This document shows, piece after piece, positions 1 through 64,000 of a DNA stretch of 64,000 bases. The translations under genes were made by a program, and so were the position numbers. This DNA is from Rugalucina vietnamica (taxonomy: Eukaryota; Mollusca; Bivalvia; Lucinida; Lucinidae). The notes under the pieces were generated by a model. That model saw only the letters and a program-made list of their open reading frames with translations, was not told the DNA's origin and made no database searches. Position 1 is the first letter of the stretch, and every line of letters starts with the position of its first letter. The stretch spans positions 46,053,383 to 46,117,382 of the forward strand of contig OZ024879.1 in the NCBI GenBank assembly GCA_964017185.1. Reading direction: 5' to 3'.

Positions 1-858
1 GCCTTGATGACCAACGTCATCATGTAAATGCTGTAACACAATGCTACGATACCGTACAGGTAGCACAAGCTGTTCTGTCTCAACACCATTAAGTACAGTA
101 GTCCTGTACAAAATACTGTTTGAGAAATATAACTTACTCCACTCACGAAAGTATTCAGAAACTTCTTGGGTTTCTGACTTTCTGTCAGTATTTTCTGGTT
201 TACAACCAGACTTCATAAGGTCAATCACTCTGCCTATGGTCACATCAACGGTGCTGATATCAGTTGCATCCACTGGATGATCAAACTGAATATCAACAGC
301 TTCCAAAACTGTTGCACAACTAGTGACAACTAAAGTTTCAGCTATTGGACAGCTTTCACGTGAAACTGTTAAAGCTTCACAAATAGCTGAAACTACATCT
401 GGGAACATTTCCTCATTGTCTTGGGGCCTTCTAGATAAACCATCCGCATCTCCGTTGGACTTGCCACTTTTATATACAATTTTAAAATCAAAACTACCAA
501 GTGAAGCTAGCCATCTATGGCTTGTGGCGTCCAACTTAGCTGTGGATAAGACATAAGTAAGAGGATTATTGTCTGTAAAGACAGTGAACTGATTACCATA
601 AAGGTAATTGTGAAATTTATCTGTCACTGCCCATTTCAGACAAAGAAACTCCAACTTATGTGCAGCGTAATGTTTCTCACTTGCCCTCAGACCTCTGCTG
701 GCATAAGCGATGACCCGTTCTTGTCCATCCTGTTCTTGATACAGAACAGCACCAAGTCCTTCAGTACTGGCATCAGTATGTAAAATAAAAGGTTTTGAAA
801 AATCTGCATATGCTAAAACAGGAGGGGACATTAAAACATCTTTAATTGAATAAAAAGC
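1..858 (-). pseudogene. Ty3/Gypsy pol: RNase H to start of integrase zinc-binding region
   Basis: On the minus strand this is open from just after a TAA (859-861) to the window edge. It continues the frame of the RT at 859-1848. Visible signatures are the Ty3-type RNase H strings HTDAS, YASRGL, LEFLCLKWA and FTDNNPL, then SGKSNGDADGLSR, the usual RNase H/integrase linker. The window cuts it at HDDVGHQG, which fits the first half of the HHCC zinc-binding module of integrase. The integrase core and the 3' LTR lie outside the window. In the family this part degrades the RNA of the RNA:DNA hybrid and starts the integrase. One in-frame stop separates it from the RT, so the copy is probably dead although otherwise well preserved. 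Confidence 0.88.
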
Positions 859-1848
859 TTATCTTTGAGCATCACCCCATTGCCAAGGCACTGAAACTTT
901 CTTCCTTTTCTTCTTCTTCGTCTTCTGGTTTGACGTTTTATTGGTACAATGTCCTACCAACAGATCGTTTAACGGCTTAACAATCCTGGCATAATCTTTT
1001 ACAAACCTCCTATAGTAGCCTGTGAAGCCCAGGAATGCGCGCAATTCCTTAACATTAGTGGGTTCGGGCCACGAGGCCAGCGCTTCCAATTTGTCTGGGT
1101 CAGTTTGTACCCCGTTTTCACCAACGACATGACCCAAATATTTAACGCTAGGTTTGCAAAATTCACACTTAGATGCTTTCAATTTAAGACCATGCTCTTC
1201 TAACCTACTGAACACAGCTTCTAACCTTTCAAGATGATCTTCAAAATTTTGTGAAAAAATCAAGATATCGTCGAGAAAAATAAGACATTCTCTCAAATTT
1301 AATTCACCCATAGTGCGTTCCATAAGCCGTTGAAACATTGCCGGCACGTTAGTTAACCCGAAAGCCATGCGGTTGCACTCGTTAAAACCTAAATTTCCTA
1401 CACTAAAGGCAGTTTTATACTTGTCTTCTTCCTCAATTTCAACTTGCCAGTAGCCACTGCGCAAGTCCAACTTGGAGAATAATTTGGTACCTATCAGTGC
1501 ATCAATGGTATCATCAATACGAGGCAACATGTATGCATCCTTTATAGTACGGTCATCCAACTTCCTGAAGTCGATACAAAATCGTAACGAACCGTCTTTC
1601 TTACGAACTAACACCACATTTGACGAAAACGGACTTTGTGACTCCCTTATTGCACCTGCTTCGAGCATTTCCTTAAGCTGCAAACGAACTTCCTCATATA
1701 AAGACGGAGGGATTCTGCGATAAGGATCTTTAAAAGGGGTATCATCCGTTAAATGGATTGTGAGTTTAACTGTGTCTGTTTTACCAAGGTCCGTAGGACT
1801 CTTAGAAAACACATGAGACCATTTGTTCAAAACATTCTTTATCTGCAC
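859..1848 (-). pseudogene. Ty3/Gypsy pol: reverse transcriptase domain
   Basis: A 329-codon open segment with a complete Gypsy-type RT core. It has PYRRIPPSLYEEV near the start, FSSNVVLVRKKDGSLRFCID, FSKLDLRSGYWQV (first catalytic Asp), FGLTNVPAMFQRLM, and the catalytic box FLDDILIFS. FLDD replaces the commoner YLDD. Next come KYLGHVVGENGV and LRAFLGFTGYYRRFV, typical of the thumb and connection. The first Met is probably not a real start: pol is normally one polyprotein, and the same frame continues upstream through a TAA at 1891-1893. The end is a second TAA at 859-861. With two point stops and a large insertion further upstream, this is a recent but inactivated copy. Confidence 0.9.
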
Positions 1849-1890
1849 TTCCTGATCGCCAGAAAGATTGCTAGTGTCAATATTAACACC

Positions 1891-2329
1891 TTAATCTTTA
1901 AGAGATACCGACTCATTATCAGTCTTCGATTCCTGTGAAGGAGCCGGAGTCCATGAATCAATAACTTTGGCACTATTCAAAGAGCATAAAAGAGATTTAG
2001 GAGGAATCTCTATAACACGTGCAGATAAATTACAAACACGTACTGGTATTCTATTTGTCGCACCGGATTGTTTCATTTCAACTAGACGAGGACAAATTGT
2101 CAAATCACCAGATAGAGAAGTATCTAGATGCTCAGTAACTGCAGTTGTAAACTGCCCTGTATTTCTGGCAATCCAAGATATATTCTTAACTTCACCAGGT
2201 TGTAAAAGGATAGTGAAATTATTTGTCGTTTTGACAGGGATTTTCTCATCTATGATGCTATCAAAAGCCATTTGCCACGGTTCTGGAACAGGCACTGATG
2301 TATCTCTGTTCAATTTACAAAGGCTTATA
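1891..2329 (-). pseudogene. Ty3/Gypsy pol: linker between protease and RT
   Basis: This segment begins (minus-strand sense) at the edge of the 6.09-kb insertion and ends at TAA 1891-1893. It encodes the variable beta-rich region between protease and RT in animal Gypsy elements, with strings such as ILLQPGEVKNISW, VRVCNLSARVIEIPP and SLLCSLNSAKV. An apparent N-terminus reading MLRFFFVQY is an artefact: those codons are the terminal inverted repeat of the inserted element. The true upstream half lies beyond 8421, and the frame matches on both sides. Confidence 0.75.
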
Positions 2330-2330
2330 T

Positions 2331-2357
2331 ACTGAACAAAAAAGAAACGCAACAATT
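2331..2357 (+). repeat. Left terminal inverted repeat of the 6.09-kb element
   Basis: Reads ACTGAACAAAAAAGAAACGC then AACAAT. It pairs with 8394-8420 apart from one A in the homopolymer. It lies next to the TA at 2328-2329. Confidence 0.88.
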
Positions 2358-3162
2358 ATATTCCACTAAAGGACAAGGTTCACGAATGGCAAAAATCGGC
2401 CCTGTATCAGAAATTAATGAAATTTGGACACAAGATAGACGTAGGTCTCTGAGATCGAAAATGCATTTTTGAAACATGTGACGTAATTATACAGCATTTC
2501 TGACGTCATTAACTTACCCTACCCCACGCGACGCGGGTAGTGAATTTATAACGTTAATGACGTTATACGCTTGTCATAGCAGCGTTATATATGCAACATA
2601 TTCTGCTCGCACTCACTGACCACCAGTTGGAAATGGATATTATTGCTACCGCGACACTGTTAGTCAATGGTTTACACAGGTGCAACCCCCTAACTTCATT
2701 CATCAGCGATGAACGTAGGACAAGAAATGAACGTATTCCATTGTTTATATCTCCAGTAGCCCGATATCTACAGTGCGCTAATCTAAAGTAGCAGTCATTA
2801 GATATGAACCATGATTATTACAGTTTTCCAAAATATGAGATCGATGAGAAATAGATAATCTAGAGACCCATATCGGTCACTCCGAAAAGTTAACAGGAAC
2901 GTCATGGGAGAAACGCAGAGTTTGTTGCACTTGCACAAATACCGGGTCGTGACATCAGTCTGCCAATTAAGAAGAAGAACATTATTTTGCTCTCTCGGTC
3001 CATTATTATGCTTAAAACAAGACATGCATGCATATGCTTTTGGACGCGCCAATACGCCAACTACGTGACGAGATATTACAGATGCACGTTTCCGTCACGC
3101 ATGGCGAAAGGGCAATGAATAAAATGTGTAAATTCTTAATTTTTTTACTTGTAAATGTAATT

Positions 3163-4199
3163 TATTGCATAAATAGACCAGTTTCACACAATATCAACAT
3201 GCGTTTATTAATTAAGACGAAAGCCGTAAAGTAAATGGGCAATTCGCGAGTGAGCGCTGTTAATACACGATTCGCGCCGCATCGTGAGAATACCGGATTT
3301 TTGCCTATGCGAAAACAAAGGCACAGATCAGCTTCACAGTGACCGCGAAGCTGATCAGCGCCTTTGTTTTTGCTACATGGATAAAATTTCTCTTCTTCTT
3401 AAATCCGAAATTTCAAGTTTGTAGCCTGTTTTAGTAACTGCTCAGATTGGATTGTGTAGGACCTGGTCAGAAACCCCAAAGACCGGTTTTCTCGCGTCGC
3501 GGCTCATTTTATTTATGCTTATTCTATTTTACGCGTTACCGGGCGGCATTGGCATGCAAAACACGTGCTAAAAATGAATAACTGAAATAAAGTTTTGACA
3601 CGCATAAACATGTGATGAGGCTTTAATGCACCTGTGATTTATATCCACACCCCCTGGGGCCGGGCCATAGCGGGGTGTTTAACTTTTCAGTTTTTACAGC
3701 TCCGCTAAAAACCCGGCAATGCGGGGTCAGATTTGTGGTAAAGTCCCTGCTAAAAGTTGCGGCTCCCCAGAGCCGACTGACAACAATATATGGATCAAAC
3801 ATGGTTTTCCATTCATTAACATTCGCTAGGTCCCGAGGGGGTGTTGAAAACCGAGGGCGTAGCCCGATGTTTTCAACACTCGCCGAAGGACCTTGCGAAT
3901 GTTAGTGAATGACAAAATCATTTTTGATCGCTATTATTGCATAAATGCTGCATAAACGAAAGAAATAATGGTGCACTATATTTAACAGCCTCATCACATT
4001 TTCATACGCGTAAAAGCTCATTACGGGCCGTCCTTAGTTTCTCATTATTAGCACGTGCTTTGCGTGGCGCCCGGCAATGAGCATAAGTAAAAGCCGTGTA
4101 TTAACAGCACGTGCGCACGTGAATTTCAATATTAATAAATGGCTTTTTCTTCATTAATAAATGGTTGTTGATATCGTGTGACACGGGTATTTATGCAAT
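3163..4199. repeat. Long imperfect palindrome (foldback element)
   Basis: The two halves are reverse complements centred near 3860. The centre pairs GTGTTGAAAAC (3841-3851) with GTTTTCAACAC (3869-3879). Outward, CATTCGC/GCGAATG, TGTGATGAGGCT, AGCACGTGC, TGTTAATACACG and finally ATTGCATAAATA/TATTTATGCAAT recur in order on both arms. The left arm is longer because a ~229-bp MITE (3274-3502) sits in it; the right arm lacks this. No coding region is seen. Such foldback elements are usually non-autonomous DNA transposons. Confidence 0.75.
3274..3502. mobile_element. Hairpin MITE with GAGAA(A/T)ACCGG-like ends
   Basis: The inverted ends (GCATCGTGAGAATACCGG on the left, CCGGTTTTCTCGCGTCGCGG on the right) bracket an internal hairpin at 3312-3370, with arms AAACAAAGGC..GATCAGCTTC and GAAGCTGATCAGCGCCTTTG. 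It interrupts the left arm of the foldback; the matching right arm lacks it, which defines the insertion. Related copies are at 37,644-37,868 and from about 48,741. I recall abundant bivalve MITEs with similar ends. Confidence 0.65.
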
Positions 4200-4799
4200 A
4201 ATACGGAATAACATATTTTTGCGGGATATTAAAAGCCCGGCACATCTCCGGTACTGCCGTGACTCATCACTATTCCGGCACTTTAGCCCCTCTGTGTCCC
4301 CGCCCCAGGCCCTAGAGGGACGGGGATACAAATGATTGGTGCATCATACTAATATCGATCAAACATTAACAGTCGCAAGTTGCATGAATTACCACGATCC
4401 CATTGTCTTAAAAGCATGCAAAGGAGTGGCTGTTACTAAACTGGGACCCTTGCTATCTCCGACCAATGGTAATGGTGTAGATATATTGTATAATTCTGTC
4501 TTAATATGTTTTCAGCTCTTTGCTTTTCAGATAGGCCCACCCAAACCGAAACGAGAAAGTATAATTTTTATATTAAACATAAAAAGTGCATTCGAGAAGA
4601 TTTTTGTTTTTCATTTAAAGAACTTTTAAAATGTATTTTTATCTTTGATAGGCGAAACTCCTTTAATATAAAAAGATCTTATCTGATTTGATTGATAAAG
4701 AAAACGTCCCCATTATGATATTCAAAACAATAAGGGAAAATGATTATTATTTGCCACATTATTTTCAAGGGAAGCAACTCCAATACAGGTAGCGCACAG

Positions 4800-5499
4800 C
4801 GTCTATATCATGTTTTGTTAGGTCTCGGTCAACAGCTATGATCATGTCGGGACGTTGCCTCATTTTATGGGACTTGCAGCCCACCCAAAATTACGGATGT
4901 CATGGCAACCAAAAAAGGCTTTAAATATAACCACCTAACCAAGCCAATTCTTCACGCCCAAATGCCGACTACCCTTTATTTATTGCGTAAAACGTTGTTA
5001 AGTACTAGATCTATCTACATTTCGTAGACTAAGTATTATCGCGATTAAAGAAGAAGAAACTGCAAATTATCTTTTTCCGTAAAAATGGTTTGTATTGTTG
5101 TTTGATGCCCAGGACATGCATACGGACAATCAACGACGAGTTAAATGGTTTACACGCGGTCATGAGCCCGGGTTGGAAACCTCAGACCTCTTGCGACACC
5201 GCGCAGTCAAATGGGGTAACATAAGAAATGTCACGAAGAGCTCTTTTTTATATCAATAGACCAAGAAGCTACATGTTTCTGTACATGTGATTGTTTGCAG
5301 CTCTGTGTACGCTTTCTATAGTTCAAATGCCGTCACGATCCACTTGAATGGCAATCTATTGCCTGTTTAAGGTCGTGACAAACCCGTTTGAATCAACCAA
5401 CATTTTAAGCAATCTACGTTTAACAGAGCCATGGAAAGGGTAAAACATTGGATCATTTACATTTCAGTTCAAAGGATCGCCAGAACGATAGCAACATTT

Positions 5500-5531
<32 letters not shown>

Positions 5532-5750
5532 TATTTGTTTGTTCTGTTTTTGTGGTTTAACGTTCCAACAGCTTTGGTCATTTCGAGATGTTGCCCACAT
5601 TTTATAGAACATTTACCCATGGCATCCAAAAAGTGTTCAAATATAACCGCCCAATTAGGCCCATATGGTTTGTATGTATGGGTGGTTTTGACTTGAACCA
5701 CTTTTCCTGGGTAGGCTCAGACCTGAGCGTTTAACCAGTAATGTGTAATC
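4800..5750. repeat. Two diverged copies of a short interspersed repeat
   Basis: About 4820-4950 and 5565-5690 share the series AACAGCT-TGGTCAT-GATGTTGCC-CATTTTATAG-ATGGCA-CC-AAATATAACC-CC at roughly 70% identity by eye. Nothing coding is seen. They probably belong to one SINE-like family; the family is not identified. Confidence 0.3.
5497..5532 (+). repeat. (TTTC)n microsatellite
   Basis: About nine consecutive TTTC units with one late interruption (TTTA). Confidence 0.95.
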
Positions 5751-8390
5751 AGATGGTCAGTCAAAAGCGTAGAAGCTTTGTCTGGAGGCACAAGCAGTCG
5801 ATCTATTTCTTTACGTGCCAGTGGACGGGGCCCATATCTTCACCCGACTTTGTTTATCTATTGTCTGTATTGGAATCATATCTGGACGACCCATACTCTC
5901 TCTCTGGCACTTGAAGCCTTAGTTAGGTGATAACAGTCTCAGATAGCTACAATATGTTTCCGTGTAAACTGTCAACTCCAGAGAAGCCGATTCTCCTTGG
6001 TTTCCTGTGATATATGGTTGGTATCGGGTTGGTTTGTATACCCAGTACACTAATGAGTTGAGTACAAGCGACCGTTTTAGCTTGGAAGGAATGTATACAA
6101 GACCATCGCGTCGGAACCTTTAAGCCTTGGGAACGAAGGCTATTGTTGTCCATTTTGTCGAATTATCAAAGTGGAAGGCCGTGTGTAGACTTACACACAG
6201 ACAGAGAACGAAGCCTCCGTGACATAGTGTTTTAAGCTAATCGCCAAGTGCACAGCAGACATCGTGAGTTCGATTCCGAACTTTTCTTACCGGGATGAGA
6301 CTTTAAACCAGGGTCCCGTCTCTGTATGACCATGGCCATTGAGTTGAATGTAAAACACTACTTTACCAATACAACCAATCAATAGACAGAGACGTAGACT
6401 AGAAGTACGAATATACAGACGACACTGCATAAGCCTGTACCATCTAGTGCTTTTAAAATTGCAAGGAATGGAAGATAAACCGTTATGATTTCGGTTGCTA
6501 GGCTTACTCGGGCGATATTTTGGTGAAAATGCGCAGATGCCCTGGCTCAACACAGGCTTTGTTTTAACGCATTTGTGATGCAGTTAATAAATTATTCCCT
6601 GCTACGTTGTGGCTCAAATAAGGTTTAGACGATCACGCCTTGTCGAGTTTTGTCATTTGGATAAAAAAAACTAGATCTTGCCATATGCGAAAAGCAAAGG
6701 GAAACTATTCAGATGGCAAAATCATTACCGATCTTTTTTGTGAAAGTTTAAACATCTCAGCAATTTTACGTTAAATAATACAACTTTCAACATTGTTTTT
6801 ACTCTTTCAATACTAAAAATACACATAAAATTGAGGCGGAGCTGAGTGTAGCACGTTATTCGTGTTAAAAAGCGAACTAGAAGTACAGACTTCTTGCCTA
6901 CTCTTTACAATACAACGACATTTCCGTCAGTGACATGAATTAAGAACGTGACATGCAGCGATAAAGATTATGATGAAGACCATCCTGCCGTAGCATGAAT
7001 TTTGTTTCTTTAACTAAGCACATCTCTGTTGACAATGCGCATTCAACGGAAGAAGCCAGCATACACAATAAACTCCGTAATGTAAGATTTCTAAAATACC
7101 ACATGTAGATAACATAATTTCGTGAGTGTTAAGACGGAACTGCGTGTGTTTGGGAATACATGTGTGTGTGCATCAATCAGTCACAAATAATATAGGGCTT
7201 CAAAATGTTTCCAACAGGAGCACCCGCAAAATTGGTTTCATAATTTTAGCTATTTGAAGTCAGGTCATAATCAAATTCAGCATGTCTTGTCCAGTATGTA
7301 AGTTTGTTTGCTTGTTTCTGTTTGTTTTTATCTATGAATGACGTCATACTACGTGCCCCGATTCGATGACGTCGTCGTTCAATGGCGCGCTCATCCTTGG
7401 ACGTTTTGGAAGACAAAAAGAGAAGAAAAGTTTATTTTTAACCATGGTCACAGGTAATAACAACAACGAGACCTGATCAAACCTAAAACATATTGCAATA
7501 CTGTTGTACTCTCAAAGTTTCATCGTTGTTAAAGGCTGTGGCCACAGTCAAATCTGAGAGTGAAAACGCAAAATCGGCCCAAAAACACGAAAAACCGGCG
7601 ACCTACCCATGTTTAACACATTGTAGTGCCGACCCGGGCCAATATAATCGGAAAAAAAGTTCAGACCCTGAGAGATGAAATGTTACTTGTGCTATTGAAT
7701 ACGTTTTCCACTCAATACAACGAGTTTGATTTTTCCGCAATTTACAGGGCCGATTCAGCTGGTTCGTGAATTTTGTCCTTTGAGCAAACTATGATACAAA
7801 CAGAAATCTTTGCATTTTCTACTTCTGCACTAGATGTCAGGCTTCCGAATGCAAGAAACCGATTTTCATTTTGATGTGTATTTACGGAGTTATGCGATGC
7901 CGACCGTGGGCATGCTGAAAGTAGTAAACCACACAGTGCGCATGCGCAAGCATTAAAATAATGGTACGATTTAAATCCCCTATAAACCCCCATTCAAAAT
8001 CACAATGTACCGCTCAGCAGATAACTCACACGTTAAACAAATAAAAGGAGTAAAATTGAAATTATCCCCCTTTCAATTAAACATATCGGGATTTTGATGG
8101 TTTTAATGACGAGTTTGTGTGTTGTGGAACTTTTTTTCTTTTTCATGAATTTTAATTAGGGTGTAGCTGACACTGTTTCTTGATGATTTTATGTTCAAAA
8201 GTGTGCGCATGCGCAGATCAAATCTTTCCCGATTTACATTAATTAAAACAACAGACAATTCTCATTCATTTTTTATCGAAATGAAAATCAGTTTTTGCAT
8301 AATATACCCTAATATCCATGAATTGGAATCATACAGCAACAGACCTGAAATTATCAACGTTTTACCCTTAAACTCGAAAATCATCGGTGG
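5750..8390. other. Interior of the 6.09-kb element without recognisable genes
   Basis: No convincing reading frame. A piece at about 6298-6350 (TTTAAACCAGGGTCCCGTC then TGTATGACCAT) recurs at 48,160-48,200 and belongs to a dispersed SINE-like family. The rest is AT-rich with scattered short palindromes. Confidence 0.4.
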
Positions 8391-8393
8391 CCT

Positions 8394-8420
8394 ATTGTTG
8401 CGTTTCTTTTTTTGTTCAGT
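8394..8420 (-). repeat. Right terminal inverted repeat of the 6.09-kb element
   Basis: Reads ATTGTTGCG then TTTC, a T-run and GTTCAGT. It is the reverse complement of the left end with a run of seven T instead of six. It is followed by A and the TA copy at 8422-8423. Confidence 0.88.
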
Positions 8421-8421
8421 A

Positions 8422-8740
8422 TAATATTGGTACCAATTAAACAAGGAACTTTTTGATTATAAGATGTATTTGATACAACAAGAATTGGCATATTTAATAA
8501 TGTAGTTCCGAAATGTGAAACTGAAACTGTTGTTAAAATATAGCCAATATATGGAATTCCCTGTCCATTAGCAGCTGTAATACTCAGATTGAAATCTGAT
8601 AAATATCTAAGTACAGGTCTTGGATTAAGCTCGTTGTAAAATGACTCAGAAACGGAACTTACCATAGAACCAGTGTCTATCAAACCTCGAGTATCAGTAC
8701 CAAAAATATTGATAAAACCTTCATTCTCAGGGCCTATCAT
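8422..8740 (-). pseudogene. Ty3/Gypsy aspartic protease (retropepsin)
   Basis: The minus-strand segment carries the retropepsin active-site string LIDTGSMVSSVS (D-T-G with the usual S/V tail). Later come PYIGYILTTVSV and PCLIGTNII; the latter corresponds to the hydrophobic-Gly block near the protease C-terminus. This protease cleaves Gag and Pol in the particle. The segment is cut immediately after the LIGTN motif by the 6.09-kb element. Its continuation is the linker ending at 1891, in the same frame once the insertion and one TA copy are discounted. The upstream junction with Gag contains stops, so expression of this copy is doubtful. Confidence 0.85.
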
Positions 8741-8825
8741 TTTTCTAAGATACTGGGTTCCGGCTTTGAGCTACTATAGGAGGTATCTTCCTCTGGTCGC
8801 CCTTCAACAGAGGAAGTTATTAATT

Positions 8826-9106
8826 TAAAGGTTGGTTATCAGTATGATAGGAGTTACCCCGTTTAGCACCACGGCCGCCAGTAACACCGCGATAACCACC
8901 TTTCGACCGACCACCCCTAAAACTGCCGCGCGAATTTTCATTCCCGGACGAGCCCCGAGAATATTTACCCTAAGAGCCTCCAGAATAATCATTCTGATTC
9001 TGAAAACCGCGACCTCGTCCATAGCCGCCATGTTTGGAATTATCGCGATTATAATTGCCATAACCGCCATAACCACGTCCTCTTGGTTTATATTCTGACT
9101 GCTCAT
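8826..9106 (-). pseudogene. Gag C-terminus with Arg/Gly-rich (RGG-box) tail
   Basis: In the minus frame that continues Gag, this reads as a Tyr/Gly/Arg-rich stretch: PRGRGYGGYGNYNRDN, HGGYGRGRG, then after one TAG SRGSFRGGRSKGGYRG and TGGRGAKRG. RGG boxes bind RNA and here appear to replace the CCHC zinc knuckle usual in retroviral nucleocapsid. A longer open frame in another register over the same bases is a shadow. The single internal stop marks decay. Confidence 0.6.
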
Positions 9107-9735
9107 GGGTCAAGGGCTGGCTTGAAGAATCTATAGCTTCTTTTTGTTTTTTTCCATTTCCTTCTCCATGGCAGTCATTTTTTTCATTAGCTCAGTGAGC
9201 TGGGGCAATATTTTGTCCTCTTTGGACTGATCTTTATCAGCCTGAGTAGACTGTTGTTGAGCGTTTTGTTTTTATCGAGGTCTCGAACAACTAGCATACT
9301 CAGTTTCAACCTTTCGAATGTTGCTTAGCAAAGATTCGAAGCTTGTGCTAGCATCATACAAGTGACGCGTTGAATTTTTCAACTGCTGACTGCACAAACC
9401 AGTCCAAAATTTGCTAGGCAACATCGAATCCTTCTGGGCAATGTCTAAATGACCATAATTAATTGCCTTGGTAAGGGTTTGCTCAAGACGTGCACCATAA
9501 GATGAAATTGGTGTTCAGAATCTTTCTGAAAATCACTGTTAAAGGTTTGCATCAATGTTGAGCCAGAGCTCACTATACATTAAAACCTTCCAATTTATCT
9601 AAAATTTGCTGCACAGTAGCATGTTCGCCTAACGGAATAAGCATATCTCTTGCTTACCCTCTGAGAGAATTCCTAATAGACTGTAGCAAAGTGTGTTCAG
9701 GAATTGCTTGACCATTTTTAGGCACCTTACTTCAA
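9107..9735 (-). pseudogene. Broken Gag capsid-like region
   Basis: Fragments in shifting minus frames resemble a Gypsy Gag core: a stretch reading like IPLGEHATVQQILDKLEGF, then TLMQTFNSDFQKDSE, FWTGLCSQQLKNSTRHLYD and SFESLLSNIRKVE, then a Gln/Lys-rich coiled tail (LTELMKKMTAMEKEME). Several frameshifts separate the pieces. It joins the N-terminal Gag segment at 9740-10165 to the RGG tail. Confidence 0.6.
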
Positions 9736-9739
9736 AACT

Positions 9740-10165
9740 TCAAACCTCAAAAGTTACTTCACCCTTCTGTGGTTCTTGAGACCCACTAATTAAAGGCAAC
9801 TTTGGAAAGTTGTAATTCTGAGGAATGAAAGAAGTATTATGCAATTGTGACTCATTGAGTGCATTTTGCATACTATGAAAAGGGGGTGGGATACCTAAAG
9901 GATTACGCATTGTAAATTTTGGTTTAGAACCACCATGAGTTGATTCTCTCAAAGGACCTAACAAGCCTGCTAGGCGGGAAACTGGTGCAGGAGCACTTGG
10001 TGCAGGTGTACTTGGTAGTACACTTTTATGTGCTAGAGAGAGTAATTTATCATACTCTTCTCTAGTGAGAACTTTATAATCAGTGTTCTCATTTACCTTC
10101 TTCACAGCCTCCTCCATTTCTTTGTCACCACTAACACCTGATGTATTTGCCTGATCTTTAGACAT
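9740..10165 (-). pseudogene. Gag N-terminal segment
   Basis: A 141-codon open segment starting MSKDQANTSGVSGDKEMEEAVKKVNENTDY, then an Ala/Pro-rich stretch and a hydrophilic linker. It has no enzymatic motif. Position (immediately 5' of the broken capsid-like region) and composition fit the start of Gag. The ATG at 10,165 is the first Met after stops upstream in frame, so it is the likely Gag start. Confidence 0.55.
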
Positions 10166-10402
10166 ATTGGCACAAGTAGATTCACACTATACTGCTATAT
10201 ACACACAAAACCAAAAAAAATCACAGAGACAAGTCAATAGCTAACTGCTGAATCAATCAAAAGAAATCATGTATGCTTCCACAACAATTAATCCCTGATA
10301 GCCTTCATCTGCAAGCTAAGCACCTGGCTGGGCGGTTTCCCTACCTAATGTGCCGCTCACAGAATTCAACCACCAGAAAAGAAAAACTGCAAAACAACAT
10401 GA

Positions 10403-11159
10403 TTACTTACAATAAATAAATACCAACGAAACAATCTTTTTCATCCAGCAGTATGCTAATTCTTTGTTCGGGTGTAACCCATCTTTGTACAAACTGAAGG
10501 ACAAACTAGACCTAGCTTCTTTTTTTCCTTTCCTAAAATTTAGCAAATCATTCTTGAAATTGGGAGAAACAACACCCATTGATTCATTAACAAGTTTAAA
10601 GCATTCATTGCACAGAGTGATTCTGTTGGTTAACTCTAAGTCACTGGACTTGAAAGCATCACAATTTCTATTACCTAAGTATGTATTGTATTCCTGAATT
10701 GAAAAGAAAGGTATGTCCAGGAAAACAATTTTCGCAGTAGGGAACTGAGACACAAAATTGACATATTTTACTATTTGATCTCTGAAATATCCAACTGCTT
10801 CAGCTTCAGAATTATGTCTCAAATCAATGAAATTTCTTTTAACCCTGATACCATGCTCATTTGTAAGCTGTTAGATTTTTTCACAGTAAGATCACAGGTT
10901 CCTATCCAAACAAACACCACAACATGGTCATACTTATTCACTTTTTATACAAATTATGTCTCAACCAAAAGAACTGATCTAATAATCTCAATCCCCCTCT
11001 ACATTTGAACTCAATTGAATAACCAGTTTCTTCAATAATACATGAAAATTCTCTGAGATAATTGCCTTTGCTATCTGATAACAATATTGGTTTGTACTTT
11101 AATGGACCTGCGAAATTAGTTGGCCTTCCATTGTACTTTTGAATTTTCTGTAAACTCAT
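10403..11159 (-). pseudogene. SGNH-hydrolase-like ORF 5' of gag (frameshifted)
   Basis: Two overlapping minus-frame pieces (11,159-10,938 and 10,822-10,403), with a third register between them, together show the SGNH series. PILLSDSKGNYL is block I; VVVFVWIGTCDLT sits where the GxND block falls; DGLHPN carries the D-x-x-H of block V. Between them lie IVFLDIPFFSIQEYN and a Lys-rich loop. I recall similar proteins often encoded beside bivalve Gypsy elements, so this may be an accessory ORF of the element. Its role is unknown; an esterase or lipid/polysaccharide-binding function would be a guess. At least two frameshifts break it. Confidence 0.55.
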
Positions 11160-12515
11160 ATCAAATGTCTGACTGACTGAAAATGTTGAAGGAACATTAA
11201 ATCTAATGAAAGAAAATTTTAACCTACCTTACTCAATCTTTACCATTTTCAAAGTATCTTCTTCAAAACAAACACGGATGACTGAATCAGAATAGTTGTA
11301 GACTGCATCTATAAAATTGAAAATTATGATTATATATGGGAATTTGTCAGGAAAACTATAAAATATAGGATTCCATACATTCATCAGCATTCATCGACAA
11401 ACATCATGTGAAGTGTGAGTAAAGTGAATATGTGAAAATATATTGTATACACACATTCTACTACAGCACAAATAAACACCTTATTTTAATACCTACATGT
11501 ATGCTGTAAAAAATAAATAATAATTAATACATGTACAAACAACAACACAGAAACACAAAATGTCATAAAATGTTAAGGTAAAACAGTCCTGGCAGCTGTC
11601 GACATGGCTTCATGTTATACCAGTTTCCTTGAAAGATACTGAAATCACTACACGATTGTAGTGTCAAATAAATTTTTAACGCGTTATGCAAGCTTGCAGC
11701 ACATATCGCGTGACCGGTCTTAATATTGAAACAATGTCACCAAGAATTCTTAGAACCATATATTATATAGACAAATAATGGTACAAAGTTCCATAATGAT
11801 GACAATCAATGATGAACAGTGATACGGAAAGATATCACTAAGCACGTAGGAATACATCCTGACGATCGATACATGGCCAGAAGAACAGATATGACGGCTA
11901 GAGAGATTCCAACCAGGACACAGATGATGAAACAAGGGCTCTTCTCATCATTTTGGGCGCCAAATGACACACATGTGGTAAACAGACGCTGAGCATCAGT
12001 CTTTGGGATTGATATTTTTATTTTCATCTTTAAATTGTGCCCTGGATGAACAAAATATGAAGAGAAACAATAACTCAACCGAGAAAGTTGAGAAATTTCT
12101 TCAAAAGTGCTTGATGATAATTTTGATGTTGTTCTCTGAACAGTTAAATGGCCTCTGCTTGAATTTGGCGCACATGTACATTTTTGTTAAAATAGGTGAC
12201 CAATCACATACATACTTACACTTACATTCACTGTATAAATCTACGGAATTTTTGTAATAGGAGCGGCTATTGGATAATTTTGATTTTTAATCTTTTACGG
12301 GACTTTCCGAAGCTATTTTTAGAAATGTAAATAAGAAATTGGGCCGTCTAAATACAGTTGTCAAAATCGTCGGGGTAAACCTAAACAGGGAAATCGGTCG
12401 CTTCGGTCTTTACTATCATAATTTAAATAATCACGTCTGTGACATAAGGTATTGCTGATATTGCAATGAGTATATAATTTTGCAATACATATACACTTGT
12501 GATGAATGACTTACC
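11160..12515. other. AT-rich spacer; the Gypsy 5' LTR is probably somewhere here or nearby
   Basis: No partner LTR is in the window, so the boundary cannot be fixed. A minus frame at 11,806-12,078 contains one hydrophobic stretch (CFIICVLVGISLAVISVLLAM) that could be a transmembrane segment. It has no flanking domain or clear splice signals, and I do not call it a gene. Confidence 0.35.
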
Positions 12516-12517
12516 TA

Positions 12518-13447
12518 CGTAGGTCATTCAAAAAGTAATGCAATATGTTGCGTATTTTTGTGTATTTTTATCTGACAGAGGTAATGTTTTTAATTTTTGA
12601 AAGTTTTATACAATCTGCATTCAGGAAAATAAACATCAACTAAATCGGACCATACACTTTATGTTGCTTAGCAACCATAGAACGGCAGCGAAGGTGTCAT
12701 GGCCGCGAAAACCACTTTTCAAAAATCAAATAAATAAACATAAAGCTTTGGTGTTTCTTTGGTGGTGTTTTAAATAGCTATCTTTTAACATGTTTGTGTT
12801 ATGTCACCTTAGCCAGAACTTTCTATGCAACTGCAATGTTCATACAGCCCCATGCATGCCAACTGTTGCTTAGCAACGCCAGAACCTATGCAATTTCGAT
12901 TTATGCATTTTTCATAGATTTTGGTTGCTAGGCAACGGAATATGTTATCTGAGAATTGCATTTTATAGCAAGTAGTTTACAAAGCGTCAGTGGCAGAAAC
13001 AAATAGGCGTATACATATTCGATTAAACAAACTAGATGTCAAACTGTAGTAGAAATTGTAACTCTACCCCCATTTTTCACCCTTCGAAAGATAAATTTTA
13101 GTCATTTTTTCAACTTTGATTGGGTGTCATTTAAAATATATCGATCAGATTACATTATCTTGAACACTAAATGCAACTATTTTAAGTTCGGTGTAAGAAA
13201 ATAAAGTGAATATGTTTAATTTGATTTTCCTGTTACCATGGCAACGGGTTTTATAGTCGTGGCCAAGTGCCTTTTCCTATTGTTCTATTGTTGCTAAGCA
13301 ACAGGACGTCGAGCATGTGACTAGGTGTTGAACTGTCTCGCAGAGGGCGAATTAAATTTATGTTTCAAGAAAGCTAAATCAAACTTTAATAACATGTTCA
13401 AACAAAAAGATGTGGTCAATATTGCATTACTTATTGAACGACCCTCG
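12518..13447. mobile_element. 930-bp mariner-ended non-autonomous element
   Basis: The terminal inverted repeats are about 31 bp including the flanking TA. The left end begins TACGTAGGTCATTCAAAAAG; the right end, read inward on the minus strand, begins TACGAGGGTCGTTCAATAAG. Both continue TAATGCAATAT. TA lies at 12,516-12,517 and 13,448-13,449. End sequence and target fit mariner. No transposase frame is visible. The interior carries five X-box-like palindromes. Confidence 0.8.
12663..13302. promoter_or_regulatory. Cluster of five X-box (RFX-like) palindromes
   Basis: GTTGCTTAGCAAC (12,663-12,675), GTTGCTTAGCAAC (12,865-12,877), GTTGCTAGGCAAC (12,924-12,936), GTTACCATGGCAAC (13,232-13,245) and GTTGCTAAGCAAC (13,290-13,302). 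These match the RFX half-site inverted-repeat consensus GTNRCC-(0-3)-RGYAAC or its close variants. Binding is inferred, not shown. Confidence 0.6.
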
Positions 13448-13799
13448 TATAACGGAGCCTCAAAACTTCACAGCTTTTTGTGTTTATATCTTAATTGTTT
13501 GTAAGTATTGCTCAAACAAAAGCTAATATTTCACGATGCGTTTTATCCCAATAGACAGTAGGTCGGATTAATGGCTTTTCACGTGCGTTCTGAGCAGCTG
13601 CGCTACAAAATGCCACGACAAACAAAAATACGAATGAGAACATGCCCTGGTTGTAGAATTTAAAGCATGCACGCGCACCCACAATAATGATAATTATAAT
13701 AATTATAATAATGAGAAGAATAATGATTATAAAATAACAAAATAAGTTGACAAGCTCATGGCCAGCGCCAGATCGCACCTAACAAACGATCTCGGTGGT

Positions 13800-14405
13800 T
13801 ATCATTTGGCTGGGTTGTTCCCCTTTTAAAGGCGTTGAATTAACGTTTCTTTGAGGTTGTTGCCCTTTAAAAACGTTGAACTGACGTTTGTTGAGGGAAT
13901 TTGTCATTGTTTCGTGCTTGGGTGTTTGTAAGGAGTGCGAATTGGACATTTGTGTGCACTAGACTGAGTAGGTAAATGTATTGCAGCAACGAGTGCTAAG
14001 CACGAGTGCTTGTGTGCGTCTGACAGCTGCCAATTTCAGAATGTTGTCGTTTGGACCAGAGCTTGTGTTTGATGGCTGTGAACAGGATTACATAAATGCT
14101 GATCGACTTCAGAGAATCGTCAAGTTTATGGCTACTGGTTACCGTTCCGGCTGTTCCACTGGTGAGATGTTGAATGCCCTGATCGAAAGAGGGGTCGAAC
14201 CGGATGACCGTATTGTCGGGATATACAAAGTGAGTCCCTCTGATTCTATTTACTCCGTTTTGTTCAAGTTTACGGATGTGGCCGACCAAGTGGTTCAGTG
14301 GGCCCCCCTACACGTGGGCAAGTCAGTGTTCGAAACTATGAAGCTCAACGAACAAGTTATTAACGTTCGTGTACATTGGCTGCCTCTGTTCTTTGAAAAC
14401 TATCC
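13800..14405 (+). pseudogene. U1-leader LINE, copy 0: promoter repeats plus ORF1 N-terminal half
   Basis: It starts with two GGGTTGTTCCCCTTTTAAA-type promoter units. A leader ends in TTTCAG just before ATG 14,041. The following frame reads FDGCEQDYINADRLQRIVKFM, STGEMLNALIERGVEPDD, GIYKVSPSDSIYSVLF and VINVRVHWLPLFFEN, i.e. the N-terminal domain and the start of the RRM-like region of ORF1. Homology then stops at about 14,400. About 200 bp of leader including the U1 segment are missing compared with other copies. An apparent earlier ATG at 13,981 reads leader sequence. It is truncated and non-functional. Confidence 0.65.
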
Positions 14406-14449
14406 TAGTTTGTATTGCTGTTTTGATATGAAATATTGCTGTATTAGCC

Positions 14450-14790
14450 AGAATGAAAAATGGGCGACAACCTCATCAAACCAGTGGTTAAAATGTCTTC
14501 CAATTACAAGCAGCTCTACTGTGCAGGTTGTGGATGTTTGGTCTGTAATATAAATCAGCCAGCATGTCCAATTTGTACATATAAATAAACTACTGACATA
14601 CTCACGTGGTGTTGCCAAAGCACACAGATCAATGGAAATAAAAGATGAGACCATTACTCATTGCTGGAGAAGATTGCCATCCAATACAAGCACCTATAAT
14701 GTGTATTTTGTGAATGCTTGGTCTGAATATATAATCAGCCAGCGTTACCATTGTGCACATGTTGTTATCAGCAACTTTAAAATGAAGCAC
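14450..14790. repeat. Two diverged direct repeats, ~165-bp period
   Basis: The stretch ending TTGGTCTGTAATATAAATCA (14,540-14,558) and the one ending TTGGTCTGAATATATAATCA (14,717-14,736) share preceding and following sequence (CCAAT-ACAAGCA-CT, CAGCCAGC-T, TTGT-CAT). No function is recognised. Confidence 0.4.
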
Positions 14791-14822
14791 TTCACATTGA
14801 AAGAACACTTGAAAACATATAT

Positions 14823-15164
14823 ATGACATGGCAAAGAACACTGGAAAAAGGCACTGGAGTGGAACATTTAATTTACAAATACGAATATGAACTATACCAG
14901 GCCAGAAGACGACGCAAAGCCGATAAATTGAACGGAGCCTGGAGTTACGACGGCCGAGTTTATATCAGGGACATATTAGATGGCATCACAGAGGTTAAAT
15001 CTGAAATGGATATCGACACTGCGATTTTTGAAACTGACCAGAAGATTGCAGAGGATCCTGACAAATATCGTGCTATATTGCTTAAGAGAAAATCCAAAGA
15101 TAAATCGCGTATTTCGACGGACAACTCTGATGGTGCTACGGTCTCCATGGACGATCTGTATTAA
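14823..15164 (+). CDS. Possible LINE ORF1 C-terminal fragment
   Basis: A 113-codon open frame. The core (ELYQARRRRKADKLNGAWSYDGRVYIRDI) resembles the basic C-terminal domain of LINE ORF1 or FP-type proteins, where ARRKLK..AW..DGKIYV patterns occur. The C-terminal tail is charged (KRKSKDKSRISTD) and ends at TAA. No start or partner ORF2 in the same family is evident next to it; the 2A LINE starts 1.3 kb downstream and could be unrelated. It could alternatively be a host exon. Confidence 0.3.
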   Translation: MTWQRTLEKGTGVEHLIYKYEYELYQARRRRKADKLNGAWSYDGRVYIRDILDGITEVKSEMDIDTAIFETDQKIAEDPDKYRAILLKRKSKDKSRISTDNSDGATVSMDDLY

Positions 15165-16280
15165 TACGTTTACATTGTGCGCGGTGCTTAACTAATTCTC
15201 GACAGCATACTACGACACACATAGCGGGATACCTATATAGTGGTCAATAACAGTTACTATATATTCGACCAACCGGAATAAAATTGTCAATACAATAATA
15301 ATCAGACATACAACCGACCGAGAGTGAAAACAAAAACTTTGGTGTATATTAGGAATGTCTATGAAAACTGACTATATTTTAATAATTTGTTAACTACAAG
15401 AACAAGTCATTTGTTACAAACTATATCTGAATTATTCTGTCATACTGAATATTATATATAAGGTTGCATATCTGGGCCAGGTCGTGACAAATAACTAGAT
15501 AATATTCACAAGTATTGTAAATGCAAGTTATACCATGTCGATGCCATGACATGTAGTGGTGGATGTAAACACAGGTCTTCTTTGTCATGTCATACTATGT
15601 TTTGATAACTTCATAGATGAAGAAATCAGAGCCAGGTCACGACAAAAACTAGATCATCTCCAGAAGTATTCGTAAATGTAAGAGCCTTAACGCTAAGTCT
15701 AATTCACATAATAGAATAGAATACTTCTCACTGTTTCATGAATGATTCTAATCTACACTGATTTTACAGTTTTAATGAGTTGTAATGCTCTCTACCTTTT
15801 GAATTTTCAACAATTTGCTGAATATTTTACCCGATATTTTAATACAAATGTATTCAAGGTGCACACCCATGCAGTCTCATTGCACTTCTTAGTTACTGTC
15901 TAGCGCGGTTGTCACATATTTTATTGACTACATGTAGGTCAACACTGTTTTCAATAATGACATTTTATAATGTCGCGGCGAACTATCGGCAATTAGTAGA
16001 TGAATTAAGGGAAACAACTCAAATAATGAGGAAATTCATAAGTATGAACTTAATTTACTCCCTTATTATGTCATTGTGTATATGTAGTATTTAGTGCAGT
16101 GCAACACTTCATGTCCCTCATACATATTAAAATTGCCGATAACTCGCTATAACTCTAACTACAGGGTACTAAAGTCTCACCCCTAACTATCTTATTTCAA
16201 ATGTTCTTAAAAATTATCAACCTATACCCGTCTCTATTTGCGGAAAATGTTTTATCATTACCATGCATTTGTATTGTATT
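15165..16280. other. Non-coding spacer with a short direct repeat
   Basis: A ~57-bp unit (GCCAGGTC-GACAAA-ACTAGAT-AT-CAGAAGTATT-GTAAATG) occurs at about 15,477 and again at about 15,630. I see nothing else that can be assigned. Confidence 0.4.
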
Positions 16281-16443
16281 TTGTTTTCCTATGTTTCAAT
16301 GTTCGACGCGTGTGTGTTGCTGTCCCTGGCGGGTCTTGGGTTGTTCGGGTTCTTGACCGGTCCTCGAACTAGTGTGTTTGATGCCGGGCCCAGGGTGCAT
16401 CCTGTTGTACTGACATTACCCAATAGCTAAAAGAAAATTAAGT

Positions 16444-19400
16444 TTGTTTAGATGCAATCCCAGGGCCGGGCATCAAGGCAGTAAGGGCATGAAGATGCGC
16501 TTTATCATTTTACAGCTCTTTATCTACTTCTATATTAATCATGTGGCTACAGATTTAAGAAACAACTCCATTAATATAACATTTTATAGTGTGGCAAGAG
16601 CTATTGATATATTTCGAGAAACGAGAATTAGAAATCACTTCATGTGTAAACGCATTACTCCACCTCTCATGATTATCGAACGTAATATTGCTTTCATGAA
16701 GAATTTATTATTTAGTTTTCTTTCATTAATAGTGTCTCTATGGATCTATACGCTTATCGTATGTTGTGGTGACGTTGAAATGAATCCCGGTCCAAGTATT
16801 AGTTCAAGCACAAGTTCCAGCTCGATTTCAAGTGAAACCAGTTTATCATCACTTCCATATGATTCACATTTCAGTATATGTCATTTAAATATTCAAAGTC
16901 TTCTCCCAAAAATTGATATTCTCCAGTACGAAATGCAGCCTTTTGATGTTTTTGTTTTTACGGAGTCCTGGTTGAACATCGATATTGGGTCAAATGATCT
17001 AAAAATACTCAATTTCAATGAGCCATTTAGATGTGATAGAGAAACTAGAGCAGGTGGAGTTGCTATTTATGTTAAGGAAAGTATAACATGCAAACGTAGA
17101 CCAGATTTGGAAATTAATAATCTAGAATGTATATGGATTGAAATAAAAACACATGGTCATACACTTTTAATAGCGGGTATTTATAGGCCGCCGGACGCAC
17201 ATCAAAATTATTGGACTTGGATTTCTGAATCCGTTGATAGAGCAAAAAATACAAACATTTCGGATATCATACTAGTAGGGGACCTCAATAATGACTTGCT
17301 TACACCTTCGAAGTGTAAACATCTAAAAGAGTTAATAGCCAACTACGATTTTACTCAGTTGATAAACGAGTCTACACATTTCACAGAGCAATCCTCTACA
17401 TTAATCGATGTTATAATTACGTCAAATCCTAACATAGTCGTAGCCAGTGAAGTATGTGATCCTTTTGTGCCAAACAGAATGCGATTTCATTGCCCTGTCG
17501 CCGTAATCCTTTCATTCATGCAGTTCAAACCCCAGAATTATAAACGCCAAATATGGAAATACGAAGAGGCTGACTATAACAAATACCGACAAATTTTATC
17601 AGAAGCAGAGCTTTCTACCCTAGTTACCAATCCACTAGACGACGTCGATACTGTAGCACAAAAATTAAATAAAGTTATAATTTCGGCTGCAGAACAGTCA
17701 ATTCCTAACAAAATGGTCACCATACGACCTGCAGACCAACCTTGGTTACACAATGAAATAAGAAAGTTAATTCGTCAAAGAAAAAGAATACATAAAAGAG
17801 CGAAACAAGTAAACAATGAAATTATATGGAGCAAGTTTAGAAAAATAAGAAATAAAATTGTTAAAAAAATAAGAACTGCCAAATTAAGGCATGAACATAA
17901 AATTGCAATGAAATTAAAAGATAACACTACAGACATAAAAACTTGGTGGAAATTATCTAAAGAAATTTTAAATATCAACACCAAATCTGAAACAATACCT
18001 AATATAGAATATAATGGCAAACTATATGAAACTAATATTGAAAAAGCTGAAGCTTTAAACTCATTCTTCTCAAAACAATCACAGTTAAGTAAAGATGCTC
18101 CTATGCTACCCATGTATATTCCTCCCCAATACCCTCTATTAGAAATGGTGTATATAAGCTCACAAGATATCAGTGACATATTACGGCATCTTAACGTAAC
18201 CAAAGCATCAGGGCCTGATAATATAAGCCCTCGATTACTTAAAGAAGCGTCAACCGAACTATGTGGACCATTGAGTGATTTCTTTAATAGATCTTTACGC
18301 GAAGCAATATTTCCTCTTGATTACAAGAAGTCAAACGTAGTGCCAATCCATAATAAAGGCGACCGATCTCTACCGAATAACTATAGACCAATATCTCTTT
18401 TAAGCATTATAGGTAAAACCATGGAACGTTGTATTCATAAGTATTTATATAATTATTGTGTATCAAATAACATTATAACCCCATTTCAATCAGGATTCGT
18501 TCATGGAGATTCAACAACATACCAGCTAATTGATATGTATAACTCATTTTGTGAAGCAATAGATTCTGGTAAAGAGGTGCGTGTTGTTTTTTGCGATATA
18601 AGTAAAGCTTTTGACCGAGTTTGGCACGATGGCCTTCTGTTTAAATTAAAGAGCATAGGAGTTTCTGGTAGATTACTAAAATGGTTTAAAAATTATCTTA
18701 ACGATAGAAAACAACGGGTTGTAATAAATGGTTGTACATCTGAGTTTAAATTAGTTGAAGCTGGCGTCCCCCAAGGCTCTATTCTTGGACCGCTTTTGTT
18801 TTTGATATTTATCAATGATATTGTCCGAGAATTAAATTGCAATGTAAGACTTTTCGCTGATGATACCAGCCTTTATATAGTGGTCGAAAACCCTGTAACT
18901 GCTGCTAACATATTAAATAATAATCTGGGACGCGTGCACACATGGGCCGGTTTCTGGCTTGTGGACTTCAATGCAGCAAAAACAGAATCGATGCTTTTAA
19001 CACGTAAGAGGATTCATCTTATTCATCCTGATTTAATTATGAACAATACTATTTTAAAAGAAGTAGAAATACATAAACATTTGGGTTTGATTTTCTCTCA
19101 GAACTGCGGATGGCAAGCTCATATTGACGACATATTAAAAAAAGCATGGCAGCGTTTGAACATTATAAGAGCATTTAAATTTAAACTTGATAGGGCTTCT
19201 CTAGAACGGATGTATATATCATTTGTGAGGCCAGTTTTGGAATATGGAGGGCCTGTATGGGATAACTGTACCAAAGAAAATAAATTGAAAATTGAATCTG
19301 TACAGGTTGAGGCAATGAGAATTGTTACAGGAGCCACCAAATTATGCGGCGTTGAAAAATTATATGACGATACGGGGTGGGAAAAGCTTGCGACCAGACG

Positions 19401-19974
19401 CACCAAGCAGAAACTAAAGATTTTTTATAAAATGATACATGCAATCGGGCCAAACTATTTAAACAATCTTGTTCCTCCATTAGTCCAAGAAAATTCAAGG
19501 TACTCATTACGAAATGCAAGAAATGTAACAACAATTAAATGTAATTCTAACTTGTATTATGACTCTTTCTTACCCTCAACCATACGTGATTGGAATAATT
19601 TATCTGATGAAATAAGAAATTCGCAATCCTTCTCCATTTTCAAATCAAAGCTCAATGCTAATCGAGTCAAACCACCAGCATATTATAATTTTGGATTAAG
19701 AACACTACAGATTTACCATGCACGCCTTAGACTAGAGTGTAGCTCACTCAATTTCCATCTTCATAAGAGTAAGATTGTCGATTCTCCTCGTTGTAACTGT
19801 GGTGAACCTGAAACTACTAAACACTATCTCTTACAGTGTCCCCAATATAACATACCCCGAAATCAAGTGCTCAATGACTTTCTTCACATGCCCATTAAGA
19901 CCTTGCTAAGAGGCAATCCTACTCTATCTGTAAATGAAAATGAAGCCATTTTAACGCGGTTCAACTCTTTATAG
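16444..19974 (+). CDS. LINE polyprotein: 2A peptide, APE endonuclease, reverse transcriptase, zinc-binding tail
   Basis: An uninterrupted 1176-codon ORF. A hydrophobic N-terminus (about residues 84-107) leads to CCGDVEMNPGP; residues 114-117 are NPGP, the ribosome-skipping 2A signature, so the Gly116-Pro117 bond would not form. A Ser-rich linker follows. The endonuclease begins at about 138 (ICHLNIQSLLPK, FTESWL, AGIYRPP, VGDLNNDL). RT follows, with NYRPISLLSIIGK, FCDISKAFDRVWH, GVPQGSILGPLLFLIFIND and catalytic FADD at 804-807. A C-terminal CxC..H..C cluster starts at C1117. Such LINEs copy themselves by target-primed reverse transcription. Alternative Met codons (residues 16, 18, 85) exist. 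Intactness suggests recent activity. Confidence 0.9.
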   Translation: MFRCNPRAGHQGSKGMKMRFIILQLFIYFYINHVATDLRNNSINITFYSVARAIDIFRETRIRNHFMCKRITPPLMIIERNIAFMKNLLFSFLSLIVSLWIYTLIVCCGDVEMNPGPSISSSTSSSSISSETSLSSLPYDSHFSICHLNIQSLLPKIDILQYEMQPFDVFVFTESWLNIDIGSNDLKILNFNEPFRCDRETRAGGVAIYVKESITCKRRPDLEINNLECIWIEIKTHGHTLLIAGIYRPPDAHQNYWTWISESVDRAKNTNISDIILVGDLNNDLLTPSKCKHLKELIANYDFTQLINESTHFTEQSSTLIDVIITSNPNIVVASEVCDPFVPNRMRFHCPVAVILSFMQFKPQNYKRQIWKYEEADYNKYRQILSEAELSTLVTNPLDDVDTVAQKLNKVIISAAEQSIPNKMVTIRPADQPWLHNEIRKLIRQRKRIHKRAKQVNNEIIWSKFRKIRNKIVKKIRTAKLRHEHKIAMKLKDNTTDIKTWWKLSKEILNINTKSETIPNIEYNGKLYETNIEKAEALNSFFSKQSQLSKDAPMLPMYIPPQYPLLEMVYISSQDISDILRHLNVTKASGPDNISPRLLKEASTELCGPLSDFFNRSLREAIFPLDYKKSNVVPIHNKGDRSLPNNYRPISLLSIIGKTMERCIHKYLYNYCVSNNIITPFQSGFVHGDSTTYQLIDMYNSFCEAIDSGKEVRVVFCDISKAFDRVWHDGLLFKLKSIGVSGRLLKWFKNYLNDRKQRVVINGCTSEFKLVEAGVPQGSILGPLLFLIFINDIVRELNCNVRLFADDTSLYIVVENPVTAANILNNNLGRVHTWAGFWLVDFNAAKTESMLLTRKRIHLIHPDLIMNNTILKEVEIHKHLGLIFSQNCGWQAHIDDILKKAWQRLNIIRAFKFKLDRASLERMYISFVRPVLEYGGPVWDNCTKENKLKIESVQVEAMRIVTGATKLCGVEKLYDDTGWEKLATRRTKQKLKIFYKMIHAIGPNYLNNLVPPLVQENSRYSLRNARNVTTIKCNSNLYYDSFLPSTIRDWNNLSDEIRNSQSFSIFKSKLNANRVKPPAYYNFGLRTLQIYHARLRLECSSLNFHLHKSKIVDSPRCNCGEPETTKHYLLQCPQYNIPRNQVLNDFLHMPIKTLLRGNPTLSVNENEAILTRFNSL
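16750..16794 (+). promoter_or_regulatory. 2A ribosome-skipping signal
   Basis: Encodes LIVCCGDVEMNPGP. The invariant D-V-E-x-N-P-G-P is present, and the skip would fall before the Pro codon at 16,792. It separates a short hydrophobic leader from the endonuclease-RT protein. Comparable 2A sequences are known at the N-terminus of several non-LTR retrotransposon ORFs. Confidence 0.85.
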
Positions 19975-20300
19975 CGCGTACTGGAAGATTTACTTAATTT
20001 AAATATCCCTTGCACACCTCGCTGGTCTTGAGGTATTGGTGGGGACTTGGCATCCCGATGGGCCGTCGGAATACAGTAACACACAACGCGTCTTTTGTTA
20101 ATTTATTGAAAAATAGCATATACGTATGTAATTTAAGTAATTACCTTCATAACACACGTCTCTCTATTAGAAAGGAATTAAGCTTTCACAGGAGAGGATA
20201 GCCATAAGCCGAAAGACTTGTTTTCCAATCCTGATACTTTGTTTATATGTAAATTGAAATATCATGTAATTTGATTTGAATAATAAATATTGTTTAAACC

Positions 20301-20959
20301 AATTTACAAATACATGTGAGTAAATCAGTTAGCATCACACTTTGACACAATGCACTGTTTTGGGATTTGCTTTCTACCAATTTTGTACTTGAACTTCTTG
20401 ATTATTATATCAAACGAAGGTGGCCCAGAAAAAAAAGTTTTGAGGTAAGTGACATTGGACCGAAATGGTAATGATCCAGTAATGGGCCTGAACACATACA
20501 AAGAAGACTGATTTTAAAATTGGCACTAGAAGTCGATAGGCTAGGAGACAAGGTGTGCTGGCAAAGTAATGAACCAAAACAGTAATGGGCATGGGCAACC
20601 AATATACAGCAAGATCATTTTTTTTCTCGAGATGGAGAAATCATTTCTGAATGATTTGACGTTTATTTGGTCGAAGTGCATCCACTTTCTGAAAAGTATC
20701 AAGCTTGCAAGTATCACATTGTAGCAGTAATGGTTTGGGGTCAAAATGACCAAGAACCGAAATGGTCATGATTCTAAAAACAAATGACACAAACGAATGA
20801 CAATTCATGATCAGACTGCTTTTTATTTGATCAAAATCGTCCAAGATTTGAAAGAGTTACAAGCAGTTAAAGACAACCACTAGTGACTGGACCAGGAGTG
20901 GTGATCAGGGCTGATCACCGATCACCACAGTTGAGTATAACTACTTGCAGGGGCGATGA
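20301..20959. other. Non-coding spacer with internal short repeats
   Basis: It contains repeated 'CCGAAATGGT(A/C)ATGAT' motifs (about 20,460 and 20,758). A palindromic cluster lies at 20,898-20,928 (GTGGTGATCAG..TGATCACC..GATCACCAC). No gene is seen. Confidence 0.4.
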
Positions 20960-21582
20960 ACCGGGTGCTGTAGACTTTTGATTTTTTTTTCTCTCTCCTT
21001 TACATTTTTTTTTATTTGCAACTTATTTATTTTTCTGGTTCTCTATGTTTTCGTTTTTCGTTTCCTTCAGCCCACTAATATCAAATTTGATCAAATATAG
21101 GCTGTGTTTACGATTTATATTTATTTTATTATTATATTTTTCCTATGTATTTATTCATTTATCTATTTATTTATTTATTTACCACAATACGGTTCAGTAG
21201 GCCAGATTTTTTCACAGCTTGGGTAGCCATGAATGTTGCCGCGCCATCGTAACTTTTGTAGCATGCACGCGCCCACGTCTGTACGAGTACGCACCTTGTC
21301 GTCAGTTACTATTATATCTTTAAAATGGGCACGGGCTTAAAATGTGCATCAGCCGTTCTCAGAGTGTGCATTTGCTTATCATTTGCTATGCTTATCCCGC
21401 GAATTAACTATGCTAAAGGTCATTATTGTCACATGGAACACTGCCCAACGCCGTATAACATAGGTAAATCATGAGACCAAGGCCATGTTTTATCGTGTAT
21501 AAGCGGCGAAAACAAAAGTATTTTGAAAAGCCCGTAGCCCAATCGTGCCCACCAAACGATCCAAGCAGTATATCTGCATTTG

Positions 21583-21668
21583 GGTGGGTTGTTCCCCTTT
21601 AAATTACGTCAGTTTAACGTTAATATGGATGGGCTGTTCCCCTTTAAAATAAGTTAATTAAACGTTGG
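21583..21668 (+). promoter_or_regulatory. Tandem promoter-like units of the U1-leader LINE
   Basis: Two ~44-bp units of the form GG(A/G)TGGG(T/C)TGTTCCCCTTTAAA followed by an ACGTTAATTTAACGT-like palindrome. They are seen also at 13,810-13,900, 28,216-28,300 and, as one unit, at 52,080-52,115. The position upstream of ORF1 and the TTTAAA box recall monomeric LINE promoters; activity is inferred. Confidence 0.45.
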
Positions 21669-21886
21669 TTATGTGCATTTCTTCATGTTTGGTGTTTGGG
21701 TGTTTGTTTGAATTAAAGCGAATTGGGCACTTTGGTGAATTTGAGGGAGTACGATAAATGCATTGCATCAACGAGTGCTAAGCACGAGTGCAAAGGTCTG
21801 GCTGACAGTTGCCTGCTTGACGAGCGGATGCACCGTCAGCGATATCGTAGGTGTTTGACATTGGCTTCATACAAGAAGTACCGGCA

Positions 21887-22007
21887 GTAAGCAAAAGCAT
21901 ACTTACCTGGTACAGGAGATACCGTGATCAAGGCGGTTCTCCTCGGTCAAGTATCGTCTCTATCTTCTTGATAGATTATTCTAACTTTCTTAGTTAGTGT
22001 TTTTCAG
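21887..22007 (+). promoter_or_regulatory. Candidate mini-intron in the LINE leader
   Basis: It starts GTAAGC after GGCA (GGCG in copy 2) and contains the U1-like segment. Then come a small hairpin (TCTATC..GATAGA), a TTCTAAC branchpoint-like string and GTTTTTCAG 13 nt before the ORF1 ATG. The acceptor-like end is conserved in copies at 28,627, 50,696 and 59,122. Splicing is a prediction from motifs only. Confidence 0.4.
21899..21956 (+). ncRNA. U1 snRNA 5'-domain segment in LINE leader (copy 1)
   Basis: It begins ATACTTACCTGG, the invariant U1 5' end that pairs with 5' splice sites. It continues through a U1 stem-loop I (ACAGGAGATACCGTGATCA ... GGCGGTTCTCCT), then GTCAAGTATCG. The loop-side strings CCGTGATCA and AGGCGGTT match invertebrate U1. 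The later U1 stem-loops and a canonical Sm-site context are not recognisable, so this is a fragment and not a U1 gene. Confidence 0.8.
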
Positions 22008-22020
22008 ACACACAGTCAAA

Positions 22021-22942
22021 ATGGCAGAGTATTTTTATGATGGTGAAGAGACAGCATTCATTAACACCGACCGCCTCCGAAAGACATTAAAGTTTCTGCC
22101 TACAAGGAGACAGGTATCAGTGTCGGCTGGAGAGCTTCTCAATGCTATTCACGCCAAAGGGGTGGAGCCAGACGATGTTGCAGGCATATTCAAGGTAGGA
22201 GCTTTTGATTCCTCCTTCTCCGTACAGTTTTTTCTCTTTTACGGATATAGCTGAACAAGTTAATGCCCTTCAGTGTCTGCACGTTGGTCAGCAAGTTTTG
22301 ATATTTTGAAAATGGACGAGCAGATTATAAACATACGTGTGCACTCACTGGCTGCCATTATTCTATGACAATATGATAATCAACGAATATTATCAAAATT
22401 TGGCGAGGTAGTGGGTGATATCAAGATGCTCAAGACTGCCCATGCAGACTCCGTCACCTTTGACGGAGTGCGGGAAGTGAGACTTAAGACTGGTGAAATT
22501 GGGAAACAAAAGATCTCTCATGTTATTAACTTTCTGTCTGGTCAGGCCATACTCCTGACAATCTCTGGACGTCCCCAGTACTGCCTCAAATGTAAATGTA
22601 CCGGTCACATTAGGAGCAAGTGCCCGGCTGCACCTGCCCCGAGTGGGGCCCTGACGCAGTCCGACTGAGCCTTCGGGCTTGGCCGGTGTGCCGACGGTCT
22701 CCCAGAAGGGAGATCAGGCCGGCGGGAGTGACTCCTCGACGCAGAAGCGGCAGGAGGATATGGACGAGACGTCCAAGGGCAAGAAACGTCCCTTGTACGT
22801 TGAGGACTCCTTTAGAACCCCTTCTAGGCCAGTCAGTCAACGCTGTCAGGTGGACTCGGGCGGGTTGCCAACAAGCAACCCTTTCGAGCACATCATGACG
22901 GTGGAGGACAATATGTCTCCTCGACCAAATACTAACAAGTGA
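22021..22942 (+). pseudogene. U1-leader LINE ORF1 (copy 1)
   Basis: ORF1 starts MAEYFYDGEETAFINTDRLRKTLKF. It has SAGELLNAIHAKGVEPDDVAGIFKV, then (after frameshifts at about 22,240-22,390) an RRM-like segment INIRVH and LSKFGEVVGDIKMLKTAHAD, VREVRLKT and ILLTISGRPQYCLKCKCTGHIRSKCP, a CCHC zinc knuckle. A Pro/Ser/Asp-rich tail ends at 22,942 in another frame (GGLPTSNPFEHIMTVED). The N-domain/RRM/CCHC order resembles ZCCHC3-like ORF1 proteins of Tx1/L1 LINEs, which bind the element RNA. Several frameshifts kill it. Confidence 0.7.
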
Positions 22943-23426
22943 TGGCTTACTTTATTAAATCTATGGACTGGAAACGTGCCACGAATAATGAATTTTGGAT
23001 TTTGGTTTTGATTGTTTGCTTCGGAGATGACGACCTAAACTGTTTTATCGATCATGAGTTTATGCCCCAAGGCAGTATATTTTCATTTTACTGCCTGCCA
23101 TATTTTTCTTCACAAATATAGTATTTTATTTCTTCTTCTTTTCATGTCACTTTTCATCACTTCACTTCGTTATGTAAAACCTTTTTTCAACACACTATTT
23201 TCTTCATGTATATATTTTCTACTCATTTCAACACGCCGTTTTCATACATGTATATCTATTCACTTGTGTAACTTACCTGTAAATTTCCACTCTACTGCTT
23301 TTCACTTTACGCTTAATATTGATAAAATCTACCTATTGTTTTTACCTGTTTATACACTCCACTCCGATACTTACCTGTTCACTGTAACTGTCTGATCAAT
23401 ACATACCTCAATCAGTGTCGAAAATC
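22943..23426 (+). other. ORF1-ORF2 spacer of the U1-leader LINE
   Basis: T-rich sequence homologous to 61,500-61,940 (shared TCGGAGATGACGACCT, CACTTCGTTATGTAAAACCT, TTTCAACACGCCGTTTTCAT and others). It has no protein I can identify. Confidence 0.55.
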
Positions 23427-24070
23427 GTGACAAGGGTTAGTTTCGTTTTGGTCCCGGAGGATTTTAAAGATATTTTAGCATAGGGGTTGAAAGAGCCATC
23501 ATTGTTCCTCTAAATAGCAATGAATAAATAATATTGGTCCATTTTCATTTTTAGAACAATTGTTTTTGTCAAAAATGGCTAAATTCTGGATCCAAATGCT
23601 AGCTCTGTATGCATGATGAAAGGTCAAGGTCATTGGGGCTTTTGAAATCTGCAGTGTGTGCTTCCGGGTTTAAAAAGTGGGTATTTTTCGGAGACGATTA
23701 CTGAAAAAGTTTACTGGTTGTGAGGTACTTTGGGATTCATTGCCTTTATTCTATTTGACTGATGAATTAAACCAGACATGCACTGGATGCCTTGTGTTTG
23801 CAAGTAATTTGCTGTACCGTTTGACATTTCAGAGTTTTCTTGCATTTTTCTATGCAAAAATAGTGGGTGGGGTAAAAATAAAACTGTAACTGTCAGCCTG
23901 AGAACAGTTGCAGTTGAATGTTTGTTGTCTAAATCAGATTTTAATCCTATCTAGAACACTTCTGAACAGAGAAAGTAATTGCATGCTGACACATGAGCTT
24001 CTTATTAACAATCAAATATTGAAACTGGCCGCGGCCAGCATAGGGACCAAATTTACTATCCCTTGCTACC
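23427..24070. mobile_element. TTAA-type non-autonomous element, copy A
   Basis: About 97-98% identical to 26,603-27,248 (roughly 16 differences counted by eye). The right end reads ACTATCCCTTGCTACC then TTAA. The left end reads GTGACAAGGGTTAG, a decayed form of the other copy's GGTGGCAAGGGATAG, without a left TTAA. TTAA target choice points to piggyBac- or Kolobok-like superfamilies. No transposase is seen. Confidence 0.7.
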
Positions 24071-24843
24071 TTAATTAAGGGCTCTGTCAATTTTTTATTT
24101 TATTGAAAGGGTAATGATTGTGCGCTAATTAAGTAGCTACACGTGTCTACATTTGTATTCTGCAGTGTGATTTAATGTAGTGCTTACGAATTTTTTGGCA
24201 AAAATTATATACTATGAGGCCCGAGCAATTGTCCGAGGTCTGGATTTTGGCCGCTCGACGGACATGGTTTAAAATGTTTCTTCATTTTACATGCTTTTGC
24301 CACTTTCTTCTGTAGCGAAAAGTGAATTTCAAGGTTCATATGTGGTGTATTTGCTATAAATTGTAATTTTAGATGTATATAACTCTATTTTATGGTGGTA
24401 TTTCTTGGGTTTGATCTACATTTTTGTTGTTTCTTTTTAGAAAAATATAGGTGAAAATGTAGTTTAATCAAGGTATCATCAAATTTATGCTATTTATTTT
24501 ACCAGCTAAGCATACAAGCCATCACTTTCTTTCAAAAAGCATTAATAAACTAGACAGCACAGGAAGTCAATAGTTCTACATTCAAAGCTGCTCAACAAAT
24601 ATGTACGTGTTGAAAATGGCTGTCATACACAAGCGGAGGAGGACAGGTGTGGTTATGGTAGGCTTCGCGTAATATTTCGGGATACTCTCAGTCGATTGAA
24701 GACTCACCGCGTAATGTTTGCTATGGTCCACAATAACATCACCTTGTCTTCCTCCATGGATGCATCACCTCTATGCCACAGCAAGGGGTTTGTTGACTCA
24801 GAATATCTGTCATATGAGCCATACTCAATTGATTGATAATAAT
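24071..24843. other. AT-rich spacer
   Basis: I see no gene or clear repeat structure here. Confidence 0.4.
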
Positions 24844-25839
24844 ACAGCTCCGTTCCAGAAGTTTAGTACATACCGATTGGTTTCATAAGTAATGGCATAG
24901 CAGTACCAGCACTTGAAGCTTGGCCAAATGTTATAGGGTGTTTGCAGATTTAAACGGATTTCGTTATGTCAAACTTAATACATAAAACTTTTGACTGATT
25001 GTACCATTTTAGATTTTGATCGAATGATTTATAAAATGTAACACATTAAAATGACAAGCAAAATATCATGAATTCAGGGATACAAATATCAACTTTAAAA
25101 TTGATTTCATACACTTCAAGAAAATTTTAACCAAAAACAGATTATATCGTATAGTAGGCATATCACCCTGCATACTACACCTAACTTGATATTTGGTCTA
25201 CCCTGTGTTTATTCAAGTTTATTGAAGCTTGAAATATTGCACACAAATAGACATGGTACACAAAATTATACAATCAGTCAGCGTTTGATACTTTATTATA
25301 CATACAACCGTTTGATTTGTAATGACACTGGTCAAATAGTTGAATATAGATATTTGATCCAAAGAAAGCCGCTCGAAAAGGTACTGGGACACAAAATGGC
25401 GAAACGACAGTCCAAACAAGGTAAGGCAGTCTAGTAGGATGCAAGTTTTCAAGCTTCAATAACCTCGACTGTACATAGGGTAGACCAAATATTATGAAAG
25501 GTGTAGTCTCCTGGACTCTCTGTCATTTTATGCGAATAATTGAATTTTAGTTCAAATTTTCCTGTAATGTGAGAAATCAATGCAAACATTGATATTTGTG
25601 TCACAGAAGTTATGTTATTTCGTTTATTATATTTTATGTGTTATAATCTATTTGTAGATCGATCAAAATCTAAATTGTTACAATCAGTGAATAATTCTAT
25701 GTATTAGGATTGACTTAGCGAAATCCGTTCAAATCTGCAAACACCCAATAAAATCTGGCCAAGCATCAAGTATGGGTACTGCTATGCCAATGCTTATGAA
25801 ACAAATCGGCATGTACTAAACTTATGAAACGGAGCTGTA
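24844..25839. repeat. 1-kb foldback element with ~390-bp arms
   Basis: The left arm (24,844-25,235) and right arm (25,452-25,839) are reverse complements. They start ACAGCTCCGTT / GGAGCTGT and run through GTTTAGTACAT, GGCATAGCAGTACC, GCTTGGCCA, GGGTGTTTGCAGATTT, ATTTCG, TAGATTTTGATCGA and ATATTTGGTCTACCCT. The inner boundary is TATTGAAGCTTGAA versus TTCAAGCTTCAATA. The ~215-bp loop has no recognised gene. As RNA it would form a long hairpin. Confidence 0.8.
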
Positions 25840-26602
25840 GAATGACATTAAAGATGAATGAAAGTGGTTATAATGGTCATCCTTGGTATGTGAACTTATC
25901 AAAACTGTTGGCATCAGTTTTGTTTTGTTTCCACCACATTTTGTTTTAACCCTTTTCATTCTTTTACAGGTCTGAGTCTTTAGTTCATCACCTCTGGTTG
26001 ATTAGTTTCAGAATTTGTACTTGTGCCTGTTACTGATATCCTGAAGTTCAACAGATTTCAACCTATCTGTAGCAGTGAGTGTGTTAGTATCTCTCTGTAT
26101 TTTCATCAGGTAATGTCACTTCTGCTGCAAAAGTGGGGGATGATTTGACTGATAAGAAAGAAATCAAATAAGATTGCTGTGTTTTGTAGACCCTTGTCAG
26201 ATATGAAGATGGCATACAGGACATTCTGTTGTGTTTTGGCCTTTTTAAGCTAAATATGGGGGGTACATGAAGTTTTGATCTGTACTTTTCAATGGCTGTC
26301 ATCAGAAATTAATGGAAGTGGACCCTGGTGGTACAGTAAAAACCTCTCCATAATGTGCTAACAATACAAACATTACAAAGCAGAAAGTGACATTCCACGA
26401 CAAAAGATTAAGTGTCAACAATTTTTCGGCTTTCACCATTTTGCATGTTGATGGCTCGGAAGAACAAACATATTCTAGAACAAATATAACAACCACCGGA
26501 TACTTTCTAAGCAGCTTTATTCAGTATATTTTATTGCAAATACACCAAATTACAAATTAACCTCGAGTTTTGGTCACTTTTAACCAAAACCTGTTGACTT
26601 AA
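25840..26602. other. Spacer without recognisable features
   Basis: Short open frames only. The last ~50 bases before TTAA (ending AAACCTGTTGAC) resemble the LINE spacer at 61,940-61,955. Confidence 0.35.
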
Positions 26603-27248
26603 GGTGGCAAGGGATAGTTTCGTATTGGTCCCGGAGGATTTTAAAGATATTTTAGCATAGGGGTTGAAAAAGCCGTCATTGTTCCTCTAAACTGCAATGA
26701 ATAAATAATATTGGTCCATTTTCATTTTTAGAACAATTGTTTTTGTCAAAAATGGCTAAATTCTGGATCCAAATGCTAGCTCTGTATGCATGATGAAAGG
26801 TCAAGGTCATTGCGGCTTTTGAAATCTGCAGTGTGTGCTTCCGGGTTTAAAAAGTGGGTATTTTTCGGAGACGATTACTGAAAAAGTTTACTGGTTGTGA
26901 GGTACTTTGGGATTCATTGCCTTTATTCTATTTGACTGATGAATTAAACCAGACGTGCACTGGATACCTTGTGTTTGCAAGTAATTTGCTGTACCGTTTG
27001 AGAGTTCAGAGTTTTCTTGCATTTTTCTATGCAAAAATTAGTGGGTGGGGTAAAAATAAAACTGTAACTGTCAGCCTGAGAACAGTTGCAGTTGAATGTT
27101 TGTTGTCTAAATCAGATTTTAATCCTATCTAGAACACTTTTGAACAGAGAAAGTAACTGCATGCTGACACATGAGCTTCTTATTAACAATCAAATATTGA
27201 AACTGGCCGCGGCCAGCATAGGGACCAAATTTACTATCCCTTGCTACC
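26603..27248. mobile_element. TTAA-type non-autonomous element, copy B
   Basis: Flanked by TTAA on both sides (26,599-26,602 and 27,249-27,252). Inverted ends are GGTGGCAAGGGATAGT and ACTATCCCTTGCTACC. The right flank (TTAACATTAGTTCAATAGG) is the U1-leader LINE spacer, also present uninterrupted at 61,954-61,972. Non-coding. Confidence 0.8.
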
Positions 27249-27923
27249 TTAACATTAGTTCAATAGGCGTTGATTTTAAGCTACTCATTTCGTTATCGGG
27301 AAAATATCTAAACGGTGCAGAAATGTACTTTGTGAACTATATACATGTATACACTTGGCTGTGGGCATATTTATTACTAGTATTGGCTACTGTAAAACTT
27401 ATGAGTTTGAACTCGAATTTTAATTGCTCTTTATTCTTTTGTATTTTGAAACTTTGTGTTTCTTTCTTAGCATATCAGTTATGTAACTTGTGCCTTTGGC
27501 TTTTTAGTCGTTTCGAAATTACAAGTTTTCGGCCTTTAATATTTACAAGGCAAGTTTTGTCTTTTCGAAAATAAGTTTTCTCCTACATGTTAAAAATAGC
27601 TTTCGGCCGTTTTACTTTTTTGTGATTGTTGTTTTTCAGATATTTTATACACGCATAATGAGTTTTAGTATTTACTTATTGGCATTTCAATTATGCGACT
27701 AAAGAGTGTTTTAAATTGGATCTAAATCCGTTACAATTCAAACTCAGAATTTTGAGATCCATCATGAATATGGTTCTTTAAAACTCGAAAGAAAATTAAA
27801 AAAACACAGGGTAACTGAAATCAAACAAAGGCCAAAATACCTCGTTAGCGAATATGTTAAAAGGCCGAAACCCTATTATAGCGAATACCATAAGAGGCCG
27901 AAACCACAAGTTGCATTATGAAT
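27249..27923 (+). other. T-rich LINE spacer remnant and unassigned sequence
   Basis: The first part continues the LINE spacer after the TTAA element. A hydrophobic frame to 27,574 is probably fortuitous in T-rich DNA. After 27,600 I see short CGAAA-rich repeats (AGGCCGAAACC at 27,860 and 27,895) and nothing coding. Confidence 0.35.
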
Positions 27924-28513
27924 ACCGGGTGCTGTAGACTTTTTATTTATTTATTTGTTTATTTGCTCGTGACCTGCTATCAGATACTATTCTACTTTTA
28001 AAATTGGACATACTCTCTAAGATTGTACATTTGCTTATGTTTTGCTTATTACCCTGATTTAAGTATGCAAAAGAGGCATTACTGTCTCCTGTGAAATTGC
28101 CAAACACCGTTACTCAAAGGTAAAGAATGAGGCCGATGCCACGTTTATCTTTTATAAATTGGGCAATATTCTAGACATTTTAAAATCGCTGAAAGCAAGA
28201 AATTAATTGATAAGAGCGGGTTGTTCCCCTTTAAAATACGTATACGTAACGTTTTTAAGGATGGGTTGTTCCCCTTTAAAAAATGTTTAATTAACATCCG
28301 TTGTGGGTTTGTTTTCGTGTTTGGTGCTTTTTTTTGTACGACGGGCTAATTGTGCATTTTTGTACAGTTAACTAAGTCCGCTACATGCGTTGCAGCGACG
28401 AATGTCAAGCACGTGTGGCGGTGTCCGGCTGACAGCTGGCGTATGCACGGCCAGCGGCATCGTTTGTGTTTGAAATTTGCGCCGTTTAACACGTACCGGC
28501 GGTAAGCAAAAGC

Positions 28514-28572
28514 ATACTTACCTTGTACAGGAGATACCGTGATCATAGGCGGTTCTCCTAGGTCTAGTATCG
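28514..28572 (+). ncRNA. U1 snRNA 5'-domain segment (copy 2)
   Basis: ATACTTACCTTG then ACAGGAGATACCGTGATCA, GGCGGTTCTCCTAGG and GTATCG. The stem-loop I arms still pair. The preceding GGCGGTAAGC is a good 5' splice-site match. The following TCTATC..GATAGA hairpin is kept. Confidence 0.78.
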
Positions 28573-28629
28573 TTTTCTATCTTTTTCGATAGATATTTTG
28601 TCAAACTTTGTAGTTAGTATTTTTCAGAA

Positions 28630-29617
28630 ATGAATCCATAGTATACCTTCGACGGTTGCGAGGCCAACTGTATAAATGCGAAGTATTCAGCTGGTACCCC
28701 TCGGCGGTGGTTACTCTCAATCTGTGAGCGAAGTCTTGAATGCGCTGTCGGCAGCCGGAGTTCAGCCGGAAGATGTTAAGGCCGTCTATAAGGTCAGTCC
28801 TTTCGGTAAGAAGTTTTCCGTCATGTTCGCTTTTAGTGATATGCTTGAACTGTTCAAGGCTCGTGAGGAAATACGCATAAAAGGGCACATTCGCAATCAT
28901 GAGCATAACTGAGCGGAATGTGAGTCTTCGCATACACTGGCTACCTACCTATTATGATAATTCCATCATAAAGGAAATATTCAGTGATTTCGAAAAAGTT
29001 CTGAGCATTGATGATTTGAAAACGGCGCATGAAAATCGTGTAACACTTGATGGTACAAGACAAGTGGTGCTAAAGACGGACGAGCTATTAAAGCAACAAA
29101 TCCCTCACATTATCAACTTTAAGTCGGGAAATAAAGTGCTTGTAACCATGCCAGGGCGACCGCCATATTGTCTTAAATGCAAGGGAATAGGTCACACAAG
29201 AGTCCAGAATCTATGTAGCGGCTATACACGCGGCTGAGAGTCGTGTCTCTACACCGGCTGAGCCATCTCAGCCGGCTACACCTGCCCATGCTCCTGTCTC
29301 GAGTGAGGCCCCGGTATCGTCGGACCCTGCCGACCCTCCGACTGAGCCTAATGGCTCGGCCGGTGGGCCGACGGTCTCCCTTTAGGGAGATCAGGCCGGC
29401 GAGAAGGGGTCCTCGGCACAGGAGAGTGGGGAGGTTATGGACGAGTAGTCACAGGGAGCAAAGCGTCCCTTCGACGATGATGACTCCCGGTTTTTAACCC
29501 CTAACAGGACTTTCAGTAGGCCCCGACAGTTGAGCTCGGGCGGGTTGCCAACCAGCAACCAGTTCGAGCCCATCATGTCGGTGGATGATATAATGTTTCG
29601 CAGTACACATGTTGCAA
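28630..29617 (+). pseudogene. U1-leader LINE ORF1 (copy 2)
   Basis: The initiator ATG is followed after three codons by TAG. Recognisable blocks are YTFDGCEANCINA, VLNALSAAGVQPEDVKAVYKVSPFGKKFSVMF, then VSLRIHWLPTYYDNSIIKEIFSDFEKVLSIDDLKTAHENRV, RQVVLKTDE, IPHIINFKSG and VTMPGRPPYCLKCKGIGHTR. The last Cys of the zinc knuckle is lost in a frameshift. The Pro/Ser tail ends with GGLPTSNQFEPIMSVDDIM, matching copy 1. It is inactive. Confidence 0.7.
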
Positions 29618-29620
29618 GCT

Positions 29621-31500
29621 TAGTTCAAAATGCCGAACGTCAATTAAACGGAGCATTGCGACAGTGTCGAACTAAAAATATTCAAAAACATACAAAGAAA
29701 TATTCTACTAGCATTTCAAGGCAAACAATAAATCAAAACTTCCTCAAGTTCCTGAAGTTTTGCAATGACAAAGTCAATTTGTATAAGTTTTGTTTTACAT
29801 TTGTCTTATATTTATGAGATAAAATAACTTGCAATTTTTCACTTTAGGGGGGTAACGTTACTGACGCCATGCTCCCCGCATAACCTTGAATATCTGTTTC
29901 TTAATTATCATTGCTTCTTAAGCAGGAATAACCGTAATTTTGCGAGTGAAACATCTAAAACCTAAGTTTGCATTTACACCGAAACATTTAACGAAATAAA
30001 AGTGTTTGAAGTAAAGATGGTGAGGTAACTTAAATATTCACATCAGGCATGTTAGGTTAACAAAAATATTAAATGTTTTAAAAATGTTTTATCTTGTTCT
30101 CCTTTGGCGTGTTTGGGACCAATAGATTAAGATAATAAAAGCAAGGATCAGGAACTGATACAATCAGATTCCAAATTCCGCACAAAGCATCACAAGGGAA
30201 AGGAGCACCATATATAAGACTTACATGCAACGCTACAAGGCCAGTCAGCAGCTCTTTCCCAAATAGTTGGTGACTCAGATGCCAATTAAATCAAAGCAAC
30301 AAATAGGACATAATTATGCAATAGCAAAGGGATAAAATCAAAGGTAAACACACATTAAACATTAAAGAATCACAACAAAAGCACTGACTTGGAACGGTCA
30401 GTATTACACATAACTGGTGGGTTAAAAGATCTTTTACGACCTGTCAATCCTCCCTCTTTTTTGCTTTCATTGTGGTTCAAAACATGTTTTTGTTCAGTTC
30501 GCGTGGACGTTTTCTACCTCATAAAGGAAGTATCATGACAACAAAGAAATAGTCACGCCATGATGCTTCCAGGATGAAGGCTGTACAGAACAAAGGCGTC
30601 GAGACATCTGTTGCTCACAACACCACTTAACACTCGAACATTAGAAAACCTTTTTTTGCTGAAATTAACATGTAACATGCAATGTTTTACATGTTATATT
30701 GTTGTTTGTGGTAAGATTTTAACAGTGATAATTGTATTATTAAAAGTCAAATAGTCATGACTAGATAATAATAAAGATTATCACATGTGGATTTTGGTCA
30801 TAACCTGCAGCATTAGCCTAACACCAGGGATATTGTGGACTCAGCAATACCATGGACCATTTTGACAAAAACTTGTGCATGGGTACAGTACTCCCTATCT
30901 CTTTACATTATAAAATGGCCCAGTCTTGCGAAATGAATGGGCCATTTTGAAAAAGATGGGCATGTTTGCCCATGGCCCCTTCCAAATTTATGCATGTAAC
31001 ACCCAATTATCAGACTGAGTTTTTAGCTCGAGGTTTGATTATTGGTTACCAAAACCCTCTATTTCAATAATATGTTAAGCACATATTCAATACTGCTTAA
31101 ATGTTTATTTTCTTGATTAAAATAATGACATTTATTGTCATTTAAAACTCAGATTGTTACATACAAGGTATTAGTGTGCATGTACTTGGCTGACAGTTTT
31201 TGCATTATTGATTATTTGACAGGATAGTTTAAACATGTTTAACATGTTTAAAGCTTTATATCAGTGGTCACATTATGAGATATACACAAAAAATATATAA
31301 AAACATCTCAAAATTCTTAGTCTTTCAGTATGTCCAGGTCAGCAGTAAATTTAAATGATGCATAACATCTACAAGTTAAGTTAATAAACTGTCACTTGAA
31401 GCAGTCATCTGTTTTTGCAACTAATAACTTTTGGCCCCTTACTGTAGTCATTGTCAGTCCACCAGGCTTTCCAGTGCTTTTTTCCTTAGTGTTAATAAAA
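29621..31500. repeat. Spacer containing a dispersed ~340-bp repeat (30,105-30,450)
   Basis: The segment with ATAAAAGCAAGGATCAG..CAGCAGCTCTTTCCCA..GACTTGGAACGGTCAGTA..TTTTACGACC has relatives at 39,100-39,300 and 52,560-52,900. The rest (to 31,500) has no gene that I can support. Confidence 0.45.
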
Positions 31501-31510
31501 TCATCATTGT

Positions 31511-32035
31511 ATGTTAAAAATATTACAAAATGTAACTCCGGATGGTAAAGAAGCTAGTGACATGATAGATATCAAACTTGGAGATGAGAAATTGAAGGTG
31601 GTGAAGTCTAAGAAAGTCCTTGGAGTGGTTATTGACAATCAACTGAATTTCCATGAACAGATACAGGAGAGGGTGAAAGCTGGATTTAGAGCGCTGAAAA
31701 ATCTGGATTGTTTTGTTAAAGGTCATAGGAGGTGTCCTCAGTCTACTTACCTTCGGTTGTACAATGCTCTAGTACTACCAGTAATGGACTATGGAGTTGC
31801 AGTTGCAGTAACAGCTACCTCAGAATGCATCACAGAGATGGGAAAAGTTCAAAGAGCAGCTATGTTGAATGCCTCTGGCTGTATGAATAGTACCAGTACG
31901 GGTGCGTTGGAGGTTCTTACGAATACAGGTCCAATGGACCTACACTTGAAGATGAGGCAGGCTCAGGAAGTAGTCATAACTTGTTGTTATTTCCATTATC
32001 AGCAGGGATTCTTTGGGCCCGGACATCAGACATAG
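31511..32035 (+). pseudogene. LINE RT C-terminal fragment
   Basis: A 174-codon frame from the post-catalytic RT region: KKVLGVVIDNQLNFHEQI, RALKNLDCFVKGHR, LRLYNALVLPVMDYGVAV and VQRAAMLNASGCMNSTSTGALEVLTNTGPMDLHLK. These are typical of the RT thumb and connection of Jockey/I-group LINEs. No endonuclease, FADD/YVDD box or RNase H adjoins it, so it is an isolated fragment. The upstream Met is arbitrary. Confidence 0.65.
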
Positions 32036-32058
32036 ACTGATAATATTTCAAAATAATA

Positions 32059-32113
32059 GCAACCAACCAACCGAGTTGTTGTCGCGCAGCGACAACAACG
32101 AGGTGTTGGTTGC
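32059..32113. repeat. Strong hairpin, 55 bp
   Basis: GCAACCAACC..GAGTTGTTGTCGC pairs with GCGACAACAAC..GTTGGTTGC around a GCA centre. It lies just downstream of the RT fragment. Confidence 0.7.
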
Positions 32114-33039
32114 TTTACGATTAGAAGTTCTGTTCTGTTCTATTCTGTTTTGCAGTATGAAGACGTCGATTTTTGTGAGTCATTCAACTTCCGGAAATTT
32201 TTACCGCAGTCGAATTCCGCCAAGCGAAACCATTTAATCTTACAAATAAAAATATGCTAGACTTGTGATAGTTGAAAATAAAATTACACAAGAACATACA
32301 AACTGCGTTTGAAATGCAAAACCTGTTTTTTCTTTACTTTCGTTTTATCATTATTTTTCCTCTTACAAGCTGTGGTTCATTCTCTCCGTAATTGTTGCAT
32401 AGCAACAGAAATCGTTCTTTGCTAGTTGGATGGCGGGAGGCAGTTGAAATGAGATATGCTTCTGAAATGCATGGAAATGGTTCATTGAAACTAATTCATT
32501 CATGCTGACTTAGCCAATGTTAAGCCCTGTTTAACAGCCTGAACCGGTATGACATTACTTGGTACCGCTGATTAGCACTTCGGTGTTTAGTTGTCTCAAA
32601 GATAACTTTGTCAAGCGAAGTTAGAAGGACTCGAAATTTCACTACCTGATTCGGTTTCCTCTATGATTATTTGGATCTGCACCTTGTTTACTGCGAGTAG
32701 GTGGACATTGCACATGTTAAACATCGTCAACAAAATATTTATAGTCTCTAACATACAGAAGGTGTAAATTTAACAGATTAAAAACAATGCGAACCACCGC
32801 CACCAGTGGGTGGGGTAGCGTAAGACGACAAGTGATCGATCAAGGACCAGTGATCGATCATCTAGTGGTTCTCAAAGGATACGTGAAGTAAATCTTATGC
32901 TTACAAACATTAATTGGAAAGGTCCTAATTAGGTTGAATGCAGTAAAATTTGAGCCGGTTTTGTTTTACATCTGTAGATTGTCCATCGCCGACATCGAAA
33001 AAAGATCCGATACGAGAAAAGCTAGTATCTCACTGGCAT
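32114..33039. other. Spacer
   Basis: It has an X-box-like GTTGCATAGCAAC at about 32,394-32,406 and GTGATCGATCA repeats near 32,832-32,862. No gene is recognised. Confidence 0.4.
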
Positions 33040-33500
33040 GCAAATTTTGTCGCGGACTTTCGCACTACATTTGTACGAGTGTCGCACGAGTGTCGTGAGA
33101 ATATTCATGTGTCGTGAGCTTGTCGCCAACTGGTCCCGAAGGTTTTAAACATGTTTTAAAATTTTATGCGAATTTTTTAAAGTTGTTCCAAAATATTTCG
33201 CAAGAATGTCGTGCAACAGTCGTGCAAGGGTCGCGAACCTGTCGCCGCGAAATTTTGGCAAATTTACAATGCCAAATTTTTGCGACACACAATGTCCTGC
33301 GAGTGTCTCAAGATGGTTGCGCGACAGTCTTATGAAAACATGCGAAAAACCTCAACTATCTGGCGAGAAAATAAAACTAAGCGACATTCGTACGAATGTC
33401 GTGCAACACTCGCACGAATGTTGTGCAACTGTCGTACGAATTAAAATGAAAATAAGCTACATTCCCGGGAAAGTCGTGCGACTATTTGCATGACAGTCGC
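33040..33500. repeat. Degenerate 11-bp periodic array (GTCGTGCRANN)
   Basis: GTCG-type cores start at 33,081 and 33,092; 33,111 and 33,122; 33,208, 33,219, 33,230 and 33,241; then 33,387, 33,398, 33,409, 33,420 and 33,431, each spaced exactly 11 bp within a run. Common units are GTCGTGCAACA and GTCGTACGAAT. Since 11 is not a multiple of 3 this is not coding repetition. Open frames across it are by-products. Confidence 0.65.
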
Positions 33501-34600
33501 AATATTTTTTTTCAAAATTAGACCGAAATTTGCGAATTTGTCGAATAAATGTCTGTTCAATGAGACTGCAACGTGAAGCGGTGAAAGTTGTGTTTATATT
33601 GTCAATCTTTGTCGCGAAATAGTCTCCAGTTATCGCATTCCAGTGAGATAGGGCTAAACCAGTCCAAATTCAATACGCAGCAATACTGTAAACAATCGAG
33701 ATAAGACAGTTCGCGAACAAGCCGGCCCACCGACCCTGTATCATTTCTGATAGATTCGGAGTGATTTTAAACAACGACAGTTAAAAGTCTTGGTTTTAAA
33801 TCTGCCTATTATATAATAAATTAATCATCAGAAAAACATGTCCATGAAAAGTATACCCCCTCATACCCCACTTTTATATAGAAAAACTGGGGAATGCAGG
33901 GGCATACCTATTTTTCTTAGTTTTGCTCCCAAACATAGATTGTGGGTTCTCGTTAGAACCGCTTCGGTGAGGCGTTATAATGTGTACCCACAATCTAGCA
34001 AAAATAAGAAAAATATCAAAGCTTTTCTGATGAAATTTTCAATTTTTAAAGCTGACAATTTTCTTTTCTTTTTATTTTATTTTTTTTTCTTCAAACCCAC
34101 ACAGATGCTTGAATGGTTAAGTGCGGTAATAAAATATCAGCGCTCTTAACCTGTCGGCCACTAGGGCCACCCCCAATATTTCAAAGTTCTGGTTACACAA
34201 TCAAATGCAAATATTAGTAAATCAAAAGTATGCCTGGCTTCTATGACACTTTTGCAAACATCTCTTTACCAAGGCAATTGATGCAAAACTGTTTCAAGTT
34301 TTGAAAATAATTGGGTAATTATTTTTGTCTATCTTGTGACAAAACAAACTTAACAAACTTATTGTGAATGAAGTGAGATTGAGGCACTTTTACAAATTTA
34401 TGTCTCATGAATATTGTAAGAGTATCTTGCAAATAATCCAAATATTGCATAACATCCCAGAACTTTTACAATAGTATTGATCCCAGGAAATTGGAGACCC
34501 CTACCACTTGGTCAAAGAGCTTGCCTGTCTGAAATTAATTAGTTCATAAATATTCAAGAACATCATGGATAGTGAAACTTGTTCTCTTTTTCTAAACCTA
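33501..34600. other. Spacer with a SINE head fragment at 34,092-34,175
   Basis: On the minus strand 34,092-34,135 (AAACCCACACAG..AATGGTTAAGTGCGGTAAT) matches the tRNA-derived SINE head seen at 53,150-53,200. The adjoining CTTAACCTGTCGGCCACTAG also looks tRNA-like. Nothing else is assigned. Confidence 0.4.
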
Positions 34601-34609
34601 CTTTTTACG

Positions 34610-34770
34610 CCCTTACAAGATTCTTTCAGCTCATATGAGATGGGCATATCAGTAGGCGGGGCGAAAACTGAAGTACTCTAAGACAAAATACTTTGTACAC
34701 CCATAAGCACACTACCCAATGCAAAGGGGGCTTGAACCCACATACACTGGACACAATGGTGAGACAAAGG
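34610..34770 (-). mobile_element. tRNA-derived SINE, minus strand
   Basis: The minus strand reads a head with a B-box-like GTGGGTTCAAGCCC (34,728-34,741) and ends with CATATGAGCTGAAAGAATC, the same 3' region as the plus copy at 34,880-35,110. It is diverged in the middle. Confidence 0.5.
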
Positions 34771-34879
34771 AATGATTATGAGCAGTATGAATGGAAAAAA
34801 AAAGTTGACAAGATGAATATGAACCGCTTTTCATATGAAATTGTTCTGCCAATACTCTATTGTCTGACACTATGGTCAA

Positions 34880-35110
34880 TTTCATTTGAGGTGGCTCCGT
34901 GTTTCTTAATCACTCGATCATTTCACCGCTGTGTCTGGTGTGGGTTCGAGTCCCGCTCTGGCCACATGTGAGACAAGCCAAGTTCTGCTTGCGGGTGTGC
35001 CAGGTGGTTTTTCTCGCGGTTCTCCCGTTTTCGCCCCACCTATTGATTGGCCCGTCTCATATGAGCTGAAATAATCTTGAAAGGGACGTTAAACTGAATT
35101 AGAAAAAACA
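34880..35110 (+). mobile_element. tRNA-derived SINE, plus strand
   Basis: A tRNA-like head carries a B box, GGGTTCGAGTCCCGC (34,945-34,959). A conserved body follows (GGTGGTTTTTCTCGCGGTTC, CGCCCCACC, GTCTCATATGAGCTGAA) and the tail GAAAGGGACGTTAAACTGAA with an A-rich end. RNA polymerase III promoters in such elements are internal. The tail style is common in mollusc SINEs as I recall. Confidence 0.65.
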
Positions 35111-35282
35111 ACAACACACTTTCATTTGAATAAGTTTTACTGTTTCTTTGAACTGTATACATGTACTGTTTTATTTTCAGGTAAAAACCCAGCAGTGTGG
35201 TCATGAATCCATGGTCATTGAGGTGTTCTAAATTAGCCTTGGGTAAGACAAATAAAGTTTCTGTCTTTCTTGCAAATATTTA

Positions 35283-35440
35283 TTCAGGGTGTCCATGGTC
35301 AGGGAAAAAGTCAGAGAGAAATCACTTTTTTCAAAGCCAAGGAATTGTCAGGGATTTTTGACATCAGTCGGGGAATTTTTCAATTTAAGCCAAAATCAGG
35401 AAATTTTGAAAAACAGGTTTATAAAATGCCAAACTACAAT
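35283..35440. mobile_element. Fragment of the CAGGGT-ended repeat family
   Basis: CAGGGTGTCCATGGTCAGGG followed by repeated CAGGGATTTTTGACATCAGT-type strings. The start and the internal 'AGGA/GGGA-TTTTT' style match the TIR element at 59,663-60,518. Only one end is recognisable. Confidence 0.35.
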
Positions 35441-35570
35441 GAACACAAACATTCTTTCACCTGTTGCTTGTCCTTATGAACACAAAACTGAAGTAAAGTA
35501 ACTAGGATAAGCAAACTTGATGTAGAAATTCAATATGTAGATCATAATAAGTTGATATTATTATTTTCAG

Positions 35571-35663
35571 CAACTGTAGATATTCATGGTGCTGTCCTGG
35601 ACTGTGACCTTTGGACCAGGAGGGGCATTAATTTCTGTTATTGTACAAGTCATAATTTCATAG
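35571..35663 (+). other. Possible exon
   Basis: 93 nt between ATTATTTTCAG and GTAAGTGC, open in one frame (TVDIHGAVLDCDLWTRRGINFCYC...). The splice signals are good, but no domain is recognised and its link to the exons from 38,926 is unproven because its phase (1 to 1) has no confirmed partner. Confidence 0.25.
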
Positions 35664-35963
35664 GTAAGTGCTCCTTAAGTTATATGACCCAAGATTTACT
35701 CTTTCCCTAAACCCTCCTCTGGAAACCATCATAGTAGAATAAAATTTAGTGATTGACATGCATGAAATTTGCTTTCCAAATGTTTTGACATGCAAAAGTT
35801 TTCAAACTGTGTTCACAAATTAATTTTATTTCCAAAAAAATTCTTGAATTAGGCTCCATCCTGAAAATTAGATGGAATGTTTCTCACAACAGAAGTCCTG
35901 TGCTGAAATAATTTATTTTTATCGTACCTGCTTATAGCAGGGTGCGATATAGGAGTCCAAATT

Positions 35964-36001
35964 TCCGTCTGTCCGTCCGTCCATCCGTTCATCCATCCGT
36001 C
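35964..36001 (+). repeat. CCGT/CCAT tetranucleotide tract
   Basis: Imperfect (CCGT)n/(CATC)n tract at the entry of the tandem array, preceded by GGTGCGATATAGGAGTCC. Confidence 0.8.
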
Positions 36002-36004
36002 AAC

Positions 36005-36895
36005 ATTTACGTTGAAGTTTGGTTTTCTCTACATTAGTGAGAGCTAGGAACGTGAAACCTTGCAAAGTAATTGTCCTTGATATACCCTTCAAGCACGCAC
36101 CTTGACCCGGTGCCCTTGACCTATATTTTACGGTCCATTGACTTTGTTCATTTTTATGTCGAAGTTTGGTTTTCTCTGCATCAGTGATACCTGCGAGTGT
36201 GAAACCTTGCAAAGTAATTGTCCTTGACATACCCTTTGACAAACCCTTCAAGCATGCACCTTGACCCGGTGCCCTTGACCTTTATTTTACGGTCCATTGA
36301 CTTTGTTCATTTTTACGTCGAAGTTTGGTTTTCTCTGCATCAGTGATACCTGCGAGTGTGAAACCTTGCATAGTAATTGCCCTTGACATACCCTTTAAGC
36401 ACGCCCCTTGACCCAGTGCCCTTGACCTATATTTCAAGGTCCACTGACTGTGTTCATTTTTATGTCGAAATTTGATTTTCTCTGCATCAGTGATAGCTGC
36501 AAGTGTGAAACCTTGCATAGTAATTGTCCTTGACATACCCTTCAAGCATGCACCTTGACCCGCTGACCTTGACCTATATTTCATGGTCCATTGACTTGTT
36601 AATTTTTATGTCAAACTTTGGTTTTCTCTGCACCTGTGATAGCTGCGAGTGTGAAACCTTACATAGTAATTGTCCTTGACATACCCGTCAAGCATGCACC
36701 TTGACCCGCTGACCTTGACCTATATTTCATGGTCCATTGACTTGTTAATTTTTATGTCAAACTTTGGTTTTCTCTGCACCTGTGATAGCTGTGAGTGTGA
36801 AATCTTGCATAGTAAATGTCCTTGACATACCCTTTCAGAACATAACTTGACCTGGTCCCCTCAACCTATATTTCAGGTTTTTAGTTATGTGCAGG
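36005..36895. repeat. Tandem array, ~150-bp unit, about six copies
   Basis: Each unit contains TTTGGTTTTCTCTGCA, GTGATA-CTGCGAGTGTGAAA, AGTAATTGTCCTTGACATAC, CAAGCA-GCACCTTGACCCG and TTGACCTATATTT. Unit starts are near 36,010, 36,160, 36,313, 36,463, 36,610 and 36,755. Minus-strand open frames here are translated repeats, not genes. GGTGCGATAT occurs at both borders (35,940 and 36,894), suggesting the array is inside a larger mobile unit. Confidence 0.85.
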
Positions 36896-36899
36896 TGCG

Positions 36900-38925
36900 A
36901 TATCGACCTCCGCAGCGTTCTTGTTAAATTTTTGAAGTACCTCCCACCAGTGCATGTAAAATGCAAGGTTACTGCTATTCAGTACTATAATATTATGATT
37001 TTGTCAACTGATTTTCAAAATTTGTGTTGAACTTTTTAGGGATCGAGGAATGCAATGGGAAAACAATATCAGATACATTTTTGAACTAGGTGAATAGCTA
37101 TAAAGGTAGGTTTTAAGAATGCTTGGTTGAAGTACAGTATGGTTATTCATGAAGATTTGGTCATGGAGTTATTTATACTTCTTTCCTCATATTCTGCATC
37201 ATTGACCATGGAAACTGGAACTTTGTTAACACATTACCAGAGAAATTTATGCCCAGTCAGCATAAACATTATGGACTGATTTAGATTCAATTCTGAGACT
37301 CCCCATCTTGCCAGCAAGTTCATTCATTCAGGATTCTGTCTTGTCAAAGCGCAATTACTACAGTTGAATCATCAAACTACTTTACTGTTTTTCAAATATT
37401 CTTAGTAAAAGTTAGCAAATACCATCTTCTTTTTCATGTGAAAGTTGTCTGTGTTAGCTTAAGAAAATGCACTTTATTTATTAAATTGACAGACCTGTGA
37501 AGGTGTCACTTAAATATTAAAACTTAACTTCAAGAATCTTAGTTAGAAAAGTGAGACATTAGAACTGAAAAATGCTTGGCAACATTTTCCATATAGGAGT
37601 TCTGTTAAATAAAATATTTCAGAAATGTAATATACTATTACATGAGCCATGACACCAGAACACTGGTCTTCAGGGTTTCCGACCAGGTCTTACACAAACC
37701 GGTCTGTTGAGTCACAGGAAAAGGAAAGAAGCTAGAAAGTTTAAGTAGAAAAGGGATTGTACTATATGTGTAGCGAAAACAAGTGCGCTAATCAGATGTA
37801 CAGTTACTACTCAGCTGATCTGCGGCTTTGTTTTCACATTTGCAAAAATCCTGTTTTTTATGTGGCTCAAATTATAAATGTTACATTTTAAAAGAATAAA
37901 TTCTACACACCCATATACTTGCTGTGTTTATATACAGTTTGTACATGTGACTCTGTGCCAGATATTTAACCCAAAATCATTTCCATTATGTTGACATACA
38001 TGTACTTGTACATGTAGCTTAGCTCGAGGTTGTAGTTCAAATCCTGCTTCTAAGACATAAGTACTAGGATGTGTTGTTGAACAACGTTGTTGTAACCATC
38101 AAGTATCCAAACATGTGGCCTGTCTTGTAATAATAAAAAATGGTTGACTGTACTGTTCAGCCTGAATGCAAACAAAACTGAAACATGGCTTCTGTGGACA
38201 CTGATGACGAATTTAAAATGGGAAGTAAAATAAATGGGAGGCCTGGTGGCGTATAGGCTCAATTTACAGCTTTTTAAGAGATCTATAAGTGTCTTGGAAC
38301 AGAAAAGCTATAGAATTGCAGACTGGTTATTCAATAATACATTTATTGATGTCTTGTTGAAAACTTCTGGTGCATATGATGCATATCCGTAATCTGGTCA
38401 TGTAAACCAGTTTGAAAGTCCATTTTGCATACAGCTCAATGATGAGAGCCATACGTTTTTGTAAGTAAAGGTATCTAAGTTATGTTTACAAAAGGAAATT
38501 TGATGCACAGATATGACCATTGACCAAAGTTGTTCATTTGGTTAAGCAACAAAACAAACAAACTAATGTACACACAAAAAAAACCATGAATTCAAGCGTG
38601 CGGTATCCTGATAGATTGGTAGGTTGCCCATTAGGTGTGCCTATTTCATATTATTTCAAAATATCCTGAACATTTCAGACTTAAAAGGACAAATTTCTGA
38701 GAGACATTTTCACCTTGCTCTGTTTAAGTGCATGTGGTTATATTATAGTCCAAGCCGATTACAATATGTCCCTTGCAAAATGGAAGCTGTTCGGGCAAAT
38801 TGTCTGAACTGAAATTGGGGCTAGCTGAATCTCTGATCAGATTATTCACAAGATTAACATTGACTAATTAATGCAAGATTTGTTTCAGTAAAATAATCAA
38901 CAAATGATTTTATTTTGTTTTATAG
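36900..38925. other. Intronic or intergenic sequence with one MITE
   Basis: I see no supported exon. The MITE at 37,644-37,868 is listed separately. Confidence 0.35.
37644..37868. mobile_element. Hairpin MITE (same family as 3274-3502)
   Basis: The ends are GAGCC / GGCTC. The internal part has GCGAAAACAA..AATCAG and CAGCTGATCTGCGGCTTTGT, followed by TTGCAAAAATCCTG, paralleling the first copy. At 225 bp its length is close to the 229 bp of that copy. Confidence 0.45.
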
Positions 38926-38966
38926 GTATCAGATGCCAAATTTCAAGAGCTGCAAACTTGTCAAAG
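38926..38966 (+). CDS. Host gene exon (41 nt)
   Basis: Acceptor TTTTGTTTTATAG, donor AAAG|GTAACA. It is open in the frame that continues into the next exon (phase 0 in, phase 2 out). Confidence 0.45.
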
Positions 38967-41900
38967 GTAACAGAATGTAGTACACTATTTTGCAGTACAA
39001 GGTCAAACATGTTTTTTTCTTTCTTTTTTTTTTTAATGAAATGAAGTTTATCATGTTTATAGATGTACTTAAGTAACACACATATAGTTTCTCGTATTAA
39101 TAATAAAAGCAAGGGCCAGATTCCAAACCCTGCCCACAATATCACAAGGGAAAGCAGCACAATTTATAAGACTCACATGCAAGCAAACGCTACAAGGCAA
39201 AACAGCAGCTCTTTCCCAGCTCAGCTACCAATTACACCAAGCAACAAATTAGACATATGCAACAGCAAAGGGTAAAAATCAAAGGTAAAGCCAACAAAAC
39301 ACACATTAAACTTTAAAAATTCTAGCTTCACTTAGATACAGAGGCGTTCCTCTTATCAAACAATTAGCCCATTATATGTACTTTATAGTACAAATATTGG
39401 TTTAGGGGAATTGCATCCGTTTCCAAGAAGGTTTTGCTTTGTTACTGAACAGTTGATTTTTGTGATTGATGAAAATGGCAAAACACATGTAATTGAACAT
39501 TGTCTTGTCTCCCATTTTAGATCCCTCAAAACAGATGACCTCAACTTAAATGTTTTGGAACTTGACTTGTCGGAGTAAGTATCAGTAGATGTATAATTGA
39601 ACTATATCATTTTGTAGGTACATACTATACAGCATTTGGAATTTATACTGTGTTATGGCCTCCTAAAAATCGAGTCAGTTTTACCTGTTTTATAAAGCAA
39701 TAAAACCTTACAAAGACAAAACAATTAGTTATTGCTAGTCAACCTCCTGAGTTTACCAATCCATCTTACAGCCAGTGAATTAATCTGACATTAAGTACTG
39801 TGAGTGTCTCCTTGTGAATGTTGTACATGTTTTAAGGTATAACTTAATCATGATAATCATCTGATCATATGTATGAATTACAGGATTCTGCGTACTGGGG
39901 AAGATTGATTGATTGATTGATTGATGTTTAACGACGCGTCAACCCTAATGGGTCATTAGCGTCTAACAATTGTAAAATGCATAATTTAGTTCAGAGAAAA
40001 GGCAAAAAATATGGTAAGAATTATCAAAGTTATAAATAATTATTCCGCTAGATGAAAGATACAGTGATTAAAATGAAATGATAGAAATGGAGAAAGGTAT
40101 AAATATGATTTAAGTTAAAAATTTATATTTTGTTTAAAAGGTTAGTTCGTTTTAAAAATGACAAAATGCGTTCAACAGATACATTTTTGAACAAATCTTT
40201 CAAACTGTTACTTTGAAAGCAGGAACGGCGTACATCTATAAAATCAATGCATTCAAGCAGAAAGTGCTTGACAGTTAATTGTGTGTCACATCCAATACAT
40301 TGAGGTTTATCTTCTCGTTTAAGTAAATATGAATGTGTCAATCGTGTATGTCCAATTCGAAGACGAGTAAGAACAATCTCTTCCCGTCTCGAAAGTTTAT
40401 GAATTAATCTTGGTCGTTTTACATGAGGTTCAATTTCCTTCAATTTATTGTCATCTGCTCTGCTCCAAATTGATTGCCATTCATTAAAGACATACTCGTT
40501 GATAAAAGGTTTAAAATTGATAAAAGGAATTTTAAAATCTGTTTGTTCTAGGCTCAGTGATTCTTTTGCTTTCTTGTCGACTTGCTCGTTACCATATATT
40601 CCTACATGACTGGGAACCCAGCAATACACAATAGTTTTAAATTCAGAAATGCTATGATGTTTCAGCAATATATTTTGTATTTGTTGGTTTTTGGACATTG
40701 TATGGTTTAGGGCCTGAAGGACTGATAGAGAATCAGAGAAAATAACGAATTTGTTGTACGAGTTACAGTCATTAATGAAGTCTAAAGCTAAGTCAATAGC
40801 CTTAGCTTCTGCTGTGAAAATTGAAGAACCATCAGGTAGACGTAAAGTTTTGCAAGCGTCTTTGGAATAAGTAGCACAGCCTACTTTGTTATCTTCCTTT
40901 GAACCATCAGTATAAATAAAATGATAATCAGAAAATTGTGACTGTAGTTGGTGGAAATTTTCTTTGAGAAAGTGTGGATTTGATTCTGATTTTTTCCCTC
41001 TGTGAAGTGTCAAATTTACTGTTGGCTTTCTAATGCACCATGGTGGAATTTCAGAAACCGAATGTTTTTCTATTTTATCTTGTTTAATTTTTGCTGATGT
41101 TAAAAGTGGTGCTACTCGTAAACCAAAAGACCTGATAGCATTTGGTTTACTTTCATAACGTTGTAAGAGCTCGTCAGAAATGTATGGTGGGAAAGTTACC
41201 TTATGTGCAGGATTAGAGGGGTTTGCTGCAAGTCTGATGGCATACTGAAGAGTAAGTTTTTCTCGACGCAAATATAGTGATGGTTCTTCTGCCTCAACAT
41301 AGAGGCTCTCAACAGGTGACGTTCGAAAAGCCCCAAGAGCTAGTCTTAGTCCTTGGTGGTGAACTGTATCAAGCATACTCAGGTATGACTTTCTAGCTGA
41401 TCCATACACAATGGATCCGTAATCCAACTTCGACCGAATAATTGACCGATATAGCTGCAGAAGGACAGTGCGGTCAGCACCCCAGTCGGTATGCGATAAA
41501 ACCTTTAGTAAGTTTAATGCTTTTAGACATTTTGCCTTTAAATACTTGATATGCGGTATAAAGGAAAGCTTTCGATCAAATAGAACTCCTAGAAATTTAA
41601 AATCTTCAACCACTGGGATAAGAGATCCATATAAGTAAAGTTCAGGATCATCATGTACTTTCCGTAGCTGACAGAAATGTACACATTGTGTTTTCGACTT
41701 GGAAAATTTAAAACCATTATGCGAAGCCCACTTTTCTATTCTATTTATACACTGCTGTAAGTGTCTTTCAATAGTTCTCATACTTTTCGATCTATAGCAC
41801 ATGCAAAAGTCATCTACATACAATGATCCATCTGTTTTAGGATCCAAACAGTCCATTATGCTGTTGATCTTGATATTGAATAATGTTGTAGACAGAATGC

Positions 41901-44900
41901 TCCCTTGTGGGACACCCTGTGCCTGATCAAATTGTTCGGATAAAGTCGATCCAACTCGAACCTGGATCCATCGATCCGCAAGGAAACTTTCTATAAATGT
42001 AGCTAATCTGCCTCTAATTCCGAGATCATGGAGATCTCGTAGAATGCCATACCTCCAAGTGGTATCATAAGCTTTTTCCAAGTCGAAAAACACGGCCACC
42101 ACATGCTCTTTAGCAACAAATGCATCTCGTATGAATGTTTCCAGTCTTACCAAATTGTCATTGGTACATCGTTCAGATCGGAAGCCCGGCTGAACAGGTG
42201 AAATAAGATTGTTACTTTCTAAGTACCAGACAAGTCTAACATTAATCATTCTCTCTAAGGTTTTACAAAGACAACTTGTAAGTGCTATTGGTCTGTAATT
42301 GTTAGGTTCTGTGTGGTCTTTTCCTGGTTTAGGAACTGGTATAACTGTGGCTAGTTCCCAACTTTCGGGAAACTTCCCAGTTTCCCACATATCATTGAAT
42401 ATTTCTAATAGAGCTTGAAGTGAGCTAGGAGGAAGATGTTTAAGCATTTGATAGTGAACTTCGTCGGGACCTGTTGCTGTATCATGGGCTTTACTGATAG
42501 CATCCTTCAGTTCATCTAAATTAAATGGTGTATTATATTCTTCATTATTAGATGACTTGAAATTTAATTTAATTTTTTCCTGCTCCTTCTTGTATTTTTG
42601 AAAGTCCTTTGAGTAATGGCTTGTTGATGAATTTGAACAAAATTGTGATGCCAAAGTGTCTGCTATATCTTGCTTTGTTGATGCCAATTCAGATCCGTTG
42701 TTAAAATTTGTATTAAGATGTTGATAAGTAGCAGTTTTTGTTTTACCAGATATTTTCCTAACCATATCCCAGACCTTTTTGGTTGGCGTTTTGTAATTTA
42801 ATTTTGACACATATGTTCGCCATGATTTACGTTTGGCTGATTTAATTGTCCGACGGGCCTTTGCTCTAGAATTCCTATAAGTATTTAAATTTTCATTAGT
42901 TGGAAACTTGCAGAACCTAGATAGTGTTTGTTTTCGTTGCTTGATAGCTTCTTTACAATCGTCATTGTACCATGGGTTACTTTTCTTTGGGTTTGTCGAG
43001 GTTTTTGGAATGCATTTTTCAGATATACTTATTAAAGAAGAAGTGAAAGTTGCTATAGGATCAGAAGATTCTGAGAGAGAAGTGTTAGTAAGGGATTCAT
43101 CACATAAAGTATGAAATAAATCCCAATTAGCTTTATTTAGTTTCCATTTAGGATTATGATCTTCATCGTGATTCTGAATGCTTTCAATTATTATCGGAAA
43201 GTGATCAGACCCGTGTTGGTCTTCACATACAGACCAATTATAGTCAAGATAGAGAGAGGGATGAAAGAGTGAGAGATCAATAGACGAAAAAGTACCTTTT
43301 CCAGAATCAAGATAAGTTTTAGATTTATCATTCATTAAGCAGATGTCATTCTGTGTGATAAATTCCTCGATTAACTCTCCTCTGGGGTCATTATCGTTAC
43401 TACCCCAAAGTAAATTGTGACCATTGAAGTCACCTAATATCATAAAGGGAGAAGGGAGTTGCTTAAGTAAAGAGTTAAGATGTTCAGATCTTAGTTCGAA
43501 GGAATGCGGGATATAGACAGAACAGAAAGTAATCTCTTTGTCAAGAGTAACAGAAACAGCTTTAGCTTGTAAATTTGTTTTCAACTTAATTTCACGTTGA
43601 GGTAAGGAAGACTTAACTAGAATAGAGCTTCCACCAGAAGCTCTGGCACAATCACAGTGGATGTGATTGTAAACATTAAAGCCTTTGAAAGTAAAGTTGT
43701 CGTCAGTTTTCAGAAAAGTTTCTTGTAGACAGAAAACAGAAGGTCCTAGTAGACTTAATAGTAATAGTAATTCTTCATAACGTGGTTTTATGCCTCGACA
43801 ATTCCACTGTATAATTCTTTGTTTACTTTTGTCCATTAAATAATTTACAGAGAATTAAAAAATTGACCCTTCTTAAACGTAAAAGACTGGAAACTAAGTA
43901 TTTGGAATTCTTTGAAGATGCACTTTGCGAGGACTAGGAGGAGTGACATCTGCCTCCATGCTAGTTTCTTCAAGGCAGTCATAGTAATTGTCAGTTCTTA
44001 CGGGGTCATCAGCCCCTTTCGGTACTCTCTCGGACAGAAGCTTCCTTCTATCCTTTGGTGAGAGAGGCTTTGGTGGTGCAGGAGGCTTTCCTCCTGCCGT
44101 TGGAGGTTTACCTCCAGTTGGAGGTTTACCTCCTGCAGTTTTGTTGGACGGAGGGTTTTGAACAGGAGGAGGTTTGCCTCCTGCTTGTGCAGGGGATGCT
44201 TTACCTCCTGCAGTCTGGTTGGTACCAGAAGGGGCATCGCCTCCTGGATTTTGGTGTGTTTTAATTTGAACGTCGTATGTTTCATCAGTTTGTGTCATGG
44301 CATCTACAAGTTTGACTTGTGTGCCAGCACTTCTTATGATGCTGGCATAGTTTCTGCTTGCAGTCGACGATTGCTGCTCAACGATTTTGCGCGCTTCGAA
44401 GAATGAAAGATTTCTGGTATATTTGATTTTAAGGATCTCCTTTTCTTTGTGCCAAGTCGGACAGTCGCGTGAAAAAGTGGGGTGTGGGCCACTGCAGTTG
44501 ACGCACTTTGCTGTTTTATCACAGTTGCGATCATCACTGCAGTGTTTGTCTTCTCCACAATTTGCACATAGTTTTTGCCTGTTACATCTGCTTTCGTGAT
44601 GGCCGAAAACCTGACAATGGTAACATCGTAGAGGATTTGGTACGTATACCTCCACGTTCACAGATATGTATGCTGCTTTTATTTTCTTTGGCATAATTGG
44701 TGTATTGAATGTTAAAACGTAAGTGCTTGTACGTTTAAGGACACCGTTTCTGCGAACTTGAATGTTACGAATGTCTTGAACTCCTTGACTTCTCAAATGA
44801 TCTAGGATTTCAACGTCAGTGCAAGGACCTAAGTCCTCGCAACGAATGACACCCTTTGAACAATTGAGAGTTTTGTGCAGAGAAATGTTGACGTCAAGGT

Positions 44901-47900
44901 CAAATAATTTCTTGGTCCGTAGCAGGTTTTCGATATGTTTCTTCTTTTCGACTTCAAGTAGCAGATCGCCCGATTTAAGCTTTTTGATACTCTTCGGTTG
45001 ACCTGCTAATGATACGATGCATTTCTCAATCACGAAAGGGGATAGATCTGAAACTTTTCTCGATGAGTCTGCCGACTGAACGACTAAGAAGCGCGGTACG
45101 TTTAAAGCTGATTGTGACGTTACTTGTGCAGTAGGCTGTCGAGAATCAGAATCCGAAGATCCATCTGACTCTTCAGACCTTTGGCGTTTGTTTGAGTTCT
45201 GTGACGATTGATTTTCTGGAACACCCATAATTAAATGGATTAATGATTCATCTCGAATGCTCTCCGCCCTCCTTGGAGCCCTACAAGGGAACACTTAAAA
45301 TGAGTGGCTTTCCTACTCAAAAGTGTTAGAGATACACAGAGATATACTCGCACAAGCTTGATGCCTACACGATTGACCCGTTGAGCCGCCGCCTTCTAGG
45401 AATGATAAAGACAGAAAAAAAGACATTGATGGGCATATGGTAGGTATCAGGGACGATACTAAAAAGACAAGAAGAGAAAGAAAAAGGTGTTCCTAGGGCT
45501 TGGCGCGACAAAGCCGATTGACCATACCCGAGCCCGCATGGCCTCCCGTCTAGTCGAAATCAAGGCCAAAGTGATGTGTTGCATGCCGACCATGTCCGTC
45601 AGCACAGCCGACACACTCAATCACCAGGATCCCTTCATCCAAACGACACGGGTCGCAGCTCACGGCAAACGAGCCGCTCCTCTATTCGACCGGGTCTTAC
45701 GGTTCCGCAAGAGGGGGGCGACCGGCCAATTCTAACCCGGGTCCGGCACGGGACCGTACTGGGGAAGAGGATGTCCCAATGGACCAGCAATTGGTGCAGT
45801 AAGTATTCATTATGTCCCCCAACCGAAGGGGAGGGGGACATATTGTTTTTGGTGCGGATCCCGTAGGCGTCGTTGGCTTCGTTAGCGTGAGGTTTTCTTG
45901 TGTGCAAGATGTCTCATGAACTCAACCATATTTGCTTGGATATAACATTGGGAAATGGCGAAGACTTGATTAGGTTTTGGTGACTTTGACCTAATTTTCA
46001 AGGTCACGACAGAGATAAATATTCCAAATTTGGATGGGGCCGAGTGGGGTGACATACATTTTCTTCTGAAAACTCCTAGTTAAAGTTTTATTGAAACCAT
46101 ATCTCCACTAATTGCTAGATTGAAAGGAATATTTTGTAAAAAAAAATAATAAAGTTAAGTTAAACTCCACCATAAATATGCTAGATTGATTTGGGATATG
46201 CCATTGGGGGTATTTTGGTTCTATCAAAGAGTAGGATTGTAGAGGAAACAGCTTATAACTGAGTCTATTCATAAACATACATATCAAAAGACAACCAAGT
46301 GTAATAGTAACAGATAGCAATGTTTTGATAGATTAGTCAGTTTATTGAATTCGCAAACAACCTGTCCATTTTTTTAAGAAATCTCGGAGATACATTTTTC
46401 CAGAAGTGTATTTTGGCATTTAGATTATTCAACATCACAGACGAAATAGATAAGCTGGGAGCAGAGTTATTAGGTGATGGCCCGCCGAAGTAAGTATCCT
46501 CAGTAGATGCATAGTTGAAACTGATCATACTTGAACATAAAGCAGTCAGGTATATAACTTTTACAAGTGAAAAAAGATTATTTAACTTAAATAATATGGT
46601 ATGTGTACTGAATACACAAATCTGTTTTACAATCATGTGCCAGTTTTATGTTAAATTCTAGAGTTCATTGTTGTTTAAGCAAAGCGACACAATTTTACTA
46701 TATTCAATACCGATAGTATATCACTTAAAAACATTAAAATATTTCTGATCAGTAGGTCTGATTGATTGATGAGATGATGAAATGGGCAAATAATTGAACA
46801 TTCTCTCTGAAATTCTCATTACAGTGGCCTCGACAACCACCAGAGTTCAGAGACAGAGGGAGGAGAGGGTGATGGCCCGCTGAAGTAAGTTTCCGTAGAT
46901 CTATGCATAGTTGAAACTGATCATACTTGGACATATAGCAGTCAGGGACATCACTTGTACAAGTGATATTGATTTATAACTAAATGATGTTGTATGTGTA
47001 CTGAATACACCCCCGTCTCCCTATGACCAAAGCGGTTGATGAGACGTTTAACACCAATCACTCTTTTACTCACTGAATACACAAATCTGTTTGTCAATCA
47101 TGTGCAAGTTATTAGTTTTAATTCTAGAGTTCATTGTTGTTTAAGCAAAGTGACACAATTTTACTTTATTCAATGCCGATTGTATATCACTTGAAAACAT
47201 TAAAATATTCCTTTTCAGTAGGTCTGATTGATTGATGAGATGATGAAATGGGCAAATAATTGAACATTCTCTCTGACATTCTCATTACAGTGGCCTCGAC
47301 AACCACCAGAGTACAGAGAAAGAGGGAGAAGAGGGTGATAGCCCGCTGAAATAAGTTTCCATAGATCTATGCATAGTTGAAACTGATCATACTTGAACAT
47401 ATAGCAGTCAGGGACATCACTTGTACAAGTGATAATGATTTATAACTAAATGATGTTGTATGTGTACTGAATACCCCCCCATCTCCCTATGACCAAAGCG
47501 GTTGGTGAGACGTTTAACACCAATCACTCTTTTACTCACTGGATACACAAATCTGTTTGTCAATCATGTGCCATTTATTAGTTTTTATTCTAGAGTTCAT
47601 TGTTGTTTAAGCAAAGTGTACTTCATTCAGTGCCGATAGTATATCACTTGAAAACATTAAAATATTCCTTTTCAGTAGGTCTGATTGATTGATGAGATGA
47701 TGAAATGGGCAAATAATTCAACATTCTCTCTGAAATTCTCATTACAGTGGCCTCGAAACGGATGACAACTAGGGAACTTGCTGAATCAGAACTCGCACCC
47801 AAAATGTTCTCTGGTGTTCACTTATGAAAAATGTTTTTTCTTACAAGTTCACACTTACCACCTGTTCTGCTTCTCACTTGAACACCCAGGTTTCTCTGCA

Positions 47901-48566
47901 CTAGAATTGCTATTTAATGAAACTCTTGATTCTTCTCTGCAGGAAATTCTTGTACATTGTCTCCATTATATTTTTCAGACTTGCAGCAGATGACTTCGTG
48001 GCGGTAACACTGAGTCAGGGCAGGAGAAAGAAAATCCTTCTAGCCAAGGTTAGTTAATAAGTTTTTATTCTTCATTATTCAGTTTAGCAGTTGGAAGACC
48101 AATGGCAAAAATATTTTAGACTTATGGACTGACATAGCTACATGTATTAATGAAGAGCCTTTAAACCAAGGTCCCGTCGGTGTATGACCATAAACTGTTG
48201 GCCAGATGTAAAGTTCTAACACATAAAAATGAAGTTTATTGAAACACTGCTTTGAAATTCATGGAATTGGAACTCACAATAAAAGACTGTTTTTTTATAT
48301 TTTAGGTTCTTCAGGTGGAAGTTGAGGGAGATGTAAAACTAGGGTTCCTGAGGCAGACAAGAACTCCTGGGGTTTACACTTGGCCACCAAATGATGATGT
48401 GTCCTGGCAGACCCTTGATGATATCAAGGCGATGATTGCTGCTCCCGTGTTACTGTCCGGGAGGGCACTGGAACTCAAATTTGACATCAGTGTAATAAAC
48501 ATGATAAATACACAAGTCATATTTGTCATGACAATGACCATGACGTTCTGTCATAGCCGACTTTGA
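38926..48566 (+). CDS. Host gene, 3' portion (multi-exon, product unknown)
   Basis: Exons by splice signals and phase: 38,926-38,966; 39,521-39,574; 39,884-39,904 joined to 45,769-45,798 around a LINE; a diverged exon ending 46,491; 46,825-46,884; 47,291-47,350; a non-productive copy from 47,748; 47,979-48,048; terminal 48,306-48,566. The first three join in one open frame (VSDAKFQELQTCQ, SLKTDDLNLNVLELDLS, ILRTGEEDVPMDQQLV). Later exons give an acidic Gly/Glu/Asp linker, then LAADDFVAVTLSQGRRKKILLAK and VYTWPPNDDVSW. The last resembles, from memory, a C-terminal module of uncharacterised invertebrate proteins (..YxWPxxxDxSW..). Function is unknown. The 5' exons are upstream or not recognisable. 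The join to the exon ending 46,491 does not keep phase with the preceding exon. Confidence 0.5.
39521..39574 (+). CDS. Host gene exon (54 nt)
   Basis: Acceptor GTCTCCCATTTTAG, donor CGGA|GTAAGTATC. Phase 2 in and out. Encodes SLKTDDLNLNVLELDLS. Confidence 0.55.
39891..39904 (+). repeat. 14-bp target-site duplication (LINE 3' side)
   Basis: CGTACTGGGGAAGA, identical to 45,755-45,768. Confidence 0.93.
40123..43836 (-). CDS. LINE ORF2: APE endonuclease, reverse transcriptase, RNase H
   Basis: A 1237-codon ORF. The endonuclease is N-terminal (IIQWNCRGIKPRYEEL, LQETFL, SVYIPH, LGDFNGHNLLWGS, SDHFPI). RT has NYRPIALTSCLCKTLER, VFFDLEKAYDTTWR, GVPQGSILSTTLFNIKIN and catalytic YVDD at residues 673-676 (41,809-41,820). 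RNase H begins near residue 970, with YTDGS (Asp977), AEAKAIDLAL, FSDSLSVLQAL and WVPSHVGIYGNEQVD. A C-terminal CxxC..H..C knuckle (CIGCDTQLTVKHFLLEC) closes it. The order EN-RT-RH-zinc is that of the I superfamily. The start ATG lies 57 bp after the ORF1 stop. It nicks the target and reverse-transcribes the element RNA. Confidence 0.93.
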   Translation of the reverse strand: MDKSKQRIIQWNCRGIKPRYEELLLLLSLLGPSVFCLQETFLKTDDNFTFKGFNVYNHIHCDCARASGGSSILVKSSLPQREIKLKTNLQAKAVSVTLDKEITFCSVYIPHSFELRSEHLNSLLKQLPSPFMILGDFNGHNLLWGSNDNDPRGELIEEFITQNDICLMNDKSKTYLDSGKGTFSSIDLSLFHPSLYLDYNWSVCEDQHGSDHFPIIIESIQNHDEDHNPKWKLNKANWDLFHTLCDESLTNTSLSESSDPIATFTSSLISISEKCIPKTSTNPKKSNPWYNDDCKEAIKQRKQTLSRFCKFPTNENLNTYRNSRAKARRTIKSAKRKSWRTYVSKLNYKTPTKKVWDMVRKISGKTKTATYQHLNTNFNNGSELASTKQDIADTLASQFCSNSSTSHYSKDFQKYKKEQEKIKLNFKSSNNEEYNTPFNLDELKDAISKAHDTATGPDEVHYQMLKHLPPSSLQALLEIFNDMWETGKFPESWELATVIPVPKPGKDHTEPNNYRPIALTSCLCKTLERMINVRLVWYLESNNLISPVQPGFRSERCTNDNLVRLETFIRDAFVAKEHVVAVFFDLEKAYDTTWRYGILRDLHDLGIRGRLATFIESFLADRWIQVRVGSTLSEQFDQAQGVPQGSILSTTLFNIKINSIMDCLDPKTDGSLYVDDFCMCYRSKSMRTIERHLQQCINRIEKWASHNGFKFSKSKTQCVHFCQLRKVHDDPELYLYGSLIPVVEDFKFLGVLFDRKLSFIPHIKYLKAKCLKALNLLKVLSHTDWGADRTVLLQLYRSIIRSKLDYGSIVYGSARKSYLSMLDTVHHQGLRLALGAFRTSPVESLYVEAEEPSLYLRREKLTLQYAIRLAANPSNPAHKVTFPPYISDELLQRYESKPNAIRSFGLRVAPLLTSAKIKQDKIEKHSVSEIPPWCIRKPTVNLTLHRGKKSESNPHFLKENFHQLQSQFSDYHFIYTDGSKEDNKVGCATYSKDACKTLRLPDGSSIFTAEAKAIDLALDFINDCNSYNKFVIFSDSLSVLQALNHTMSKNQQIQNILLKHHSISEFKTIVYCWVPSHVGIYGNEQVDKKAKESLSLEQTDFKIPFINFKPFINEYVFNEWQSIWSRADDNKLKEIEPHVKRPRLIHKLSRREEIVLTRLRIGHTRLTHSYLLKREDKPQCIGCDTQLTVKHFLLECIDFIDVRRSCFQSNSLKDLFKNVSVERILSFLKRTNLLNKI
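43894..45294 (-). CDS. LINE ORF1: RNA-binding protein with CCHC zinc knuckles
   Basis: 466 codons. An acidic/basic N-terminus (KRQRSEESDGSSDSD) leads to an RRM-like region at about 66-220 (FLVVQSADSSRKVSDLSPFVIEK ... YVLTFNTPIMPKKI). Three Cys-rich knuckles follow, starting at C224 (CYHCQVFGHHESRC), C243 and C264 (CVNCSGPHPTFSRDC). A Pro/Gly-rich tail with repeated GGKPP units lies at about 365-410. The first ATG gives 22 extra residues before MGVPENQSS (Met23, 45,228); either start is possible. ORF1 coats element RNA in the ribonucleoprotein. Confidence 0.9.
   Translation of the reverse strand: MFPCRAPRRAESIRDESLIHLIMGVPENQSSQNSNKRQRSEESDGSSDSDSRQPTAQVTSQSALNVPRFLVVQSADSSRKVSDLSPFVIEKCIVSLAGQPKSIKKLKSGDLLLEVEKKKHIENLLRTKKLFDLDVNISLHKTLNCSKGVIRCEDLGPCTDVEILDHLRSQGVQDIRNIQVRRNGVLKRTSTYVLTFNTPIMPKKIKAAYISVNVEVYVPNPLRCYHCQVFGHHESRCNRQKLCANCGEDKHCSDDRNCDKTAKCVNCSGPHPTFSRDCPTWHKEKEILKIKYTRNLSFFEARKIVEQQSSTASRNYASIIRSAGTQVKLVDAMTQTDETYDVQIKTHQNPGGDAPSGTNQTAGGKASPAQAGGKPPPVQNPPSNKTAGGKPPTGGKPPTAGGKPPAPPKPLSPKDRRKLLSERVPKGADDPVRTDNYYDCLEETSMEADVTPPSPRKVHLQRIPNT
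45755..45768 (+). repeat. 14-bp target-site duplication (LINE 5' side)
   Basis: CGTACTGGGGAAGA, identical to 39,891-39,904. Confidence 0.93.
45799..46430 (+). other. Intron with a short hairpin repeat
   Basis: ATGTCCCCCAACC..GGGGAGGGGGACAT at about 45,809-45,839 forms a hairpin. This and the following ~200 bp resemble a dispersed mollusc repeat I recall but cannot name. No exon is supported between 45,799 and about 46,440. Confidence 0.4.
46443..46491 (+). CDS. Diverged duplicated exon (uncertain acceptor)
   Basis: It ends GATGGCCCGCCGAA|GTAAGTATC, homologous to the next two exons, but its 5' part differs. The acceptor AACATCACAG at 46,442 gives 49 nt (phase 1 in), which does not fit the upstream exon. 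Alternatively it is a decayed copy. Confidence 0.35.
46825..46884 (+). CDS. Host gene duplicated exon, unit 1 (60 nt)
   Basis: Acceptor ATTCTCATTACAG, donor CTGAA|GTAAGT. Phase 2 in and out. Encodes GLDNHQSSETEGGEGDGPL, an acidic low-complexity linker. Confidence 0.6.
47012..47072 (+). mobile_element. 61-bp SINE-tail insertion with 11-bp duplication
   Basis: The insert CCCGTCTCCCTATGACCAAA through GTTTAACACCAATCACTC is bracketed by ACTGAATACAC on both sides. The older partial unit (46,595-46,620) has one uninterrupted ACTGAATACAC. The insert is also in the next unit (near 47,478), so it predates that duplication. Confidence 0.6.
47291..47350 (+). CDS. Host gene duplicated exon, unit 2 (60 nt), donor mutated
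   Basis: Encodes GLDNHQSTEKEGEEGDSPL. The acceptor is intact, but the donor reads CTGAA|ATAAGT: the invariant G is A at 47,351. This copy probably cannot be spliced normally. Confidence 0.5.
47748..47772 (+). pseudogene. Third exon copy, truncated with stop
   Basis: After ATTCTCATTACAG the sequence starts TGGCCTCGA like the other copies, then diverges. In phase 2 it reaches TAG at 47,770-47,772. Confidence 0.45.
47979..48048 (+). CDS. Host gene exon (70 nt)
   Basis: Acceptor ATATTTTTCAG, donor CCAAG|GTTAGT. Phase 2 in, 0 out. Encodes LAADDFVAVTLSQGRRKKILLAK. Confidence 0.6.
48306..48566 (+). CDS. Host gene terminal exon
   Basis: Acceptor TTTATATTTTAG. Open to TGA at 48,564-48,566. Encodes VLQVEVEGDVKLGFLRQTRTPGVYTWPPNDDVSWQTLDDI and ALELKFDIS, then a Met/Thr-rich tail that may be read-through into former intron. 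A donor-like GTGTAATA after GACATCA is possible. Confidence 0.55.
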   Translation, partial: VLQVEVEGDVKLGFLRQTRTPGVYTWPPNDDVSWQTLDDIKAMIAAPVLLSGRALELKFDISVINMINTQVIFVMTMTMTFCHSRL

Positions 48567-48740
48567 TATGAAAAAAAAAAACGGGTCAAAACACAAGTAA
48601 TATTATTTTTAGCTTTGTTTAACTTGAGTTTTCTCTGAATCTCAGTATACTACCTCAAACATTTTATTTTATACACTATTTTTATAGTTGTTTTAGGATC
48701 ATCTTTTGTGCTGTGTCGTGAGAACACAATCATTCATTTA

Positions 48741-48846
48741 TGAACCGCATCATGAGAAAACAGGATTTTGGCATATGCAAAAAACAAAGCAGCAGACCAG
48801 CTACGCACTAACTGAGCAGCTGATCAGCTGTTTAGTTTTTGCTCTA
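48741..48846. mobile_element. Hairpin MITE fragment
   Basis: Starts GAACCGCATCATGAGAAAAC, then AGGATTTTGGCATATGCAAA and AACAAAGCAGCAGACCAGCT..GAGCAGCTGATCAGCTG. Same family as 3274-3502; the right end is missing. Confidence 0.5.
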
Positions 48847-48893
48847 TTGTTAAATAACTCCCTCTACTCCCTAAACAGGAAAACAGAAGCCTG

Positions 48894-49027
48894 TAGGTGG
48901 AAGTTGAGGGAGATGTAAATCTAAGGTTCCTGAGGAAGACAAGAACTCCTGGGGTTTACTCTTGGCTACCAAATGATGATGTGTCCTGGCAGCCCCTTGA
49001 TGATATCAAGGCGAAGATTGCTGCAGT
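48894..49027 (+). pseudogene. Duplicate of the host terminal exon (truncated)
   Basis: Begins after CCTGTAG with GTGGAAGTTGAGGGAGATGT. It is nearly identical to 48,315-48,448 and keeps the VYSWLPNDDVSWQPLDDI motif, then diverges at ATTGCTGCAGTGAG. It is either an alternative last exon or a dead duplicate. Confidence 0.5.
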
Positions 49028-49331
49028 GAGATATTGTTTTGTTTAAAATGTCTGAGTTACCCTTCTGGTCAAAAGACCGGTATTTCGCATAGGAAACTAC
49101 TGACAAACATCTTCCAAAAGGCATATATTTTTCAACATAGCGGCCTGTTTACAATATCTGACCTTTACCCACGTGAATAGAAAACGCTGAATGGTTGGTC
49201 TGTTGAGCAATCCGAGTTGCTTAACGTCGCTCAATGATTGGCCTGTTAAGGAAAGACTCTGCTTAAGGGCGCTCAACCATTGGTCCGTTGAGCATCTTAT
49301 ATGTACTTGGATGGGTAAGTGCCTGGGAGTA

Positions 49332-49704
49332 CCGGGTGCTGTAGACTTTTTCTTTCTTTTCCTCATATGTATTTTATTATTCAATTAATAGTATTTATTT
49401 ATTGTTATTTTATAAATTCATTGATTTATTTATTAATTAATTAATTTATTTAGTTAGTTGTTTATTAATATATTTTTTTGCACATTGCTACCAGGTACAA
49501 TTTTACTTTCAAAATGAACACGGACTCTCCTCAGATTGAAAATTTGCTTATTATTTGCTAATTATGTGAAAAGGCATTACTCTGTCCTGTGACATTGCCA
49601 AACGCCGTTTCTCACAGTAGGTAAAGCATGTGGCCAAACCTATGGTTAACCGTGTTTACAATGGGAAATATTCTAGACGTTTATAAACCGCTGACTCGTC
49701 AGGC
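49332..49704 (+). mobile_element. U1-leader LINE, 5' leader fragment
   Basis: Starts ACCGGGTGCTGTAGACTTTT and follows the leader of copies 1 and 2 (..TTTGCTTATTATTTGCT.., ..CATTGCCAAACGCCGTT..). It breaks off at about 49,704, where a fragment of the I/Nimb-like LINE begins. Confidence 0.65.
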
Positions 49705-50251
49705 ATTTGGCGTTTGTTTGAGTCTGTGACGATTGATTATCTGAAACACCCATAATTTAATGGATATATGATTCGTCTCGAATGCTCTCCGCCCTCCTTG
49801 GAGCCCTACAAGGGAACACTTAAAATGAGTGGCTTTCCTACCCAAAAGTGTTAGAGATAGAGATATACTCACACAAGCTTAATGTCTACACGATTGACCC
49901 GTTGAGCCTTCTAGGAATGATAAAGACAGAAAAGAAAGACGTTTATGGGCATATGGTAGGTATCAGGGACGATACTTAAAGACAAGAAGAGAAAGTAAAA
50001 GGTGTTCCTAGGGCTTGGGGCGACAAAGCCGATTGACCATACCCGAGCCCGCATGGCATCCCGTCTAGCCGAAATCAGGGCCAAAGTGATGTGTTGCATG
50101 CCGACCATGTCTGTCAGCACAGCTGACACACTCAATCACCATGATCCATTCATCCAAACGACACGGGTCGCAGCTCACGGCAAACGAGCCGCTCCTCTAT
50201 TCGACTGGGTCTTACGGTTCCGCAAGAGAGGGTCCGGCACGGGAACTGATC
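49705..50251 (-). mobile_element. 5'-end fragment of the I/Nimb-like LINE
   Basis: Collinear with 45,181-45,740 (~95% by eye): the 5' UTR and roughly the first 35-40 codons of ORF1. It has no ORF2 or 3' end. Retention of a 5' end alone is unusual for a LINE and suggests recombination. Confidence 0.75.
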
Positions 50252-50380
50252 AAAAATAAATTCAGTCAAAACAGAATGCCGGACTTGGAACGTTTAGTGG
50301 ACTTTGATTTTCGATTTATGGTTTTGTTTATGATTGATATGGCGATGACGACCTGCAACCGTTAATGGGCTTTGCATTTA

Positions 50381-50400
50381 CCCCCCCCCCCCCCCCCCCC
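50381..50400 (+). repeat. C20 homopolymer
   Basis: Twenty consecutive C. The length may be a sequencing or assembly uncertainty. Confidence 0.9.
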
Positions 50401-50559
50401 GACAATGTACTTTTATATAACTGCCTGTTCTCTTATCATTCAAATGTGTACACATTTGTTATTTTCCACAACTATACTATCACATATATTTGAATTCATA
50501 TCACCTCATGTACATAGCCACGTTTTTTTTTCACTGATTTTATACTTAAAAACAAAAGC

Positions 50560-50617
50560 ATACTTACCTGGTACAGGAGATACCGTGATCAAGGCGGTTC
50601 TCCTCGGTCAAGTATCG
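50560..50617 (+). ncRNA. U1 snRNA 5'-domain segment (copy 4)
   Basis: ATACTTACCTGG through GTATCG, the same as copy 1 throughout by eye. It is followed by CTGTCATTTTTGATAG, where ATTTTTG would match an Sm-site core. The upstream GTAAGC donor is absent here. Confidence 0.8.
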
Positions 50618-51297
50618 ACCTTCTGTCATTTTTGATAGATTTTTTTCTTAACCTTGTGTTAGTTTATGTCCTAACCTTTGAGTTAGTCTATTTCAGTTAT
50701 GGAGTTCTTCTATGATGGTGACGAGTCGTCCTTCATTAATGCCGAGAGAATGAAGCGAACACTGAAGTTTGTGCCTAGCACCCGTCAGTCTACCACGTCA
50801 GCTGGAGAATTATTGCTTGCTTTACATGCTGCGGGGATCCAGCCTGATGAAATATAAGGCGTCTACAAGGTAGGACATTCTGATTCCTCCTTATCAGTCA
50901 TGTTCAGTTTCACAGATATCGCTGAATAAATGAGTTCAACAAACTTTCGACATAATGAAACTAGATCAACAAATAGTGACCATAAGAGTGCACTGGCTGC
51001 CTCTTTTTTATGACTCATTAATATTGAATGAAGTCCTTGCTAAGTTTTGGCAAAGTGATTGAAGCAAAATTATTAAAAACAGCACATGCTGACTCTGTTG
51101 CATTCGACGGTGTTCGAGAAGTACGTCTCAAAACCGATGAAATCATGAAACACCATATTCCACATGTAGTTCACTTTAGGTCGGGCCAAACCATACTTCT
51201 AACAATGTTTGTACGGTCCCAGTCTTGTTTGAAATGTAAGAGTACGGGACATATTAGGAGCAAGTGCCCTAAAACAAGAGGGGCTGGGAAACTGTAG

Positions 51298-52071
51298 TCC
51301 CTGCACCTCCTGCCTCGAGTGAGGCCCTGACACCGTCGGCCCTTGTCGACCCTCCGGAGAACTCCTCCCTGCTCTATCACAATATGGACTGGGACCTCAA
51401 GAAATAGAGAGTATCTATAAGATCAGTGCCTTAGATAATTCATATTCAATTCAACTTTAGTTTTCTGATACGGTTGAAAAGGTGGCCGCCCTCAAGTGTG
51501 TCACAGCGGAAAACACCAAATTCGAGAAAATGAAGCTAGATGAGCAAATGGTCAGCTTGAGTGTTCACTGGCTGCCTTTATATTACGACAACCTTTTGCT
51601 ACATGAAACTTTAGATAGCTTTGGGAAGGTCATGTCGGTGACATCTTTGAGGACTGCGCACGTGGAATGTGTCGCCCTGGATGGTGTGAGGGAGGTTCGC
51701 CTGAAGACAGATGAGTAACACAAACAGCGTAGATATTTTGTCTAACGTTTTAGTTTATGTTTATTAACGGAGAGAGGCTTGAGAGGACCTTGAAGTTTGT
51801 TCCTACTAATCGGACCACCAGCTGGGGAATCTCCGCTGGGGAATTACTCAATGTGTTGGCAGCATACGTCGGCCCCGAGGATGTTGAAGGGGTTTACAAG
51901 GTTAGTCAAATAGACTCTACCTACTCAATTCAATGCAAATGTCGTGACATCATGGACAAAGTTTCTGCTTTGAAAAAGCTCACAGTTGCAAACAGAGAAT
52001 TCGAAGTTTTAAGATTGAATGAACAAATGGTGACCGTCAGAGTGCACTGGTGGCCTTATACGTTAATTTAA
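51298..52071 (+). pseudogene. Two further ORF1 fragments of the U1-leader LINE
   Basis: 51,380-51,718 holds the middle (IESIYKISALDNSYSIQ, VAALKCVTAENTKFEKMKLDEQMVSLSVHWLPLYYDN and TSLRTAHVECVALDGVREVRLKTDE). 51,757-52,071 restarts at the N-terminus (FINGERLERTLKFVPT, ISAGELLNVLAAYVGPEDVEGVYKVS and MVTVRVHW). All are plus strand, making a patchwork with copy 4. Confidence 0.6.
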
Positions 52072-52074
52072 CGT

Positions 52075-52450
52075 CATTTGGATGGGTTCCCCTTTAAAAT
52101 ACGTTAAATAGACGTTTGTTGTGGTCATTTCTTCATGTTTGGCGCGTGGGTGTTTCTTAATTTAGCATTTCGGTGCATTTGAAGGAGTACGATAAAAGCA
52201 CTGCAGCAACGAGTGCTAAGCACGAGTACATAGGTCCGGCTGACAGCTGCCTGTTTTGACAAGCGGGTACACTGCCAGCGGCATCGTCCTTGTATGAAAT
52301 TTGTATCATACAAGAACTAGTGGCAGTAAGCAAGAGCATACTTACCTGGTACAGGAGATACCGCGTAGCCGGGGTCTCCGTCCTGTTAAGTATCCATTGA
52401 TCTATTATTTATTTTTTGTATTTTTATTTTTTTTTTATTTAGTTTACGTC
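52075..52450 (+). mobile_element. U1-leader LINE leader fragment with U1 segment (copy 7)
   Basis: One promoter unit (GGATGGGTTCCCCTTTAAAA), the GCAACGAGTGCTAAGCACGAG block and GGCAGTAAGC, then a U1 segment at 52,338-52,394 (ATACTTACCTGGTACAGGAG ... GGGGTCTCC ... AAGTATCC). The loop differs from other copies, but the stem arms still pair. A T-rich tract and a SINE follow. Confidence 0.65.
52338..52394 (+). ncRNA. U1 snRNA 5'-domain segment (copy 7)
   Basis: The 5' ATACTTACCTGG is unchanged. GGAGATACC/GGGGTCTCC still form a stem around a replaced loop. Confidence 0.7.
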
Positions 52451-52454
52451 CCTT

Positions 52455-53205
52455 TCCAGATTATTTCAGCTCATGTGAGACGGGCCAATCAGTAGGTGGG
52501 GCAAAAACGGGAGAACCCCGAGAAAAACCACCTGACACACCCGCAAGCAGAAAAAAGTACAAGTAGGCAAAGATCAGGAAAAGGCGCAATCAGAAAGACT
52601 CCCACTCCAAAAACCAAGGTGGGAAAAAAACAAACTAACAATCAGGTACTTATACCATGAAAATATTTCGTAAGCCGAATGAGCAGCTATTTTCCCAATA
52701 GGTGGCCACTCAGTTACCTTAACTTAACTAAAAATATGAAAACATACATAAGGCGCCAACAGCACAAAAATATTTTAAACACCAAGACATAAAACAAAAA
52801 GAACCACCACAGAAGTATCGACTTGGAACGATCAGTAACACAAAGTTACTGGCGGGTGTAAATCGATTTTACACGGCCGTAACCTCACCCTCAGCTTCTG
52901 CAGTGGTTCATAACATTTAGTTAGTTCTTCGGTCCTCGTGGTGAATCTCTAACTAGTAAATGAATCATCAAGAACAAACAAATAAATCATGATAAACATC
53001 CTGATGAATCAAAAACCAGGACTCACAGATTCAGTGAGCTGCCCGACGATGGAGATCCCTGGGCGCCAAATAACTTACTAACTCCGGAGCTAAAGAAAAA
53101 CAACAGTTGGACCCCGGTTGTCTCACATGTTGCCAGAACGGGGCTCGAACCCACACCAGTCACAGCGGTGAGATGATCAAATGGTTAAGTGCGGTAATGA
53201 TCTAT
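52455..53205 (-). mobile_element. tRNA-derived SINE split by a dispersed repeat
   Basis: Minus strand: the head with B box (GGGTTCGAGCCCC, 53,140-53,152) lies at 53,110-53,205 and the 3' part (CTCACATGAGCTGAAA) at 52,455-52,555. Between them, 52,560-53,105 is mostly the repeat also found at 30,105-30,450 and 39,100-39,300 (GACTTGGAACGATCAGTAAC). Confidence 0.5.
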
Positions 53206-53209
53206 TTAT

Positions 53210-54235
53210 TTATATTACTAACTATTCAGTTAGACTATTTCGGAATGTCGTCTAGAATCGTTTTGTTCTAGGGGGATGAATCCAACTTCATTGATGAAAA
53301 ACAGCTACAGTTGACGATTAGGCTATCGCCACTATCACACAGCCACACTAGTTATTACCATATGTTCCAGGCTCTGGAGGATGCCGGGGTCAGGCCGAAC
53401 AGTATCAAGGGTCTCTACAAAGTGAGTCAAAACGACTTTGATTTTTCACTTTTACGAAGATGAACCTTATGGAAAAGAAGGTCATTGGGCCTGGGAAATG
53501 CAAGTTCAGTGTTACGTCAATGACAGAGCAAACAGTACGTATCAATCAAGGTGCACTGGCTACCATTGTTTTACAATGATCTGTTGTTGAAAGCTATCTT
53601 TTGATATTATGGAGAATACTTGATATAGGACTGTGTAAATCGTCATATGCACCTGTCTGTGATTAACGGTCAACGCGAGGTGTTATTACGTACTGATGAA
53701 GTTCATAGAGATTCCCTCATCTTGTAAAGTTAGGGAGTGGCCAATCTATTCTGTTAACTATGCCTGGTAGACCGCCTTTATTTCAAATGTAACAATCTGG
53801 GTCATACTAGAAAAGACTGTTCGGCCAAAAAGTACAGTGTTGTGTTAGAACCTGCTCAGCCGTCTGGGTCTGGTTCACCAGTTGCGCGTCATGTTTCCCA
53901 AGCTGCCCCTGGGTTGGCTGTGCCTCCGTCGGAAGCGGAATCCGTGCCGGCACCTGCGCCTGAAGGCGCTTCTGTTGGTGCGGGGGACGCTCCCCAACCC
54001 CAAGATTTGGGGAGCGGATACTCGGACGGCTCGGTGGACACGCCTGGGACTCAGGAGCCCCTGGAGTCGTGCGATTCGCAGAAACGAAAAGGTGACTAAG
54101 ACGACGACTTTTTTTACACCTTATAGGACGGCGAAGGTGAGAGCAAGTTCTCCTGCCATTCACCTTCCGTTGTCCCAGGGGTATCATGCCTTACTTAATG
54201 AGTTAACCCCTCCGACGCCGAAGCCCAAGTAATAA
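53210..54235 (+). pseudogene. U1-leader LINE-related ORF1 (copy 8, diverged subfamily)
   Basis: A diverged leader (CTAACTATTCAGTTAGACTA) is followed by ORF1 pieces: DESNFIDEKQLQLTIRLSP, MFQALEDAGVRPNSIKGLYKVSQNDFDF, IKVHWLPLFYND, REVLLRTDEV and FKCNNLGHTRKDC (one knuckle Cys missing). The Pro/Ser/Glu tail is open to 54,099 (EPAQPSGSGSPVARHVSQ). There is no U1 segment. A possible ORF2 follows at 56,141. Confidence 0.6.
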
Positions 54236-56140
54236 ACTCATGAATAACAACATGGACCGGATAACGGACTTACCCGACATGGAATATGGGAAGGACCCCG
54301 ATTTTGTAAAACGAACCCGGACCGAAATACCGATTATGATACTGGAATACGATTTCGACTATAAGGCAATGGATCTTTTTGCCATCGCCTGTTTTATAGA
54401 ATCATTTCTTGTAAAACCTGTTATTTTTTCATTTGTCATGTACAAACATTTTATATTTCACCACATTGGTGTTTTTTATTTTAACACGCGTTCATACATG
54501 TACAAAATTTCGTTCACTCATGTTAAATTTTACCTGGGTCGTGCATTTGAGTTATTTGGTATAACTGTCAGCATAAAACTGTCTTACACTCAACTCAGTA
54601 TTGATAACGATCTGATTTTATACTACACTGTAAATTATTGGCTTAACATTATCTACCTACCTGTAGTGACAAATATTAGGTTTACAGGTCAGCCGCGGTA
54701 TCCTGTCGTGTTGATACTTTTGGTTTACAATAATGTTTTCCAATAACAATAATCTATTTTGAGGACGAGCTTTTAATAGAACACCAATAGGTAAATTAGT
54801 AATTTGGAAAGTATAACACTTTTGGAGAACGAATTGCATTCATCCATATTCTAATAGAGAAGTGGTTACGGTGATGTGCTAGGAATCCGTCAGACCAAGG
54901 TTCGAATCCGGGTATGATCTTTTTTTTCTTCCAAAAAAAAAAAAAAAAAAAAAAAAAAAACTAGATCGGCGACAACTTAAACGAAGCATTTTTCTTTTTC
55001 ATTTTTCTCGTTCTGTGCGTGATTTTTATAAACCGATTTATTCATGCACCGACTATCTTGGACAATCGGCTCCTTTCGCGCATCATGGCAAGACGGCTTC
55101 GCTGCAGCGAAGAAAAAAATGCAAATCGCCGGGAACTTTTCATTCCAAAACAAAAAACACTATCCATTTAAGGCTTCTTCTGTAATTTTTAGCTCAACAT
55201 AAAAAGACATTTTTCATATTTTGTATTAATGCTTGCATAACACGCATGTCACATAGTACTTATTCACACATTGTCATTTGCCCTGGCATTTTGTTGCACG
55301 TTTCATTAGATTTTTGTTTCTTATACAGCAATATGTGGCTGTTGTTGATTGAATTTATTAAAAGAAAGAACAATAAAAGAATAAAATACCAAACTTATAA
55401 GCAAGAACACACACACGTATACAAAACAAACAAACAAAAACATTGAAAAAAATCAGAACTGGGGTATAATATTATATCATTCTTTATTATACATAAAAAA
55501 TTCCGATGTTTATGTTTATCATTCTCTGTTCACAAACTTTAGAAATTATAATAGCGTCACCAGAAGTCACCAGACCTGTACCTTCTTCGATAAAATACCT
55601 TGATTTTACACCTTATTTTAATACTGTATTGGAAAATTGGCAACTGTGCAGTAGTGCACTAGTATTTGACTTTTCACATGTATATACTTTGATAATCGAA
55701 AGATTGAGGTTTTTGAAATGTAACGGGTTGACTTTCGCGTTATTGTGTTTCTTATTATTTGTCTTGCACATTCCTTGTTTTGATAATTTTGCTTCCCTCA
55801 TACAGTTTTTGACCATAGGCATACTTACGTGCAATTTTGAAAACTTAGACTATCAACAGCAAGTTTTTACTTTTTTAAAGATCTGTTGTGCGGCGACTTT
55901 GAAACAAGTCTCAAATTTTAAAACTTAGTTGTTCGATGATTCTGAGACTAATTCTGATTTGTTTAAAACTAAGTTGTGCTTCGATTCTGAAACAAATTTC
56001 GATTTTGTTTAAGATTCTCTAACATGCTTTTAGTTTTCTAAAACGTATTTGTTCTAATAGTACCATTTTACATTCGTACTCACCTTGTTTTTCCTTCCTT
56101 AGATACTTCGGCCTTAGGATTTCAAACACAACAAATCATA
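54236..56140 (+). other. T-rich ORF1-ORF2 spacer with a tRNA-like insertion
   Basis: Long hydrophobic frames (54,240-54,746 and 55,506-55,928) read T-rich spacer and match no domain I know. They occupy the same position as the spacers at 22,943 and 61,500. A tRNA-like retrosequence interrupts at about 54,850-54,960. Confidence 0.35.
54850..54960 (+). mobile_element. tRNA-derived retrosequence with A28 tail
   Basis: AAGTGGTTACGGTGATGTGC looks like a tRNA D-arm region, CTAGGAATCC like an anticodon arm of a Ser-type tRNA, and GGTTCGAATCC is a B box. A short spacer and 28 A (54,933-54,960) follow. The acceptor stem is not convincing, so it is not a functional tRNA gene. Confidence 0.55.
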
Positions 56141-57340
56141 ATGAATCTTAAGATAGCATCATTAAACGTGAATGGGTTTAGATCTAAGTTAACCCAACAA
56201 TTGGTAAAGGACTTAGCAACTAAGAATCAAATTGATATTATACTTTTGCAGGAAACTTTTACTGATTAATATTTAATTGGCGAAATCTATTGAACAAGAT
56301 TTTAATTTGAGTAATAGATGCATATGGAATTTCAGTAAAACTGATTCATGCGGTGTTGCTATTCTCTTTTTAATGAGACCATTTGTGTAGATCAATTTCA
56401 GACTGACATATTTGGAAGATTAATAAGATTGGATATTTCTGTTGCTGGTTTTCCCAATTTTAGACTTGTAAACGCTTACTTTCCGAACAATTCAACCGAA
56501 CGATTGGATTTCATTCAAAACTTGTCGCAACATTTATGTGGAGCGAAAAACTTGATACTTGGAGGTGATTTTAATTTTGTTTTAGATCCAAACTAAGATA
56601 AGCTTGGTGGCAATTTGGATAAGGGGAAAGTTGGTTCTAAAACTTTTAAATCTGTCATGGAAATATTCAACTTGATTGATGTTTTTCAGCATTACATCCC
56701 CGTAAACGTGATGTAACTTGGATGCTAAAGAATATTATGAATTATGAAATGATTGGCACTAGACTTGATAAGATTTTATGCTTCATTGATTTTGAAAGAT
56801 TACGACACAATACGTACCTTGCTCTTGTTCTGATCATAATTACATTGTAATGAATCTAGGTGGTAATACTGAAGCTGCTGCATCGTTTGGCAAATCCTAC
56901 TGGAAGTTTAATGATTCGTTACTTGATGATTCTGACTTTGTGTCCGCTTTCGAACGTCTTTGGAAATTTACATCGTGTACTGATTCAATTTCTTTACCTT
57001 GGTGGGACTGCATGAAATAGAATTTTAAAACATTTTGCATTGATTATGCAAAATCTAAGAATAAACATATTTTTGGCGAATTGAAGTCCCTTAGAAAGCA
57101 ATACAATTTATTGGATTTTAAGCATGGACTTGAAACTTTTGGATGAAATTTGAAATCTCTTTGGAAATGTACAATTATACATACACAATGAAAATCCAAC
57201 CAGGCATTTGTTTTCAAAAAAGAAGCTCAAGTAGGTAAATCTAAAACTGCGGTCGCTGTGTGGGATATGCCTTTCATGTACATATTCTAAAATACTTTTC
57301 TTTTTCAGACTGGCTTGGCCGTCTGAATGCAGATGGTGTT
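56141..57340 (+). pseudogene. Tx1/L1-like LINE ORF2: endonuclease and linker
   Basis: From ATG 56,141: MNLKIASLNVNGFRSKLTQQ, IDIILLQETFTD, then stops. It continues FRLVNAYFPNN, NLILGGDFNFVLDPN, KTFKSVMEIFNLIDVF and GTRLDKIL, all hallmarks of L1/Tx1-type APE endonuclease. The post-EN linker is recognisable (SYWKFNDSLLDDSDFVSAFERLW, FCIDYAKSKNKHIFGELKSL). RT is missing, cut near 57,340 by the foldback element. Same strand and order as ORF1 copy 8, so the two may be one element. Confidence 0.75.
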
Positions 57341-57354
57341 TATTTTGTAAAAGG

Positions 57355-57945
57355 ACAAGGGCATTTAACGCCTGATTTTGGCCTCAGATTTTGCTTAAAA
57401 ATAAATTTTGGAATTTAGGTGAGAAAAACTATTCCTTAAAACAGCCATATTTCTCCTCTATTAAAAACAAGAACAACTATTTCATTTATCCTACAAGCGT
57501 TGCCATGGCAATGCCCAGAAGAACCATTGATAGAGCACATTCTGCACTTTTTGGTCTATTTTTGACCATTTCTGAACACACTTTTTAATTTTTAAGTGCC
57601 AGCCCACACTCCGAACAAAATTATACCTTGTACACAATATCTCTGGATGATACTTCATAATTATTTCACAATGAGAATTTGTTCGTCGCGTGGGCCGGTA
57701 GTTGAAAATGATGTTGAATGGTGAAAAATAGAACCAAAATTGCAAAAAAGTGATATTTCTATGCTTTTCGGAGCGTTCCCATGGCAACATGTGTAATTTG
57801 AATGTGATAGTTGTGCTAGAGTATATAAGCAGTGACCTATACCTGCTATTTGCAATACGTTTCTCCTCAAAATTCCAAAATTCAGTTTTTTATCAACATA
57901 TGAGGCCGAAATCAGGCCTTAAATCCCCTAGGCCTTTGTAAATTG
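57355..57945. repeat. Foldback element with X-box-like sites in both arms
   Basis: The left arm starts GCATTTAACGCCTGATTTTG; the right arm read on the minus strand starts GGGATTTAAGGCCTGATTTC. Homology continues (GGCCTCA, AATTTTGGAATTT, then GTTGCCATGG and TCTATTTTTxACCATT) to a centre near 57,640. GTTGCCATGGCAA (57,499-57,511) and CCCATGGCAAC (57,778-57,788) are mirror counterparts. No coding. Confidence 0.65.
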
Positions 57946-59048
57946 ATTGTAAGTACTAACCATTTGTATATTGAGTCAGACTTAACCTGCAAACGCAACG
58001 TTACCATACTTTTCGTTTAACAAGGGCCTCCTTTTTTCATACATTGCAATCTCGCTCTCTGGAGAACCCGAGCCTCCGCAAGCAGAGTGCGCGGTTGTAG
58101 TTTCATGTCCTTCTAGTCTCTTAAGTAATGAGCGTTTATATCTCCCTGGTCTATATTAAAAAGAGATAAGAGCTATATTTGCTTTGCCCCCTCCTGGCTA
58201 TGTACGGTATACTTTGATCCCGCATATAATCATTATTATTGTACATATAATATAACATTAATACACACATTTATGTATGAACATCGTACAGCAATCCAAT
58301 ATAACATGTTTACCTTGATTTTATATTACCCATATATAAACATTTTTTAAAATATTTCAAGTTCTGCGTCGTCGTCGTACAGGCTCCTTTTAAGTGAGCA
58401 CTGGCTCCTTTGTCACTCCTAATCGAGTGACAGACGAGACAGTGTTCGCCTTTGTTCCCATTGTAAAGTATTGTTTCTATTTGGTTTAATACAGAATTCA
58501 ATATTGCACCGGACTTCGGTCTCCTCGCCATCGCCTTGAGCCTCGGACAACATGTTGTACGACGCCCTTGGCGGTTGCCAGGTTACCACTATAGGACAGA
58601 AACTTCCCGCCCACTTATGAGTTTTGATTCTTTAAATTTGCATGTAAGTTTAATTTATAATTTTCCTTAGTATAAATATTTGCAGTAAGTCTACTCACTG
58701 CTAACACGCAAGTACGACACTTTTATAAGGTATTAGGTTTGTAAAAATGCAACGCAAACATTTTATTGTTAAATAACGTATCGTCATAGTATACGTTTAA
58801 GGGTTCAGTTGCAATATAAAGTTCAAATCTATCCATTTCTGATTCTTCTTTCCTATAAATAATGTAATGTTATTGCTCTATCTAGGTCTTTTGCAGTTTT
58901 CTTTTTTTTTCTATCTCGGTGTAACTAGGTCTTTATAAGGTTCAAAAATTGTATATTTTTTTAAAAGGTGTCGGCCGTGTGGGACACTTTACACCTCACC
59001 GGTTTCTTATTGTACATAGGAAATATTAAATTTATATGAAAAATAAAA
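57946..59048. other. Spacer with one unassigned minus-strand frame
   Basis: 58,310-58,531 minus encodes MARRPKSGAILNSVLNQIET..HCLVCHSIRSDKGASAHLKGAC. It lies in a locally GC-richer patch and could be a 5' exon. No domain is recognised and no splice partner is supported. Confidence 0.25.
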
Positions 59049-60835
59049 AAGGCGGTTCTTCTTAGGAAGTATCCTTTCTTATTTTCATAATAAATATTTC
59101 TAACTGGTTTAGTATTTTTCAGTTTACCATGGCTAACACCGCGTACTATTATTAGGGTAACGAGACAAGCTATATCAATGGTGATCGTCTGCAGCGTACG
59201 CTTAAGTTCGTGCCTAGGCGACGTAACAGCAAGGCCTCAGCTGGGAAAATCTTTAATTCGTTAGCGGCTCAACAGACTGGACCTGAAGACGTTGAAGGGG
59301 TATACAGGGTGAGTCAGCTCGTTAATTGCTTCTCAGTTCAATTTGGATTCGAAGACACGGATATTCGCGTGGCATCTATGAAAACAATATCAACTGGTGG
59401 AACCGAATTTGACATTATGAAACTAGACAAACCAGTAGTCTGACTTAGGGTGCACTGGCCGCCCCTCTATTATGATAACCTCTTAATAAATGAGATTTTT
59501 AAAGGCTTCGGTAAAGTAATGAGTGTTGTTTCTTTGCGCACGGCGCATGCTGAATGTGTGACGTTTAACGGAGTCAGAGAAATTCGCCTGAAACAGATGA
59601 GCTGCATAAGCAGAGAATACCTCATGTAGTTCATCTTCCTTCAGGGCAGACTATACTAGTCGCAGGGTACCCACGCTTTTGTCAAAACCAAATTCCAGGA
59701 TTTTTCCAGGACTTTTCCAGGCCAGATGAGTAATTTTCAAGGTCTGATCACAACAAAATTCCAGGACTTTTCCAGGATCGTCAAATTTATAACTCGCAAC
59801 AAGAAACAGTTTTTCTTATCTGAAACAGCAGACCTCGGTAATTGGGAGTACATACATGTGATACCTCCCTCATCATCAGGGAGACTCCAGGAAATGAGCC
59901 ATTAAATTGGCCGAAATTCTTCTAAAATATACCTATTTTCCAAGCAAAATTCAAAATCTCCCTGAAATGAATCAGGAAGTTTCCTAAATATCCTATGCAT
60001 TTTTCAAAAACCTCCCTGAAATGAGAGAAAAATCTCCCTGAAGCTCCTTTTCAACTCATCACATGTATGGGAGTAAGGATTTGACTTTGAACGTTCTTGA
60101 CTTTGAGAAACTATGTTTAAACAAACCTTTTCTCGAAATTCGAAAACACATCCACGTTAACTTTGATCCGTGTGTATTCGGACTCCCTCGGCCAAACCGA
60201 TTATTTCCCTTGTTTGGTTGGGTATGAAAGCCCCATCCCAGCTGTATATAAGACGGTACTGCAAAAAAGACCGGAATATAGCGTCGCGCCCGAAAATATG
60301 ATCAACAACGATCGATATTACCTATTTTATTGTTCACTTGTTCGCCGCTTTAAATCTTACACTTCTTTCTGGGCCTGACATTTCCAGGGCAAACCATATT
60401 CCCGGACGATTCACGGAAAAATGATGAAAATTACAGATTCCAGGACTTTTCATGACCGGGAACACCGTTTTACTAATTCCCGGACCTTTCCCGAATTCCC
60501 GGTAGCATGGGAACCCTGTAGTCACTATGCAGGGTAGACCACCATATTGTCTGAAGTGTAGAACTGTTGTCATACCCGTGCTTATTGCCCGAAAAATAGA
60601 TTAGCATCGGTTCCGGCACAAACCAGTTGTGAACCTACTCATGCCCCGAACCCAACCCCGGGCTCGACTGGTGGGTCGACAGACTCCCACGATGAAGACA
60701 ATTCCTCCGCCAGTCTACGTTCAACGACGAAGCGTCATTTGGAGCAGGAAGCAGACGACCCGGACTTCATACCGCCTAACAGGCCAGTGAGGCCCCTACC
60801 GTCGGTGGCCGGCCTCCACTTGACGTTTCCAACAG
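59049..60835 (+). pseudogene. U1-leader LINE ORF1 (copy 9), split by a TIR element
   Basis: 59,049-59,074 keeps the 3' half of the U1 segment (AAGGCGGTTCTTCTTAGGAA). TATTTTTCAG ends at 59,122 and ATG is at 59,129. ORF1: NETSYINGDRLQRTLKFVPRR, GPEDVEGVYRVSQL, LRVHWPPLYYDN, GKVMSVVSLRTAHAECVTFNGVREIRL. It is cut at 59,663 inside the ILVTM/GRP block and resumes at 60,525 with GRPPYCLKC and a Pro/Ser tail to about 60,835. Stops and a frameshift are present. Confidence 0.65.
59663..60518. mobile_element. 856-bp TIR element in ORF1, 6-bp target duplication
   Basis: The ends are CAGGGTACCCACGC and its partner GCATGGGAACCCTG. The flanks are TAGTCG (59,657-59,662) and TAGTCA (60,519-60,524), one mismatch. 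Removing it restores ORF1 homology. The interior has repeated CCAGGACTTTTCCAGG. CAGGG termini recall hAT elements, but a 6-bp duplication does not fit the usual 8. Confidence 0.65.
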
Positions 60836-60839
60836 TTGG

Positions 60840-61985
60840 TAAGCAAGTTTTCGACATCTTGAAAATGGATTAGCAGATCATAAAAGAACGTGTACACTGG
60901 CTGCCGTTATTTTATGATAATCTCATAATTAACGAAGTCCTATCAAAATTTGGTGAAGTGGTTGGTGACATTAAAATGCTCAAACCCGCCCATGCAGACT
61001 CCGTCACCTTTGACGGAGTGCGGGAAGTACGACTATAGACAGATGAACTCGGGAAACAAAAGATCCCGCATGTAATTCACTTCCCTTCTGGTCAGGCCAT
61101 ACTCCTGACCATCTTCGGATGTCCCAGGTACTGTCTAAAGTGCAAATGTACTGGGCACATAAGGAAAAAATGCCCGAAAAACAAGAGGGGCTTAGAAACG
61201 CAAGCCCCTGCACCTCCAGCTGCACTTGCCCCGAGTGAGGCCCTGACACTGTCGGCTCCTGTCGACCCTCCGACTGAGCCTTCGGGGTCTACACGGCGGG
61301 ATGGACTCCTCTAAGTAGGAGCGGCAGGAGGTTATGGACGAGACGTCAAAGGGTGAGAAGAGTTCCTCTTCCTTTAGAACTCCCTCCAGGCCCGTGAGTA
61401 AACGCCGTCAGGTGGACTCGGGCGGGTTGTCAACAAGCAACCCGTTCAAGCCCATCATGACTGTGGATGACATTATGTCAACGACACCCAACTCGAAGTA
61501 AAATGGCTGGATATATTGAAATTATAGATCGGAAACGTGACCAGGATGATGAGTTTTGAATTTTGAATATGTTTACCTCGGAGATGACGACCTGGACTGT
61601 TCTATCGATCAGGTTATGTCCAAAGGCAGCTGCCTGTCACATTTTTCTTCGCAAATATAGTTTTTTATTTCTTCTTCTTTTCATGTCATTTTACATCACT
61701 TCACTTCGTTATGTAAAACCTTTATTCAACACACCAATTACTTCATGTACATATTTTAAACTCAGCGCTCAATTTTAGTTTCAACACGCCGTTTTCATAT
61801 ATGTATATTTATTCAATCGACTGCTTTTCACTTTACGTTTAATAATGATAAAATCTACCTACCGTTTTTACCTGTTTATACACTCCAGTCCGATACTTAC
61901 CTGTTTACTGTAACCTCAGTAATCGAAAATCGTATTGGCAAACCTGTCACTTTAACATTAGTTCAAAAGGCGTTGATTTTTGCTT
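60840..61985 (+). pseudogene. U1-leader LINE ORF1 (copy 10, 5'-truncated) and spacer
   Basis: Starts mid-ORF1: VGKQVFDILKMD, RVHWLPLFYDNLIINEVLSKFGEVVGDIKMLK, HADSVTFDGVREVRL and GHIRKKCPKNKRGLETQ, with a tail ending SGGLSTSNPFKPIMTVDDIM at about 61,495. The spacer matches 22,943-23,420 and continues to the uninterrupted TTAACATTAGTTC at 61,954. Closest to copy 1. Several stops. Confidence 0.65.
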
Positions 61986-62639
61986 GCTGGGCCTGTGGCC
62001 TAGCAAGCATTGATTCGGATTGGGGTTACCGAAACCGCATGGCTTTAAAGGTCTAAGTCAGCCGCCAGGTAGCAGAAAATCAATGCCTTTTTTAGACAGG
62101 TAATACGGATACAGATATGCTACTTTTATTGTCTTATTGATAATCCCCAATAAAATAATTGTTAGATCCTTTGGAAGCAGTAAAACATTCAAAGCGAGAA
62201 GATGGGCCATATTGTACAATTTCGGGTAATAAACCTTCATCAGTGACCCTTTACAAAACTGACAGCGAAAGCCAGACATTTTTGCTGCAATTTCACGAAT
62301 TTACATCTGTGTAGTCTAAATCAAAGACTCATATTCCCAAAGGGGCCAAATAATCAAAATACTGTTAAGAACTTGATTCTTAACGTACAATATATTTGAC
62401 ATACTCCAAGGCGATTTTGAATGAAGTGCAACAAAATAAATCACAGGTATGGGCATAGGTATTTATGGTTATCTTTTTTACAAGAGTGCATTTATCAGTT
62501 ATACCACCAGTAACAGCCACAGCCAATCAGATTGATTATTGAATTTTAAGGAGCTGCTGGAGATGTTAATCCTTTGGTGTCTAGACAAATACTGAGATAA
62601 GCTACCAAATTTGACATTGACCTTTAATTCGGGGCTATC
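61986..62639. other. Unassigned sequence
   Basis: A minus frame at 62,058-62,279 starts MSGFRCQFCKGSLMKVYY and has no recognised domain. I see no splice context. Confidence 0.25.
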
Positions 62640-63540
62640 ATAGTCTGACGCCCGACCAACCGGCGTGCAATTACAGAAGGTAGCATATTATAAACCATGA
62701 TTGGGTTAAAAACTAAGCATGCAGACTGTCGCATAACATTCAAGTTATAACCTATACCGTCTGTAACGTGTAATGGTTTTCTGAACTGAAAAGAAAAATC
62801 CATCCTTCCTATCAGTTTATTAAATTTGTAAACCCTAACATAAAAATGTCTTTAACCAAACATTATATTTGGAAATCAATTCATAGTGTCTACGATAAAA
62901 TTAAGAAAATGTTTATGCTACCGATAGCCCTGTTTGAGAAGTTTGGCCGCGAAACATTTATTTCGAGCGTTGAATTCTGTAACATAATTGCAGATTCTAG
63001 CACACCTAAGTTGCGAAATGTAAACACCATAAGCACGATGAGGAACGTCAACATCCAAGAACGGAAATACTACTATATCAAAATCAAAGTCATCGCGCTT
63101 ATTATTAATATTAGATGACAAATCCTTTTGCAACAGAAAGATGTCAATCTAAAAAGGGGGCTTCGGTATCCGAGTTATTGGATTTGTTTAACTGTTGTTC
63201 AGGTGGATCCTTCAAAATAAGGGTTGTCATTGTTCAAAAGGTCATCGAGGTACCTAGCAGTCGAATTAAACGCCTCGATAACATCAGCTTGATTATCATG
63301 GTTAAGAGAATCCATCAAATCTCTTTTGTAGCAGTATAAAAATAAATCAGCTCAGAGAGGTGCGCAATTTGTACCCATCGGAATTCGAACAACCTGTCTG
63401 TATAACTTGGTCCCAAATCTAATATAAATATTATTCAAGAGATAGGATAAGGCGTCGCACATATTCTGACATGACCAAAGTGTATACCGATTTTGGTAAG
63501 AGGAAGTGAAAAAAGCCTTTCTGACGTCACATGCCAAATA
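62640..63540 (-). pseudogene. Reverse transcriptase remnant, possibly Penelope-like
   Basis: Minus strand: 63,537-63,352 reads LSYLLNNIYIRFGTKLYRQVV and IPMGTNCAPL, an RT motif-B type string. Further fragments are NNKRDDFDFDIVVFPFLDVD, YGVYISQL and NKCFAAKLLKQGYR (63,133-62,918), then NVMRQSACLVFNPI. These match a recurrent invertebrate RT family that I tentatively place with Penelope-like elements. Many frameshifts. Confidence 0.5.
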
Positions 63541-64000
63541 GAGTGAACCATAGTTTTATATAAAGGTGCCGAAGAGGGAGTACTGCACTAGAAGGCATGC
63601 ATTCTAATCAACATCATTCCCTCAAAGCGGTGAGGCATAATTCCATTTCAGGTATACAGGACATGCCATTATGCAGTGGATAGCATTAATTGTTTTCTAA
63701 TACCCATAAAAGTTAACACTTTCCTTTATTTTCGATAAAAGTGTACCTTTAGATGTAAGCTTATCTTCATATCTTTAATCACTTCATACATATTAATGCA
63801 AACTGTGTGATATAGCTCAAAAAAGGAAAATACTTAATGTTTGGTTTACTGTGATTGTCAGATAGGATAATATGCTTCAGTAATTAAGCTTAAACAGTTT
63901 GGGGACTACGTATTTTAGGTGTACCTGATCTCTTTTGCTGTGCAATAGAATAGCCGTGTGGATGCCTTGAGAGTTGCTGGTGGTGTGAACAGACGTTCAA
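63541..64000. other. No recognisable feature
   Basis: AT-rich; short frames only. Confidence 0.4.

Follow-up and report, generated by a model that had tools for sequence, protein, structure and literature searches.

The window analysed here is a stretch of 64,000 nucleotides of Rugalucina vietnamica DNA (C11:46053383-46117382, in a genome of 1.09 Gb in 47 contigs), in which sequence resembling the 5' domain of U1 snRNA repeatedly stands before the leader and ORF1 of a LINE, always on the forward (+) strand. Direct reading places such U1-like heads at 21899, 28514, 50560 and 52338 and a 3' half at 59049, as the original prediction had stated, and direct reading, the Rfam U1 model (RF00003) and shuffled controls agree that they are real. 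The segment ATACTTACCTGG occurs without mismatch at 21899, 50560 and 52338 and with one mismatch at 28514, and with up to two mismatches allowed it has 13 matches in the window against 4.2 expected, a number reached in 0/100 shuffles. Aligned with the U1 gene on the same contig (C11:45929024), nt 1-26 are identical in copies 1 and 4 and unchanged in copy 3, while copy 2 retains 25/26. RF00003 scored 34.9 bits (E 3.6e-5) at 50560, 32.1 bits (2.3e-4) at 21899 and 28.7 bits (2.3e-3) at 28514, all short of the 69.5 bits set as the family's threshold, as is expected of sequence comprising just the 5' third of U1, and 52338 and 59049 gave no match at E<=1 in the window Rfam scan. The U1 model thus recognises three of the heads, and none of them qualifies as a full-length U1 snRNA gene or pseudogene (28.7-34.9 bits vs 69.5).

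The copies share one layout. Copy 1 consists of U1 nt 1-47, from which 3 nt are lost at the insertion point (21899..21942; RF00003 and alignment with the C11 U1 gene), which we read as the 5' target flank together with a presumed 13-bp target-site duplication, then a LINE 5' leader with a CTAAC...TTTTTCAG block (21943..22020) and an ORF1 with broken frames and a CCHC knuckle in the six-frame translation (22021..22939). In copy 2, U1 nt 1-47 lack 2 nt at the insertion point (28514..28558) and are followed by the leader (28559..28629) and ORF1 from 28630, and in copy 3, U1 nt 1-47 lack 3 nt (50560..50603), with the leader at 50604..50698 and ORF1 from 50699, the frames of both ORF1s being broken. 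Copy 4 carries U1 nt 1-26 and then an altered stem, CGTAGCCGGGGTCTCC (52338..52379), followed by a decayed LINE body (52380..59048) that is probably one element holding foreign repeats, with an endonuclease piece at 56141-56491 (53% identity, 7 stops) and the 3' end motif at 58964. At 52338, as in three open-ORF copies outside the window, the hairpin departs from U1 in its loop and its 3' strand, so that this head, contrary to the original prediction, is not a normal stem-loop I. The segment is, as proposed, U1-derived, fixed in place before ORF1 and part of the LINE copies. Copy 0 (13803..14041) joins U1-flank-like sequence straight to TTTCAG/AATG of an ORF1, the U1 head and the leader being absent.

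The element has two ORFs. ORF2 (P0002) is open across 1187 aa and matches Pfam RVT_1 (124.6 bits), Exo_endo_phos (40.3) and zf-RVT (36.7); possessing both an endonuclease and a reverse transcriptase it belongs to the LINEs of the APE-endonuclease type, and its best PDB match is L1 ORF2p at 237 bits, with the R2 chains at about 69 bits. ORF1 (P0003) is open across 330 aa and contains a directly read CCHC knuckle (CLKCKTVGHTRKDC); it had no Pfam match, and its PDB matches over the knuckle were weak (E 0.017 and above). Between the C11 copies 45930257 and 45962115 the ORF1 proteins are only 58% identical (185/318), whereas most 200-nt bins of ORF2 DNA are 94-99% identical, and therefore ORF1 has been exchanged as a module. 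Two other LINE reading frames in the window, at 16444-19971 and 40126-43836, stay open over 1176 and 1237 aa and encode an endonuclease and a reverse transcriptase. A local family of ORF1-only genes under the U1 promoter was also considered and was ruled out by the open ORF2 of copies outside the window.

The bases before the U1 segment had been counted as part of the element; instead they correspond to the upstream flank of U1 genes. An uninterrupted U1 gene, C6:21501497, has an upstream flank homologous to 5/6 LINE copies tested. The flank of copy 1 (21588..21898), the presumed U1 promoter, matches it by BLASTN at 74% over 210 bp and the promoter of C11:45929024 at 102/131; that of copy 2 (27920..28513) matches the C6 flank at 81% over 543 bp plus a second piece; and that of copy 4 (52086..52337) resembles it in several short pieces and agrees with the C11 promoter at 98/132. 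Copy 3 had no match to the C6 flank and is not U1-like beyond about 10 nt upstream of its head. By eye, the sequence just before that head (50550-50560) resembles the LINE's own ORF1-ORF2 spacer. In three LINEs outside the window (45930257, 45962115 and 45979173) the 130 nt upstream are identical (130/130) to those of C11:45929024, a U1 gene whose end lies about 1.07 kb short of the first of these LINEs, and the agreement of the remaining copies with the C11 promoter ranges from 94/142 to 109/131. The flanks of six other U1 loci match none of the LINE copies tested. Judged by these comparisons, the U1 segment and the hundreds of bases upstream of it are better explained as target DNA. Chimeras arising by template switching during LINE reverse transcription, as in U6-L1, would also place U1 sequence 5' of LINE sequence, yet the upstream flank of a U1 gene is absent from U1 RNA, U1 nt 35 onward follows a LINE 3' end, and such an origin calls for heads without any U1 flank, an appearance that only copy 3 has, so that we consider it hardly credible.

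On the 3' side, in the C11 stretch near the window, a LINE ends in ...ATATAAAA / ...TTTATGAAATATAAAA and the very next base is U1 nt 35; from there U1 nt 35-164 are identical at 130/130 positions and pass into the 3' flank of a U1 gene, the whole match covering 904 nt at 99.3%. The same arrangement recurs within the window, where a LINE 3' end (GGTGTCGGCCGTGTG...ATGAAAAATAAAA, 58964..59048, found by the 3' end motif search and by alignment) is directly followed by AAGGCGGTTCTTC, a remnant like U1 nt 35-47 with one change (copy 5, 59049..59061), and then by the leader of another LINE (59062..59128) with an ORF1 of broken frames from 59129. The original prediction named this half-site but did not mention the LINE 3' end that adjoins it. 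The 3' junction at U1 nt 35 was thus seen twice, once in a true U1 gene and once at 59049, and at 59048/59049 a LINE seems to have entered the head of another, presumably older LINE at that U1 position. At the 5' end, the flanks of 45930257 and 45962115 are identical from 651 nt upstream through +42 of U1 +1 and diverge exactly after the stem end TCTCC, the equivalent of U1 nt 47. As the 5' flanks stop near nt 47 and the 3' flanks start at nt 35, a duplication of about 13 bp is probable, the two kinds of junction being seen in different copies and the other ends being N or decayed.

Together, the two kinds of junction, the fixed position, the U1-type flank and the kinship with U2-targeting elements described below lead us to propose, with a probability of roughly 0.9, that the U1 segment is the 5' target flank of an APE-type, L1/Tx1-like LINE that inserts site-specifically in U1 snRNA genes between nt 34 and 35. 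The endonuclease would nick the U1 gene between these nucleotides, in the loop of stem-loop I, and the LINE RNA would be reverse-transcribed at the nick in a target-primed manner, its 3' end being joined to U1 nt 35 and its 5' end to U1 near nt 47, with nt 35-47 (AAGGCGGTTCTCC) probably duplicated, as the LINE of the C4 U2 genes duplicates 12-13 bp. A new copy would then have the U1 promoter and roughly the first 47 nt of U1 immediately upstream. Transcription of the LINE probably starts at this promoter, in which case its RNA would open with about 40-47 nt of U1 and continue into the LINE. Since the 5' flank would restore the target site, a later LINE could insert before an older one and take over its promoter and head, and 59049 would be the remnant left by such a later insertion. 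The original prediction had held the segment to be built into the LINE and not a U1 gene serving as target, a conclusion contradicted by the flank held in common with the C6 U1 gene and by the LINE 3' end that enters U1 nt 35-164.

The heads themselves are not plain copies of the target. None of the nine heads found in the genome is identical to U1 nt 1-47: four lack 2-3 nt at the insertion point and five have an altered stem, and because 0/9 heads equal U1 nt 1-47, some head sequence may be carried along by the LINE. The altered stem CGTAGCCGGGGTCTCC was found at four places with up to two mismatches, all on C11, the fifth copy being more diverged. The intact site of the U1 gene, ATGAAGGCGG, is kept in 0/9 heads, and the one head known to be hit (59049) had retained AAGGCGG; we infer that it is the heads whose site is intact that are hit, thereby losing their promoter. 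The GATCA loop is lost in 5/9 heads, including three in C11 open-ORF copies, and shortened in the other four, which weakens the suggestion that the leader recruits U1-70K.

Genome-wide, the first 25 nt of U1 occur at 18 places with up to two mismatches, the reversed control pattern giving 0 matches; nine of these are true U1 genes (three on C1, four on C6, one on C12 and one on C11) and nine are LINE heads. All nine heads lie on C11 within about 190 kb (45.930-46.118 Mb), on one strand and beside a true U1 gene, and at this threshold no U1-headed copy was found outside U1 loci. Rescanning the C11 stretch with up to four mismatches returned the identical ten C11 places, in a sequence in which 61382 of 257000 bases read N and may hold further heads. 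With 42 of 25304 candidates of the host genome scored with RF00003, at least 22 matches exceeded the cut-off, 21 of them full U1 genes; in the 22nd, C11:45917951, U1 nt 35-164 follow the end of a LINE. A tandem array on C16 (0.684-0.702 Mb) contains 12 U1 genes over the cut-off; in the one gene of this array that was read, stem-loop I is changed and the LINE target site is absent.

The clustering of all heads within some 190 kb on one strand is also what a single ancestral U1 insertion multiplied by tandem duplication of the locus, with no continuing specificity, would leave behind, and 45930257 and 45979173, identical across all 6126 nt compared, may be segmental duplicates and not separate insertions. 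Yet the exact junction is common to copies whose ORF1s are 58% identical and whose sequence is partly exchanged, a LINE sits at the same U1 position within the head of another LINE (59048/59049), and relatives in U2 genes and in shared repeats mark the family as target-specific, which makes duplication improbable as the whole explanation.

The relatives extend the case for site-specific insertion in U1 genes, those in U2 genes showing an equivalent layout. Searching the genome with the element's own endonuclease gave at least 95 matches among the 150 of 313 candidates that were scored, with four identical matches on C11, one of 86% on C17, about a dozen of 64-85% spread over other chromosomes, and a series at about 40% along 8.88-9.15 Mb of C4. 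In this C4 region (L050, L071, L073 and L075) U2 snRNA genes form an array that contains many Keno-like LINEs, several of which have an open ORF2 of 1173-1175 aa, and one insertion-free U2 unit was read there. At the 5' junction, U2 nt 1-48 are followed by the LINE, and 5-6 kb beyond it a LINE 3' end is followed by U2 AGTATCTGTTCTT / AGTATCTGTTCTTATCAG; the two junctions probably belong to one copy, with a duplication of 12-13 bp. The search of genome contigs for relatives also found one locus (L074) on a contig assigned to the bacterial MAG of a symbiont of Taylorina, which is a lucinid bivalve. This contig encodes a 66% identical LINE whose 3' end joins U2, and since it holds a LINE in a U2 gene it must be host DNA. 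More distant relatives of the LINE protein occur in Patella, and none of the 106 stretches of viral contigs that fit the pattern encodes a relative. The U1 LINE is accordingly kin of the U2-targeting elements, a kinship resting on these U2-inserted relatives.

A further set of sisters is dispersed. The LINE 3' end motif has 62 matches genome-wide at up to two mismatches against 14 for the reversed control, 37 of the 62 having two mismatches, and most of these 37 may be chance. The 25 ends with no or one mismatch comprise three on C11 and 22 elsewhere, of which 21 were read, one C15 end being left out, and 0/21 continue into U1. This absence rests on direct reading of the junctions, as an ungapped 20-nt U1 probe had six mismatches at 59049 and also six at one dispersed end (L065) and so cannot tell a decayed site from chance. 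Seven of the 21 lie in a repeat (GTTAGGGGACC) present at 217 places genome-wide at up to two mismatches, three in a related repeat (GACAGAGGACC), three in a third repeat (GATAGTACAATCC) and seven in other sequence, and one is tailless, L069, where the tail is unrecognisable and the flank hence uninformative. Sister LINEs in at least three shared repeats (L051-L070 and L048) are therefore also site-selective. The two dispersed copies with their 5' ends read are flanked by duplications, GAAAGACAG on C17 and ATAGTAAGTTAGGG on C7, and the U1 head is absent from both ends. In a reverse transcriptase tree of 43 sequences the two U1 copies group together (support 0.97) and join the dispersed C17 copy (93.5% identical) and P0004 (94.0%) with a support of 0.99, the inner order having 0.31, while the identity to the U1 copies is 73.8% for a lucinid U2-LINE and 55.1% for the C4 U2-LINE of the same genome. 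Taken with the targets, the tree suggests that U1 targeting is likely a recent change within a family that has U2 and repeat targets.

These observations also bear on whether the leader carries the U1 5' domain by inheritance, a LINE having captured U1 nt 1-47 and the promoter once and kept them as a functional mimic. All heads occupy one fixed position ahead of ORF1, LINEs whose ORF1s differ greatly have the altered stem CGTAGCCGGGGTCTCC in common (four places), and the LINE begins with AAGTAT, which is complementary to U1 nt 1-6. Nevertheless, the promoter tracks the U1 gene of the locus rather than LINE descent, the corresponding point of U1 is where a LINE 3' end is found, the dispersed sisters on C17 and C7 begin without U1, and all heads were found at a single U1 locus; we hold such inheritance to be very unlikely. 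A built-in segment is also at odds with the genome-wide distribution, the very outcome that the original prediction had named as refuting: the segment occurs in nine LINE copies of one locus, and none of the 21 dispersed ends runs on into U1.

The leader itself has features that may relate to its position behind U1. A CTAAC...TTTCAG block resembling a 3' splice site lies just 5' of the ORF1 start and is conserved in nine aligned leaders, from U1 as well as dispersed copies. The leader might hold a mini-intron running from GTATC to TTTTTCAG, but the donor-like GTATC is missing in the two dispersed relatives, and no donor is common to all leaders. No ribozyme family that would indicate an HDV-like ribozyme at the 5' end appeared among the three Rfam matches of the window at E<=1. 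Fold prediction paired 5-6 of U1 nt 1-6 with the LINE in 6/8 heads, which are kin and hence not independent, and the same pairing arose in 0-25 of 500 shuffled leaders; of the two heads without it, one has a changed U1 5' end and one is decayed. The folding energy clearly beat that of shuffled leaders in only some copies (14-286 of 500 shuffles were as stable), and the pairing is suggestive only. The predicted pairing of U1 nt 1-6 with the first bases of the LINE in these six heads nonetheless weakens the proposed role as a splicing decoy. One tentative and rather doubtful scenario is that a LINE lineage targeting U2 or repeats switched to U1 and then adapted its 5' end, so that AAGUAU would lock the U1 5' end in a helix around stem-loop I, the structured leader would stop the hybrid RNA from acting as U1, and the loss of the cut site in the head would protect a copy from displacement by the next insertion.

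Elements that home to multicopy RNA genes offer several parallels. R2 inserts in multicopy 28S rRNA genes and is co-transcribed from the host gene promoter, and it differs from the LINE described here in using a restriction-like endonuclease in place of an APE-type one, in keeping with the PDB scores given above (R2 chains ~69 bits, L1 ORF2p 237). SINEUs carry an snRNA-derived head at their 5' end, which is part of the SINE, whereas here the head is target flank. For snRNA genes, a 2015 report names only Keno and Utopia (U2) and the DNA transposons Dada-U1 and Dada-U6 (PMC4640811). Keno, an APE-type non-LTR element of U2 genes in the same account, likewise leaves the promoter and the snRNA head upstream and inserts near the 5' end of the gene (PMC4640811). 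It differs in targeting U2, the element here inserting at nt 34/35 of U1 and failing to lie in U2 as its relatives do, and the likeness to Keno is judged from these U2-inserted relatives and not from reference sequences. Utopia shares an snRNA target and tandem insertions, U2 beginning at nt 39 downstream of the Phytophthora insertions (PMC4640811), and is set apart by its restriction-like endonuclease and its other snRNA. Dada-U1 targets U1 snRNA genes of zebrafish and differs in being a DNA transposon with a DDE transposase and a 6-bp duplication at another U1 site (GCGAAT/GCGAAC) (PMC3706591, PMC8869645). The literature searched contained no LINE or other non-LTR retrotransposon of U1 genes, and one may be described in Repbase or in subscription papers, which lay outside this search.

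A LINE in U1 genes would add a target to the few snRNA-homing mobile elements, and it indicates that an element can persist on few U1 genes (at least 21 full genes, with 42 of 25304 candidates scored). Splicing depends on U1, and copies that silence U1 units are therefore a cost that the host must tolerate, here at one locus. With U1-, U2- and repeat-directed sisters in one genome, one dispersed sister differing from the U1 copies by only 6.5% in its reverse transcriptase, it could be asked which endonuclease residues set the target.
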